IMG/VR virus record: IMGVR_UViG_3300025151_000074
Span: 1-44,868 of that record
DNA: 44,868 nt
Strand: one strand, 5' to 3'
Origin: a virus
Shown here one piece after another: positions 1-44,868 of this stretch; the stretch's first letter is position 1; each line of letters starts with the position of its first letter. The position numbers and the translations under genes were made by a program. The notes under the pieces were generated by a model that saw nothing but the letters and a program-made list of their open reading frames with translations, did not search any database and had not been told where the DNA came from.

Positions 1-1
1 T

Positions 2-235
2 GGTGGATATACAACATTTGATTGTACAACTACTACTCTGATAGGAGCTGGCGCTGCAGGAACAGACTGTATGGTTGAAGTATATCAGGTTGCAGATAAT
101 GATCCAAGTCCAGATACTCCAGCAGGAAGCACAGTTTATCCAGTGGTATATAGAGATGCTGACGAAGTATTTATCAAATTCAAAGGAAGTGTTGCAAATG
201 GTAAATATGGAGTAATGCTAAGAGATATTGGATAA
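2..235 (+). CDS. C-terminal part of a phage virion-type protein (truncated by window start)
   Basis: An open frame runs in from the left edge and stops with TAA at 233-235, leaving 77 codons. The residues are Gly-, Thr- and Ala-rich, with alternating hydrophobic positions and a Val-Tyr-Gln segment, as in beta-structured phage surface proteins. The frame is clean and is followed after 28 bases by the fibre gene on the same strand, so it is probably the last part of another tail or decoration protein in one operon. The start, full length and family cannot be seen. I do not recognise a specific family, and function is inferred only from composition and neighbours. Confidence 0.6.
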   Translation, partial: GGYTTFDCTTTTLIGAGAAGTDCMVEVYQVADNDPSPDTPAGSTVYPVVYRDADEVFIKFKGSVANGKYGVMLRDIG

Positions 236-263
236 CAATAATTAAATAAAATAAAAACGAGGT

Positions 264-3200
264 ATGCCTATAAATTTTTTAAATGATTCGGCTCTCCCAG
301 ATAACGCTAAGTTAACTTTTGGAGCAGCTCCAGATTTTGAAATATATCATAATAGTACTACAAATGTAAATTGGATTAGTTCTTTATTAGATAGACAATT
401 AACTTTAAGTTCAAACTATACATATATTAAAAATCAAGATCAAGATGAGATTATAGCTGCTTTCTTAGCTGATGGTGCGGTAACACTATATTATAATGCG
501 GCGTCTAAATTTGCTACTACAAATACAGGAGTAAGTATAACTGGAGGTTTTGTAACTACAGCTTCTTCAGATTGTGCTGGTTTAAATATGACTGCTGATA
601 TTGCAATGGGAAGTAATGATATTACAGATAGTAATAGTTCAGCAGGTAGCGCAGGACAAGTATTATCTTCTTTAGGCGCTGGGAATGGTACAGATTGGAT
701 AGATGCTGCAACAGGTACAGTAACTGGAACAGGTGTATCTGGTAGAGTAGCGTATTGGAATGGAACATCTTCATTAACAAGTGATGCTGATCTAACATTT
801 GATGGTACTATATTAACTTTAGGAAGCGCAAGTGTTACTTCTACTTTAAAACTCCCTAATAATGGTTTAATAGAATTATATAATAGTAATGATGATGCAA
901 AATTTACTATTAGAAATATTGGCTCTGCTGCAAATACATTAGCTATTGAACTTGATGATGACTCCGATGCTGTAACTATTGATTCTAGTGGGAATACGAC
1001 ATTTATAGGTAATATAACTTTAGACGATGGTTCTGGAGATTCTCCTTATGTAAGATTTACAAATGCCTCTGATGATTATTGGCAAATGTATGCTAATTCT
1101 TCAGGAAAATTAATATTTAGTCAAAATGGAACTACAAGAGGAACTTTTTCAAGTGGTGATTTAGAATTAGCAAACTCACTAAAAATTACTACTATTGATG
1201 AAGTAGGTTCTGATACAGATAAGTTCTTAATATCAGATTCAGGAACAGTTAAATATGTAACAGGTGCTAACTTAAGATCATATATCGGAGCTGGTACAGG
1301 AAGTGGTACAGTTACTTCAGTAGCTGCTACCGCGGGAACAGGTATATCAATTTCTGGTTCTCCTATAACTAGTAGTGGTACACTTACTATAACTAATACA
1401 GCGCCTGAAACATTTTCAGGTTGGATTGTAAGAGATGACGACGGTGATGATAAAACTTTGAGTGGCAGTACTAATAAATATTTAAAATTTGAAGCAGCTA
1501 CTGGTTCATTAGGAACTAATTTATCTGGTACTGGAACAACCTCTGATCCATACGTAATGACTATTACTTCTCCAGATAGTGATAGTGGAGGTACAGTAAC
1601 ATCAGTAACACTAGCTGCAGGTACAGGAATATCTTTATCAGGAACAAATCCTATTACAAGTAGTGGTACAATAACTATAACTAATACTGCTCCCCAAACA
1701 ACTACAGGTACTGTAACAAGTATAAATGTTAAAACTGATGGAGACGCAATGGATGTTGCTTCTAATTCAGTAACTTCATCTGGAACATGTACAATACCTT
1801 GGCAAGGTACTTCATCTCAATATGTAAATGGTGAAGGTAATTTAACAGCATTGTCTACTTTACCACAAGGTACAGTTACTTCAGTAGGTATAACAGCTGG
1901 AACTGGTATAAGCGTATCAGGATCTCCGGTAACAGGATCGGGTAATATAACAGTTACTAATACTGCTCCAAATGTAGCAGAAACTTTTACTGGATGGGTA
2001 ATTAGAGATGATGATGGTGATGATAAAACATTAAGTGGAAGTACAAATAAGTATTTAAAAGTTACCATGGCAGATGGTACAGCTGGTTCAAATTTATCAG
2101 GAACTGGTACAACAGGAGATCCTTATGTGTTAGCATTAACTTCACCAGGAGATTCTGGTGGTACAGTAACAAGTATAGCTACTACATCCCCAATAGAAGG
2201 TGGAACAATAACAGGTAGCGGAACAATATCACATGCTTCTTTTACAGATACAGAAGCAACAGAATCTGAAACATTAACCTCAGCTGATACATTTACAGCT
2301 TATACAAGTGTTACTACTAATGCAACAGGTCATGTTACAGGGCATACTTTAAAAACATATACTCTACCTACTTCAGTAAGTAGTAGTGGTGTTACTTCAG
2401 TAGCTACAGCTGGTACAGTTAATGGCTTAACATTAACAGGTGGAACTATTACAACAACAGGTACTATAACATTAGGTGGAACACTTGCTATTAATAACGG
2501 TGATTGGTCTGGAACAGACTTAGCTATTGCTAATGGTGGTACTGGTGCAAGTAACGCTGCAGATGCAAGAAGTAATTTAGGATGTGGTACAGGTGATGGA
2601 ACAGTAACCAGCGTAAGTGGTGGTGATGGTTTAACCGGTACAGTAACAAGTTCAGGTTCTTTAGCAGTAGATTATAGCACTTCATCTTCTAATTTAATTG
2701 ATGCTGCTTCTAGTGGAACTCCTTCTGGTAGTGCTGCTATTATATTTAATGACTCTGGTGGTGTAAATAAAGTTTCCTTTAACTCATTAAATATATCACT
2801 TCTTAACAATGATGCTGGATTTACTACAAATAGTGGTACAGTAACAAGTGTAGCAGTAACAGTAGGAACAGGGTTAGATGTTAGTGGTTCACCAATTACC
2901 TCTAGTGGAACTATTGATATTGATTTAGATCTTAATGAATTAAATACAATAGATGGTGAAGATCCTAGCGTGCAATATTTAGTGGTAGTAGATGGTGAAA
3001 ATGCTAATGGAAAAATAACCCCTGCTAGTTTAGCTGAATGGAATTTCTTAGCTTTATCAGGTGGTTCAATGTCAGGAAATATAGACTTGAATAGTAATGC
3101 TGTTCAAATAAATAGAGATGTTTCAGCTAATACTACGTCTGGTCTTACTTTAATAGGTGGGTCATCAACTAGTCTTACTGTTAATAAAATATATTATTTA

Positions 3201-3503
3201 TCTGCGGCTACTACTTGGACACAAGCAGATAATACAACTGCTGCATCAGCTGCTTCAAAAGGATTACTAGGTTATGCTTATAAAGCAGGATCAATGACTA
3301 CAAATGGAATAACAGTTCAAGGTGTAGTATATGATAGTGGTCATGGTTACACTGTTGGAGCGCCTTTATATTTATCATCAGGTGGTGGTATGACAACTAC
3401 TCCTCCTACCACTACTGGTCATACAGCAAGAATAGTAGGATATGCAATTAGTAGTGATGAAATATATTTTGATCCAGATAAAACTTGGATATTACTAGAT
3501 TAA
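264..3503 (+). CDS. Repetitive tail fibre protein
   Basis: A 1079-residue protein built of Gly/Thr/Ser-rich beta repeats. The N-terminal ~95 residues contain an FEIYH motif and an ADGAVTLYY-type block, widespread in marine phage fibres. Residues ~348-860 carry repeated GTVTSV-type motifs (about 348, 443, 482, 536, 633, 779, 858), each followed by a GTGI-S-GSPITSSGT-like stretch. A longer ~100-residue unit containing RDDDGDDKTLSGS occurs twice. The C-terminal ~100 residues (YLSAATTW to FDPDKTW) form a non-repetitive cap resembling the terminal domain of other marine fibres. Such proteins are trimeric adhesins that contact the host surface. The ATG at 264 has an AACGAGG stretch just upstream, one of the few purine-rich leaders here. 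Function is well supported by composition; the receptor is unknown. Confidence 0.85.
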   Translation: MPINFLNDSALPDNAKLTFGAAPDFEIYHNSTTNVNWISSLLDRQLTLSSNYTYIKNQDQDEIIAAFLADGAVTLYYNAASKFATTNTGVSITGGFVTTASSDCAGLNMTADIAMGSNDITDSNSSAGSAGQVLSSLGAGNGTDWIDAATGTVTGTGVSGRVAYWNGTSSLTSDADLTFDGTILTLGSASVTSTLKLPNNGLIELYNSNDDAKFTIRNIGSAANTLAIELDDDSDAVTIDSSGNTTFIGNITLDDGSGDSPYVRFTNASDDYWQMYANSSGKLIFSQNGTTRGTFSSGDLELANSLKITTIDEVGSDTDKFLISDSGTVKYVTGANLRSYIGAGTGSGTVTSVAATAGTGISISGSPITSSGTLTITNTAPETFSGWIVRDDDGDDKTLSGSTNKYLKFEAATGSLGTNLSGTGTTSDPYVMTITSPDSDSGGTVTSVTLAAGTGISLSGTNPITSSGTITITNTAPQTTTGTVTSINVKTDGDAMDVASNSVTSSGTCTIPWQGTSSQYVNGEGNLTALSTLPQGTVTSVGITAGTGISVSGSPVTGSGNITVTNTAPNVAETFTGWVIRDDDGDDKTLSGSTNKYLKVTMADGTAGSNLSGTGTTGDPYVLALTSPGDSGGTVTSIATTSPIEGGTITGSGTISHASFTDTEATESETLTSADTFTAYTSVTTNATGHVTGHTLKTYTLPTSVSSSGVTSVATAGTVNGLTLTGGTITTTGTITLGGTLAINNGDWSGTDLAIANGGTGASNAADARSNLGCGTGDGTVTSVSGGDGLTGTVTSSGSLAVDYSTSSSNLIDAASSGTPSGSAAIIFNDSGGVNKVSFNSLNISLLNNDAGFTTNSGTVTSVAVTVGTGLDVSGSPITSSGTIDIDLDLNELNTIDGEDPSVQYLVVVDGENANGKITPASLAEWNFLALSGGSMSGNIDLNSNAVQINRDVSANTTSGLTLIGGSSTSLTVNKIYYLSAATTWTQADNTTAASAASKGLLGYAYKAGSMTTNGITVQGVVYDSGHGYTVGAPLYLSSGGGMTTTPPTTTGHTARIVGYAISSDEIYFDPDKTWILLD

Positions 3504-3511
3504 TATAAATC

Positions 3512-4237
3512 ATGGCAACAATAACAGCAGGAAAATACGGTTGGGTAGCGGCATCAAGTGAATTAGGTTGGACGACAGCTCGTAATGCTACTACAGGTAA
3601 TAGTTTTCAAAATCAATCAACAAGTTCAAATACTCAATCAGTTGCAATAAGTTATACTTCAGGAGGCAAAGGAAGTGATTGGACAGTTAAAAGGCAGTTT
3701 TTAGCATTCAATGCTACAGCTTATCAAACTGGTTATACTATAACAAATTTAAAATTATATTACTTACCTACTACAAGTACAGCGGGAAGCGGTGGGGCTG
3801 GTTTAAAAGTAGCACTAGTAAAATCAACAGCTCAAGGAAATGCTAATTCAAATTTAACAGCTAGTGATTTTAATAATTTTGATGATACTGTAGATTATGC
3901 AGCTAATGATGGATCTATAGATGTTACATGGAGAGATTTATCAACTTTACAATCTTGGGATTTAAATTCAACAGCTATTAGTGCTATAACTAGTACTGGG
4001 TATCTTAAGATATGTGTAATGGAATATTTATATGATTATCCAGATTCATCTCCAATGTCAACTGGTACCTTAAGCGGTTTTTCTAATTATAGTACAGTGC
4101 CTTATTTAAGTTTTACTGCAACCCCAACTGGATGGAGTTATGGAGATATAAATGGAACTACTTCTCCTGAAGACAAACTTAATGCAGTAGGATATGCAGA
4201 TATATCTACTGTAATTGAAATTCCTTTTACTCCATAG
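3512..4237 (+). CDS. Beta-rich virion protein, possible fibre-associated or receptor-binding protein
   Basis: A 241-residue protein starting 8 bases after the fibre gene. It is rich in Ser, Thr and Tyr, has no signal peptide or membrane segment, and shows alternating polar/hydrophobic strands throughout (for example YTITNLKLYYLP and TGYLKICVMEYL). This fits a beta-sandwich or jelly-roll fold. Close coupling to the fibre gene suggests a fibre tip, fibre partner or head decoration protein. No catalytic motif is visible and I cannot assign a named family. The gene is followed by the longest leader in this part of the window (4238-4323). Confidence 0.6.
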   Translation: MATITAGKYGWVAASSELGWTTARNATTGNSFQNQSTSSNTQSVAISYTSGGKGSDWTVKRQFLAFNATAYQTGYTITNLKLYYLPTTSTAGSGGAGLKVALVKSTAQGNANSNLTASDFNNFDDTVDYAANDGSIDVTWRDLSTLQSWDLNSTAISAITSTGYLKICVMEYLYDYPDSSPMSTGTLSGFSNYSTVPYLSFTATPTGWSYGDINGTTSPEDKLNAVGYADISTVIEIPFTP

Positions 4238-4248
4238 TAAAAACTTTC

Positions 4249-4266
4249 AAAAACAAGTGATTATAA
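4249..4266 (+). repeat. 18-nt exact repeat, copy 1 (intergenic)
   Basis: The 18-mer aaaaacaagtgattataa lies between the fibre-associated gene and the chaperonin cluster and occurs again exactly at 28401-28418, also intergenic. An identical 18-mer at two gene boundaries 24 kb apart is unlikely by chance even in AT-rich DNA. It could be a promoter-like element, a protein-binding site or a module-boundary recombination linker. Its role is not established. Confidence 0.6.
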
Positions 4267-4271
4267 AGACA

Positions 4272-4286
4272 TACCCGGCTCGGGTA
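4272..4286 (+). promoter_or_regulatory. GC-rich hairpin in the leader of the chaperonin cluster
   Basis: TACCCG (4272-4277) and CGGGTA (4281-4286) can form a perfect 6-bp stem with a GCT loop inside an otherwise AT-rich 86-base leader. No T-tract follows, so it does not look like an intrinsic terminator. It may be an RNA structural element or an operator-like palindrome for the genes starting at 4324. The pairing is seen directly; the role is inference. Confidence 0.4.
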
Positions 4287-4323
4287 GAGCAATAAACCAA
4301 ATATAAACTTAAAACCAAATGTT

Positions 4324-4614
4324 ATGACGTTTTATTATCAGACTAGAACGTGGAATAGTCAACCACAAGTTTCCGAACAAACCAAAGAGTTATGGAAACA
4401 CATAGCAAACAAAAAAAACTGGAGGATAGTTCAACTACCCAATGGTTTTTATCAAACCGAGTACCAAGACCTTGAAGAGGAAGATACTTGGCACGATATA
4501 ACCCGAAGAGAAACAATTGAAGGAGCTGAAGCAGCTATAGATTCATCTGTTGATCATTATACTAAAAAACTAGAGTATATAAGCGGGCCAAAAGTCGTGA
4601 AAACCTTTAAATAA
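4324..4614 (+). CDS. Hypothetical small acidic protein upstream of groEL
   Basis: A 96-residue protein of unknown function, first in the cluster that leads into groEL. It begins MTFYYQTRTW, contains two Trp-rich patches (ELWKHIANKKNW and EEDTWHDITRRET), and is predicted to be soluble and alpha/beta. The region GFYQTEYQDLEEEDTWHDI (residues ~42-60) looks like a small antiparallel sheet followed by helices. It has no signal peptide or recognisable catalytic motif. It is separated from groEL by 24 bases of A/T-rich leader and so is probably co-transcribed with it. Its position suggests, but does not show, a link to chaperonin function. Confidence 0.6.
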   Translation: MTFYYQTRTWNSQPQVSEQTKELWKHIANKKNWRIVQLPNGFYQTEYQDLEEEDTWHDITRRETIEGAEAAIDSSVDHYTKKLEYISGPKVVKTFK

Positions 4615-4638
4615 ATTAAATTAAAATTAAATCAAATT

Positions 4639-6192
4639 ATGTCAGACCTTATAGTCAAAAATCTTAGTTTTGGTGACGAGGCTAAGAATCAAGTATTTAA
4701 AGGGATAGAAAAACTCACTAAAGCTGTTAGCTCCACTTTAGGAGCTAGCGGCAAGTGTGTAATAATGGAAGATAGCAATGGAAATCCAATTATAACAAAA
4801 GATGGTGTAACCGTTGCTGATTCTATAGTTTTAAGAAATCCCATAGAAAACATGGGTGCAACTTTATTAAAAGAAGCTGCACGTAAAACAGTTAGAGAAG
4901 CTGGAGATGGTACTACTACTGCCACTTTATTAGCACATGCTATATTAGAAGAAGCTTATAAATTAGAAGATAAGTTTTCAACTAGAGAAATAAAGAATGG
5001 TATAAAAAAAGCAGTTAATAAAGTAACTAAATATTTAGAAAAAATTAGTGTGCCAGTAAAAGACAATATGATAGATCAAATAGCCACTATCTCTACAAAC
5101 AATGATAAAGAATTAGGAAGCTTAATAGCTAATGCTTTCAGATCTGTTGGTGAAACAGGTGTTGTTATAATGGAACCTTCTACGTTAGGTGTAACAGAAG
5201 TTGAAGTAGTAGAAGGAGTAGAATATGAAAAAGGATTTGCTCATGCCAATTTAACAAATAATAAAGATAAAAATACAGTAGAATTAGATAATTCTTTAGT
5301 ATTAATAATGGAGTCAAAAGTAGATTCTATTAGACAAATACAACCTGTATTAGAGCATGTAATAAAAGGAAATAAATCTCTTTTAATTATTGGTGAAATT
5401 GATACTCCAGTGTTGTCTGCTTTAGTAATGAATAAAATGAAAGGAAATATAAAAATAAACGTTATAGATCCTCCTGCTTATGGATTACGAAGAAGAGAAA
5501 TATTAAATGATTTAGCCTTACTTACAAAATCTACTATAATCAATGAAGATTTAGGAGATGACTTAAATTCAATTCAAGTCGATTACTTAGGTTCATGTAA
5601 AAAAGTTTCTTCTACACAAGATAAAACTATAATTCAAGTTAATGAAATTGATGATGAAATAAAAGAAATTATAGTAAAAATAAAAGAAGATTTAAAAAAG
5701 AAAAATAAAGCACATATAACTTTAGGGTTAGAAAAAAGATTAGCTAGATTATCTGCTAAGGTAGCGATAGTTAAGGTTGGTGCAAATTCAGATATTGAAT
5801 TAAAAGAAAAACAAGACAGAGTTGAAGATGCTATCTGTGCTACAAAAGCCGCAATAAAAGAAGGTATAGTACCTGGTGGTGGAATTGCGTTATTAAATGC
5901 AGCTGTTAATACAAAAGAAGCAAGCGAAGCTGAAAAAATATTAACAAAAGCTATTTTAGCTCCATTTAAAACAATATTAGAAAACGCTGGGTTAAATCCA
6001 ACTCTTCCAGAAAATGATGGAGAGGGTGTGGATGTGGTTACAGGAAATATGGTAAATATGGTTGAGTCAGGGATTATTGATCCTTTACTCGTCACTAAAA
6101 GCGCTCTTATAAATGCGGCTTCAGTAGCAACAACTATTTTATCTACCGATTGTGTAATTAATAATATAAGAATTGATGAAAGCACTAGGTAG
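4639..6192 (+). CDS. groEL: Phage-encoded chaperonin GroEL (Hsp60)
   Basis: A 517-residue group I chaperonin subunit that would form ATP-driven ring complexes for protein folding. ATP-site motifs are intact: ITKDGVTV at residues 52-59, GDGTTTAT at 89-96 (catalytic-loop Asp90), and RVEDA with Asp397, matching E. coli Asp398, followed by EGIVPGGGIAL. Equatorial, intermediate and apical domains are all present. Compared from memory with E. coli GroEL, apical binding positions Tyr199, Tyr203, Phe204 and Leu234 read Phe200, Asn204, Leu205 and Gln235, while Leu237 and Leu259 are kept. It ends in NNIRIDESTR, so the usual Gly-Gly-Met tail is missing (the bacterial protein is ~548 aa). AT-rich codon use matches the phage neighbours. 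The gene overlaps groES by 17 bases, so the two are translationally coupled. Identity is very secure; the folding client is unknown. Confidence 0.97.
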   Translation: MSDLIVKNLSFGDEAKNQVFKGIEKLTKAVSSTLGASGKCVIMEDSNGNPIITKDGVTVADSIVLRNPIENMGATLLKEAARKTVREAGDGTTTATLLAHAILEEAYKLEDKFSTREIKNGIKKAVNKVTKYLEKISVPVKDNMIDQIATISTNNDKELGSLIANAFRSVGETGVVIMEPSTLGVTEVEVVEGVEYEKGFAHANLTNNKDKNTVELDNSLVLIMESKVDSIRQIQPVLEHVIKGNKSLLIIGEIDTPVLSALVMNKMKGNIKINVIDPPAYGLRRREILNDLALLTKSTIINEDLGDDLNSIQVDYLGSCKKVSSTQDKTIIQVNEIDDEIKEIIVKIKEDLKKKNKAHITLGLEKRLARLSAKVAIVKVGANSDIELKEKQDRVEDAICATKAAIKEGIVPGGGIALLNAAVNTKEASEAEKILTKAILAPFKTILENAGLNPTLPENDGEGVDVVTGNMVNMVESGIIDPLLVTKSALINAASVATTILSTDCVINNIRIDESTR

Positions 6193-6436
6193 AAATTTAA
6201 TTATAGAAAAAGTAGAAGAAGGAACCACAGAAACAAAAGGTGGGTTATTGTTGGCTGAAAACCACAGAGATGATATAAGATATATTAAAGCTAATATTAT
6301 AGAAGTTGGTGATGAGTTAAATATATTAAAAAAAGGAGATACTATATTTTACGATAGACATGCTGGACACAAGATAGAAGTAGAAAATAAATCATATCAT
6401 GTTATTAAATCGCATGATGTAGTTGTTGTTTTATGA
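6176..6436 (+). CDS. groES: Phage-encoded co-chaperonin GroES (Hsp10)
   Basis: An 86-residue co-chaperonin that would cap the GroEL ring. Hallmarks are the N-terminal MKALGRNLIIEKVEE strand, a mobile-loop region (residues ~16-32) ending in the hydrophobic run GGLLL that normally docks on GroEL, then VGDELNILKKGDTIFYD and the closing strand HDVVVVL. The ATG at 6176 is preferred: a TTG codon three bases upstream is in frame but unnecessary. The start lies inside the last 17 bases of groEL, and the stop shares ATGA with the next gene at 6433. The order groEL then groES is the reverse of the usual bacterial operon. Loop length and tripeptide fit a working partner for the adjacent GroEL, although pairing with host GroEL is also possible. 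Confidence 0.92.
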   Translation: MKALGRNLIIEKVEEGTTETKGGLLLAENHRDDIRYIKANIIEVGDELNILKKGDTIFYDRHAGHKIEVENKSYHVIKSHDVVVVL

Positions 6437-6876
6437 AAAAGCTAGACGCAAGAGATCTTAAAGAGATGAACTTGTTAAAACATTACCGTATAATACGCAA
6501 ATGGGCTTCCAGGAACAACAGCTTACGTGAAGCAGATTTAGAAATATTGATATATTTAGACTGTTTAGATTTATTTACAAAAAAAGATTTTGAAGAAGGT
6601 GTTTATTCTTATAGTTGGGATAACAGAAGATGGAGTAGATTAATAAAAGATGATTGGATAACCGTTTGGAGACGTAGAAATAGAACAACACAAAAATATA
6701 ATATATATAAAGTCTCTTTTAAAGGTAAACAATTAATAAGTAGAATATATCGAATCATGTTGGGAAAAGAAGATATACCAACTAGTGAAAGAAGAAATAA
6801 TATAATTAAAGGAAATTCATATATGGATAAGGTTTTAACTAAAGCTATATATAACGTAAATAAAGACAAATTTTAA
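6433..6876 (+). CDS. Putative winged-helix (MarR-like) DNA-binding protein
   Basis: A 147-residue basic protein whose ATG overlaps the groES stop (ATGA). The segment LREADLEILIYLDCLDLF (residues ~31-48) looks like the first helix of a winged-helix domain. It is followed by a helix-turn-helix-like stretch with WSRLIKDDWITVWRRR and a wing-like YNIYKVSFKGKQLISRIY. This pattern occurs in MarR-type proteins carried by many phages. The C-terminal ~35 residues are Lys/Arg/Asn-rich. No enzymatic motif is present. It could regulate phage or host promoters, or act as a structural DNA-binding protein. The winged-helix call is pattern-based and moderate; co-translation with the chaperonin genes is directly visible. 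Confidence 0.55.
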   Translation: MKKLDARDLKEMNLLKHYRIIRKWASRNNSLREADLEILIYLDCLDLFTKKDFEEGVYSYSWDNRRWSRLIKDDWITVWRRRNRTTQKYNIYKVSFKGKQLISRIYRIMLGKEDIPTSERRNNIIKGNSYMDKVLTKAIYNVNKDKF

Positions 6877-6887
6877 AAAATAAAATT

Positions 6888-7115
6888 ATGCACAACAAAA
6901 AGTATGATCCAGCAATGGAAAAATTAAAGCCTGGAACTAAAGTTGGTATAGTTGGAGAATCTCATATATGGGATGGGCCACTAGATCAAACGGGTAGACC
7001 TCATGGAGTAGGCTCTAGTTCAGGTATTACTGGTATGCAGATATTAAAAGCTGGTGTACCATATAAAGGCCTGAACGCTGTTTTATGCGCTCAAGGTAAA
7101 GTAGGTAAATATTAA
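6888..7115 (+). CDS. Hypothetical 75-aa glycine-rich protein
   Basis: A small Gly/Lys-rich protein starting 11 bases after the winged-helix gene with an A-rich leader (aaaataaaatt ATG). It contains PGTKVGIVGES (residues ~15-25) and a Gly/Ser-rich middle (GVGSSSGITG), and ends GKVGKY. There is no signal peptide or membrane segment. It is the first of several short Gly-rich genes between the chaperonin and lysis/packaging blocks, many of which may be minor virion components. I do not recognise the family, and the evidence for a gene is its clean frame, spacing and leader. Confidence 0.55.
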   Translation: MHNKKYDPAMEKLKPGTKVGIVGESHIWDGPLDQTGRPHGVGSSSGITGMQILKAGVPYKGLNAVLCAQGKVGKY

Positions 7116-7126
7116 AAAATTAAGAA

Positions 7127-7630
7127 ATGAGTAAATACACAAAAGCAATTAAAGTTATCCCTAGTGATACAATTAATATACCTCAACCTGGTGTTTTAGA
7201 CAGTGGAACTAGTACAGCAGGTGCTGGTGCTGGTGAAATAACAGATACTGGTGCGAAATGGACTAGCGCAGAAACAAATCCTCTAGGTTATAATATTAAT
7301 GAAGGAGATGTTATATATGATACAACAGACACAACAATATCTCAAGTAAGTTATGTTGAAGATGATACAACTATTAAAATAAGTAATAATGATTTTCAAG
7401 GAGTTACACATGGTTACCAAATATATCAGGGTAATGTAGGTGGTGATAACGTTTATGATTTATTAGTAGGAGCAGCGCCGGGTGGTGATGTAACAGTTGT
7501 TATAGACAGTGGTGATGAAATAATTATCCCTCAAGCAGCAATGGCTGTAGGTAATGTAATAGAACTTGGTGTTATTAGAGTAAAAGCAAGTGCTGAGGCT
7601 ACAGCGGCTAAATTTGTAGCACTACAATAA
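7127..7630 (+). CDS. Putative spike-base/decoration-like beta virion protein
   Basis: A 167-residue protein with an N-terminal KAIKVIPSDTINIP segment and a C-terminal beta unit (LLVGAAPGGDVTVVIDSGDE and GVIRVKASAEATAAKFVALQ). This layout, a 'PSDT' start, a GGD-V-V strand, and a closing strand ending in VAL, is what I associate with small phage spike-base or decoration proteins. Between the two lies a ~75-residue insert (about residues 27-100) rich in Gly, Asp and Thr, which looks like an extra beta domain (ITDTGAKW to QIYQGN). No enzymatic motif is visible. Neighbouring small genes of similar composition support a virion role. Family assignment is tentative. Confidence 0.5.
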   Translation: MSKYTKAIKVIPSDTINIPQPGVLDSGTSTAGAGAGEITDTGAKWTSAETNPLGYNINEGDVIYDTTDTTISQVSYVEDDTTIKISNNDFQGVTHGYQIYQGNVGGDNVYDLLVGAAPGGDVTVVIDSGDEIIIPQAAMAVGNVIELGVIRVKASAEATAAKFVALQ

Positions 7631-7642
7631 AATAAAGAAATC

Positions 7643-7927
7643 ATGGCATATACACAATCAAACAACCCATTTAGTGGACCTGCTAAAGTAGGTGATACTA
7701 AAGACCAAGACGAAGCTGGTGGGAGTAATGCAGGAACTTATGGTGAAAGTGATGGACCGTTTTGTGGACCTTCAGGAGGATCTCCAGCAGGAACATATCC
7801 AATGGGAAAAGACGGTAAAAAAGATATAGGAAGAGGAAGAGCTGCATTAGCATACGCGAACAAAGCTCCTGATCCATCTGGAATTAGAGCTTGCGTTTTA
7901 CGTAATTTTCCACAACTTAAAAAATAA
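7643..7927 (+). CDS. Hypothetical Gly/Pro-rich small protein
   Basis: A 94-residue protein in two parts. The N-terminal ~55 residues are low-complexity and Gly/Ser/Pro-rich, with NPFSGPAKVGD and DGPFCGPSGG. The C-terminal ~38 residues are compact and helical, RGRAALAYANKAPDPSGIRACVLRNFP, with one Cys. The GPA motif recurs in the proteins at 9253 and 9941, hinting at shared ancestry or a shared binding partner. It lies 5 bases upstream of the next gene and has the usual A-rich leader. No function can be assigned; a minor structural role is plausible from context. Confidence 0.5.
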   Translation: MAYTQSNNPFSGPAKVGDTKDQDEAGGSNAGTYGESDGPFCGPSGGSPAGTYPMGKDGKKDIGRGRAALAYANKAPDPSGIRACVLRNFPQLKK

Positions 7928-7932
7928 AAATA

Positions 7933-8619
7933 ATGGAAACAAAAAAAGGACATACTGGTAGTTACTCTGGTAACCACCCTAGACACTCAATGGATCATGC
8001 TCATACAAGAGTTGATGCTAGCAATTATAAAGCATCTGAAAGAGATGACGCAGCACATATTAGTTATCTTAAAAAAGATGTAGAATGGGATGCGCATCAT
8101 GGTCATAGTGATGAAAACATGACTGCTGATGAGAAGCATATATCTAAATTAGCAGGAGATATGAAGTATGATAAAGAGCAGCATGGAGCTGCAAAAAAAA
8201 AAGAAGGGGCTAGTCAAGTAGGTCCAGATGGTAGACCTATAGATTATAATCAAGCTCCATCAGCTACTTATAGAGGGTATGGTGATATTCCACAACATTT
8301 AAGATTTGGAGTTCATTCAGCTGCTGCGTTAAGTAATAGCGAAGCAGGTACAAATCCATTTGCTGGTACTGGACAAGATCCATTTAATCAACATTTTACT
8401 ACAGATAACTATAACCCTAGCAACGAAGCCTTAGGTATTCACAATACACCTATTAGTAATTGGGGTAATTATATGCCTAGTAACAATCTAAGTAATCAAG
8501 TTATATCACAGCAAAATCTTAGAAACCCACTTACTGGAGAAGTAGGTCCAAATGCTATAAATGTGTCGGTTGGGAATTCAAGAAAAGAGCATTTTGCAAG
8601 ACACAATAGATTAGGATAA
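7933..8619 (+). CDS. Hypothetical histidine-rich protein
   Basis: A 228-residue hydrophilic protein. The first ~85 residues are strikingly rich in His, Asp and Lys (for example HPRHSMDHAHTRV and WDAHHGHSDENM), so metal binding or a pH-responsive disordered region is possible. The remaining residues are Asn/Gln/Gly/Pro-rich with little predicted secondary structure (PFAGTGQDPFNQHF, YNPSNEALGIHN). There is no signal peptide, membrane helix or recognisable domain. It is followed by a 73-base leader for the gene at 8693. The low-complexity character fits a minor virion or scaffold-like role, but I do not recognise it. Confidence 0.5.
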   Translation: METKKGHTGSYSGNHPRHSMDHAHTRVDASNYKASERDDAAHISYLKKDVEWDAHHGHSDENMTADEKHISKLAGDMKYDKEQHGAAKKKEGASQVGPDGRPIDYNQAPSATYRGYGDIPQHLRFGVHSAAALSNSEAGTNPFAGTGQDPFNQHFTTDNYNPSNEALGIHNTPISNWGNYMPSNNLSNQVISQQNLRNPLTGEVGPNAINVSVGNSRKEHFARHNRLG

Positions 8620-8658
8620 AAAATAACAGTATGAGAACTGTATAAAACTCAAGTCAAA

Positions 8659-8694
8659 CAAAAACAACAACAAAATCAAAAACAACAACAAAAT
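8659..8694 (+). repeat. Tandem 18-mer CAA-rich leader
   Basis: The 18-mer caaaaacaacaacaaaat occurs twice in tandem without a gap (8659-8676 and 8677-8694). The second copy runs into the start codon at 8693. The leader is almost only A and C and so should be unstructured, which suits initiation without a Shine-Dalgarno sequence. It probably boosts translation of the gene at 8693. Confidence 0.6.
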
Positions 8695-9178
8695 GGCAAG
8701 ATTTATTAAATTTAACATTCAAAATGATGGAAACGGTTTAACAGCTGGTTCTGGGTGGAGATATGTTAACGTAGACGACATTGAAAGCGTATACGACGGT
8801 TTAACTGGCGGTGATGGTACCGTTGACAAAGTAACAGTAGTATTAAAAGGAAGCAACGCTTCTGGCGTACAAGCTGCTTATACAGGTTCTGGAGACGCGA
8901 ATAATGCTGTGTCAGCTACTACTTCTGAAATTAGTGGTAGAGTACTAGTATTACAAGTTAGAACTGATGCAACTATTAGCGCAGGTGCTGGAACAAACAA
9001 ACCTACTGCAATAACAAAAGCTGATGATATGCCTTCAATGGCTATTAGAAAAGCTATGTCTGCTAACCCAGGTGGGGTTGCGGCTTCAGCTCAATTAGCT
9101 AAAGATGGCGCAGGTGTTCAGATGGTTTGGAATCAATTTACGATTTCTAATACATCTCCAGTACCAGCTTCTTCATAA
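8693..9178 (+). CDS. Putative abundant virion protein (decoration/auxiliary capsid candidate)
   Basis: A 161-residue protein rich in Ala, Gly, Ser and Thr, beginning MARFIKFNIQNDGNG and alternating short beta strands (YVNVDDIESVYDGL, KVTVVLKGS, RVLVLQVRTDATIS) with an Ala-rich helix (MAIRKAMSANPGG). The gene looks like an independent expression unit: it has a 73-base leader ending in a tandem CAA-rich repeat, and a strong intrinsic terminator 33 bases after its stop. Its codons include more C-ending choices (AAC, GAC, GGC) than its neighbours, as in the major capsid gene. These signs suggest a highly expressed structural protein such as a decoration or auxiliary capsid protein. That role is inference; no named family is recognised. 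Confidence 0.55.
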   Translation: MARFIKFNIQNDGNGLTAGSGWRYVNVDDIESVYDGLTGGDGTVDKVTVVLKGSNASGVQAAYTGSGDANNAVSATTSEISGRVLVLQVRTDATISAGAGTNKPTAITKADDMPSMAIRKAMSANPGGVAASAQLAKDGAGVQMVWNQFTISNTSPVPASS

Positions 9179-9210
9179 AGAAGATATTTTAAAATAAATT
9201 AATCATAAAT

Positions 9211-9238
9211 CCCTGTTAGTTTTCTAGCAGGGTTTTAT
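9211..9238 (+). terminator. Intrinsic terminator after the gene at 8693
   Basis: CCCTGTTAG (9211-9219) pairs with CTAGCAGGG (9224-9232) through 8 Watson-Crick pairs and one G-U pair around a TTTT loop, followed directly by TTTTAT. This is a classical rho-independent terminator and separates the 6888-9178 block from the next genes. Confidence 0.85.
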
Positions 9239-9252
9239 AAAACTTAAAAAAA

Positions 9253-9786
9253 ATGGCAAATAAGAAAAAAGGCGCAGCTGTAAAAGGCGCTGATATGGCA
9301 GTTCCAGCAGAAAAACTGGACTACATACAAGACACTGAAGGAGCTGCAAAAATGGGTTATACTCAAAACTTTGGACCTGCAAGAAAAAGTGGTTATGCAA
9401 AAGGTGCTGCTAAAGTAAATCAAATTATGGGCAGAGGACCTGCGCAATCAGTTTTAACTGCAGACCAAATTGCAAAGCTTAAGGTGGGTGTTGATAGTGG
9501 CGGAAGATCTGAGGAATATAAGGCAGCAAGAGTTGGTGGAACTACAGCTTTAATAGATAGTTTAAACCTGGTTCAAGCAGGTGAGGGCGGAAAAGCTAAA
9601 GAAAGGTATGGAAATAGATTCTCAGGTAAGGGTTATGATTTCAATAAACTTAGTGACGAAACTAAACAACATGTACAGAGTTTAATTGATCAAGGAGGAT
9701 TTTCAGCTCAAGATGTACAAAACATCATAAAGAAATCCCAAGATCAGAGCAAACCTGCTGATACAATGGATTTAGACTTTGGCTAG
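9253..9786 (+). CDS. Hypothetical protein with GPA motifs
   Basis: A 177-residue protein opening with a Lys/Ala-rich N-terminus (MANKKKGAAVKGADM). It contains two Gly-Pro-Ala motifs, NFGPARKSG (residue ~37) and GRGPAQSVLT (~61). The C-terminal half is helical and charged (FNKLSDETKQHVQSLIDQGGFSAQDVQNI). No membrane segment or catalytic residues are visible. It is the first gene after the terminator at 9211-9238, with a run of seven A residues before the ATG. GPAQS recurs at the start of the protein encoded at 9941. The function is unknown; a minor structural or ejected protein would fit the context. Confidence 0.55.
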   Translation: MANKKKGAAVKGADMAVPAEKLDYIQDTEGAAKMGYTQNFGPARKSGYAKGAAKVNQIMGRGPAQSVLTADQIAKLKVGVDSGGRSEEYKAARVGGTTALIDSLNLVQAGEGGKAKERYGNRFSGKGYDFNKLSDETKQHVQSLIDQGGFSAQDVQNIIKKSQDQSKPADTMDLDFG

Positions 9787-9792
9787 TAGGTA

Positions 9793-9951
9793 ATGAATAA
9801 AGGAGTTGGAGATAGTATAGCTAATTTTACTCAAAAAACAGGAATTAAGACCGTTGTTGATAAAGTATCAGCCGGTCTTAATATTCCTTGTGGTTGCGCT
9901 AAGCGACAAGAATGGTTTAATAAAAAATTTCCATATAAAAATGAAAAATAA
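9793..9951 (+). CDS. 52-aa CGC-motif miniprotein
   Basis: A short frame starting 6 bases after the preceding stop encodes 52 residues: an N-terminal helix (GDSIANFTQKTGIKTVVDKV), then NIPCGCAKRQEWFNKKFPY. The pattern 'helix - CGC-x-R - W-NKKFPY' is a recurrent small phage protein type that I recognise from many phage genomes, where it is annotated as hypothetical. The paired Cys residues (34 and 36) could bind metal or form a redox site. The last 11 bases overlap the start of the next gene (ATG at 9941). It is too short for many gene finders, which may instead extend the downstream gene into this region in another frame. Confidence 0.75.
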   Translation: MNKGVGDSIANFTQKTGIKTVVDKVSAGLNIPCGCAKRQEWFNKKFPYKNEK

Positions 9952-10546
9952 ATTAAGAAATTTACAAGGCTTTAAACAGGGTCCTGCTCAAAGTTTTGCA
10001 GGAAGTAGATTTGACTCTTATAGTCCCGCAGAACAAGCCAAAAAATGGCCTAATTTAGTTTTTAAATATGGTCCAATGGGTGAAGTTAAAAGTTATCGAG
10101 AAAAAACCGCATTAGAAAAATATGGTAAAATTGATAACACTATAAAATCTGCTGATAAAGGTACTCAAGCATGGCATTGGAGAAGAAAGGTAGGAGATAA
10201 TTTAGAAAATTGGATGGCAGAGGCCCAGGAAAATAAATTTTTAACAAGCTCAAAAGATTACTTTGAGTCAGGTGGTCAAGTATTTTCTGAAGAAGATGCT
10301 GAAAAACTGATTAAATTTATAGACTATCAAAATAGACAACCTCAAACCGCTGTTTCACACATTGAGGGTGAAGGTATAGAAAAAGATGTAAAAGTAACCG
10401 ATTGCTCAAGTGGATGGTGTATTACTAAAAGCTCTCTTGAATTACCTAAAGTAAATATACAAGTAGCAAATAATGCTTCTACAAACAAACAAGTAACTGA
10501 TAATAATGAATCAGTTCCTTTTTATGAGCAAAGAAGAAGAAGATAA
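9941..10546 (+). CDS. Hypothetical 201-aa protein
   Basis: The best start is the ATG at 9941, overlapping the CGC-motif miniprotein by 11 bases, giving MKNKLRNLQGFKQGPAQ as the N-terminus. A longer frame upstream would overlap that miniprotein entirely. The protein is hydrophilic and mostly helical, with a Trp-rich central part (KGTQAWHWRRKVGDNLENWM, residues ~66-85), a helical EEDAEKLIKFIDYQNRQ stretch, and a CSSGWC dithiol-like motif near residue 154. It ends in a run of four Arg residues. The GPAQS motif is shared with the gene at 9253. No family is recognised. The neighbouring peptidase and holin genes suggest a late-expressed accessory protein. Confidence 0.55.
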   Translation: MKNKLRNLQGFKQGPAQSFAGSRFDSYSPAEQAKKWPNLVFKYGPMGEVKSYREKTALEKYGKIDNTIKSADKGTQAWHWRRKVGDNLENWMAEAQENKFLTSSKDYFESGGQVFSEEDAEKLIKFIDYQNRQPQTAVSHIEGEGIEKDVKVTDCSSGWCITKSSLELPKVNIQVANNASTNKQVTDNNESVPFYEQRRRR

Positions 10547-10547
10547 T

Positions 10548-10895
10548 ATGAGTTTCAAAATTAAACCTCCATTCCCCTTATATCCAGTTTCAATATTTGA
10601 AAGAGATATGGGAGATGATAATGCTTTAGCTAGAACTAAGCGTAATGGCTCTATTGTTATTAACGAAAATTTAGAAGGACCTCAAAAAAATGTAACTATA
10701 GGACATGAATTAACCCATGTACAACAGTTTTTAGATGAAGCTAGAAACCCAGGAACTGGATTAGATTATAATGCAGAAGAAGGATGGGTGGTATATAAAG
10801 GCGTGAAATACCCATATAGTAAAATGGAATCAGGAGATCCAAGTGCAAAGTGGGAAATTCCAGCTTATAAAAATGAAAAAAAATATTACGTATAA
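10548..10895 (+). CDS. Small zinc metallopeptidase-like protein (HExxH)
   Basis: A 115-residue protein with GHELTHVQQ at residues 52-60: His53 and His57 would bind zinc and Glu54 would be catalytic. WEIPAY near residue 102 supplies Glu103, a plausible third zinc ligand. HELTHVQ followed by LDYN, VYKG-YPY and WEIPAY matches a family of very small phage zincins that I know only as uncharacterised. The ATG at 10548 is preferred because it follows the previous stop by one base; an in-frame ATG at 10506 would overlap the previous gene by 41 bases. The stop overlaps the next start as TAATG. The target is unknown. A role in lysis, virion maturation or protein processing is inference. Confidence 0.7.
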   Translation: MSFKIKPPFPLYPVSIFERDMGDDNALARTKRNGSIVINENLEGPQKNVTIGHELTHVQQFLDEARNPGTGLDYNAEEGWVVYKGVKYPYSKMESGDPSAKWEIPAYKNEKKYYV

Positions 10896-11098
10896 TGGGA
10901 TTTTCTAAGCAAGGATATTTAAAAAATAGTCCTGATGTAAATAAACATCAAAACATAATAAAAGGAAATAAAATCACTATGAAAGGAGTTGATTTTAAAG
11001 TACTTGGGACTGATGATAGAGGATACACTAAAGTAATGTATCCTGGTCATGATTATATATTTCCAGGTGCTAAGTATGTTATTGAAAAGAAAATATAA
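10895..11098 (+). CDS. Small conserved phage protein (NSPDVN type)
   Basis: A 67-residue protein with YLKNSPDVNKHQNIIKGNKITMKGVDF early and MYPGHDYIFPG later. The combination NSPDVN - N-I-I - ITMKGVDF - PG-DY-FPG is one I associate with small proteins in phages of Bacteroidetes, supporting the host inference. It is joined on both sides by TAATG overlaps to the peptidase and holin genes, so it is translated as part of this lysis-adjacent group. No enzymatic motif, membrane segment or signal peptide is present. It may be a small virion or accessory protein; function unknown. Confidence 0.65.
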   Translation: MGFSKQGYLKNSPDVNKHQNIIKGNKITMKGVDFKVLGTDDRGYTKVMYPGHDYIFPGAKYVIEKKI

Positions 11099-11556
11099 TG
11101 AGTAAAAAGAAATTCAAAGACACAACTGTTGGTCAACTATTATTTGGCGCAGCTTCTGTTATTAATCCTACATTAGGAAATGTATTACAAGGTGTAACTT
11201 CACCAAAAGAAGCAATAGAAGCAATAACTAAATCTGACGCGCCTGCAGAAGATAAAGTAAAATTACAACAAATAATATTTGAACAACAAAATAAAGAAAT
11301 AGAAGCTATCACATCAAGATGGGAGGCAGATTCAATGTCTGATTCATGGATGTCAAAAAACGTACGCCCGCTAGTTTTAGTGTGGTGTATATGTATATTT
11401 TCATTAGCTGGTATTTTAGACAGTGTTGAAACTATACCGTTTCATATAAATGAATTATGGAACGATACTTTCGAGAAGGTTATGATGGCGGTCGTCTTAG
11501 CCTATTTCGGAGGACGGACGACAGAAAAGGCGTCTAATATTTTTAAAAACAAATAA
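11098..11556 (+). CDS. Holin, GTA-holin 3TM type
   Basis: A 152-residue membrane protein that would make the inner-membrane lesion at lysis. The diagnostic part is RWEADSMSDSWMSKNVRPLVLVW (from residue ~74), followed by a hydrophobic segment to DSVE (about 88-109), then VMMAVVLAYFGGRTTEKA (about 127-144). This is the signature of the 'holin of 3TMs, gene-transfer release' family. The N-terminal ~65 residues (LLFGAASVINPTLGNVLQG and a charged helix) are likely cytoplasmic or membrane-associated. The last 75 coding bases are visibly richer in G+C (about half) than the neighbourhood. No endolysin gene is recognisable in the window, so its partner lies elsewhere or is unrecognised. Confidence 0.85.
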   Translation: MSKKKFKDTTVGQLLFGAASVINPTLGNVLQGVTSPKEAIEAITKSDAPAEDKVKLQQIIFEQQNKEIEAITSRWEADSMSDSWMSKNVRPLVLVWCICIFSLAGILDSVETIPFHINELWNDTFEKVMMAVVLAYFGGRTTEKASNIFKNK

Positions 11557-11571
11557 TTAAAATTAAATCAA

Positions 11572-11841
11572 ATGGAAAAAAATCAAGTAAAAAAAATTAG
11601 TGAAAAACAGTTAGAAACAATAACTAATCAACAAACTCAATTAGCAGAAATGTTAAAAAATATGGGTGCACTAGAAGTTCAAAAACATAATTTAGCTCAA
11701 CAAGTTAAAGACTTGGCTGATGCAATTGAAGAAACAAAAGTAGAGTTAGAAAAAGAATACGGTGCTATTAATATTGATCTTAAAACTGGTGAATACACTG
11801 ACATAGAAGTAGAAAAAGATTCAGATAAAGTAGAAAAATAA
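11572..11841 (+). CDS. Small coiled-coil protein
   Basis: An 89-residue protein that is almost entirely a predicted coiled coil: heptad-like Leu/Ile/Val positions run through EKQLETITNQQTQLAEMLKNMG and KHNLAQQVKDLADAIEETKVELEKEYG. A short strand-like tail follows (INIDLKTGEYTDIEVEKD). Small proteins with this coil followed by YG-INIDLK-G-Y are common beside holin genes in Bacteroidetes phages as far as I recall, but have no assigned function. It directly abuts the next gene (TAA ATG, no spacer). Oligomerisation is likely; a role in lysis control or packaging is speculation. Confidence 0.65.
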   Translation: MEKNQVKKISEKQLETITNQQTQLAEMLKNMGALEVQKHNLAQQVKDLADAIEETKVELEKEYGAINIDLKTGEYTDIEVEKDSDKVEK

Positions 11842-12069
11842 ATGGATTCGGTTATAAGAAAAATCAGTATTGGTTCTGATTATAAAAACGATGCCATGCA
11901 TTATTCTATAGGTCAACAGGTTTATGGTGGGCATGAGATTTGTTATATAATTTTTGAAGAATCAGATAACTCTTATAATATACATATCAAAAAAGATGAT
12001 GAGGTATTGCCTTGGAAGAAGTTTAATTCTAACATGGCAATATCTATTGAATTCGATCTTGAATATTAA
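11842..12069 (+). CDS. Small conserved phage protein (VIRKISIGSDYK type)
   Basis: A 75-residue soluble protein beginning MDSVIRKISIGSDYKNDAMH and followed by GQQVYGGHEICYI, NIHIKKDDEVLPWKKFNS and a closing strand (AISIEFDLEY). It looks like a compact beta-rich fold. Proteins with this IRKISIG-DYK start occur beside the coiled-coil gene in Bacteroidetes phages, in my recollection, and are unannotated. It starts directly after the preceding stop, and its own stop overlaps the next start as TAATG, so the group is translationally coupled. Function unknown. Confidence 0.65.
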   Translation: MDSVIRKISIGSDYKNDAMHYSIGQQVYGGHEICYIIFEESDNSYNIHIKKDDEVLPWKKFNSNMAISIEFDLEY

Positions 12070-12674
12070 TGAAAGCCTTATATGATTTTATTATAACTCC
12101 TTTAGGAAATACTTATGATAATAAAATTAAAGTTGATGGTTTAGAAATTATATTAAATACTAAAATAGAAAGCTTTAAATTTGTTAATAATTTAGCAAAA
12201 GTTATTGAAATTCCTTTAGAGATAGAAACACCTATTAAAAAAGGTGATATTATTTTAATACATCATAATGTTTTTAGAACTTTTTATGATATGAAAGGTA
12301 TTAAAAAGAAAAGTAGATCTTTTTTTAAAGATGATTTATACTTTTGTGCCTTAGATCAAATTTATTTATATAAAAATAAAGATAAATGGGAATCTATTAA
12401 TGATAGATGTTTTATTCAACCCTTAAAAAATGATAATAAATTAAGTGTTGAAAAAGAACAAAAATTAAAAGGCGTATTAAAAATAAGTAATAAATCTTTA
12501 ACTAAATTAGGAGTTGAGGAAGGAGATACTGTAGGTTATACTCCATATGGAGAATATGATTTTATAGTAGATGAAAAAAGATTATATTGTATGAAATCAA
12601 ATGATATTGTTATAAAGTATGGAAACAAAGAAAACCAAACTGAATATAATCCAAGCTGGGCAAGTAGCAGTTAA
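12069..12674 (+). CDS. Putative tandem GroES-like (co-chaperonin fold) protein
   Basis: A 201-residue protein that reads as two GroES-like units. Unit 1 (about 7-108) has FIITPL, KVIEIPLE, PIKKGDIILIHHNVF and ALDQIYLYK. Unit 2 (about 115-187) has CFIQPL, GVLKISN, GVEEGDTVGYTPYGEYDFIVDEKRLYCMKSNDIVIKYG. Both follow the cpn10 order: start strand F-I-PL, G-V strand, V-x-GD-V, 'Y-E' hairpin, and a closing D-I/Q-I strand. GDTVGYTP-YGEYDF-VD-LY-M is particularly GroES-like. A clear mobile loop with a hydrophobic tripeptide is not seen, so it may not cap GroEL in the usual way. The last 56 bases overlap the next gene. The fold call is from motif order only. Confidence 0.5.
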   Translation: MKALYDFIITPLGNTYDNKIKVDGLEIILNTKIESFKFVNNLAKVIEIPLEIETPIKKGDIILIHHNVFRTFYDMKGIKKKSRSFFKDDLYFCALDQIYLYKNKDKWESINDRCFIQPLKNDNKLSVEKEQKLKGVLKISNKSLTKLGVEEGDTVGYTPYGEYDFIVDEKRLYCMKSNDIVIKYGNKENQTEYNPSWASSS

Positions 12675-12897
12675 AGAATTAATTAAAGTTGCTAAAGAAC
12701 CCATTATAGATTTTGGACCAGATATTTCCGCGGATAGACTTAAGAACGCTGCAGCTACTAAAAAGCTAGCTATATTTGATGCTTTTGAAATTCTTAATAG
12801 AATAGAAGAAGAGAAAAATATACTAGAAGACAAGCCAAAGGTAGAAGAAAAAAAGAAAACCAAATTCCAAGGTTTTGCAGAAGGGAGATCTAAATAA
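12619..12897 (+). CDS. Small pre-terminase protein, candidate small terminase subunit
   Basis: A 92-residue, mainly helical protein. LNIIQAGQVAVKELIKVAKE (residues ~8-27) forms an amphipathic helix, followed by DISADRLKNAAATKKLAIFDAFEILNRIEEE and a Lys-rich tail FQGFAEGRSK. The ATG lies inside the preceding gene (56-base overlap), and the stop overlaps the terminase start as TAATG. Small helical proteins in this position are often small terminase subunits that recognise phage DNA. This one is short for that role (TerS is usually above ~100 aa) and no helix-turn-helix is evident. TerS is therefore a positional inference; the alternative is a conserved accessory protein. Confidence 0.5.
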   Translation: METKKTKLNIIQAGQVAVKELIKVAKEPIIDFGPDISADRLKNAAATKKLAIFDAFEILNRIEEEKNILEDKPKVEEKKKTKFQGFAEGRSK

Positions 12898-15113
12898 TGT
12901 ACGAGCAAGAATTAGTAAAAATATTACCTGATTATATTGATTCAAAAACTTTAAAAAGAAACAATAGATATAAAAAATGGGAATATGGATATAATGAAGA
13001 ACATGATATAATAATTATATCTAGAACTGGTCAAATTGGTGAGATATATGAGATCCAAAATCTTAAAATAGCTTTACCAAAAACTCCAAAAGAAATAGTT
13101 AAATTTTCTAATAATACGTGGGAAAGAACAGAAATTCCTAAAGTATTAGGAAAAATAAAAACAATTTTTGATTGGGAACAATATCCAGAGGAGTTTAAAG
13201 AAAAATGGTATGATTTTATAGACGAAGAGTTTAATAAAAGAGAGGAAGGATTTTGGTTTTATAATGGTAAAAAACCAACTTATTTAACCGGAACTCACTA
13301 CATGTATCTTCAGTGGAGTAAAATAGATGTAGGAAAGCCTGATTTTAGAGAAGCGAATAGATTATTTTATATATTTTGGGAAGCATGTAAAGCAGATGAT
13401 AGGTGCTATGGAATGTGTTATTTGAAAAATAGACGTTCTGGATTTTCTTTTATGGCTTCTGGTGAAGTAGTTAATTTAGCTACAATATCTAGTGATTCAA
13501 GATATGGAATATTATCTAAAACTGGACCTGATGCTAAAACAATGTTTACTGATAAGGTTGTGCCAATATCAGTTAATTATCCATTCTTTTTCAAGCCCAT
13601 CCAAGATGGTATGGATAGACCTAAGACAGAGTTAGCGTATAGAGTACCAGCTTCTAAATTTACTAGAAGAAAGATTGTAACTGGAGAAATGGCTATTGAT
13701 TTACAAGGACTAGATACAACTATAGATTGGAAAAACACAGGTGATAATAGTTATGATGGTGAGAAATTAAAACTATTAGTACATGATGAAAGTGGTAAGT
13801 GGGAAAAACCAAACAACATATTAAATAACTGGAGAGTTACAAAAACAACGCTGCGATTAGGTAGTAGAATTATTGGTAAATGTATGATGGGATCAACATC
13901 AAATGCATTAGATAAAGGAGGAGAAAATTTTAAAAGATTATATTATGATTCAGACGTCACGCAAAGAAACGCCAATGGACAGACTCGCTCAGGATTATAT
14001 AGTTTGTTCATTCCTATGGAATGGAATTACGAAGGATACATTGATTCTAATGGATTACCTGTATTCACAAAACCTAAAACCAAAGTCACAGACCCTCATG
14101 GTTCGGAAATTAAAATAGGAGTAATTGATTATTGGCAAAATGAAGTAGATGGATTAAAAGATGATCACGATGCTTTAAATGAATTTTATAGACAATTCCC
14201 GAGAACAGAAGACCATGCTTTTAGAGATGAAGCTAAACAATCTCTTTTTAATTTAACTAAAATCTATGAACAAGTAGATTGGAATGCTGATGTTAGAAAT
14301 AGTAGATTAGTTACACGTGGAAATTTTCAATGGATTAATGGAGTAAAAGATAGTGAAGTAATATTTGCTCCCAATAATAAAGGTAGATTTTTTGTTTCCT
14401 GGGTTCCAGAACCGCACTTGCAAAATAAAGTAAGAATTAAAAATGGTCTTAAATATCCTGCAAATGATCATTGTGGTGCTTTTGGATGTGACCCTTATGA
14501 TATATCAGGAACAGTAGATTCTAGAGGATCTAATGGATCTTTACATGGTTTAACTAAGTTTTCTATGGAAAATGTACCACCTAATCATTTCTTTTTAGAA
14601 TATATAGCTAGACCTCAAACCGCTGAAATATTTTTTGAAGACGTGTTAATGGCTTGTATATTTTATGGAATGCCAATACTTGCAGAAAATAACAAACCAA
14701 GATTATTATATTATTTTAAACGTAGAGGTTATAGAGGTTATTCAATGAATAGACCTGATAAAATTTATAATAAACTTTCAGTAACAGAAAGAGAGATAGG
14801 TGGAATACCTAACTCAAGCGAAGATATTAAACAAGCACATGCCGCTGCTATTGAATCATATATAGAAGATTATATAGGATTAAGACAAGATGGCACGTAT
14901 GGAGACTTGTATTTTCAACGAACATTAGAAGACTGGGCTAAATTTAATATAAATAATAGAACCACTCATGATGCTTCTATTAGTTCGGGTTTAGCTATAA
15001 TGGCTTGTAACAAAAATAAATATAGACCAAATCCTATAGTCGAAAGAAAAATATATGATTTAGGAATAAAAAAATACACAAATACAGGAGTAGTTTCAAA
15101 AATAATTGAATAA
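12897..15113 (+). CDS. terL: Terminase large subunit (DNA-packaging ATPase/nuclease)
   Basis: A 738-residue packaging motor. The ATPase half has a degenerate Walker A, KNRRSGFS (residues 177-184), of the 'RR-GFS' form I associate with Bacteroidetes phage terminases, a Walker B LLVHDE (293-298), and a coupling-type GSTSNALDKGG stretch. The nuclease half has GCDPYD with Asp532 as a likely first metal ligand, followed by later acidic positions. The enzyme would cut concatemeric DNA and drive it into the prohead through the portal encoded next door. The start is fixed by TAATG overlap with the upstream gene, and the stop abuts the portal ATG with no spacer. The length is close to the crAss-like TerL range. 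The function is secure; the exact family is not tested. Confidence 0.9.
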   Translation: MYEQELVKILPDYIDSKTLKRNNRYKKWEYGYNEEHDIIIISRTGQIGEIYEIQNLKIALPKTPKEIVKFSNNTWERTEIPKVLGKIKTIFDWEQYPEEFKEKWYDFIDEEFNKREEGFWFYNGKKPTYLTGTHYMYLQWSKIDVGKPDFREANRLFYIFWEACKADDRCYGMCYLKNRRSGFSFMASGEVVNLATISSDSRYGILSKTGPDAKTMFTDKVVPISVNYPFFFKPIQDGMDRPKTELAYRVPASKFTRRKIVTGEMAIDLQGLDTTIDWKNTGDNSYDGEKLKLLVHDESGKWEKPNNILNNWRVTKTTLRLGSRIIGKCMMGSTSNALDKGGENFKRLYYDSDVTQRNANGQTRSGLYSLFIPMEWNYEGYIDSNGLPVFTKPKTKVTDPHGSEIKIGVIDYWQNEVDGLKDDHDALNEFYRQFPRTEDHAFRDEAKQSLFNLTKIYEQVDWNADVRNSRLVTRGNFQWINGVKDSEVIFAPNNKGRFFVSWVPEPHLQNKVRIKNGLKYPANDHCGAFGCDPYDISGTVDSRGSNGSLHGLTKFSMENVPPNHFFLEYIARPQTAEIFFEDVLMACIFYGMPILAENNKPRLLYYFKRRGYRGYSMNRPDKIYNKLSVTEREIGGIPNSSEDIKQAHAAAIESYIEDYIGLRQDGTYGDLYFQRTLEDWAKFNINNRTTHDASISSGLAIMACNKNKYRPNPIVERKIYDLGIKKYTNTGVVSKIIE

Positions 15114-17522
15114 ATGAAAATATACACTAATTCTAACAGTGCTTTTCCAAGCCAGGTAGTACCAGACGCGGAAAAAGCTTCACTTGAATATGGGTCCCAA
15201 GTAGCAATGGCTATTGAGAATGAATGGTTTAACTACGGTAGAACTAATGGTAATAGATATTTAACAAATTGGAATAATTATCACTATCTAAGATTGTATG
15301 CTAGAGGAGAACAACCAGTTCAAAAATATAAAGATGAATTAGCTATTAATGGAGATCTTTCATATCTTAATTTGGATTGGAAACCAGTTCCTATACTATC
15401 TAAATTTGTAGATATTGTTGTTAATGGTATATCAAATAAAGAATATGATATAAAAGCTTATGCACAAGATCCTGAATCTGTAAAGCAAAGAACAAATTAT
15501 GCAACCGCAATTGCTCAAGATATATTTGCAGCACAGCAAATAGCACAAGCTCAACAAAATTTAGGTTTAAATCTACAAAGATCTAATTTATCTCCTTTAG
15601 AATTACCTAGAACTACAGATGAGTTAGAACTTCATATGCAATTAAGTTATAAACAAGCTATAGAAATTGCAGAAGAAGAAGCTATTTCACAAACTTTGGC
15701 TCAAAACAAGTGGGATTTAACTAAACGTAGATTAAATCAAGACTTAGTTACTTGTGGTATTGGATGTGTTAAAACAAATTTTAATAAATCAAATGGTATT
15801 ACGGTTGACTATGTGGATCCAGCTTATTTGGTTTATTCTTACACAGAAGATCCTAATTTTGAAGATATATATTATGTGGGTGAAGTTAAATCAATAACAA
15901 TACCTGAATTAAAGAAACAATATCCTGATATTTCTAATGAAGAATTACAGAGAATTCAAGAAATGCCAGGTAATAGACAGTATATTACTGGATGGGGTAA
16001 TTATGATAATAATACCGTACAAGTATTATATTTTGAATATAAAACATATATGAATCAAGTGTTTAAACTTAAACACACTGATAATGGATTAGAAAAAATA
16101 ATTCAAAAAACTGATGAATTTAATCCACCACCAAGCGATAATTATAATAGAGTTGGTAGAAGTATAGAAGTTTTATATACAGGAGCTAAAGTTTTAGGAA
16201 CTAATACCATGTTGGAATGGCGATTAGCAGAAAACATGACTAGACCCGTGGCAGATACTACTAAAGTAGAAATGAATTATGCTATATGTGCTCCTAGAAT
16301 GTATAAAGGTAAAATTGAATCTTTAGTAAGTAAAATAACTGGTTTTGCTGACATGATTCAATTAACTCATTTAAAAATGCAACAAGTTCTTGCTAGAATG
16401 GTTCCAGATGGAGTATTCTTAGATATGGACGGACTTGCAGAAGTTGATCTAGGTAATGGTACTAATTATAATCCAGCTGAAGCATTAAACATGTATTTCC
16501 AAACTGGTTCTATAGTTGGTAGATCATTAACTCAAGATGGTGATTTAAATAGAGGTAAAGTACCTATTCAAGAATTAACTTCTTCTGCTGGAGGAGCAAA
16601 ACTACAAAGTTTAATTCAAACCTATCAATATTATTTACAAATGATAAGAGATGTGACCGGATTAAATGAAGCAAGAGATGGTAGTTTACCTGATAAAGAT
16701 GCTTTAGTTGGTTTAGCTAAAATGGCAGCAAATCAATCTAATATAGCTACTAAACATATTAATCAAGCTAGTCAATATTTAGCTTTAAGAATTTGTGAAA
16801 ATATATCTAAAAAATTAGTAGATGTTTTAAGTTTTCCTTTAACTCATAATGCTTTAATAGAAAGCGTATCTTTATTTAATGCAGAAACTTTAAGAGAGAT
16901 TTCTCATTTAAATAATCATGATTTTGGAATATTTTTAGAACTTGAACCTGATGAAGAAGAAAAGCAGATGTTAGAACAAAACATACAAATTGCTTTGCAA
17001 GCTGGAGGAATAGATTTAGAAGATGCTATAGATATACGTCAAATTAAAAATCTTAAACTGGCTAATCAGTTATTAAAACAAAGAAGAAAGAGAAAAGTAG
17101 AAAGAGATCAAGCAGCACAACAAGCAATGGTAGAAGCTCAAGCTCAAGCAAATGCACAAGCTGCAGAACAAGCCGCGGTTGCTGAAGTTCAAAAACAACA
17201 AGCTGTAACTGAACAAAAGGTTCAAATAGAAAATGCTAAGTCACAATTTGAAATACAACGTATGCAAACTGAAGCTGAAATAAAACAACAGTTAATGGCT
17301 CAAGAATTTGAATATGATAAGCAATTAGCTCAACTTGAAAGAGGAATGACTTCAGCTAGAGAAAAAGAAATTGAAGATAGAAAAGATAAGAGAGTAAGAA
17401 TACAGGGTACACAACAAAGTGAACTCATTCAACAAAGGCAAAATGATGGTACACCTAGAAACTTTGAAGATCAAAATCAGGGTCTAGGAGAATTAGGATT
17501 ACAAGCGTTTATGCCTAGATAA
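15114..17522 (+). CDS. Portal protein
   Basis: An 802-residue protein starting directly after terL. It has a portal-like order: an N-terminal Trp/Tyr-rich region (NWNNYHYLRLYARGEQPVQ), a long alpha/beta wing and stem region (PVPILSKFVDIVVNGISNKEYDI; VDYVDPAYLVYSYTEDPNF), a crown-side DVTGLNEARDGSLPDKDALVG helix, and a helical C-terminal domain. Residues ~655-770 form a Gln/Ala/Glu-rich coiled coil (AQAQANAQAAEQAAVAEVQK), typical of portals in crAss-like phages. The portal dodecamer sits at one capsid vertex, nucleates assembly and docks the terminase. Length and position between terL and the scaffold/capsid genes agree. Identity is well supported by context and architecture. Confidence 0.85.
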   Translation: MKIYTNSNSAFPSQVVPDAEKASLEYGSQVAMAIENEWFNYGRTNGNRYLTNWNNYHYLRLYARGEQPVQKYKDELAINGDLSYLNLDWKPVPILSKFVDIVVNGISNKEYDIKAYAQDPESVKQRTNYATAIAQDIFAAQQIAQAQQNLGLNLQRSNLSPLELPRTTDELELHMQLSYKQAIEIAEEEAISQTLAQNKWDLTKRRLNQDLVTCGIGCVKTNFNKSNGITVDYVDPAYLVYSYTEDPNFEDIYYVGEVKSITIPELKKQYPDISNEELQRIQEMPGNRQYITGWGNYDNNTVQVLYFEYKTYMNQVFKLKHTDNGLEKIIQKTDEFNPPPSDNYNRVGRSIEVLYTGAKVLGTNTMLEWRLAENMTRPVADTTKVEMNYAICAPRMYKGKIESLVSKITGFADMIQLTHLKMQQVLARMVPDGVFLDMDGLAEVDLGNGTNYNPAEALNMYFQTGSIVGRSLTQDGDLNRGKVPIQELTSSAGGAKLQSLIQTYQYYLQMIRDVTGLNEARDGSLPDKDALVGLAKMAANQSNIATKHINQASQYLALRICENISKKLVDVLSFPLTHNALIESVSLFNAETLREISHLNNHDFGIFLELEPDEEEKQMLEQNIQIALQAGGIDLEDAIDIRQIKNLKLANQLLKQRRKRKVERDQAAQQAMVEAQAQANAQAAEQAAVAEVQKQQAVTEQKVQIENAKSQFEIQRMQTEAEIKQQLMAQEFEYDKQLAQLERGMTSAREKEIEDRKDKRVRIQGTQQSELIQQRQNDGTPRNFEDQNQGLGELGLQAFMPR

Positions 17523-17546
17523 TTATTAATTTTATAATATTATATT

Positions 17547-18794
17547 ATGTCAACAGAAGTAAAACAAGAAGGTGAATTTAAATTAAAGTCACCTAAAAAA
17601 CCTAAAAACTTAGGGAAAGAAGATAAACCATATGTGGTTAATCTTGATGATCCAAATGCACAAGGAGAAGTTGTGCCGGATAAAGTTAAAATAAATGTAA
17701 AAACAGAAGATTTAAAAGATTTAGGAAATGCCGTTCCAGAGCGAAAAACAACAGGAGTATCTGAGGATACACGAACCGGAGATACACAAGAGGTGGATGG
17801 AAAAGTACGGTCCAGCGAAAACGTGGAAGTACAAGAACCCAAAGAAGCTACTAAACTTGAAGAAAACCCGATAGAAGAAGTTGTTGAAGAAATAAAAGAA
17901 GAAACTCCTAAAGCTTCTACATCAAAAGAAAAAGTAGAACAACCAGAGGTTTTAAAAGAGCCAGCTGTTGTACTACCAGAAAATATAGATAAATTAGTTT
18001 CTTTTATGAAAGAAACTGGAGGTAGTATTGAAGACTATGTGTCATTAAATAAAGATTATTCTCAATTAAATGATACTAGTGTTTTATATGAATACTATTC
18101 CAAAACGAAACCTCATCTTAATAGAGAAGAAATTGCTTTTTTAATGGAAGATAATTTTACTTTCGACGAAGAAGAGGATAATGCTAGGGAAATCAAAAAG
18201 AAAAAACTAGCATTTAAAGAAGAGGTTGCAAATGCAAAAAGCTATTTAGAAGATTCTAAACAAAAATATTACGACGAAATCAAGTTGAGACCCGGAGTAA
18301 GTTTAGAACAGCAAAAAGCTTTAGATTTTTTCAACCGATATAATGAGCAGCAAGAAATAGCCGTGCAACAACATGAAGATTTTAAAACACGTACTCAAAA
18401 TCTTTTCTCTGATCAATTCAAAGGTTTTGATTTTAAAGTTGGAGAAAAAACTTATAGGTATAAAGTAAATGAACCTTCTAAAGTTGCTGAAAATCAAGTA
18501 GACGTTAATAATTTTTTAAACAAGTATTTGGATGAAGAAGGTAATATGTCTGATGAAAAAGGTTATCACAAAGCTATGTACGCTGCAATGAATGCTGATA
18601 AAATTGCTCATCATTTTTATGAACAAGGGAAGGCTGATGGCATTAAAAATGTTATTGAAACCTCCAAAAACCCATCAACAGACGAACCGAGGCAAGTTGC
18701 CGATGGAAACGTTTTTATAGGCGGATTAAAAGTAAAATCGATTAGTGGATTAGACTCAACAAAATTACGAATAAAAACAAAAAAATTTAACTAA
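17547..18794 (+). CDS. Scaffold-like head morphogenesis protein
   Basis: A 415-residue charged protein between portal and major capsid genes, the usual place for the scaffold. The N-terminal ~145 residues are disordered and Glu/Lys/Pro/Val-rich (for example IEEVVEEIKEETPK). The middle is helical, with EREI/KKKK-type helices (residues ~214-245) and EQQKALDFFNRYNEQQE. The C-terminal part includes KYLDEEGNMSDEKGYHKAMYAAMNADKIAHHFYEQG, a helix-rich capsid-binding-type region, and a basic end (LRIKTKKFN). Scaffolds have a disordered or helical core and a basic capsid-binding tail, which fits. No protease motif is seen. A leader of A/T only precedes the ATG. Confidence 0.7.
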   Translation: MSTEVKQEGEFKLKSPKKPKNLGKEDKPYVVNLDDPNAQGEVVPDKVKINVKTEDLKDLGNAVPERKTTGVSEDTRTGDTQEVDGKVRSSENVEVQEPKEATKLEENPIEEVVEEIKEETPKASTSKEKVEQPEVLKEPAVVLPENIDKLVSFMKETGGSIEDYVSLNKDYSQLNDTSVLYEYYSKTKPHLNREEIAFLMEDNFTFDEEEDNAREIKKKKLAFKEEVANAKSYLEDSKQKYYDEIKLRPGVSLEQQKALDFFNRYNEQQEIAVQQHEDFKTRTQNLFSDQFKGFDFKVGEKTYRYKVNEPSKVAENQVDVNNFLNKYLDEEGNMSDEKGYHKAMYAAMNADKIAHHFYEQGKADGIKNVIETSKNPSTDEPRQVADGNVFIGGLKVKSISGLDSTKLRIKTKKFN

Positions 18795-18810
18795 TTAAAA
18801 ATTTTAAATT

Positions 18811-20286
18811 ATGGCTTTAAGTCCTCAATTTGGCTCGATTACACCGAGTCAATCACAGTTGGCACTTCAATCCAATTACATTAACTTTGCTGGTGCAGCA
18901 GGGGTAAATTTTTCTCAACAATATTTACCTGAGTTATATGAGCAAGAAGTTGAAAGATATGGTAATAGAACTTTATCTGGATTCTTAAGAATGGTTGGTG
19001 CAGAAATGCCTATGACAAGTGACCAAATAGTCTGGTCAGAACAAAATAGACTACACATCGCTTATGATAACTGTACGTCTGCTTCAGGTGCTGGAACAAT
19101 TACAATTCCTGTTACAGCTGCTGGTGCTGCTACTCCTATCGTAAACGTTGTATCTCCATCTTCAACAATTGTTGTTATGGACGACCTTGGAAACGAATGT
19201 AAATGTTTAGTTACAGACTCCGACACTAGATTAGCTGGTGGTGGTGGTAACCCTGGACAGCTTACTGTACAACCTTATACTGCTGCTAGCTTAGCTGCTG
19301 CAGGTATTGCTGACGGTGCTGGAAAGAAAATATTTGTTTACGGTTCTGAATTCCAAAAAGGAACATCAACAGGTAATGCTGTAGTTGGAGCTAATGCTTT
19401 AGCTCAAGCTAATAACCCAATGGTTAGTGTTGATCCTGCTTTTACTACATTTACTAATTCACCAATTATCATTAGAAGTCAATATACTGTTAACGGTTCT
19501 GACACAGCTCAGATCGGTTGGGTAGAAGTTGCTACTGAAGATGGTACAGGTGGTTATCTATGGTTCTTAAAAGCTGAGTCTGAAACAAGACTTAGATTTG
19601 AAGATTACCTAGAAATGTCTGTAGTTGAAGGAGAATTAAACTCTGGTGGTGTTATTGATGCTGCTTACAATGGAACTGAAGGTTTATTTGCTGCTATTAA
19701 TAATGGTGGTAATGTAGAAGTTGGATTCACAGCAGCTGCTGGAATCGACGCTTTTGACGCTATACTTAAAAACCTTGATACTCAAGGAGCTATTGAAGAA
19801 AACATGTTATTCTTGAACAGATCTACTGCTCTTGATTTTGATGATATGTTAGCTTCTATATCTTCAGGTGTTAATGGTGGTGTTGCTTATGGATTATTTG
19901 AAAATTCAGAAGAAATGGCACTTAATCTTGGATTTAGTGGTTTCAGAAGAGGTTCTTATGACTTCTATAAAACAGATTGGAAATACTTAAACGATGCTTC
20001 TACTAGAGGAGCAATGACAGGTCCTGCTTCTATTGAAGGAGTATTAGTTCCTGCAGGTACTTCAACTGTTTATGACCAAATTCTTGGTACAAACATTAGA
20101 CGTCCTTTCTTACATGTAAGATATAGAGCTTCTCAAGCTGATGATAGAAGAATGAAATCATGGCTAACTGGTTCAGTTGGTGGTGCATTTACATCTTCTT
20201 TAGATGCAATGGAAGTTAACTTCTTATCTGAAAGATGTTTAGTAACTCAAGCTAGAAATAACTTTGTATTATTCAAAGGTATCTAG
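18811..20286 (+). CDS. Major capsid protein
   Basis: A 491-residue protein directly after the scaffold-like gene and before a strong terminator. It is rich in Ala, Gly, Ser and Thr and has the segmented character of an HK97-fold capsid subunit: N-terminal arm, a long helix region (YLPELYEQEVERYGNRTLSGFL), beta-rich middle domains, and a C-terminal RCLVTQARNNFVLFKGI, an ending I associate with crAss-like capsid proteins. Codon choice is biased relative to neighbours (more AAC, GAC, TTC), as expected for the most abundant virion protein. A central Ala/Gly/Thr-rich stretch (residues ~85-215) may be an inserted surface domain. It would assemble the icosahedral shell. A plausible client of the phage GroEL, by inference only. 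Confidence 0.85.
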   Translation: MALSPQFGSITPSQSQLALQSNYINFAGAAGVNFSQQYLPELYEQEVERYGNRTLSGFLRMVGAEMPMTSDQIVWSEQNRLHIAYDNCTSASGAGTITIPVTAAGAATPIVNVVSPSSTIVVMDDLGNECKCLVTDSDTRLAGGGGNPGQLTVQPYTAASLAAAGIADGAGKKIFVYGSEFQKGTSTGNAVVGANALAQANNPMVSVDPAFTTFTNSPIIIRSQYTVNGSDTAQIGWVEVATEDGTGGYLWFLKAESETRLRFEDYLEMSVVEGELNSGGVIDAAYNGTEGLFAAINNGGNVEVGFTAAAGIDAFDAILKNLDTQGAIEENMLFLNRSTALDFDDMLASISSGVNGGVAYGLFENSEEMALNLGFSGFRRGSYDFYKTDWKYLNDASTRGAMTGPASIEGVLVPAGTSTVYDQILGTNIRRPFLHVRYRASQADDRRMKSWLTGSVGGAFTSSLDAMEVNFLSERCLVTQARNNFVLFKGI

Positions 20287-20296
20287 TTATTTATTT

Positions 20297-20335
20297 AAAA
20301 GCAAAGGGATCTTCGGATCCCTAGGCTTTTATTTT
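20297..20335 (+). terminator. Intrinsic terminator after the major capsid gene
   Basis: AGGGATC (20305-20311) and GATCCCT (20316-20322) form a perfect 7-bp stem capped by a stable TTCG tetraloop. An outer AAAAGC/GCTTTT pairing (20297-20302 with 20325-20330) extends it across a 2x2 internal loop and leads into ATTTT. The A-tract and T-tract symmetry suggests it could work in both directions. It limits read-through from the highly expressed capsid gene. Confidence 0.9.
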
Positions 20336-20357
20336 AATTATTTAATTATATTATATC

Positions 20358-21137
20358 ATGGAAAAAACAAAAAATAAAAAACATACCCCAACTGTAGAAA
20401 AAGATTGGGTAATAAAAGATAGACATTACTTTTTAAAAGGTAATCAAAAACCTTTAACTTTAACTATTCCTTCTAGACATACTAGAAAACATCCTTTATT
20501 ATGGTTTGATGAAGAGTTAGGATCACAAAGAGAATTAAGATATGCTACTAATCAAAGCTCAGTATTTGTAGACGAGCAACAAGGTGAATCAACAATGGGA
20601 CATATTACTTTTAAAGATGGAGTAATGCATGTTCCTAAGCAACAACAAAATTTACAGAAAATGTTATCATTATACCACCCATTAAAAGGTGTAAAATATC
20701 AAGAACATGACGCTGTAGCTGTTGCAAAAGACGAGCTAGTGGATTTAGAGCTTGAAATTATGGCATTGAATGCAGCTAGAAGTATGGAAATAGATCATGC
20801 TGAAGCTATTTTAAGAGTAGAAAGAGGTACTAAAGTAAGTGACATGGAATCTAAAGAAATAAAAAGAGATATATTATTATTTGCAAAAAATAATCCTAAA
20901 CTTTTTATTGAATTAGCTCAAGACGATAATGTTCAATTAAGAAATTTTGCTATTAAAGCAAGAGAAGCTAATATTATTTACTTGTCTAATGATCAAAGAA
21001 GTTTCCATTGGACAACAAATGATAAAAAACTTATGACAGTTCCTTTTGATGAAAACCCATATTCAGCCTTTGCAGTTTATCTAAAAACTGATGAAGGAGT
21101 AGAGGTTTATAAGTCTATTCAAAAGAAAATGAAATAA
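20358..21137 (+). CDS. Capsid-associated hypothetical protein
   Basis: A 259-residue soluble protein placed between two terminators just after the capsid gene. The N-terminal ~75 residues contain a Lys-rich start and KDWVIKDRHYFLKGNQKPLTL, then a HTRKHPLLWFDEELG segment. The middle is helical and charged (ELVDLELEIMALNAARSMEIDHAEAI), and the C-terminal part is mixed (RSFHWTTNDKKLMTVPFDENPYS). No membrane segment or enzymatic motif is seen. Position suggests a head-completion, neck or accessory capsid protein. I do not recognise a named family. Being bounded by terminators, its expression is probably reduced read-through from the capsid promoter or from its own promoter, which I cannot identify. 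Confidence 0.6.
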   Translation: MEKTKNKKHTPTVEKDWVIKDRHYFLKGNQKPLTLTIPSRHTRKHPLLWFDEELGSQRELRYATNQSSVFVDEQQGESTMGHITFKDGVMHVPKQQQNLQKMLSLYHPLKGVKYQEHDAVAVAKDELVDLELEIMALNAARSMEIDHAEAILRVERGTKVSDMESKEIKRDILLFAKNNPKLFIELAQDDNVQLRNFAIKAREANIIYLSNDQRSFHWTTNDKKLMTVPFDENPYSAFAVYLKTDEGVEVYKSIQKKMK

Positions 21138-21151
21138 ATAATAATAATAAA

Positions 21152-21183
21152 TAGGTAGTCTCATTTGGGGCTACCTACTTATT
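21152..21183 (+). terminator. Intrinsic terminator-like hairpin after the gene at 20358
   Basis: TAGGTAGTCTC (21152-21162) pairs with GGGGCTACCTA (21167-21177) over 11 positions, two of them G-U, around an ATTT loop. It is followed by CTTATT, a weaker T-tract than at the capsid terminator. It separates the head block from the tail-adaptor block. Confidence 0.7.
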
Positions 21184-21201
21184 AACATAATATAAAAAAC
21201 A

Positions 21202-22128
21202 ATGGCGATAAACGTAGATAAGGTTTATAAAACAGTCTTATTGATACTTAATAAAGAGCAAAGGGGTTATTTAACTCCTTATGAGTTTAATAATATAGCT
21301 ACGCAAGTTCAATTAGAGATATTTGAAACTTATTTTGAAACAATAAATCAACAGCTACGTATACCTCAGAATGAAAGTGAATATGGTAATCGTTATAAAA
21401 CTGTAGAAGAAAAATTAGATATTTTTAAAGTTCTTGGAGGTGCTAGCTGGGTTAATGTAGCTGGTGGTGACAATTATTTTACAACTCCAACAACTTCAGG
21501 AGTTGCTAGCGGTACACAAACCTTTGCTACCGTGAATGGCCAAACGGCTTATACCCTTACAACTATAACACAATCACAAGTAGAAACAAGTACCGTAGTA
21601 GTTACATTAAATGGAGCTGCATACACTAACTATACTATAGCCGGTGGAGTATTTAACCTAACCGCTGGAGCTATCGCCGCTGGATCTACTTTATTAATAA
21701 CTTTATATCCTCAAGATTTTTATAAATTAGGAAGTGTGTTTTATAAAACAGATAAAGAAATACAAATGGTAGAAAGAAATGAGTTAGCTCAATTAAATAT
21801 GTCTACTATAACAAAACCTAGTGATTATTTTCCAGTGTATGTTTATGAAAATCAATTTATATATGTTTATCCTCAAACTATACAATCTAATGTAACAGTT
21901 TCTTATGTAAGAAAACCTAATGATGTAGTATGGAATTTTACAGTGGGAGCTTCTGCACAATATATTTATAATTCTACTACTTCTGTAGATTTTGAATTAG
22001 ATGTTTCAGAACAAAGCACTGTAATATTAGAGATATTAAAATATGCTGGAGTGACTATTAAAGATCCTTCAGTAGTACAAGCTGCAGGACAAGAATTAGC
22101 AGCTAATGAAATAAATGAAAAACAATAA
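21202..22128 (+). CDS. Head-tail adaptor / ring-like protein with inserted beta domain
   Basis: A 308-residue protein opening the tail block. The N-terminal helices (MAINVDKVYKTVLLILNKEQ, YEFNNIATQVQLEIFETYF) and the C-terminal helical end (STVILEILKYAGVTIKDPS) are typical of phage adaptor or connector proteins. Residues ~100-168 form a separable beta unit (TAYTLTTITQ, VVVTLNGAAYTNYTI, AIAAGSTLLITLYP) of a type found in many marine phage structural proteins, apparently inserted into the adaptor. In crAss-like phages the genes after the capsid encode ring proteins bridging portal and tail hub, and I assign this one there by context. It is followed 6 bases later by a second adaptor-like gene. 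Confidence 0.65.
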   Translation: MAINVDKVYKTVLLILNKEQRGYLTPYEFNNIATQVQLEIFETYFETINQQLRIPQNESEYGNRYKTVEEKLDIFKVLGGASWVNVAGGDNYFTTPTTSGVASGTQTFATVNGQTAYTLTTITQSQVETSTVVVTLNGAAYTNYTIAGGVFNLTAGAIAAGSTLLITLYPQDFYKLGSVFYKTDKEIQMVERNELAQLNMSTITKPSDYFPVYVYENQFIYVYPQTIQSNVTVSYVRKPNDVVWNFTVGASAQYIYNSTTSVDFELDVSEQSTVILEILKYAGVTIKDPSVVQAAGQELAANEINEKQ

Positions 22129-22134
22129 TAAATT

Positions 22135-23400
22135 ATGGCAAGCGTAATATTACCACCTAATCAAGGTTCAATAACTGAAACCGCACAGCAATATTATCAA
22201 GGCGCGCAAGGCTTTAGAAGTACAGACTCAGCTCTTCCTAATCAAACTTTTGTTACTACTTTTAATACAGATTTATATTTAGGTAGTTGGAATCCAGCTG
22301 AAGAAAATTATGCTTTAAATAATTTTAAAATATATACTAGTGACACAGGAGCTTCAGGAAGTTGGGCTGAATACGTTTCTGAATATACTTTAAGTGATAA
22401 CACTATTACAATAACAGGTGTTTTAGCAGCTAATACTTATATAGTTGTACAGTTAAAAATATTAACAGGAGGTAAATATGGAAATACCCAAGCTGAAAAA
22501 GCTTTTGGTGAAGCTACAGATGATAATTATGGTGGTTATCAATATATAAAACTAAATGACATAGTAAGTAACTTTTTAGTAGGTTATGTAGGACAAAATA
22601 AATTACTACCAGACGCTAAAAGAACCGACGTTATATTTTTTGCTAAAAGAGCAATGCAAGAATTTAGTTATGATACTTTAAAGAGTATTAAATCTACAGA
22701 GCTTACAGTTCCTGCTGGTTTAACTTTAGTTTTACCTCAAGACTATGTTAATCATGTTAGAACTTCTTGGGTTGATGGATTAGGAGTTCAACATATAGTA
22801 TATCCAACAAACAATTTAACAACTAGTCCTTATTACACACCAGCTCAAGATTCAGCTGGTATTCCTACTCAAGATAATTTTGGTAATGAAATTGAAGGTA
22901 CTTCTATAACACAAGAAAGATGGCATACTGCTAATGATAGAATAATTAACGGCGCTTGGGTGTTAGATGATTTTACAAATGATTTATGGGCTTATAACTG
23001 GAATTATACAGGTAATTGGTTAGGTGCAAGTTGGGGACAATTATATGGACAAGAAGCTCAATACGCACAATATAATGGTTGGTATAATATAAATGAAAGA
23101 GATGGGGTAATATCTTTTTCTAGTAACTTAGTAGATAAATTACTTGTGTTTGAGTATTTATCTGATGGATTAGCTTATGATTTAGATAGTAGAGTACCTA
23201 AACTAGCTGAAGAAGCTATGTATGCTTACATACTACATGCTTTAATTTCTACTAGAATAAATCAACCTGAATATGTAGTACAAAGACTAAGACAAGAAAA
23301 AAGTGCTAAACTAAGAAATGCAAAAATAAGATTATCCAATATCAAACTTGATGAAATAGTTCAAGTAATGAGAGGTAAGTCTAAATGGATTAAACACTAA
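22135..23400 (+). CDS. Tail ring/adaptor protein (crAss-like type)
   Basis: A 421-residue protein. Residues ~35-115 are a beta-rich N-terminal module (NQTFVTTFNTDLYLGSWN to ANTYIVVQLKI). The conserved core then begins at YQYIKLNDIVSNFLVGYVGQNKLL, continues AKRTDVIFFAKRAMQEFSYDTL, and ends RLRQEKSAKLRNAKIRLSNIKLDE through MRGKSKWIKH. The 'LNDIV-NF', 'KRTDV-F-AKR' and terminal 'RGKSKWIKH' blocks are characteristic of a tail/ring protein in crAss-like and flavobacterial phages, in my recollection. It would form part of the neck or tail tube of the short tail. Start and stop are well placed, with six bases to the previous and the next gene. Confidence 0.75.
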   Translation: MASVILPPNQGSITETAQQYYQGAQGFRSTDSALPNQTFVTTFNTDLYLGSWNPAEENYALNNFKIYTSDTGASGSWAEYVSEYTLSDNTITITGVLAANTYIVVQLKILTGGKYGNTQAEKAFGEATDDNYGGYQYIKLNDIVSNFLVGYVGQNKLLPDAKRTDVIFFAKRAMQEFSYDTLKSIKSTELTVPAGLTLVLPQDYVNHVRTSWVDGLGVQHIVYPTNNLTTSPYYTPAQDSAGIPTQDNFGNEIEGTSITQERWHTANDRIINGAWVLDDFTNDLWAYNWNYTGNWLGASWGQLYGQEAQYAQYNGWYNINERDGVISFSSNLVDKLLVFEYLSDGLAYDLDSRVPKLAEEAMYAYILHALISTRINQPEYVVQRLRQEKSAKLRNAKIRLSNIKLDEIVQVMRGKSKWIKH

Positions 23401-23406
23401 AATTAA

Positions 23407-26400
23407 ATGGCAGAATCTAAGAATAGTTTTATCCAGTCTAAAATGAATAAAGACTTGGATGAGAGATTAGTTCCTAACAATGTGTATAGAGATGGTCAAA
23501 ATATTGCTGTATCAAGATCTGAAGGCAGTGATGTTGGTTCATTAGAAGCCATACTAGGTAATAAAAAAGTTTATGATAACACGGGGTTAAACTGTATAGG
23601 TTATATAACAGATGAAGCGAATGGTTATATATATTATTTTTTAACATCTTTTGATGGAACAGGAACTATAGCTTCTACAGATAAATGTCAAATATGTAGG
23701 TATAATCCATCAAGTAATCAAAACACTATTTTAGTGGGAGGTAGTAGTAATGGAGATGGTATATTTTTAAATTTCTCTACTGCTGCTCCTATATATGGAA
23801 TAAACTTATTAGAAGATTTATTATTCTGGACTGATAATAGAAATCAACCAAGAAAAATTAATGTTACTACAGCAATGGGTAACCCAGGATCTACAGGTTT
23901 TTATCAAACAGAACAAAGTATTTCTGTATGTAAATATTCTCCTTTTATAGCTCCTGTAGTAGTTGATTTAAGAAGTGTAGCTCCTGGAGCATATCCTTCT
24001 ACAATGACAGATGCTGCAGATCCTTCTTATGTAGACATAGGAGTTCAAAAATGGACATCAGATAATCTTAATGTAAGTAGATATAGAAATGGAGATGATA
24101 TTTTATTCTGTGATGATGCAGCGGCTTGGGCTGCTGCTAACGCTGCAACAACTGGAGCTTGGTGTTGGTACAATTTTGATCAAGCTAACGAAGCTGTTTA
24201 TGGTAAACTATATAATAAGTACGCTGTTAATGATTCTAGAAACTTAGCTCCTTATGGTCATTCTTTACCAACCGATGCTCAATTTAATACGTTTATAAGT
24301 GGTTCTGATTCAAGTACTAATGCACAAACTATTAAATCAATTAATCTATGGGCTGGTGATGTTGGTACTGATGTGTTTGGATTTGATGCGTTACCTGCAG
24401 GTGAAGTTAATGCTGCTGGTACTGCGAGTGGAGTAACAACAACTACAACTTATTGGGCAGATTCAGCTAGTACTAATTACTTAAGTGTTCCTAATACTAA
24501 TGCTACCGGTGTTTCATTAACTACTGGTGGTGGTGCTGCTTCTGATTTAGGCGTAGGAAGATCTGTTAGATTATTAAGAGATGCTAGTTATAAAGGATGG
24601 GGTGGAGATCCTGAGTTTATAAGAGATAAATTTGTAAGATTTAGTTATAGATTTAAATATACTGATAATGAATATTCTTTAATTGCTCCTTTTACTCAAG
24701 AATGTTTTATTCCTCAACAATCTGGGAGATTTCTTGGAGATGATGAAGAAGCTGCGTTTAGAAGCACGTTAATAGAATTTATGCAAAATTCTATTAACAA
24801 TATTGTATTAAACATTGAACTTCCCTCTTTAGATATTATTACAGATTATCAAGTAAGTGATATAGATATTATATATAAAGAATCTGATTCTTTAGATTAT
24901 AAAATTCTTCAAACTATTCCGGTTAATAATACTTTTATTGGTAACTTAAATAATACTACTATATATCAATACACTTATCAATCAACTATTCCTTATAAAA
25001 CTTTACCTCAAGATGAAACTACTAGAGTGTATGATAAAGTACCTGTAAAAGCTTTAGCTCAAGAAGCTGCAGGAAATAGAATTATGTATTCTAATTTTGT
25101 ACAAGGATATAATCAACCTTCAGGACTAGATTATTATGTTGGAGTACAAGACAAAGGAGCGCAGAATGCTGAAGAATATCCTCAACATTCAATTAAACAG
25201 AATAGAAATTATCAAGTCGGTATAATATTAGCAGATAAATGGGGTAGACAAAGTGATGTAATCTTATCTTCTAAAGATAATATTCTTGTAGATACAGGTG
25301 AACCAGTAGAAGGATCAAACTATTTTACTACTTACAAACCTCAATCCTTTTACTCTAGTGTAAAAACATGGCCTGGTGATGAATTAAAAATTACATTTGA
25401 TAGTGTAGTACAAGGTATAGGTGAAACAGATTTATATGCTAATCCTATAACCGCGACTGGAGGCTCTAGTACCTACACTATTACTTATCCTATGTCGGGA
25501 CCTAATTGGCCTGGTTTTTGGAATTGGAGCACGCAAGAGTTAACAACAGTAGCAAATCAAAGACAATATACATTTACTAATTTATCTTATCAAGATAATG
25601 CTCCTTTAGTATTTAGTTTATTTTTAAATCAAGGTGAGGGTTGGGTTTTAGTTGATCCAACTAATTATACTACAGGTGATAGTGGAGACGATGAAATATT
25701 AGTTACCTATACTAATATTATAGACACTGATTTAACAAGTTCGATTACAACTAATTCAGCCGATGCTACAAACGGAGATTATACTAATGCGACGTGGTCT
25801 ACTAGTGGAAGTGGAACTGGACTCGTTATAAATGTAACTGTAGCGGGTAATGCAGTTACAGTAGTTACAGTTGTAAGTGGAGGTAAAGGATTTGCGGTTG
25901 GAGATACTATAACTATAGGAACTGGTGTTATTGGTGGAAGCACAAATGTTATAATCACATTAGTAGCTTCAGATATTGGAGGTCCTACAACTGCTGGTTG
26001 GAAATTATTAGGTAAAAACTTTTATAATACTACTCAATATAGATATGAAATTAGATACCCAGGATTAGATACAGGTTTTCCTACTAATACAATACCTAAT
26101 ACTACAGCTATATTTGGAGCAGGAAGATATTTAAGAGGAAAATATAGTGACTATGTGGAAATTCAAACATTTTCTCAAATAAGTAATGTTGATAAGTATT
26201 TTATATATACTAACAAAGAAATTGCTGACAACTATATGTTCCAAGGTGATAGTAGTCCTTCTAGTAATCCTACTACACGAACTGAACCTTTAGCTACTCA
26301 AAATATAAACAACTCTACTTATTCATTAAATCAAATGGGTTGGTATTCTTATAGAGTTGTAGTTAAACAACAAGAGCAAGAATATTACAATGTTTATTTA

Positions 26401-28389
26401 CCTGGTATAGTAAATGGTTATCCAATAGCTAATGATACAGCAGAAAGAGATGAGACCGCGTTTGTTACTTTAATTGGAGATAATCTTAATAAAGTTCCTA
26501 GAGATTTAGCAGAAGCAGCTCCTAATGATACTCAATTTAATAGTAAAGTTACATGGTTTGGTAGAGTTACTAACAATGCTAACGCTACTTATAAAAATCA
26601 GCAAACAGTTCCTACTGTTAATCCAGATACTGTAAACGTCTTATCTACTATTATAAATATGTTCCCAGGAATAACTACTTATGATGATAGTGCTGGTAAT
26701 ATAAATGATAATTGTATATTTGATATAGATCAAAGACCTGTGTTAGGTAAGATTTCAACTCAAAAAACTATAGGAGTTACAGAAAATCTATGGACAGCCG
26801 CAACACCTTATCCCGATGCTATGGGATTAGCTGTGTATGAGACTAGTCCTACATTCACATTTTTAGAATTGTTTTATGAAACATCTAATTCAGCTTTAAT
26901 ATCTGATTTAAATACTGATATAGTTTCTAGTGGTACAGCTATTAACGGCATAACAGATCCTAACTTTGTAATGTATGAATCAGCTTGCGCTGGAACAACA
27001 GTAACTAGCACGTTCTATCCAACTACTCCTGATGGTAATGATTTATTAACTACTGCATTAGATTCTGACATGGAAGTAAGACAGTATGAAGCAGATGAAA
27101 CAACTATAAATCTTACAGGTCCAGATCGATCTGCAGATTTTACTTTAGTACCAAATGGTTCTGGTGGTTACACAGTAGAAGTTCAAAACCCTCAAGCTGC
27201 TTTAACTAATTACGAGTATGAACAAAAATATTGGTTTAATATTAAATTTACTCAAGCAGATGGAACAGAAAGTTATCAATCTTTTACTGGAGCTCTTCAA
27301 AATGTACAACCTAACGCAACCACTGGATTATCTCCTAATATAAAAGTTAATGAAACAGTAATATTAGACTATAATTCTACTTTCAGTTTAGGAGGAAGTA
27401 ATCCTGGTTATGTAAAAGGTGATAATGGTAGTTGTAATGATTGTGATCAAACAGGAGATTTAAACTGGGTAATTTCTCAAATTACTATTGTAGATATTAA
27501 TGGGGGATTACCTATAACAGGTACTGAAACAGGTGCAGATGCTGGTCCAAATGATATTGATTATTATTTTAGAATAACAGGACAACAAGTGTATGGTGAT
27601 TGCCTTGTACCTGATAATTATTGGGCATGTAGATTAGAAAGAACAACAGCTACTTATACTGATCCTAAACCTAAGCTTCATACTATAACTTTAAGATTAT
27701 ATGATACAAATGGAACAGGTGATTACGATGATTTAGTTATATCATTTACACCTCAAGATATAAGATATGATGGAGAGGTTGTATATTCAAGTTACAATAC
27801 AGGTTATTCTGTAGGTGCAGGTTATTATCAAACAACAAATATAACACCAATGAATCCTAGTTGTGGTGGTTCTTTATTAAAACCTAGATTTTTAGGTGAA
27901 ATACAAAACTGGAAAAATGTTGATGTATATGTTTATATAAATACTGTAACTACTTCTTTATCCGGCTCAAGTACTTTAGCTTATAGTGTAAGTGGTAACA
28001 ACTCCAATCCTACTTCAACTACGGGTCCAGCTGATGGTGCAAGTACTGTTAATAATTATAGTGGAAATAGTTGGCCTCAAACAGATAGTTATTCTTTAGG
28101 TAATCCAATTAATCAAAATGCTATAGTATGTACATTAAAAGCATTTACCCCAACTGCAACTCAAATAAATGACGGAGTAAAACCTGGAGATACTGGATTT
28201 GAAGATTGTGTTTTAGTAAATGTAGATATTAAAGCTACTACAATGCCTTGTGGTGAAGGTGCTGCAATGTATATGAAATACTCTTTAACTAATCCAGGAG
28301 TTACATTTAGTAATATTAGTGCTATATCTCCAACTCAACCACCTTTAATTGGTCAAACGTTTCCACATACAACGCCTTGGCCAGCATAG
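23407..28389 (+). CDS. Large tail-hub 'stabilization' protein with inserted FISUMP domain
   Basis: A 1660-residue virion protein. The N-terminus (NSFIQSKMNKDLDERLVPNN) and the FVRFSYRFKYTDNEYSLIAPFTQECF block match the tail stabilization protein type of crAss-like phages. Between them, residues ~205-392 form a clear FISUMP domain (Fibrobacter succinogenes paralogous domain): GVQKWTSDNLNVSRY, TGAWCWYNFDQANEAVYGK (from ~249), LYNKYAVND (~268), LAPYGHSLPTDAQF, and GRSVRLLRD (384-392). FISUMP modules are common in Bacteroidetes surface proteins and have a lectin/FGE-like fold. A second insert (~780-860) has the VSGGKGFAVGDTITIGTG motif seen in marine phage virion proteins. The last ~500 residues are beta- and Cys-containing. 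It probably forms the tail hub and may present the FISUMP module to the host surface. Confidence 0.75.
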   Translation: MAESKNSFIQSKMNKDLDERLVPNNVYRDGQNIAVSRSEGSDVGSLEAILGNKKVYDNTGLNCIGYITDEANGYIYYFLTSFDGTGTIASTDKCQICRYNPSSNQNTILVGGSSNGDGIFLNFSTAAPIYGINLLEDLLFWTDNRNQPRKINVTTAMGNPGSTGFYQTEQSISVCKYSPFIAPVVVDLRSVAPGAYPSTMTDAADPSYVDIGVQKWTSDNLNVSRYRNGDDILFCDDAAAWAAANAATTGAWCWYNFDQANEAVYGKLYNKYAVNDSRNLAPYGHSLPTDAQFNTFISGSDSSTNAQTIKSINLWAGDVGTDVFGFDALPAGEVNAAGTASGVTTTTTYWADSASTNYLSVPNTNATGVSLTTGGGAASDLGVGRSVRLLRDASYKGWGGDPEFIRDKFVRFSYRFKYTDNEYSLIAPFTQECFIPQQSGRFLGDDEEAAFRSTLIEFMQNSINNIVLNIELPSLDIITDYQVSDIDIIYKESDSLDYKILQTIPVNNTFIGNLNNTTIYQYTYQSTIPYKTLPQDETTRVYDKVPVKALAQEAAGNRIMYSNFVQGYNQPSGLDYYVGVQDKGAQNAEEYPQHSIKQNRNYQVGIILADKWGRQSDVILSSKDNILVDTGEPVEGSNYFTTYKPQSFYSSVKTWPGDELKITFDSVVQGIGETDLYANPITATGGSSTYTITYPMSGPNWPGFWNWSTQELTTVANQRQYTFTNLSYQDNAPLVFSLFLNQGEGWVLVDPTNYTTGDSGDDEILVTYTNIIDTDLTSSITTNSADATNGDYTNATWSTSGSGTGLVINVTVAGNAVTVVTVVSGGKGFAVGDTITIGTGVIGGSTNVIITLVASDIGGPTTAGWKLLGKNFYNTTQYRYEIRYPGLDTGFPTNTIPNTTAIFGAGRYLRGKYSDYVEIQTFSQISNVDKYFIYTNKEIADNYMFQGDSSPSSNPTTRTEPLATQNINNSTYSLNQMGWYSYRVVVKQQEQEYYNVYLPGIVNGYPIANDTAERDETAFVTLIGDNLNKVPRDLAEAAPNDTQFNSKVTWFGRVTNNANATYKNQQTVPTVNPDTVNVLSTIINMFPGITTYDDSAGNINDNCIFDIDQRPVLGKISTQKTIGVTENLWTAATPYPDAMGLAVYETSPTFTFLELFYETSNSALISDLNTDIVSSGTAINGITDPNFVMYESACAGTTVTSTFYPTTPDGNDLLTTALDSDMEVRQYEADETTINLTGPDRSADFTLVPNGSGGYTVEVQNPQAALTNYEYEQKYWFNIKFTQADGTESYQSFTGALQNVQPNATTGLSPNIKVNETVILDYNSTFSLGGSNPGYVKGDNGSCNDCDQTGDLNWVISQITIVDINGGLPITGTETGADAGPNDIDYYFRITGQQVYGDCLVPDNYWACRLERTTATYTDPKPKLHTITLRLYDTNGTGDYDDLVISFTPQDIRYDGEVVYSSYNTGYSVGAGYYQTTNITPMNPSCGGSLLKPRFLGEIQNWKNVDVYVYINTVTTSLSGSSTLAYSVSGNNSNPTSTTGPADGASTVNNYSGNSWPQTDSYSLGNPINQNAIVCTLKAFTPTATQINDGVKPGDTGFEDCVLVNVDIKATTMPCGEGAAMYMKYSLTNPGVTFSNISAISPTQPPLIGQTFPHTTPWPA

Positions 28390-28400
28390 TAATTAATTAA

Positions 28401-28418
28401 AAAAACAAGTGATTATAA
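28401..28418 (+). repeat. 18-nt exact repeat, copy 2 (intergenic)
   Basis: Second exact copy of aaaaacaagtgattataa (the other is at 4249-4266). Here it ends 3 bases before the ATG at 28422, between two tail genes, so if it were a promoter the transcript would be nearly leaderless. It may instead be a translation-initiation element or the trace of a recombination that separated the two tail genes. Confidence 0.6.
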
Positions 28419-28421
28419 GTT

Positions 28422-29735
28422 ATGGCTACAACTTTAGGTATAAAATATTACAACACATACGTTCTTAGAAAGGATAGTAATGCAGGTGCTGGTAATGTAA
28501 ATAACTGGTTTGTAGAAGAATCTCGTATAAAAGGAGACTTTAATAAACCATTTGCCGGTATTAGTCCTCGAGCTTATGTGATTAGTGAATCCCCTGCGCA
28601 ACAAATATTAGGGAATTCTATTATATACTCAGGTATATTTAACTCTAGAACTGGTATTAATGAGACTAATCAATTTTCTGTAGCTAATGATATAACTAGA
28701 ACTGTAGATCCTTCTAAAGGAACTATACAAAAACTATATGCTGAAGACACTAACTTAATTATATTCCAAGAAAGAAAGGTGAATAGAGCTTTAATAGATA
28801 AAGATGCTATTTATACAGCTGAAGGACAACCAGTAACTACAAGTACTAATTTAGTAATTGGACAAATACAACCATACGCTGGAGAGTTTGGAATATCTAC
28901 AAACCCAGAATCTTTTGCGGTATATGGATATAGAAAATATTTTAGTGATGCTAATAAAGGTTCTATAATGAGGTTATCTCAAGATGGTTTAACAGAAATA
29001 TCTAACTATGGTATGTATGATTATTTTAGAGATAATTTAGCTAGAGTAATAAATGATGGTGGTGAAATTAAAGGTGGATGGGATATTCACAATAAAGTAT
29101 ATACAGTTTCGATACAGCCAACTGTAAATAAAAGTACTCAATCTCGTACATTAACTTTTGATGAAACAGTTTTAGGTTGGCCAAGTTTCTTTAGTTATAT
29201 ACCCAACTATATGTTTAGTTTAGGTAGTAAATTTTATACTATATATGAAGGAGATATATGGGAGCACTATTCAGGAGCTGTTAATAGAGCTAATTTTTAT
29301 GGTACAGATAACAACTCAAGTGTAACAACTATATTTAATACTAATCCTTCTTTAGTTAAAACATTTAAAACTGTTAATTACGAAGGTGGTAGTAATTGGA
29401 CTTTAGAATCTTTAACTACAAATGAAGATCAAATGATAGGTGATATTACTGTAACTCCAATTCCACCAGCTATAGATGTATATACAGCACCAACATCACT
29501 AACTGATTTTGAAAATGATTATTTAAAAAATACCTTCAAACCAAAAGAAGATAAATATTTTGCGAACATCGTTAACACTAGTGCAGCAGCTAGCGGAGAA
29601 GTTGTATGGGGAAATGATATGACTGGATTAAAAGGATTTTTTGCAACGGCAAAATTTAGCGCTGCTAATACAGCGACATCTGGTACAAACGAGTTGTTCT
29701 CAGTTTCTACAGAATTTGTAGAATCATCATACTAA
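28422..29735 (+). CDS. Tail stabilization-type protein, second part
   Basis: A 437-residue virion protein. The blocks IKYYNTYVLRKDSNAGAG, VEESRIKGDFN, NSIIYSGIFNSRTGINETNQFS, KGTIQKLYAEDTNLIIFQE, and FAVYGYRKYFSDANKGSIMRLS resemble the C-terminal region of the long stabilization protein of crAss-like phages. There, as I recall, the same blocks follow the N-terminal part in one chain. Here they form a separate gene 32 bases after the 1660-aa protein. The two products would be expected to act together in the tail hub. The C-terminal ~100 residues are beta-rich (EVVWGNDMTGLKGFFATAKFS). The ATG is preceded by the 18-nt repeat. No frameshift bridges the two genes, so this is a true split or separate origin. 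Confidence 0.7.
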   Translation: MATTLGIKYYNTYVLRKDSNAGAGNVNNWFVEESRIKGDFNKPFAGISPRAYVISESPAQQILGNSIIYSGIFNSRTGINETNQFSVANDITRTVDPSKGTIQKLYAEDTNLIIFQERKVNRALIDKDAIYTAEGQPVTTSTNLVIGQIQPYAGEFGISTNPESFAVYGYRKYFSDANKGSIMRLSQDGLTEISNYGMYDYFRDNLARVINDGGEIKGGWDIHNKVYTVSIQPTVNKSTQSRTLTFDETVLGWPSFFSYIPNYMFSLGSKFYTIYEGDIWEHYSGAVNRANFYGTDNNSSVTTIFNTNPSLVKTFKTVNYEGGSNWTLESLTTNEDQMIGDITVTPIPPAIDVYTAPTSLTDFENDYLKNTFKPKEDKYFANIVNTSAAASGEVVWGNDMTGLKGFFATAKFSAANTATSGTNELFSVSTEFVESSY

Positions 29736-29745
29736 AACAAATAAA

Positions 29746-30153
29746 ATGAAATTTAATACAAGACAACTAGAAGAATCTGATTGGGATACTCTAGTTAAAT
29801 GGTGGGAATGGTGGCCTGAATGGACTGCTCCTGCTAAATCTTTTCTACCTAACAATGGAACAGGTGGAATTATAATAGAAAAAGACAATCAACCTATTGT
29901 AGCAGGGTTTTTATATTTTACAAACTCTGACGCAGTTTTACTAGAATGGATAGTATCTAATCCTCAATACAGAGAAGATGACAGAAAAGATGCTATAGAG
30001 CTTTTAATTAACACTTGTGAAGCTCTTTGTAAAGATGAAGGTAAAAAATACATGTTTACTATAGGAAGAAACAAGCATTTAATTAATACGCATAAAAAAT
30101 TAGGGTGGCACGTTGATACAAAACCATCCTATGAAATAATAAAAAACATTTAA
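29746..30153 (+). CDS. GNAT-like acetyltransferase fold protein
   Basis: A 135-residue protein with the GNAT layout: an N-terminal RQLEESDWDTLVKWWEWW, strands GGIIIEKDNQPIVAGFLYF and AVLLEWIVSNPQYR, then a helix (AIELLINTCEALCKDEG) and the closing FTIGRNKHLINTHKKLGWHV. The end pattern N-x-x-LINTHKKLGW is the typical GNAT 'N..LY.KLGF' segment. The acetyl-CoA loop (usually Q/R-x-x-G-x-G/A) reads REDDRKD and is degenerate, so activity is doubtful. Such proteins recur next to tail and internal-virion genes in phages of Bacteroidetes and marine hosts. The substrate is unknown. It could modify a host protein early after entry or be a structural relic. Confidence 0.7.
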   Translation: MKFNTRQLEESDWDTLVKWWEWWPEWTAPAKSFLPNNGTGGIIIEKDNQPIVAGFLYFTNSDAVLLEWIVSNPQYREDDRKDAIELLINTCEALCKDEGKKYMFTIGRNKHLINTHKKLGWHVDTKPSYEIIKNI

Positions 30154-30154
30154 T

Positions 30155-30937
30155 ATGGCAGCAATAACAGCAGCGGTAACTACAGTAGTAGGTGGAGCCG
30201 TAGCAGCAAACCAAGCCTCTAAAGCGAGAGATGCAGCAAGAAGTGCTAAAAGAAATGCAGAGGCAGAAATGGCTCGTATAAAAGCAGCTCGTGTACCTAT
30301 TGTAAATCCTTTTCAAAATAATTTTAGTTTGGCTAGTCAAATAAAAAACCTTAGTGGTAATATAACAAATCCATTTGCTAATTTAGGAGTAGCTACTATG
30401 GCTGCTGAGTTCCAAGCTGAGCAAGCTGATATTGCATTAGCTAATACTTTAGATACTTTAATGGCTACTGGTGCTAGTGCTGGTGGAGCTACTGCATTAG
30501 CTCAAGCTGCTTTAGCTTCTAAAAAAGGTGTTGCTGCTACTCTAGAAAAACAAGAAGCTGAAAATGCTAGACTAAAAGCTCAAGGTGAACAAAGAGCAGA
30601 ACAATTAAGATTAAGTGAAAATCAAAGATACCAACAAGCTTTAGTAGCAGAGGGAGTAAGACTACAAACTCAAGAAGCAGCAGGTGAACAGTTTAGAATG
30701 CAAATGAGAGAGCAAAGATCTAGTACTGATTTAAATTTTGCAGCGGGACAATACCAACAAGCAATGGCTAATGAAGCCGCGGCTAATCAAGCTATGGCAA
30801 GTGCTTGGGGTAGTGCTATAAGCGGTGTTGCTGGAATAGGTGGTGCATGGGCTAAAGGTCAAGCTACAGTAGCAGGTAATATGTCTGCTCAAGGTTTTGT
30901 AAAACAAGGTGGTAAATGGGTAACGCCAGGACCATAA
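30155..30937 (+). CDS. Internal virion / DNA-ejection protein (T7 gp14-like in character)
   Basis: A 260-residue, strongly Ala/Gln/Glu-rich protein. It has a hydrophobic N-terminus (AAITAAVTTVVGGAVAAN, residues 2-19), a long helical middle with coiled-coil character (KQEAENARLKAQGEQRAEQLRL), and a second Gly/Ala hydrophobic stretch near the C-terminus (AWGSAISGVAGIGGAWAKG, ~217-235). This is how podoviral ejection proteins look: membrane-active, helical, released from the virion into the host envelope. It sits directly before two larger internal-virion candidates, matching the small-medium-large order of ejection proteins in T7-like phages. The start is one base after the previous stop. No sequence identity to gp14 is claimed. 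Confidence 0.65.
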   Translation: MAAITAAVTTVVGGAVAANQASKARDAARSAKRNAEAEMARIKAARVPIVNPFQNNFSLASQIKNLSGNITNPFANLGVATMAAEFQAEQADIALANTLDTLMATGASAGGATALAQAALASKKGVAATLEKQEAENARLKAQGEQRAEQLRLSENQRYQQALVAEGVRLQTQEAAGEQFRMQMREQRSSTDLNFAAGQYQQAMANEAAANQAMASAWGSAISGVAGIGGAWAKGQATVAGNMSAQGFVKQGGKWVTPGP

Positions 30938-30951
30938 TAAAATAAATTAAA

Positions 30952-32583
30952 ATGGGAGCATACGATAATCCAAAAATAATAGAAGATTTATATGGGGCTA
31001 AAGCTTGGGCTGAAGCATCCATGATGTTAAGTAAAACCTTAGTTGGTTCTGTAGCCGCTATTAACAAAGCTCGTGGCGATGCTTATTTAGAAACTAGAAA
31101 GAGGCAAGAAAAAATTAACGGAATTGAAAGCCGTATAATGCTAAATAAAAACAAAGAATTACAAGGTAATATAGCAACCTTTAAAAGTACATCAGGTGTC
31201 ACTGATACTTTAGTACAGCAATTTCAAGAAAATGGTAGAATATTTTTAGAAGGAACTGAAAACCAAATGGGTGCTATTGAAGCACAAACTTTGTTAGAAA
31301 CTGATAGTAGTCTTACAAAAAAAGAAAAACAGAACCTACAAGATATAATAACAAGATCTGATACTTATCAAACAAATATGATACAGTTTGCAGGAAAAAT
31401 AAAAGGAAATTTAGATCTTATAAATGAACAAAATCAAATTTCTATTAAAGATTATTATTGGGAAGGGGAAACTGAACGGGATCAAATTATTTCTATGTTA
31501 ACTGGTAATTTTTTAGACAATCAATCTCTAGAAGGAATAGTATCATCGTCAAATAAAAATTTAGAAACTGATTATAAAACTGGAAAAAATACTTTAGTTG
31601 TAGAACATAAGGTTAAAAAAGATAATAAATATTTAAAAGGTTTATTTGATGATTATGAGGAAGATGAGAATGGATTTATAACGTTGAGGTTTGAAAAAAA
31701 TGCAAATAAATGGGACGGTGAATTATTAAAAAAATCCATACAAGGAGTTGATATAGATACTATAGCTAATGATACAAATATTACAATAGATGGTAAGTTA
31801 AATAAAGATCTTATGTCAGTTCCTTTGATAGGTGCATTAGACTCTGATGGATATAGAAATTATGATCACTTTGTTAATGTAAATTTTTTAGACGAATCAT
31901 TTAAGCTTGCTCCTGAAGTTGATGCTCAAATAGAAGCAAGAATTTTAACCTCTGATAATAACGCCCAAAGAGATTACATAACAAATGTTTTACAAGCTAG
32001 AAACAATATTCCAGATGGTTTCTTTGAAAAACCTATTGAAGAGCAAGTAGAATTATATAAAGAATGGATTTTAACTAAGATGAAAAGAGACTTAGGTTTA
32101 TCAGGGCCAGGTGATGAAGGTAATAAGTTACTTCCTAATCAAGAACTTGTTTTCAGAGAAATAACTAATGCGGATGCAGCTATTATAAACCAAGGTCAAT
32201 ACTATAAAGATAACCCTACACGTCAGGTTATAGCTAACGAGCCAGGTTATTTTATTAGAACCAGACAAAAAGAAAGAGTCACAAGTGTAGATACAGAAAC
32301 AGGTAAATGGAAAACTCTTCAATTAAAAAATATGGAAGACGGTCAAAAGCAAGTTTATGGTATGAGCGGAAATAAAGGAGTAAGTATTATTAAAGGATCA
32401 GATGGCCTATATAAACAATACAAGTGGGTAACAGCAAGAGCATCTGCACCTGGAGATTCTGAAAAAGGTGTTGGCTCAGCTAGTGTAACTCAAGGAACAT
32501 GGCAGCTAATAAAACCAAGTGATCCTCGCTATGTAGATCCAAGCAGTGATCCAAAGACCTTTAAGAATTTCTTAGGATATTAA
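30952..32583 (+). CDS. Internal virion protein candidate (543 aa)
   Basis: A 543-residue hydrophilic protein between the small Ala-rich ejection protein and the giant 3478-aa protein. The N-terminal ~70 residues are helical and Lys/Arg-rich (YGAKAWAEASMMLSKTLVGS; TRKRQEKINGIESRIMLNKN). The middle is Asp/Asn/Glu-rich with alternating helices, and the C-terminal ~100 residues have beta character (TGKWKTLQLKNMEDGQKQVYG; KQYKWVTARASA). No catalytic motif is apparent. It is 14 bases after the preceding stop and 11 bases before the giant gene. The position of a medium-size middle ejection protein, as in T7-like phages, suggests the role. That assignment is inference from order and composition. Confidence 0.55.
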   Translation: MGAYDNPKIIEDLYGAKAWAEASMMLSKTLVGSVAAINKARGDAYLETRKRQEKINGIESRIMLNKNKELQGNIATFKSTSGVTDTLVQQFQENGRIFLEGTENQMGAIEAQTLLETDSSLTKKEKQNLQDIITRSDTYQTNMIQFAGKIKGNLDLINEQNQISIKDYYWEGETERDQIISMLTGNFLDNQSLEGIVSSSNKNLETDYKTGKNTLVVEHKVKKDNKYLKGLFDDYEEDENGFITLRFEKNANKWDGELLKKSIQGVDIDTIANDTNITIDGKLNKDLMSVPLIGALDSDGYRNYDHFVNVNFLDESFKLAPEVDAQIEARILTSDNNAQRDYITNVLQARNNIPDGFFEKPIEEQVELYKEWILTKMKRDLGLSGPGDEGNKLLPNQELVFREITNADAAIINQGQYYKDNPTRQVIANEPGYFIRTRQKERVTSVDTETGKWKTLQLKNMEDGQKQVYGMSGNKGVSIIKGSDGLYKQYKWVTARASAPGDSEKGVGSASVTQGTWQLIKPSDPRYVDPSSDPKTFKNFLGY

Positions 32584-32594
32584 AACAATTAAAT

Positions 32595-35500
32595 ATGAAT
32601 TATTATCACCCAGATAATCCTGATAAAAGATATAGTTGGAATCAACTATCTAGTTTAGCAGGAAGTGAGGATCCAGAAATAGTAAATGCTTACATACGAG
32701 ACAACGGGTATTTAGCTGTTACTGAGGGCGACACAATGTTAGATGATACGAGTATACCTACCGTAGCAGATGTGGTGGATAATATAAATATAGATGAAGA
32801 TATTTATGAAACGAATAGAAAACCTGATACGTATGATGAGTTAGAAGGTATTGTAAATAAATATAAAGGCGTACAAACATGGAGCACAGACGGAGGAGCG
32901 AATATAGTTGATGACTGGGCAGACCCTGTAGAAAGTGCTTATGTAGAACCTGAGGAAACTATTGATATTACGACTAGTAATCTTCCTAATGCATTTGAAG
33001 ATATACTTAAGCCTTATATGGAAAGGCACAACATAAAAAGTGATTGGAAAAGTATACATTCTAAAGACTTTATGAATGTTTATGATATAGTAGATGATAT
33101 GAAGGTTAATGGTGATCCTAAAGAACAAGAAGCTGCTAATTATCTTTCTAAAATTTTAAATTTAGAAATTGTAGATCCTGAAAATCCTTTGTCTATACTT
33201 AGCCAAGAAGAAGAACTAGCTGAGACTTGGTTAGAAACTAATTTTGGAGGAATTGAAGTTGTACAATCAGATGATTATAGAGATGAACTTAAAATATTTG
33301 TTAAAGGACAAGACAATCCATTTGTTTTAAGTCTAGAAAATAATACTTTTGAAGATTGGAAAAAGAATTTAGAAATTATAAGTCAAATTAGTAATACTCA
33401 AAAAGTTTTAAGTGCTGAACAGCTTAAAAATCAATACTCAGGAGATTGGGTACGTAATTTATTAGATTTAGGAAAAGAAGATGAAGGATGGGGATTAGCA
33501 GAGATAAATAATGGGTTAGAAGTTGCTGGATATAGAATTGCGGGTGGAGACAAACCTATGTTACAACAAAAGCAAGATGGTAAATGGGTAACGATTTTTA
33601 CACCTGAAATTGAAGCTGAGCTTGGTGATATTCCTGATTGGACAATCACTAGTCGTTGGGACAGAGCTTTAATGAGTACAGAAAATGTACCTAGACATCA
33701 TCGATATTTAGGATATAAAAGAATATCTGATTGGTTACAAGATAATATAGATGAAAAAGGAAGAGATGATCTTTTAAAACATGCTTATGATTTAGCAGTA
33801 GCAAATAATCAATATGTTGAAAAATTAAGAATAGAGCAAATAAAACCTCTTATAAGTCCTATTGAAGTAAGAGAAGATATTTTTAAACTTCCTCGCAAAC
33901 AGACATGGGCTCAAGCAGGAATGACAGCTGTATCTATTGCTGAAGGAGAAATACTATGGGATAGTAAAGACTTAGGAATATATTGGCGTACGTTAGAACA
34001 GCAAGTTTTAAATTTAAAAGAGGCGAATAAAATAACCCAAAAACAAGTAGATGCTTTTTATGCTTATGTAGAGAGTTTACCTGAACAAAGAAAACAAATC
34101 CAAAATGATGATGTAGAGGGAATGAATAATTTTTGGAGCGGGTTAGCAAGTTTAGATGGTTTACAAGATCAACCCGGTAATATTTTTACTTATTCTGAAG
34201 GTGAAGAGGTTTTTCAAGCTGACTTAAGAAAAATATTAACTGGCCAAATGGCTGCAGGAAATCTAGCTTCAGATACATTTTTTGATGATGAAGTAATAGA
34301 CTATGGTTTAATTAGTGTTATGGGACCTTTTGGAGAACCCATGGAAGTACGTAATAATTTTCTTGTAAGTTTATTTAATCAAGAAGGAGAGAACCAATTA
34401 TATACAAAATCTACAGGAGCAATGGCGCTTTTATTTAAAGCAGAAGATCAGAAAGCTTTAATAGAACTTGGTAATGCTGTAATGAGAGATGATTTACGTT
34501 TAGCAGAGAGAGAAAGAAAAGTTGTTGGGAATTTATTAGAACAACTTCCAGAAAGAGCCGCACCTGTATTTCAAGGTGGTATTAAAAAACTTACAGATCT
34601 ATTAGAAAATGTAGATGCTGAAATAAACTTTAGTTTTATTCAATCAGGTGATGATTCTTATATACAATTAGAAGCGGCTGCTGGAACTAAATTATCTAAA
34701 GAGGATCAAAAGAAATTTAATCAAGCTGTAGAAGTAGCTAATCAATTATCTTATTTTATAAATGACTTACAGGTTTCTCAAAACGCTATAACAAATAAAT
34801 ATAGAGATATAACTGATAAAACTTTAAAATATTTAGAAGACACTAAGTATAGTGATCAAATGTTTAATGTAACACAGTTAGAATATGGGGGTGGAGATTT
34901 ATTAGGACAAGATTTATCTGGAGGTTTTAATTCCCTATGGTTAACAGCTGCTGGATTATTTGATAGCGAATATGCTTTACGAGAACAAAGAAAAGAAAAT
35001 CAATTAGCTACTGCTTTTCAACCAATGGCTGATTATAGCATGGTAGAAGGGTTTAAAGGAAATGGATTTTTTGCTGGAGTACAATTAAAAAATGGAGAAA
35101 TATATAGAGAAGGATTGTTAAATTCTGCAAGATTCGGTGCTCAACAAACAGCTAATACTATGCTTGCTTTAGGAACAGGAGGTATAGGTAGAGCAACAGC
35201 AGGTGCATTACAATTAAGTTTAAAAGGAGTTAATATAGCAACTAGAGCTTCAATAGCTGTTCCATTTGGATTTAGTAGTTATGGAGATACATGGAGAAAT
35301 TTAACAATTCAACAAGATATACTTGATTCTGCATATCAAAATCAACAATATTTAGACAATGCTTGGAATAATAAAGATATTACCAACATGTTTGATTATA
35401 GTAGAAAAACTGCAGAAAATAATAGAATAATAGCTCAAAGCGAACTTAGTCCTTTGCAAATCCATTCAGCATCTGGTGCTAATGCAACTATAGAAATGGC

Positions 35501-38500
35501 TTTTACTTACGCTATTGGTACTGGTAAAAATACGGTAGCTTTTTATGACGATATTGCAACGTTTAAAAACTTTTATAAAAATTCTAACACTAGTAAATTA
35601 AGACAAATATTAAATAATAATAATGCTACAGGAAAAAGGTGGGGTGATTTATCTTTTAAAACTCAAGCTCAAATCTCATTATTATATGGAAAAGAATGGA
35701 CTAAAAGACAAGGAAGAGAATTAGTAGAAGAATTAGCTATTGAAACTAATCAACAAGTAGTTACTCAACACATGATCTTAGGTAAAGAGATAGATTTAAG
35801 TAGATTAGATGATGTTGCGTGGTCTACAATTATATCTTCCTCTCCTATGAACACAGGTGGTGTAGTAATTAATGCTTATAATACTGTAGGAAGAACTATT
35901 AAAAATACAGAGACTATAAATAAGGCGAATAATAGAATAGATGGTTGGTTAGGTGATTTAGAAAACTTACATGGAAATAATAAGAAAAGAAGAAGTGAAA
36001 TTTTAAAATTAATAAATAATGAATTTCAAGCTTTAGGTTTTGAGCATTTTAAAATGACAGCTAATACTTTAGCTTTAGGTAAAGACAAAATATATGAGCT
36101 AATAGAATTAAACGAGATGAAAGTTGGTTTATACCACGCGGCAGGAGTAAGACCCGGTATGAATCAAAAGCAAGTAACTGAACAGATAAATAATTATAAG
36201 AAAACATTAAATGCTTCTGAAAGAGAATCTTTTGAAGGTCGAATGGCAAATATAGAAGGTTCTATAAAGGCGATACAAGAAGATACTAATTGGGAGGCGG
36301 CTAAAACCAATTTAGGTTCTACTTGGACATATTATAATAGAAATCTTAATGATACTGATAATAAATATAAGGGATTAAAAAATGATCAAGAACGTATAGC
36401 TTATATTTTACAGACACAAAGAGAAGATAGAATACAATATGAAATAAATAAAGCTAAAGCCAATGCCACAGAACAAGAAAAATCATTAATTAGTGCTTTA
36501 GTTTTATCTTCTGCTAATTATAGAAAGAAAACTGGAGATTGGGGTAGAATAAGCAAGAAAAGATTACAAGCTTTAGAGGATCAAATTTGGGAACAAATAG
36601 GTAGAAAACAGTATTTGTTAAACAACAAGGCTCTTACTGTTGCTATTAATACTAGTGTAGCTGCAGATAATATTTTAAATAAAACATCTTTAAATTATAT
36701 AGAAGTAACTGAAAATGATATAGAATTAGAATTACATAAAAAACAATATAATTATTTAAGTCCTAAACAAAAGCAGTATTTAATTGATAACTATAAAAAA
36801 TCCGGTGGTTATGGGATGGTTTTAACTAATGAAGATGGAAGTCAAACTTATATAGTTAAAAACGAAGAAAAAGCTCGAAAAGCTGTAGAAGAAAAAAATA
36901 TTATTCCAGCTGGTACTGTTGCGTATCATGAATATAGACACGCTCAAGATGCTTTATATTTTGATGATGATCCAGGTAAAATAAGTCTTTATGCAGAAAA
37001 TTTATTTAGAAAGATTTGGGTAGAAAATAGAAACAATGCCAGTAGTAGTCTTAGTTATGCTGGATTAGAAGGTGTAAGATCTTTTGTTAATACTGAAAAT
37101 CCACAATTTAATAAGAAAGATACAAAGTTAATTCAAGATTTGTTTTACTTTAGAAATGTAGAAGAAGGAAGTTTTTGGAATGAAGATGGAACTTTTACTG
37201 AAAAAGGTAGAAAAGTTTGGGATAATATAAGTGATATAGCTAAAGATGAATTAGCAAAAAGAATAGAAGAATATATTTTAGCTAATATAGAATATATTAA
37301 TAACGAAGATTCTAGTTTAGTTAAAGAAAATAAAAGTAAAATATATTTACAAGAAGCTATATTAGGTAGAGTGTTTGGAAGAAATTTAATATCTACTCCT
37401 GATAGAGCTGTAAATTTTGCAATAGACAATGCTAACGCTTTTATGAATGGAGAAGTACCTTTAAGGATGAAAGCTAAGGGTATAGCTTTACAAGACATCG
37501 GAGCTCTTCCTAAAGATTTAAATAGAATAGAAAAACTTGGTAGAAAAATAGCTAAACAACTTAAGTTATCTGGTGTAGAAATATCAGGAGAAGCGAAAAA
37601 GGCGAAAGGTATAATAGATAGATTAGGTCTACCTTTTGATCCAGAAACAGGTATAGGATTTAATTATGGTAATCAAGTATGGAATAATAAATTAGCTAGT
37701 GAATTAGTAGGTGTTGTTACCGCGTATGTAAATGATGTTAAAAACTATGGAAAGCAACCAATTAATGTTAAAGAAGAATTAATATTTGGAGCTATATCAG
37801 GTCTTTACACAATAGGTAAAGACGGTAAGAATGATATTTCTAGATTTGACCCCAATATAAATGATAGTTTATATGGATATTTAATGGGTAGAATTAGGTT
37901 TAGAGTAGGTGATGTATGGAATGATCTCTTTAAAGACCAAATAAAAACAGTTGATTTAGAAAAGGCGAAAGGTAGAGTTAGTGAAGAAAAAGCTCCTGTT
38001 AAAACTGAACCTAAACCTAAAAAACCTAAACCTAAAAAAGAAATTAAAAAAGAAGTAGACTCATTTTTTGATGATTTAAAGATAATGGGTAAACCATTAG
38101 CAGATAATCAAGCTTATATAGATAAAGTTGTAAGAGCTATAGATTCTACATTAAGAACTAAATTACAAGGAGTAGAACCTGGAAGTAAAGATTATAAAAA
38201 AATAGTAAGAGATGAAATATCAAAAGCAACTGCATTTGATATAGAAAACTTAATGTTTTATGGAACAAGAGATCCTAAAGAAATAAAAGAACTAACTAAA
38301 GGTTTAAATAAACAACAAATAGCGGATTTAAAATATAAAAATGTAATTAATTTTATAAAAGATAATGCAGATGTTATTTTAAATAAATTAGATATAACAA
38401 CTATAAATTATAGTTATCCTTTTTTAAGTGAAAAGTTAAGAGATGATGATGGAAAAATATTAAGATATAGTGCTCCAGAATCTAGAGAGTATAATGACGC

Positions 38501-41500
38501 AATAGATAAAGGTTATATAAAAGGACAAAAGATAAAAGATATTTATGCTGGAAATGCTAGAACAGTTAAAAAAGTTTTAAATCCTAAATTAATAAAACAA
38601 TGGATTAATTACTTTACTGATCCTTCATTAGCAGAAAACACTAGAGATGCAAGATTTGTTAGTTTAGCAAAAATAATTTCTGAAGAATTAGGTCAAGATT
38701 TAGTACCTAATATTATACGATCTTTAAATCCAACTGCATTAGTAGAGTCTGAAATATCTGCTATAGAAAGATCTATGGGTAGAGTAAAGTATTCCTCTAA
38801 AATATTAGGTGAAAAATTATATAATGAATGGCAAGGCAAAGAAGATATATTTTTAAAAGGATTATATGATTTATTAAATCAAAATAAAATTACTCCAGTA
38901 AATATAGAGAACTTACATCGATCTATATATAATGAAAAGAAATATGATGATTATCATAAAAAAATATCTAGATATTATTCTTCAGCTTTAAAACCATATG
39001 TAAAAATAGTAGATAAAACCTTAATAAAGAAAAAAGATTTTTTAAGTTACGCTCAAGAAGTAATTGCAAATCAAGATCCAAATCAAACTGTGTTTGATTA
39101 TGTAGAAGGCACTACATTAAATGCTGAAAAAGCTTTTGATCCAGGAACTAATGGAGCTATGATTGATATAGCTAGAGAAAATGTTGTTTCTATTGAACAG
39201 AATAGATACAAAAACACGAAAAACAGGAAAAAGAAAGACGAATTAATACAGCAAGCTTGGACTTTTGGAAACCTAAGTTATAGTGCCTCCGGTGCTGTAG
39301 GACAAGGTTGGAAAAAAGAAAATGGTCAATGGGTACAAACTAATAGAAGAAGAGGAGGTAAAGATTTATTTAGTGGAGCTACAGATTTTAATGATAATTA
39401 CATGAAAGTAGCTTTCCCAGATATAAAAGAAATAGATTCTAGGACTATAACATTAGAAGATGGAAGAGTTTTAAAGAGAAAATATGTAAATCCTAGAAGT
39501 TCTATAATAGTTCAAAAGAAAAACATTGTAAATCTAGAAGGCGATGATAGTGCTACTACAGATTTAAGAGAAGCTGCTTGGAATTGGACAGTTAATATTA
39601 TTAAAAACATTAAAAAGTTTGATCCTGATGTTCAAGCTATGATTCTTACTTCTTTAAATGATGGTACAGCTACTGCATTAAGAATTGCTGCTCCATTATA
39701 TGGACATGCTACTGTGTTACCACATAAAAACTGGAACAAAGATAGACAAGCTTTTCTTATTCGTAAGAAAGATAAAGACGGGAATCAAGTATATAAAAAA
39801 GATAAAGGTGAATTCGTATTAGATGAAGATGGAAATAAAATTCCAGTATATGAAAATGCTTATCGATGGGAACACTCTATACCAGCTAGATTAGTTTTAT
39901 ATTATTTATATGATAATTTAATAAATAGAAATAAAACTATAAATATAAATAAATTAAAAGAAGATTATAGAGTTAGTATTATTCCTATTGAAATGGATGA
40001 AGTGATAACTAAAACTGGATTTTCTAAAACTGCATTAGCAAGTTATATTCCAGGAATAGAACCTTGGTGGAAAAGAATGTATAATCCTTTTACATTAGGT
40101 AGAATTCAATACGGTGTTAAAGGGTATGATTCTAAAGCTCCTATAATTGGAGCTAAATGGGAAAAATATTACAACCAAAAGGTAGGAACTTTATTTAAAA
40201 TAAATGCTAAACAACAGAATATAACTAACTTCATTGGGGATAAAGCAATGAGTAATGCGCGTTCTCCAAAATGGAGTGGTAAAATTAAAAAAGCTAGAGT
40301 ATTTGATTTTGATGATACTTTAGCAAAATCTAAAAGTAAAGTAATAGTTACTTTAGATAATAAAACTTTTAAAATAACTCCTAGTGAATTCGCTGAAAAA
40401 GCTGGTACATTAACAGAGCAAGGTGCTACATTTGATTTTAAAGAATTTAATTATGTTAAAGAAGGTAAAAAAGGTCCTTTGTTTAATGTAGCTAAAATGA
40501 TAAATGAATCAAAAGGAAAAAGAGATATTTTTGTTTTAACCGCTAGGCCTCAAGTAGCAGCAAAACCTATTCAAGAGTTTTTAAACAACTTAGGTTTAAA
40601 AATTCCTTTAGAAAATATTATAGGATTAGAAGATGGTAGACCTCAAGCTAAAGCTAATTGGTTTATTCAAAAAGCTAGTGAAGGATATAATGATTTTTAT
40701 TTTGCTGATGATGCGTTAAAAAACGTAAAAGCTGTTGAAGAAGTTTTAAACGTATTAGATGTTAAATCTAAGGTTCAACAAGCTAGAATAAAGTTTAGTG
40801 GAGAATTAAGTGATGAGTTTAATAAAATGATAGAGCGTCAAAAAGGCGTAAAATGGGAAGCAACTTATTCTAAAATAAAAGCTAAGCTTGATGGTAAAAG
40901 ACCTTGGCATGATATTAGTAATCCTATTATTCCTCCATCAGCTGATGACTTTAGAGGTTTAACAATGTATGTATTTGCGGGTAAAGGAAAGCAAGGAGAA
41001 GCAGATCAGGCGTGGTTTGATAGAGCTTTAATAAAACCTTACACTAGAGGTATTGCTGCTATGGAAAAAGCAAAATATGCTATTAGTAATGGTTATCAAA
41101 CTTTAAAAAAGGCGAATCCTGAAGTAAGAGAAATTTTAAATACTAAAATCCCAGGTACTATATTTACCTATCAAGACGCTGTTAGAGTTAGTTTATGGGT
41201 AAAACAAGGTATAGATATGACTAGGTTTGGTTTGTCTAAAAGAGACGCGTTGTTTTTAAGTAGATTAGTTAAAAATGATCCTAAACTTAATTCTTTTGCT
41301 GAAGGAATTCTAGTTGTAATAAAACGTCCTGAATATATAGAACCTAAAATGGGGTGGGAAGGTAGTAGTATAATTGGAGATTTAAACGCTATAAGTACAG
41401 ATGTAAATAGAAAAGAATTTTTATCAGAGTTTATTGAAAATGTAGATATTATATTTAGTGAAGATAATTTAAATAAAGTTGAAGCATTGTATGGGAATCC

Positions 41501-43031
41501 AATAAGAATAGCTTTAGAGGATAGTATTTATAGAATGAAAACAGGTACTAACAGATCTAAAGGTAATAATTCTTTAACAAATACATGGCTGAATTGGTTG
41601 AATAATGCTGTTGGTAGTATAATGTTCTTAAATAGAAGATCAGCTTTATTACAGTTAATTTCTATTCCAAACTTTATAAATTGGAAGGACAATAATATAT
41701 TAAAAGCTGCTATGGCTTTTGCAAATCAACCTCAATATTGGAGAGATGTGGTTAAAATATTCTTTTCTCCTAAATTAAAAATTAGAAGATCAGGATTAAA
41801 AGGAGATGTTAATGAAGCTGAAATTGCTTCAACAGTGGCTAAAGCAGATAACAAAGTCTCAGTGTTTATATCTATAATGTTAAAATATGGTTTTGTATTA
41901 AATCAAATAACAGATAGTTTAGCCATTGCGTTAGGTGGAGCTACTTATTATAGAAACAGATTAAATTCTTATTTAAAGAAAGGATTAAGTCAAGAAGAAG
42001 CAGATGCAAAAGCTTGGGGAGATTTTTCAGAGATTTCCGATGAAGTACAGCAGTCAGCAGATCCTTTATTAGTTTCTAGAGAGCAAGCAAGTAATTTAGG
42101 AAGATTAGTTTTAGCTTTTCAAAACGTTACTATGCAGATGGTAAGAAAGAGTAAAAAAGCTGCGTTAGATTTAATAAATGGTAGAGGTAATCCTTTTACC
42201 AATATTAGTAGAATAATATATTATACCTTTGTTCAAAACTTAATGTTTTCTACATTACAAAGTGCTTTGTTTGCAGTTTTACCAGGATTTAGTGATGATG
42301 ATGAAGATGAAAGAGCAGCAGATCAAGAAAAAAGAATTAATAAAATACTTAATAATTCTATTGATACAATGCTAAGAGGTGCAGGTGTAAGAGGAGCTAT
42401 TATATCTACTGTTAAAAATATAATAATGGAATACTACAAGCAAGAAGCTAAACCTAATTGGCAAAAGGATCATGCTCAAACATTGATTCAAGCTTTAAAT
42501 ATATCTCCTCCTGTTGGTAGTAAAGCACGAAAAATATATGGTGCTATACAAACTGGAACTATTTTTGAAAAAGATGTAATAGCTGAAAGAGGTTTTGATG
42601 TAACAATTGATGGGAAATTTCAATTAAGTCCTTCTTATAATGTATTGGGTAGTTTAACATCTGCAGCATTTAACATTCCTTTAGATAGATTAGTTGATGA
42701 AATAAATGGTATAACAGAAGCTTTAGATAATAGAAACACTGCGCTTCAAAGAGTAGCATTAGGTTTAGGTTGGAGAACTTGGGATGTAAATACAGAAGTA
42801 GAAGAACATGAGTTAATTAAAGCCCAAGCTAAAGAAAGAAGAAAAAAAGAAGGTATTGAAAAAGGTAAAAAAACAAGAGAAGAAAATAGACGTGAACAAG
42901 CAAGGAAAGAAAAGGAAGCTTGGGAAAATTTAACTCAAGCAGAAAAAGATAGTATAAAAATACAACAAGAATTAGCAATAGAAAAATCAATAAACGAAGC
43001 TTTAAAAAGATTAGAAAATATAGAATTTTAA
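32595..43031 (+). CDS. Giant polyvalent internal virion protein with HExxH and HAD motifs
   Basis: A 3478-residue protein (10.4 kb, almost a quarter of the window). The N-terminal ~830 residues are helical and unassigned. Residues ~845-900 are hydrophobic and Gly/Ala-rich (ANTMLALGTGGIGRATAGAL), a possible membrane-interacting segment. HEYRH at 1445-1449, inside AYHEYRHAQDALYFDDD, is a zincin-type motif. A Lys/Pro-rich linker (PKPKKPKPKKEIKKE) lies near 1800. A HAD-type phosphatase domain has FDFDDT (Asp2571 to Thr2575), LTAR (2648-2651) and FADDALKN (2703-2710), with a conserved Lys between. The C-terminal ~480 residues (from WLNNAVGSIMFLNRRSAL, ~2995) resemble the large polyvalent protein domain LPD38. 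The chain ends in a charged coiled coil. No polymerase or transglycosylase signature was found. Such giant proteins are packaged and ejected; the enzymatic roles are not tested. Confidence 0.75.
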   Translation: MNYYHPDNPDKRYSWNQLSSLAGSEDPEIVNAYIRDNGYLAVTEGDTMLDDTSIPTVADVVDNINIDEDIYETNRKPDTYDELEGIVNKYKGVQTWSTDGGANIVDDWADPVESAYVEPEETIDITTSNLPNAFEDILKPYMERHNIKSDWKSIHSKDFMNVYDIVDDMKVNGDPKEQEAANYLSKILNLEIVDPENPLSILSQEEELAETWLETNFGGIEVVQSDDYRDELKIFVKGQDNPFVLSLENNTFEDWKKNLEIISQISNTQKVLSAEQLKNQYSGDWVRNLLDLGKEDEGWGLAEINNGLEVAGYRIAGGDKPMLQQKQDGKWVTIFTPEIEAELGDIPDWTITSRWDRALMSTENVPRHHRYLGYKRISDWLQDNIDEKGRDDLLKHAYDLAVANNQYVEKLRIEQIKPLISPIEVREDIFKLPRKQTWAQAGMTAVSIAEGEILWDSKDLGIYWRTLEQQVLNLKEANKITQKQVDAFYAYVESLPEQRKQIQNDDVEGMNNFWSGLASLDGLQDQPGNIFTYSEGEEVFQADLRKILTGQMAAGNLASDTFFDDEVIDYGLISVMGPFGEPMEVRNNFLVSLFNQEGENQLYTKSTGAMALLFKAEDQKALIELGNAVMRDDLRLAERERKVVGNLLEQLPERAAPVFQGGIKKLTDLLENVDAEINFSFIQSGDDSYIQLEAAAGTKLSKEDQKKFNQAVEVANQLSYFINDLQVSQNAITNKYRDITDKTLKYLEDTKYSDQMFNVTQLEYGGGDLLGQDLSGGFNSLWLTAAGLFDSEYALREQRKENQLATAFQPMADYSMVEGFKGNGFFAGVQLKNGEIYREGLLNSARFGAQQTANTMLALGTGGIGRATAGALQLSLKGVNIATRASIAVPFGFSSYGDTWRNLTIQQDILDSAYQNQQYLDNAWNNKDITNMFDYSRKTAENNRIIAQSELSPLQIHSASGANATIEMAFTYAIGTGKNTVAFYDDIATFKNFYKNSNTSKLRQILNNNNATGKRWGDLSFKTQAQISLLYGKEWTKRQGRELVEELAIETNQQVVTQHMILGKEIDLSRLDDVAWSTIISSSPMNTGGVVINAYNTVGRTIKNTETINKANNRIDGWLGDLENLHGNNKKRRSEILKLINNEFQALGFEHFKMTANTLALGKDKIYELIELNEMKVGLYHAAGVRPGMNQKQVTEQINNYKKTLNASERESFEGRMANIEGSIKAIQEDTNWEAAKTNLGSTWTYYNRNLNDTDNKYKGLKNDQERIAYILQTQREDRIQYEINKAKANATEQEKSLISALVLSSANYRKKTGDWGRISKKRLQALEDQIWEQIGRKQYLLNNKALTVAINTSVAADNILNKTSLNYIEVTENDIELELHKKQYNYLSPKQKQYLIDNYKKSGGYGMVLTNEDGSQTYIVKNEEKARKAVEEKNIIPAGTVAYHEYRHAQDALYFDDDPGKISLYAENLFRKIWVENRNNASSSLSYAGLEGVRSFVNTENPQFNKKDTKLIQDLFYFRNVEEGSFWNEDGTFTEKGRKVWDNISDIAKDELAKRIEEYILANIEYINNEDSSLVKENKSKIYLQEAILGRVFGRNLISTPDRAVNFAIDNANAFMNGEVPLRMKAKGIALQDIGALPKDLNRIEKLGRKIAKQLKLSGVEISGEAKKAKGIIDRLGLPFDPETGIGFNYGNQVWNNKLASELVGVVTAYVNDVKNYGKQPINVKEELIFGAISGLYTIGKDGKNDISRFDPNINDSLYGYLMGRIRFRVGDVWNDLFKDQIKTVDLEKAKGRVSEEKAPVKTEPKPKKPKPKKEIKKEVDSFFDDLKIMGKPLADNQAYIDKVVRAIDSTLRTKLQGVEPGSKDYKKIVRDEISKATAFDIENLMFYGTRDPKEIKELTKGLNKQQIADLKYKNVINFIKDNADVILNKLDITTINYSYPFLSEKLRDDDGKILRYSAPESREYNDAIDKGYIKGQKIKDIYAGNARTVKKVLNPKLIKQWINYFTDPSLAENTRDARFVSLAKIISEELGQDLVPNIIRSLNPTALVESEISAIERSMGRVKYSSKILGEKLYNEWQGKEDIFLKGLYDLLNQNKITPVNIENLHRSIYNEKKYDDYHKKISRYYSSALKPYVKIVDKTLIKKKDFLSYAQEVIANQDPNQTVFDYVEGTTLNAEKAFDPGTNGAMIDIARENVVSIEQNRYKNTKNRKKKDELIQQAWTFGNLSYSASGAVGQGWKKENGQWVQTNRRRGGKDLFSGATDFNDNYMKVAFPDIKEIDSRTITLEDGRVLKRKYVNPRSSIIVQKKNIVNLEGDDSATTDLREAAWNWTVNIIKNIKKFDPDVQAMILTSLNDGTATALRIAAPLYGHATVLPHKNWNKDRQAFLIRKKDKDGNQVYKKDKGEFVLDEDGNKIPVYENAYRWEHSIPARLVLYYLYDNLINRNKTININKLKEDYRVSIIPIEMDEVITKTGFSKTALASYIPGIEPWWKRMYNPFTLGRIQYGVKGYDSKAPIIGAKWEKYYNQKVGTLFKINAKQQNITNFIGDKAMSNARSPKWSGKIKKARVFDFDDTLAKSKSKVIVTLDNKTFKITPSEFAEKAGTLTEQGATFDFKEFNYVKEGKKGPLFNVAKMINESKGKRDIFVLTARPQVAAKPIQEFLNNLGLKIPLENIIGLEDGRPQAKANWFIQKASEGYNDFYFADDALKNVKAVEEVLNVLDVKSKVQQARIKFSGELSDEFNKMIERQKGVKWEATYSKIKAKLDGKRPWHDISNPIIPPSADDFRGLTMYVFAGKGKQGEADQAWFDRALIKPYTRGIAAMEKAKYAISNGYQTLKKANPEVREILNTKIPGTIFTYQDAVRVSLWVKQGIDMTRFGLSKRDALFLSRLVKNDPKLNSFAEGILVVIKRPEYIEPKMGWEGSSIIGDLNAISTDVNRKEFLSEFIENVDIIFSEDNLNKVEALYGNPIRIALEDSIYRMKTGTNRSKGNNSLTNTWLNWLNNAVGSIMFLNRRSALLQLISIPNFINWKDNNILKAAMAFANQPQYWRDVVKIFFSPKLKIRRSGLKGDVNEAEIASTVAKADNKVSVFISIMLKYGFVLNQITDSLAIALGGATYYRNRLNSYLKKGLSQEEADAKAWGDFSEISDEVQQSADPLLVSREQASNLGRLVLAFQNVTMQMVRKSKKAALDLINGRGNPFTNISRIIYYTFVQNLMFSTLQSALFAVLPGFSDDDEDERAADQEKRINKILNNSIDTMLRGAGVRGAIISTVKNIIMEYYKQEAKPNWQKDHAQTLIQALNISPPVGSKARKIYGAIQTGTIFEKDVIAERGFDVTIDGKFQLSPSYNVLGSLTSAAFNIPLDRLVDEINGITEALDNRNTALQRVALGLGWRTWDVNTEVEEHELIKAQAKERRKKEGIEKGKKTREENRREQARKEKEAWENLTQAEKDSIKIQQELAIEKSINEALKRLENIEF

Positions 43032-43035
43032 AATC

Positions 43036-43125
43036 ATGAAAGAAAAAATTAAAAAATTTATAGATAAAATACAAGAAGGTTGGAATAAACTTTTGTATAA
43101 ATTAATGTTTAAAAAATATAAATAA
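43036..43125 (+). CDS. 29-aa basic amphipathic ORF
   Basis: ATG at 43036 opens a 29-codon frame, MKEKIKKFIDKIQEGWNKLL and onward, with about ten Lys and regularly spaced Ile/Leu/Phe, so it would form an amphipathic helix with a Trp. The start is 5 bases after the giant gene's stop with an A/T-rich leader. The stop overlaps the next ATG as TAATG, as in several real gene pairs here. Possible roles are membrane perturbation, a leader peptide for translational coupling of the outer-membrane protein, or no function. Coding is supported only by context. Confidence 0.45.
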   Translation: MKEKIKKFIDKIQEGWNKLLYKLMFKKYK

Positions 43126-44315
43126 TGAAACAAATTTTACTTACCCTTTGTTTACTTATCACGTTTAATATAAGTGGACAAGACAAAGAAAAAGGTAGAT
43201 TTTTTAAATCTATTTACGATGAACTATTTAAATATGGTACTATTTATGTAGCGGGTGATATGCAGAATCCTAAAGAAAACCCACCAGATTATTTTGTAAG
43301 ACCTGGTGAAGATGGAGGATTATATAGTATTCCACAAGTAGTTGATGGTACTCCATATTATGAATTTGACTATAGATATGGTATAGGTATAAGAAAGTTA
43401 GCTAGATATGATTATGAGGTGAAAGGTAAACAATATTATGATGGTACTGAGAATAATGTAGGTTTATCTGCTACAAACTCTCCAGTTAATGGCTTAGAAT
43501 ATGTGTTCCATTGGGAAAAGGAAAGAGAAAGAGATGAATTATATGATAATCATAGATACTTTTTAAAACATAGTGGTAAATACCACATGGTTAAATTAGA
43601 AAGTAGAGCACAAGGTAAAGTAAATTTTGATTATAAATCAGCTGAAGTAAGAGCTAAATTACCTATTGGTGAAAAATTTAGTTTATCTGCAGGTGTAATA
43701 TATAGAACACACGAAAGACCTTATGGATATAATCCAGTAGAAATATGGTTAAATGAAACAACGCCAGAAGGTTGGCCAGTAAATCCATGGTATACATTAG
43801 GTTTTTATTATGGTTATGATGATATTTATTATACGTCAGAAGACCAATTTGGTAATGAAACTAGTGATTGGTATTGGGTTGATCCAGAGGGAGAAACTGT
43901 TGCTTATAGTGATTTACAATTTCGTGATACAGTGTTTGCTGAGTTAATGAATCGTTACAATGAAGAAATGTGGGAAGGTATAGATGATTTTGGAGTTGTA
44001 TCTCCCGTGGTCGGTTTTGACTTTTACCATTACAAAAATAAATTCTGGCTTCATGCGTATGGATCTTATTTATTACCATATCATAAATATGTACATGGTG
44101 ATGAAGACTTTAGTTATTTAAATAGAAATAATTGGGGACTTGGAGGTTTAAGAGAAGATTCAGAACATGAACAGTGGGAAGATTACCAAACCGGATTAGT
44201 ATTTGGTTGGAAAATAAATAGAAGTATAGGAATTTTCTTTGAAGGTGAATATACTAAATTCTGGGATTCAGAAATATACAACAGTTCAGTTGGACTGAAC
44301 ATAACACTAAGATAA
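43125..44315 (+). CDS. Predicted outer-membrane beta-barrel protein with signal peptide
   Basis: A 396-residue exported protein. The N-terminus MKQILLTLCLLITFNISGQD is a classical signal peptide, with cleavage expected near SGQ, a form common in Flavobacteriia. The mature part alternates polar and aromatic/hydrophobic residues in many short strands (YEFDYRYGIGIRKLARYDYE, FSLSAGVIYRTHERPYGY, YKNKFWLHAYGSYLLP, YQTGLVFGWKINRSIGIFFE). It ends in SVGLNITLR, a strand-like C-terminus as in outer-membrane barrels. Acidic, Tyr/Trp-rich loops separate the strands. A phage-encoded barrel could block further phage adsorption, alter the envelope before lysis, or supply nutrients. It could also be an acquired host gene; its base composition matches the phage. 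No family is named with confidence. Confidence 0.65.
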   Translation: MKQILLTLCLLITFNISGQDKEKGRFFKSIYDELFKYGTIYVAGDMQNPKENPPDYFVRPGEDGGLYSIPQVVDGTPYYEFDYRYGIGIRKLARYDYEVKGKQYYDGTENNVGLSATNSPVNGLEYVFHWEKERERDELYDNHRYFLKHSGKYHMVKLESRAQGKVNFDYKSAEVRAKLPIGEKFSLSAGVIYRTHERPYGYNPVEIWLNETTPEGWPVNPWYTLGFYYGYDDIYYTSEDQFGNETSDWYWVDPEGETVAYSDLQFRDTVFAELMNRYNEEMWEGIDDFGVVSPVVGFDFYHYKNKFWLHAYGSYLLPYHKYVHGDEDFSYLNRNNWGLGGLREDSEHEQWEDYQTGLVFGWKINRSIGIFFEGEYTKFWDSEIYNSSVGLNITLR

Positions 44316-44316
44316 A

Positions 44317-44649
44317 ATGAGTAGATCAACATTATATAGTAGCAAGTGGTCCTCGATAATACCAAATTTATCTGGTATGATGAGTGAATGGTTTAAACAC
44401 GAAACTGAAAAAAGACGGGGAGTGGAGCAAGGAACTTCTTTTGAAAATTATCAATCTCAGGTAAAAAATAATCCAGGAGTAATCCCAACTATTAAACCTG
44501 GTAATATTAAAATGCAGGATTATAGAGCAAAAGGCGAGGCTATTATAAATAGAGCTAAGCAAGAAGGTAGAATGTTATCAGAAATAGAACAAAGAAAAGT
44601 TAAAAGATTTAGGCATAAATACGAACAACAATATCAAAAAAATAAATAA
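44317..44649 (+). CDS. Hypothetical basic helical protein
   Basis: A 110-residue, Lys/Arg/Gln-rich protein without a signal peptide. It begins MSRSTLYSSKWSSIIPNLSG, has an amphipathic helix (GMMSEWFKHETEKRRGVEQG), a Pro-containing middle (NNPGVIPTIKPGNIKMQDYR), and a long charged C-terminal helix (EQRKVKRFRHKYEQQYQKNK). It lies one base after the outer-membrane protein gene and its stop directly abuts the lipoprotein ATG, so the three are probably co-expressed. No family or motif is recognised. A cytoplasmic or DNA/RNA-associated protein is possible from its charge, but this is only composition. Confidence 0.5.
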   Translation: MSRSTLYSSKWSSIIPNLSGMMSEWFKHETEKRRGVEQGTSFENYQSQVKNNPGVIPTIKPGNIKMQDYRAKGEAIINRAKQEGRMLSEIEQRKVKRFRHKYEQQYQKNK

Positions 44650-44868
44650 ATGAAATTATGGAAAATTGTCCTTTATGTGGCGGTTATTGCGGCGCTTGTT
44701 AGTAGTTGCGCATCATTAACACCGGCACCATCGAATACTATAAAAGTCTTGGCTGTAACAGCTGAAGGTGATACAATACAACTTGATGTTAATTCATTAA
44801 GACCTAGAGTGTATCAAAATATATACCATACATATCCTTATTATCATAATTACTGGAGACCATCTCCT
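44650..44868 (+). CDS. Putative lipoprotein, N-terminal part (truncated by window end)
   Basis: A frame starting at the ATG directly after the previous stop runs 73 codons to the window edge. The first 20 residues, MKLWKIVLYVAVIAALVSSC, form a lipoprotein signal with VSSC as the lipobox and Cys20 as the lipidation site. The mature part begins ASLTPAPSNTIKVLAV and shows a strand-like LAVTAEGDTIQLDV. The codons of the signal region are richer in G+C (GTG, GCG, CCG, TCG) than neighbouring genes. Together with the preceding barrel gene it suggests envelope targeting. It could be a superinfection-exclusion or lysis (outer-spanin-like) lipoprotein, but the rest of the protein is not visible and neither is shown. 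Confidence 0.65.
   Translation, partial: MKLWKIVLYVAVIAALVSSCASLTPAPSNTIKVLAVTAEGDTIQLDVNSLRPRVYQNIYHTYPYYHNYWRPSP

Follow-up and report, generated by a model that had tools for sequence, protein, structure and literature searches.

What does a virus do with a groEL gene that runs into a groES gene, and does such a pair belong to the virus at all? The window analysed here, at its full length, is a single 44,868-bp IMG/VR virus record (IMGVR_UViG_3300025151_000074). A sequence-only reading had described in it a phage groEL-groES pair in inverted order, with overlapping genes, and had suggested an autonomous folding machine for phage proteins. The features concerned are the following:

4639..6192, + strand: groEL, group I chaperonin, 517 aa (ATG at 4639, TAG at 6190-6192)
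6176..6192, + strand: overlap between the groEL 3' end and the groES 5' end, 17 nt, seen in the sequence
6176..6436, + strand: groES, single-domain co-chaperonin, 86 aa (ATG at 6176, stop at 6434-6436)

The groEL product matched the Pfam family Cpn60_TCP1 (PF00118) over residues 26-509 (8e-60, 203 bits against a cutoff of 34.3), phrog_5725 (1.4e-139) and the GroEL structures of the PDB, with E values in the 1e-100 range. All three motifs on which its assignment as a group I chaperonin had been based (ITKDGVTV, GDGTTTAT and RVEDA) are present, and the Pfam and PHROG matches agree with it. The ATP-site residues K51, D52, G53, D87, D398, G415 and D495 are conserved, and the ATP residues are invariant across 15 representatives of the clade to which the window belongs. 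The ATPase residues D52, D87 and D398 are all identical; P33 is replaced by A and N479 by D. As judged from the alignment, the nucleotide pocket and the catalytic aspartates are intact. The description of this GroEL as ‘full-length’ holds for its domains, but the C-terminal GGM tail is absent and seven residues are deleted at the loop equivalent to E434 of E. coli GroEL, a ring contact. This deletion is fixed in 79 of 79 clade members, and a region of ring-ring contact (461-467) is variable and often shortened in the clade. Because these ring contacts are altered, the phage GroEL rings may be single or weakly paired; our predicted structures are AlphaFold monomer models, which are silent on ring number and lid stoichiometry. 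In the apical groove, the window protein retains L237, L259 and V263, and positions that contact GroES are altered: Q replaces L234 in every one of the 15 representatives, which also have a polar or acidic residue in place of Y203.

Regarding groES, its product matched Pfam Cpn10 (PF00166; 7.5e-13, 48.8 bits against a cutoff of 21.1), and its predicted model (pLDDT 81) has GroES 3nx6 as best match (Z 11.7). A mobile loop with a hydrophobic tripeptide is present, with G22, G23, L24, L25 and L26 invariant over 19 clade sequences; the loop carrying this GGLLL is disordered in the model, where residues 18-24 fall below 50. A lid-dependent chaperonin would be the natural reading of the two protein sequences. 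We also considered the missing roof hairpin of this GroES as a gp31-like phage adaptation, and rejected the idea since several bacterial GroES, for example those of Campylobacterota, are equally short. The groES start had been placed 17 bases inside groEL, and the overlap is exactly 17 nt with the ATG at 6176. An in-frame TTG at 6173 would give a 20-nt overlap, and the ATG is preferred because of the overlap pattern seen across the clade. The 17-nt overlap likely couples the translation of the two genes. A 147-aa ORF (6433-6876), with a weak match to phrog_17028, begins on the groES stop (ATGA) and occurs in 84 of the clade loci that were searched. Over 28 loci its divergence closely tracks that of GroEL (r 0.93), and it may therefore be part of the groEL-groES unit. 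Of the clade loci searched, only 6 have the 1079-aa ORF that lies upstream of groEL (264-3503); it is a variable module beside the conserved pair, possibly with a role in host range.

To place this arrangement among relatives, we scanned IMG/VR, which returned 264 relatives, and kept the best 80 for locus analysis. The order groEL then groES was found in all 80 of these loci. Among their 73 distinct groEL sequences, the overlap is 17 nt in 67, 20 nt in 5 and 1 nt in the remaining one. The same order is annotated in the cultured Elemovirus and in the podovirus MW202828. Bacterial GroELs retrieved with a broad profile showed the opposite order in 70 of the 71 loci having a neighbouring groES; the sole exception in this sample is Blastopirellula marina, with groEL then groES, which shows that a bacterium can have the inverted order too. 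We rejected a further candidate for an overlapping pair, cr108_1 (Crassvirales), whose overlapping ORF gave no Cpn10 match. According to these results, the metagenomic search that had been proposed does recover the same order in independent contigs, while the supposed rarity of the inverted pair has to be abandoned: the order is fixed in the clade and is common to Elemovirus and MW202828, and GroEL itself has been published in marine flavophages. As independent contigs share the order in 80 of 80 loci, and 67 of 73 sequences share the 17-nt overlap, neither chance nor a chimeric or faulty assembly explains the pair.

The chaperonin genes are under purifying selection, with pairwise dN/dS values, window against nine relatives, of 0.09-0.24 for groEL and 0.09-0.33 over the set of GroEL, GroES, terminase and the tandem co-chaperonin described below. 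Across 53 loci the distance matrices of these four proteins correlate with one another (r 0.90-0.97), which is what a long shared inheritance would give. Taken together, the sequence comparisons indicate that the two genes are functional, have been inherited vertically in viruses and were not joined by chimeric assembly. Neither GroES nor GroEL covaried with the tandem protein robustly more than control gene pairs did; as a sign of one GroEL/GroES/tandem complex, covariation was strong against terminase alone and unexceptional with more control genes and loci, and we discarded it.

Could the virus nevertheless have acquired the pair from a bacterium recently, or could the pair be contaminating DNA in the contig? 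It is of bacterial type, and in an AU test the grouping of the window clade as sister to Bacteroidota GroELs was not rejected (p 0.357). Against this, the nearest bacterial GroEL is only about 42% identical, the maximum among the bacterial GroELs retrieved; all 13 clade representatives in the tree are viral and form one group (support 100) outside the bacterial sequences; synteny is identical in independent contigs; and GroEL divergence parallels that of terminase. The only viral GroELs near or inside bacterial branches are those of Flavobacterium phage immuto, Bacteroides phage SJC03 and Vibrio phage Va1. With the longest branches removed, all viral sequences of the set with the groEL-groES order group together (support 98). 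The GroEL tree places the protein with viruses, and the pair does not lie within one bacterial genus with near-identical flanks. Identity and tree together lead us to reject a recent host origin; as ‘recent’, the acquisition is already refuted, and we give this explanation almost no credence. The source of the pair would be old on these sequence grounds, possibly an ancient Bacteroidota one.

The rest of the genome indicates which kind of virus carries the pair and brings in a second co-chaperonin gene. The relevant features are these:

12069..12674, + strand: second co-chaperonin, 201 aa, predicted tandem Cpn10-like (phrog_13932 ‘co-chaperonin GroES’, 5e-25)
12619..12897, + strand: 92-aa ORF of unknown function between the tandem gene and terminase, conserved in the clade
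12897..15113, + strand: large terminase (phrog_6681, 3e-167)
15114..17522, + strand: portal protein (phrog_6547, 1.7e-141)
18811..20286, + strand: 491-aa virion structural protein (phrog_13704, 1.9e-81)

The terminase is 63% identical to that of MW202828, a circular 60.8-kb podovirus from Manatee Spring, 45.5% to that of Elemovirus and 31-39% to those of Cellulophaga and Tenacibaculum phages. This similarity places the window among Bacteroidota podoviruses: the virus, a marine one, appears podovirus-like, kin of the Flavobacterium Elemovirus and of Cellulophaga phages. We infer a Bacteroidota host, in agreement with the published host predictions for such phages (PMC8776804). The main genes of the window all lie on the + strand, and the holin, terminase, portal and structural protein genes follow groEL-groES downstream. 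The placement of the pair in a ‘late module’ is therefore reasonable, although it is a deduction from this layout. The 491-aa structural protein is probably the major capsid protein, by its place in the gene order, and is a candidate client of the chaperonin. Other parts of the genome deserve mention on their own account. A structural protein at 28422-29735 has a crassvirus muzzle C-terminal domain (Pfam crAss_MUZ_C, 2.4e-9), which links the tail of this phage to crAss-like phages. Inserted in a 1660-aa structural protein (23407-28389) is a Fib_succ_major domain (Pfam, 1.3e-19), a module that may serve for host binding or as a decoration. Finally, a giant ORF of 3478 aa (32595-43031), with a similar-sized ORF in Elemovirus and MW202828, includes a polynucleotide-kinase-like stretch near 40280-40800 (phrog_415, 2.8e-6).

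The second co-chaperonin, at 12069-12674, had been missed by the sequence-only reading and is the less ordinary part of the system. An AlphaFold model built from 49 viral sequences (pLDDT 85.6, pTM 0.79) gave as best full-length PDB match the Chlamydomonas Cpn20 (7ekq_R; Z 10.4, rmsd 4.1 over 160 residues, model residues 1-185), and single-domain Cpn10 structures matched the second half only. Profile comparison to Cpn10 gave 97.8% probability for the second half and a weak 13.9% for the first. The protein is thus predicted to consist of two head-to-tail Cpn10-like domains, the N-terminal one being assigned by its predicted fold. A conserved hairpin in the first domain carries the hydrophobic stretch LIL; in the second, the mobile-loop motif (GG followed by hydrophobic residues) was not recognisable by eye. 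The gene precedes terminase by around 220 nt in almost all clade loci that show both, and in the other genera examined it also lies just ahead of terminase. Its end overlaps the 92-aa ORF by 56 nt in a different frame (12619-12674). A C-terminal YNPSW motif, conserved in the clade and absent from relatives outside it, sits in this overlap. The family profile extends from residue 1 to at least residue 183 in MW202828, Elemovirus, Panino, phi38:1 and phi19:3. A profile search of 299 Flavobacteriaceae genomes gave no match to the tandem family, while the same profile found six of six phage controls, and a single-protein (not profile) query of 296 Bacteroidota genomes gave none either, so we rejected a cellular gene as its identity.

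We then searched 28 whole records for the three families. GroEL, the single Cpn10 and the tandem protein occur together in window-like, MW202828-like, Elemovirus, Callevirus and Panino genomes; among the GroEL-bearing groups, one fragmentary record lacks GroEL. The complete genomes of Baltivirus phi19:3, phi13:2 and phi18:3 have both the single and the tandem co-chaperonin and no GroEL, and family searches detected none of the three in Gundelvirus. Because the lids persist in Baltivirus without a phage barrel, they may be used there on the host GroEL or have another role; by analogy with gp31, action on the host barrel is plausible. Of the ‘autonomous folding machine’, then, a dedicated folding machine is still the best reading, but its autonomy is not supported, since relatives keep the co-chaperonins without GroEL.

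How might the three proteins work together? With reasonable confidence, we favour a three-protein system, made of GroEL, the GroES of the overlapping gene and a tandem lid encoded beside the packaging genes. Its likely task is to fold late virion proteins, and the tandem protein would be a second kind of lid, used either in place of GroES or mixed with it; we infer the time of expression, the binding of the lids, the clients and the cooperation between lids. Late in infection, GroEL and GroES would be made together through translational coupling. In a cycle driven by ATP, phage structural proteins not yet folded would be captured by GroEL, and GroES would close the ring over an enclosed late phage protein. 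The tandem protein could replace GroES as lid, or join it in a mixed lid, when the client is a particular late protein (the capsid protein being the simplest case), and would adapt the barrel to that client as T4 gp31 adapts GroEL to gp23. A more specific version, which we put forward tentatively and hold to be less probable than its negation, is that GroES and the tandem protein co-assemble on the phage GroEL (for instance, three tandems and one single giving seven domains), in convergence with chloroplast Cpn60/Cpn10/Cpn20; such mixed lids would be widespread in Bacteroidota phages and tuned to large virion proteins, and in relatives lacking GroEL both lids would take the host barrel.

The main rival accepts GroEL-GroES as a working chaperonin and holds that the tandem protein has put the Cpn10 fold to another use, in packaging or virion assembly, where it would act with terminase and portal. 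The near-constant position close to terminase in the clade and in the other genera examined, the retention of the tandem gene in Baltivirus without GroEL and the unclear mobile-loop motif of its second domain all speak for this. However, the closest solved full-length relative of the protein is a chloroplast co-chaperonin, Cpn20. Baltivirus also has a separate single-domain Cpn10, which makes it usual there for lids to occur without a phage barrel, and the annotation of phi18:3 flags some neighbours as detected by mass spectrometry, and not the tandem protein. We therefore regard a packaging role as possible, though rather unlikely. One could also argue that the phage chaperonin is lidless, like the single-ring chaperonins of phages EL and OBP, and that its lid genes serve the host GroEL. 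The two altered ring-ring contact regions described above would fit, and so would the phage EL chaperonin, which did not interact with E. coli GroES (PMC7185714). But groES overlaps groEL and is kept in all 80 loci (the best 80 of 264 relatives), and the window GroEL is close to bacterial GroEL, whereas EL-type chaperonins align only partly. A lidless chaperonin is thus improbable, and the three-protein folding system remains our preferred reading. If it is right, these phages, together with the relatives that have both lids and no barrel, offer a compact natural system in which to study the reason for two types of lid, the possible mixing of lids and the possible retuning of the folding chamber by phages to suit capsid proteins; as the genes are present in cultured Cellulophaga and Flavobacterium phages, this can be tested.

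As an arrangement, groEL followed by groES is already known from viruses; what has been little described is the tandem co-chaperonin linked to terminase. For a marine group of Flavobacteriaceae phages that includes Cellulophaga phi38:1, GroEL has been reported from 36 environmental genomes (Nishimura et al. 2017, PMC5332604). The likeness to the window lies in a GroEL carried by flavophages related to phi38:1, and the accessible parts of that paper do not describe the conserved 17-nt overlap or the tandem co-chaperonin. Maribacter phage Panino was reported with GroEL and GroES (PMC11590407), and cpn10 is listed as a Pervagoviridae core protein (PMC8776804). For the tandem architecture in phages, a literature search that reached few subscription papers found no description, which leaves its novelty unproven. 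Virioplankton chaperonins, in work by Marine et al. from 2017, reportedly show a gene order that follows viral GroEL phylogeny.

Compared with known systems, the window is closest to Elemovirus (Flavobacterium sp. BAL314) and MW202828, which share groEL then groES, overlapping or abutting, and a second Cpn10-type gene upstream of terminase; their GroELs are only 36-39% identical to that of the window, and in Elemovirus, unlike the window, groEL-groES lies on the strand opposite to the structural genes. Phages EL and OBP also encode a GroEL-type ATPase, but that of EL is far more divergent in sequence and was reported without a co-chaperonin and without use of E. coli GroES, whereas the window has an adjacent groES. 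T4 gp31, which is without roof loops and serves gp23 folding (PMC6318259), is a phage co-chaperonin with the Cpn10 fold, like the window GroES (1g31, Z 8.9), with 10% identity in the structural alignment. It uses the host GroEL, while the window has a phage GroEL, so the lack of a phage GroEL that marks the gp31-type system is seen in Baltivirus and not in the window; dedication to virion protein folding is known for gp31 only. Finally, the chloroplast Cpn60/Cpn10/Cpn20 set combines one barrel, a single-domain lid and a tandem two-domain lid, as the window is predicted to do; a review calls the tandem co-chaperonin unique to chloroplasts and describes mixed lids (PMC5780408). The phage second domain differs from Cpn20 in having no clear mobile-loop motif, and at 14% identity there is no detectable sequence link between the two tandem proteins, so that convergence is likelier than common origin.
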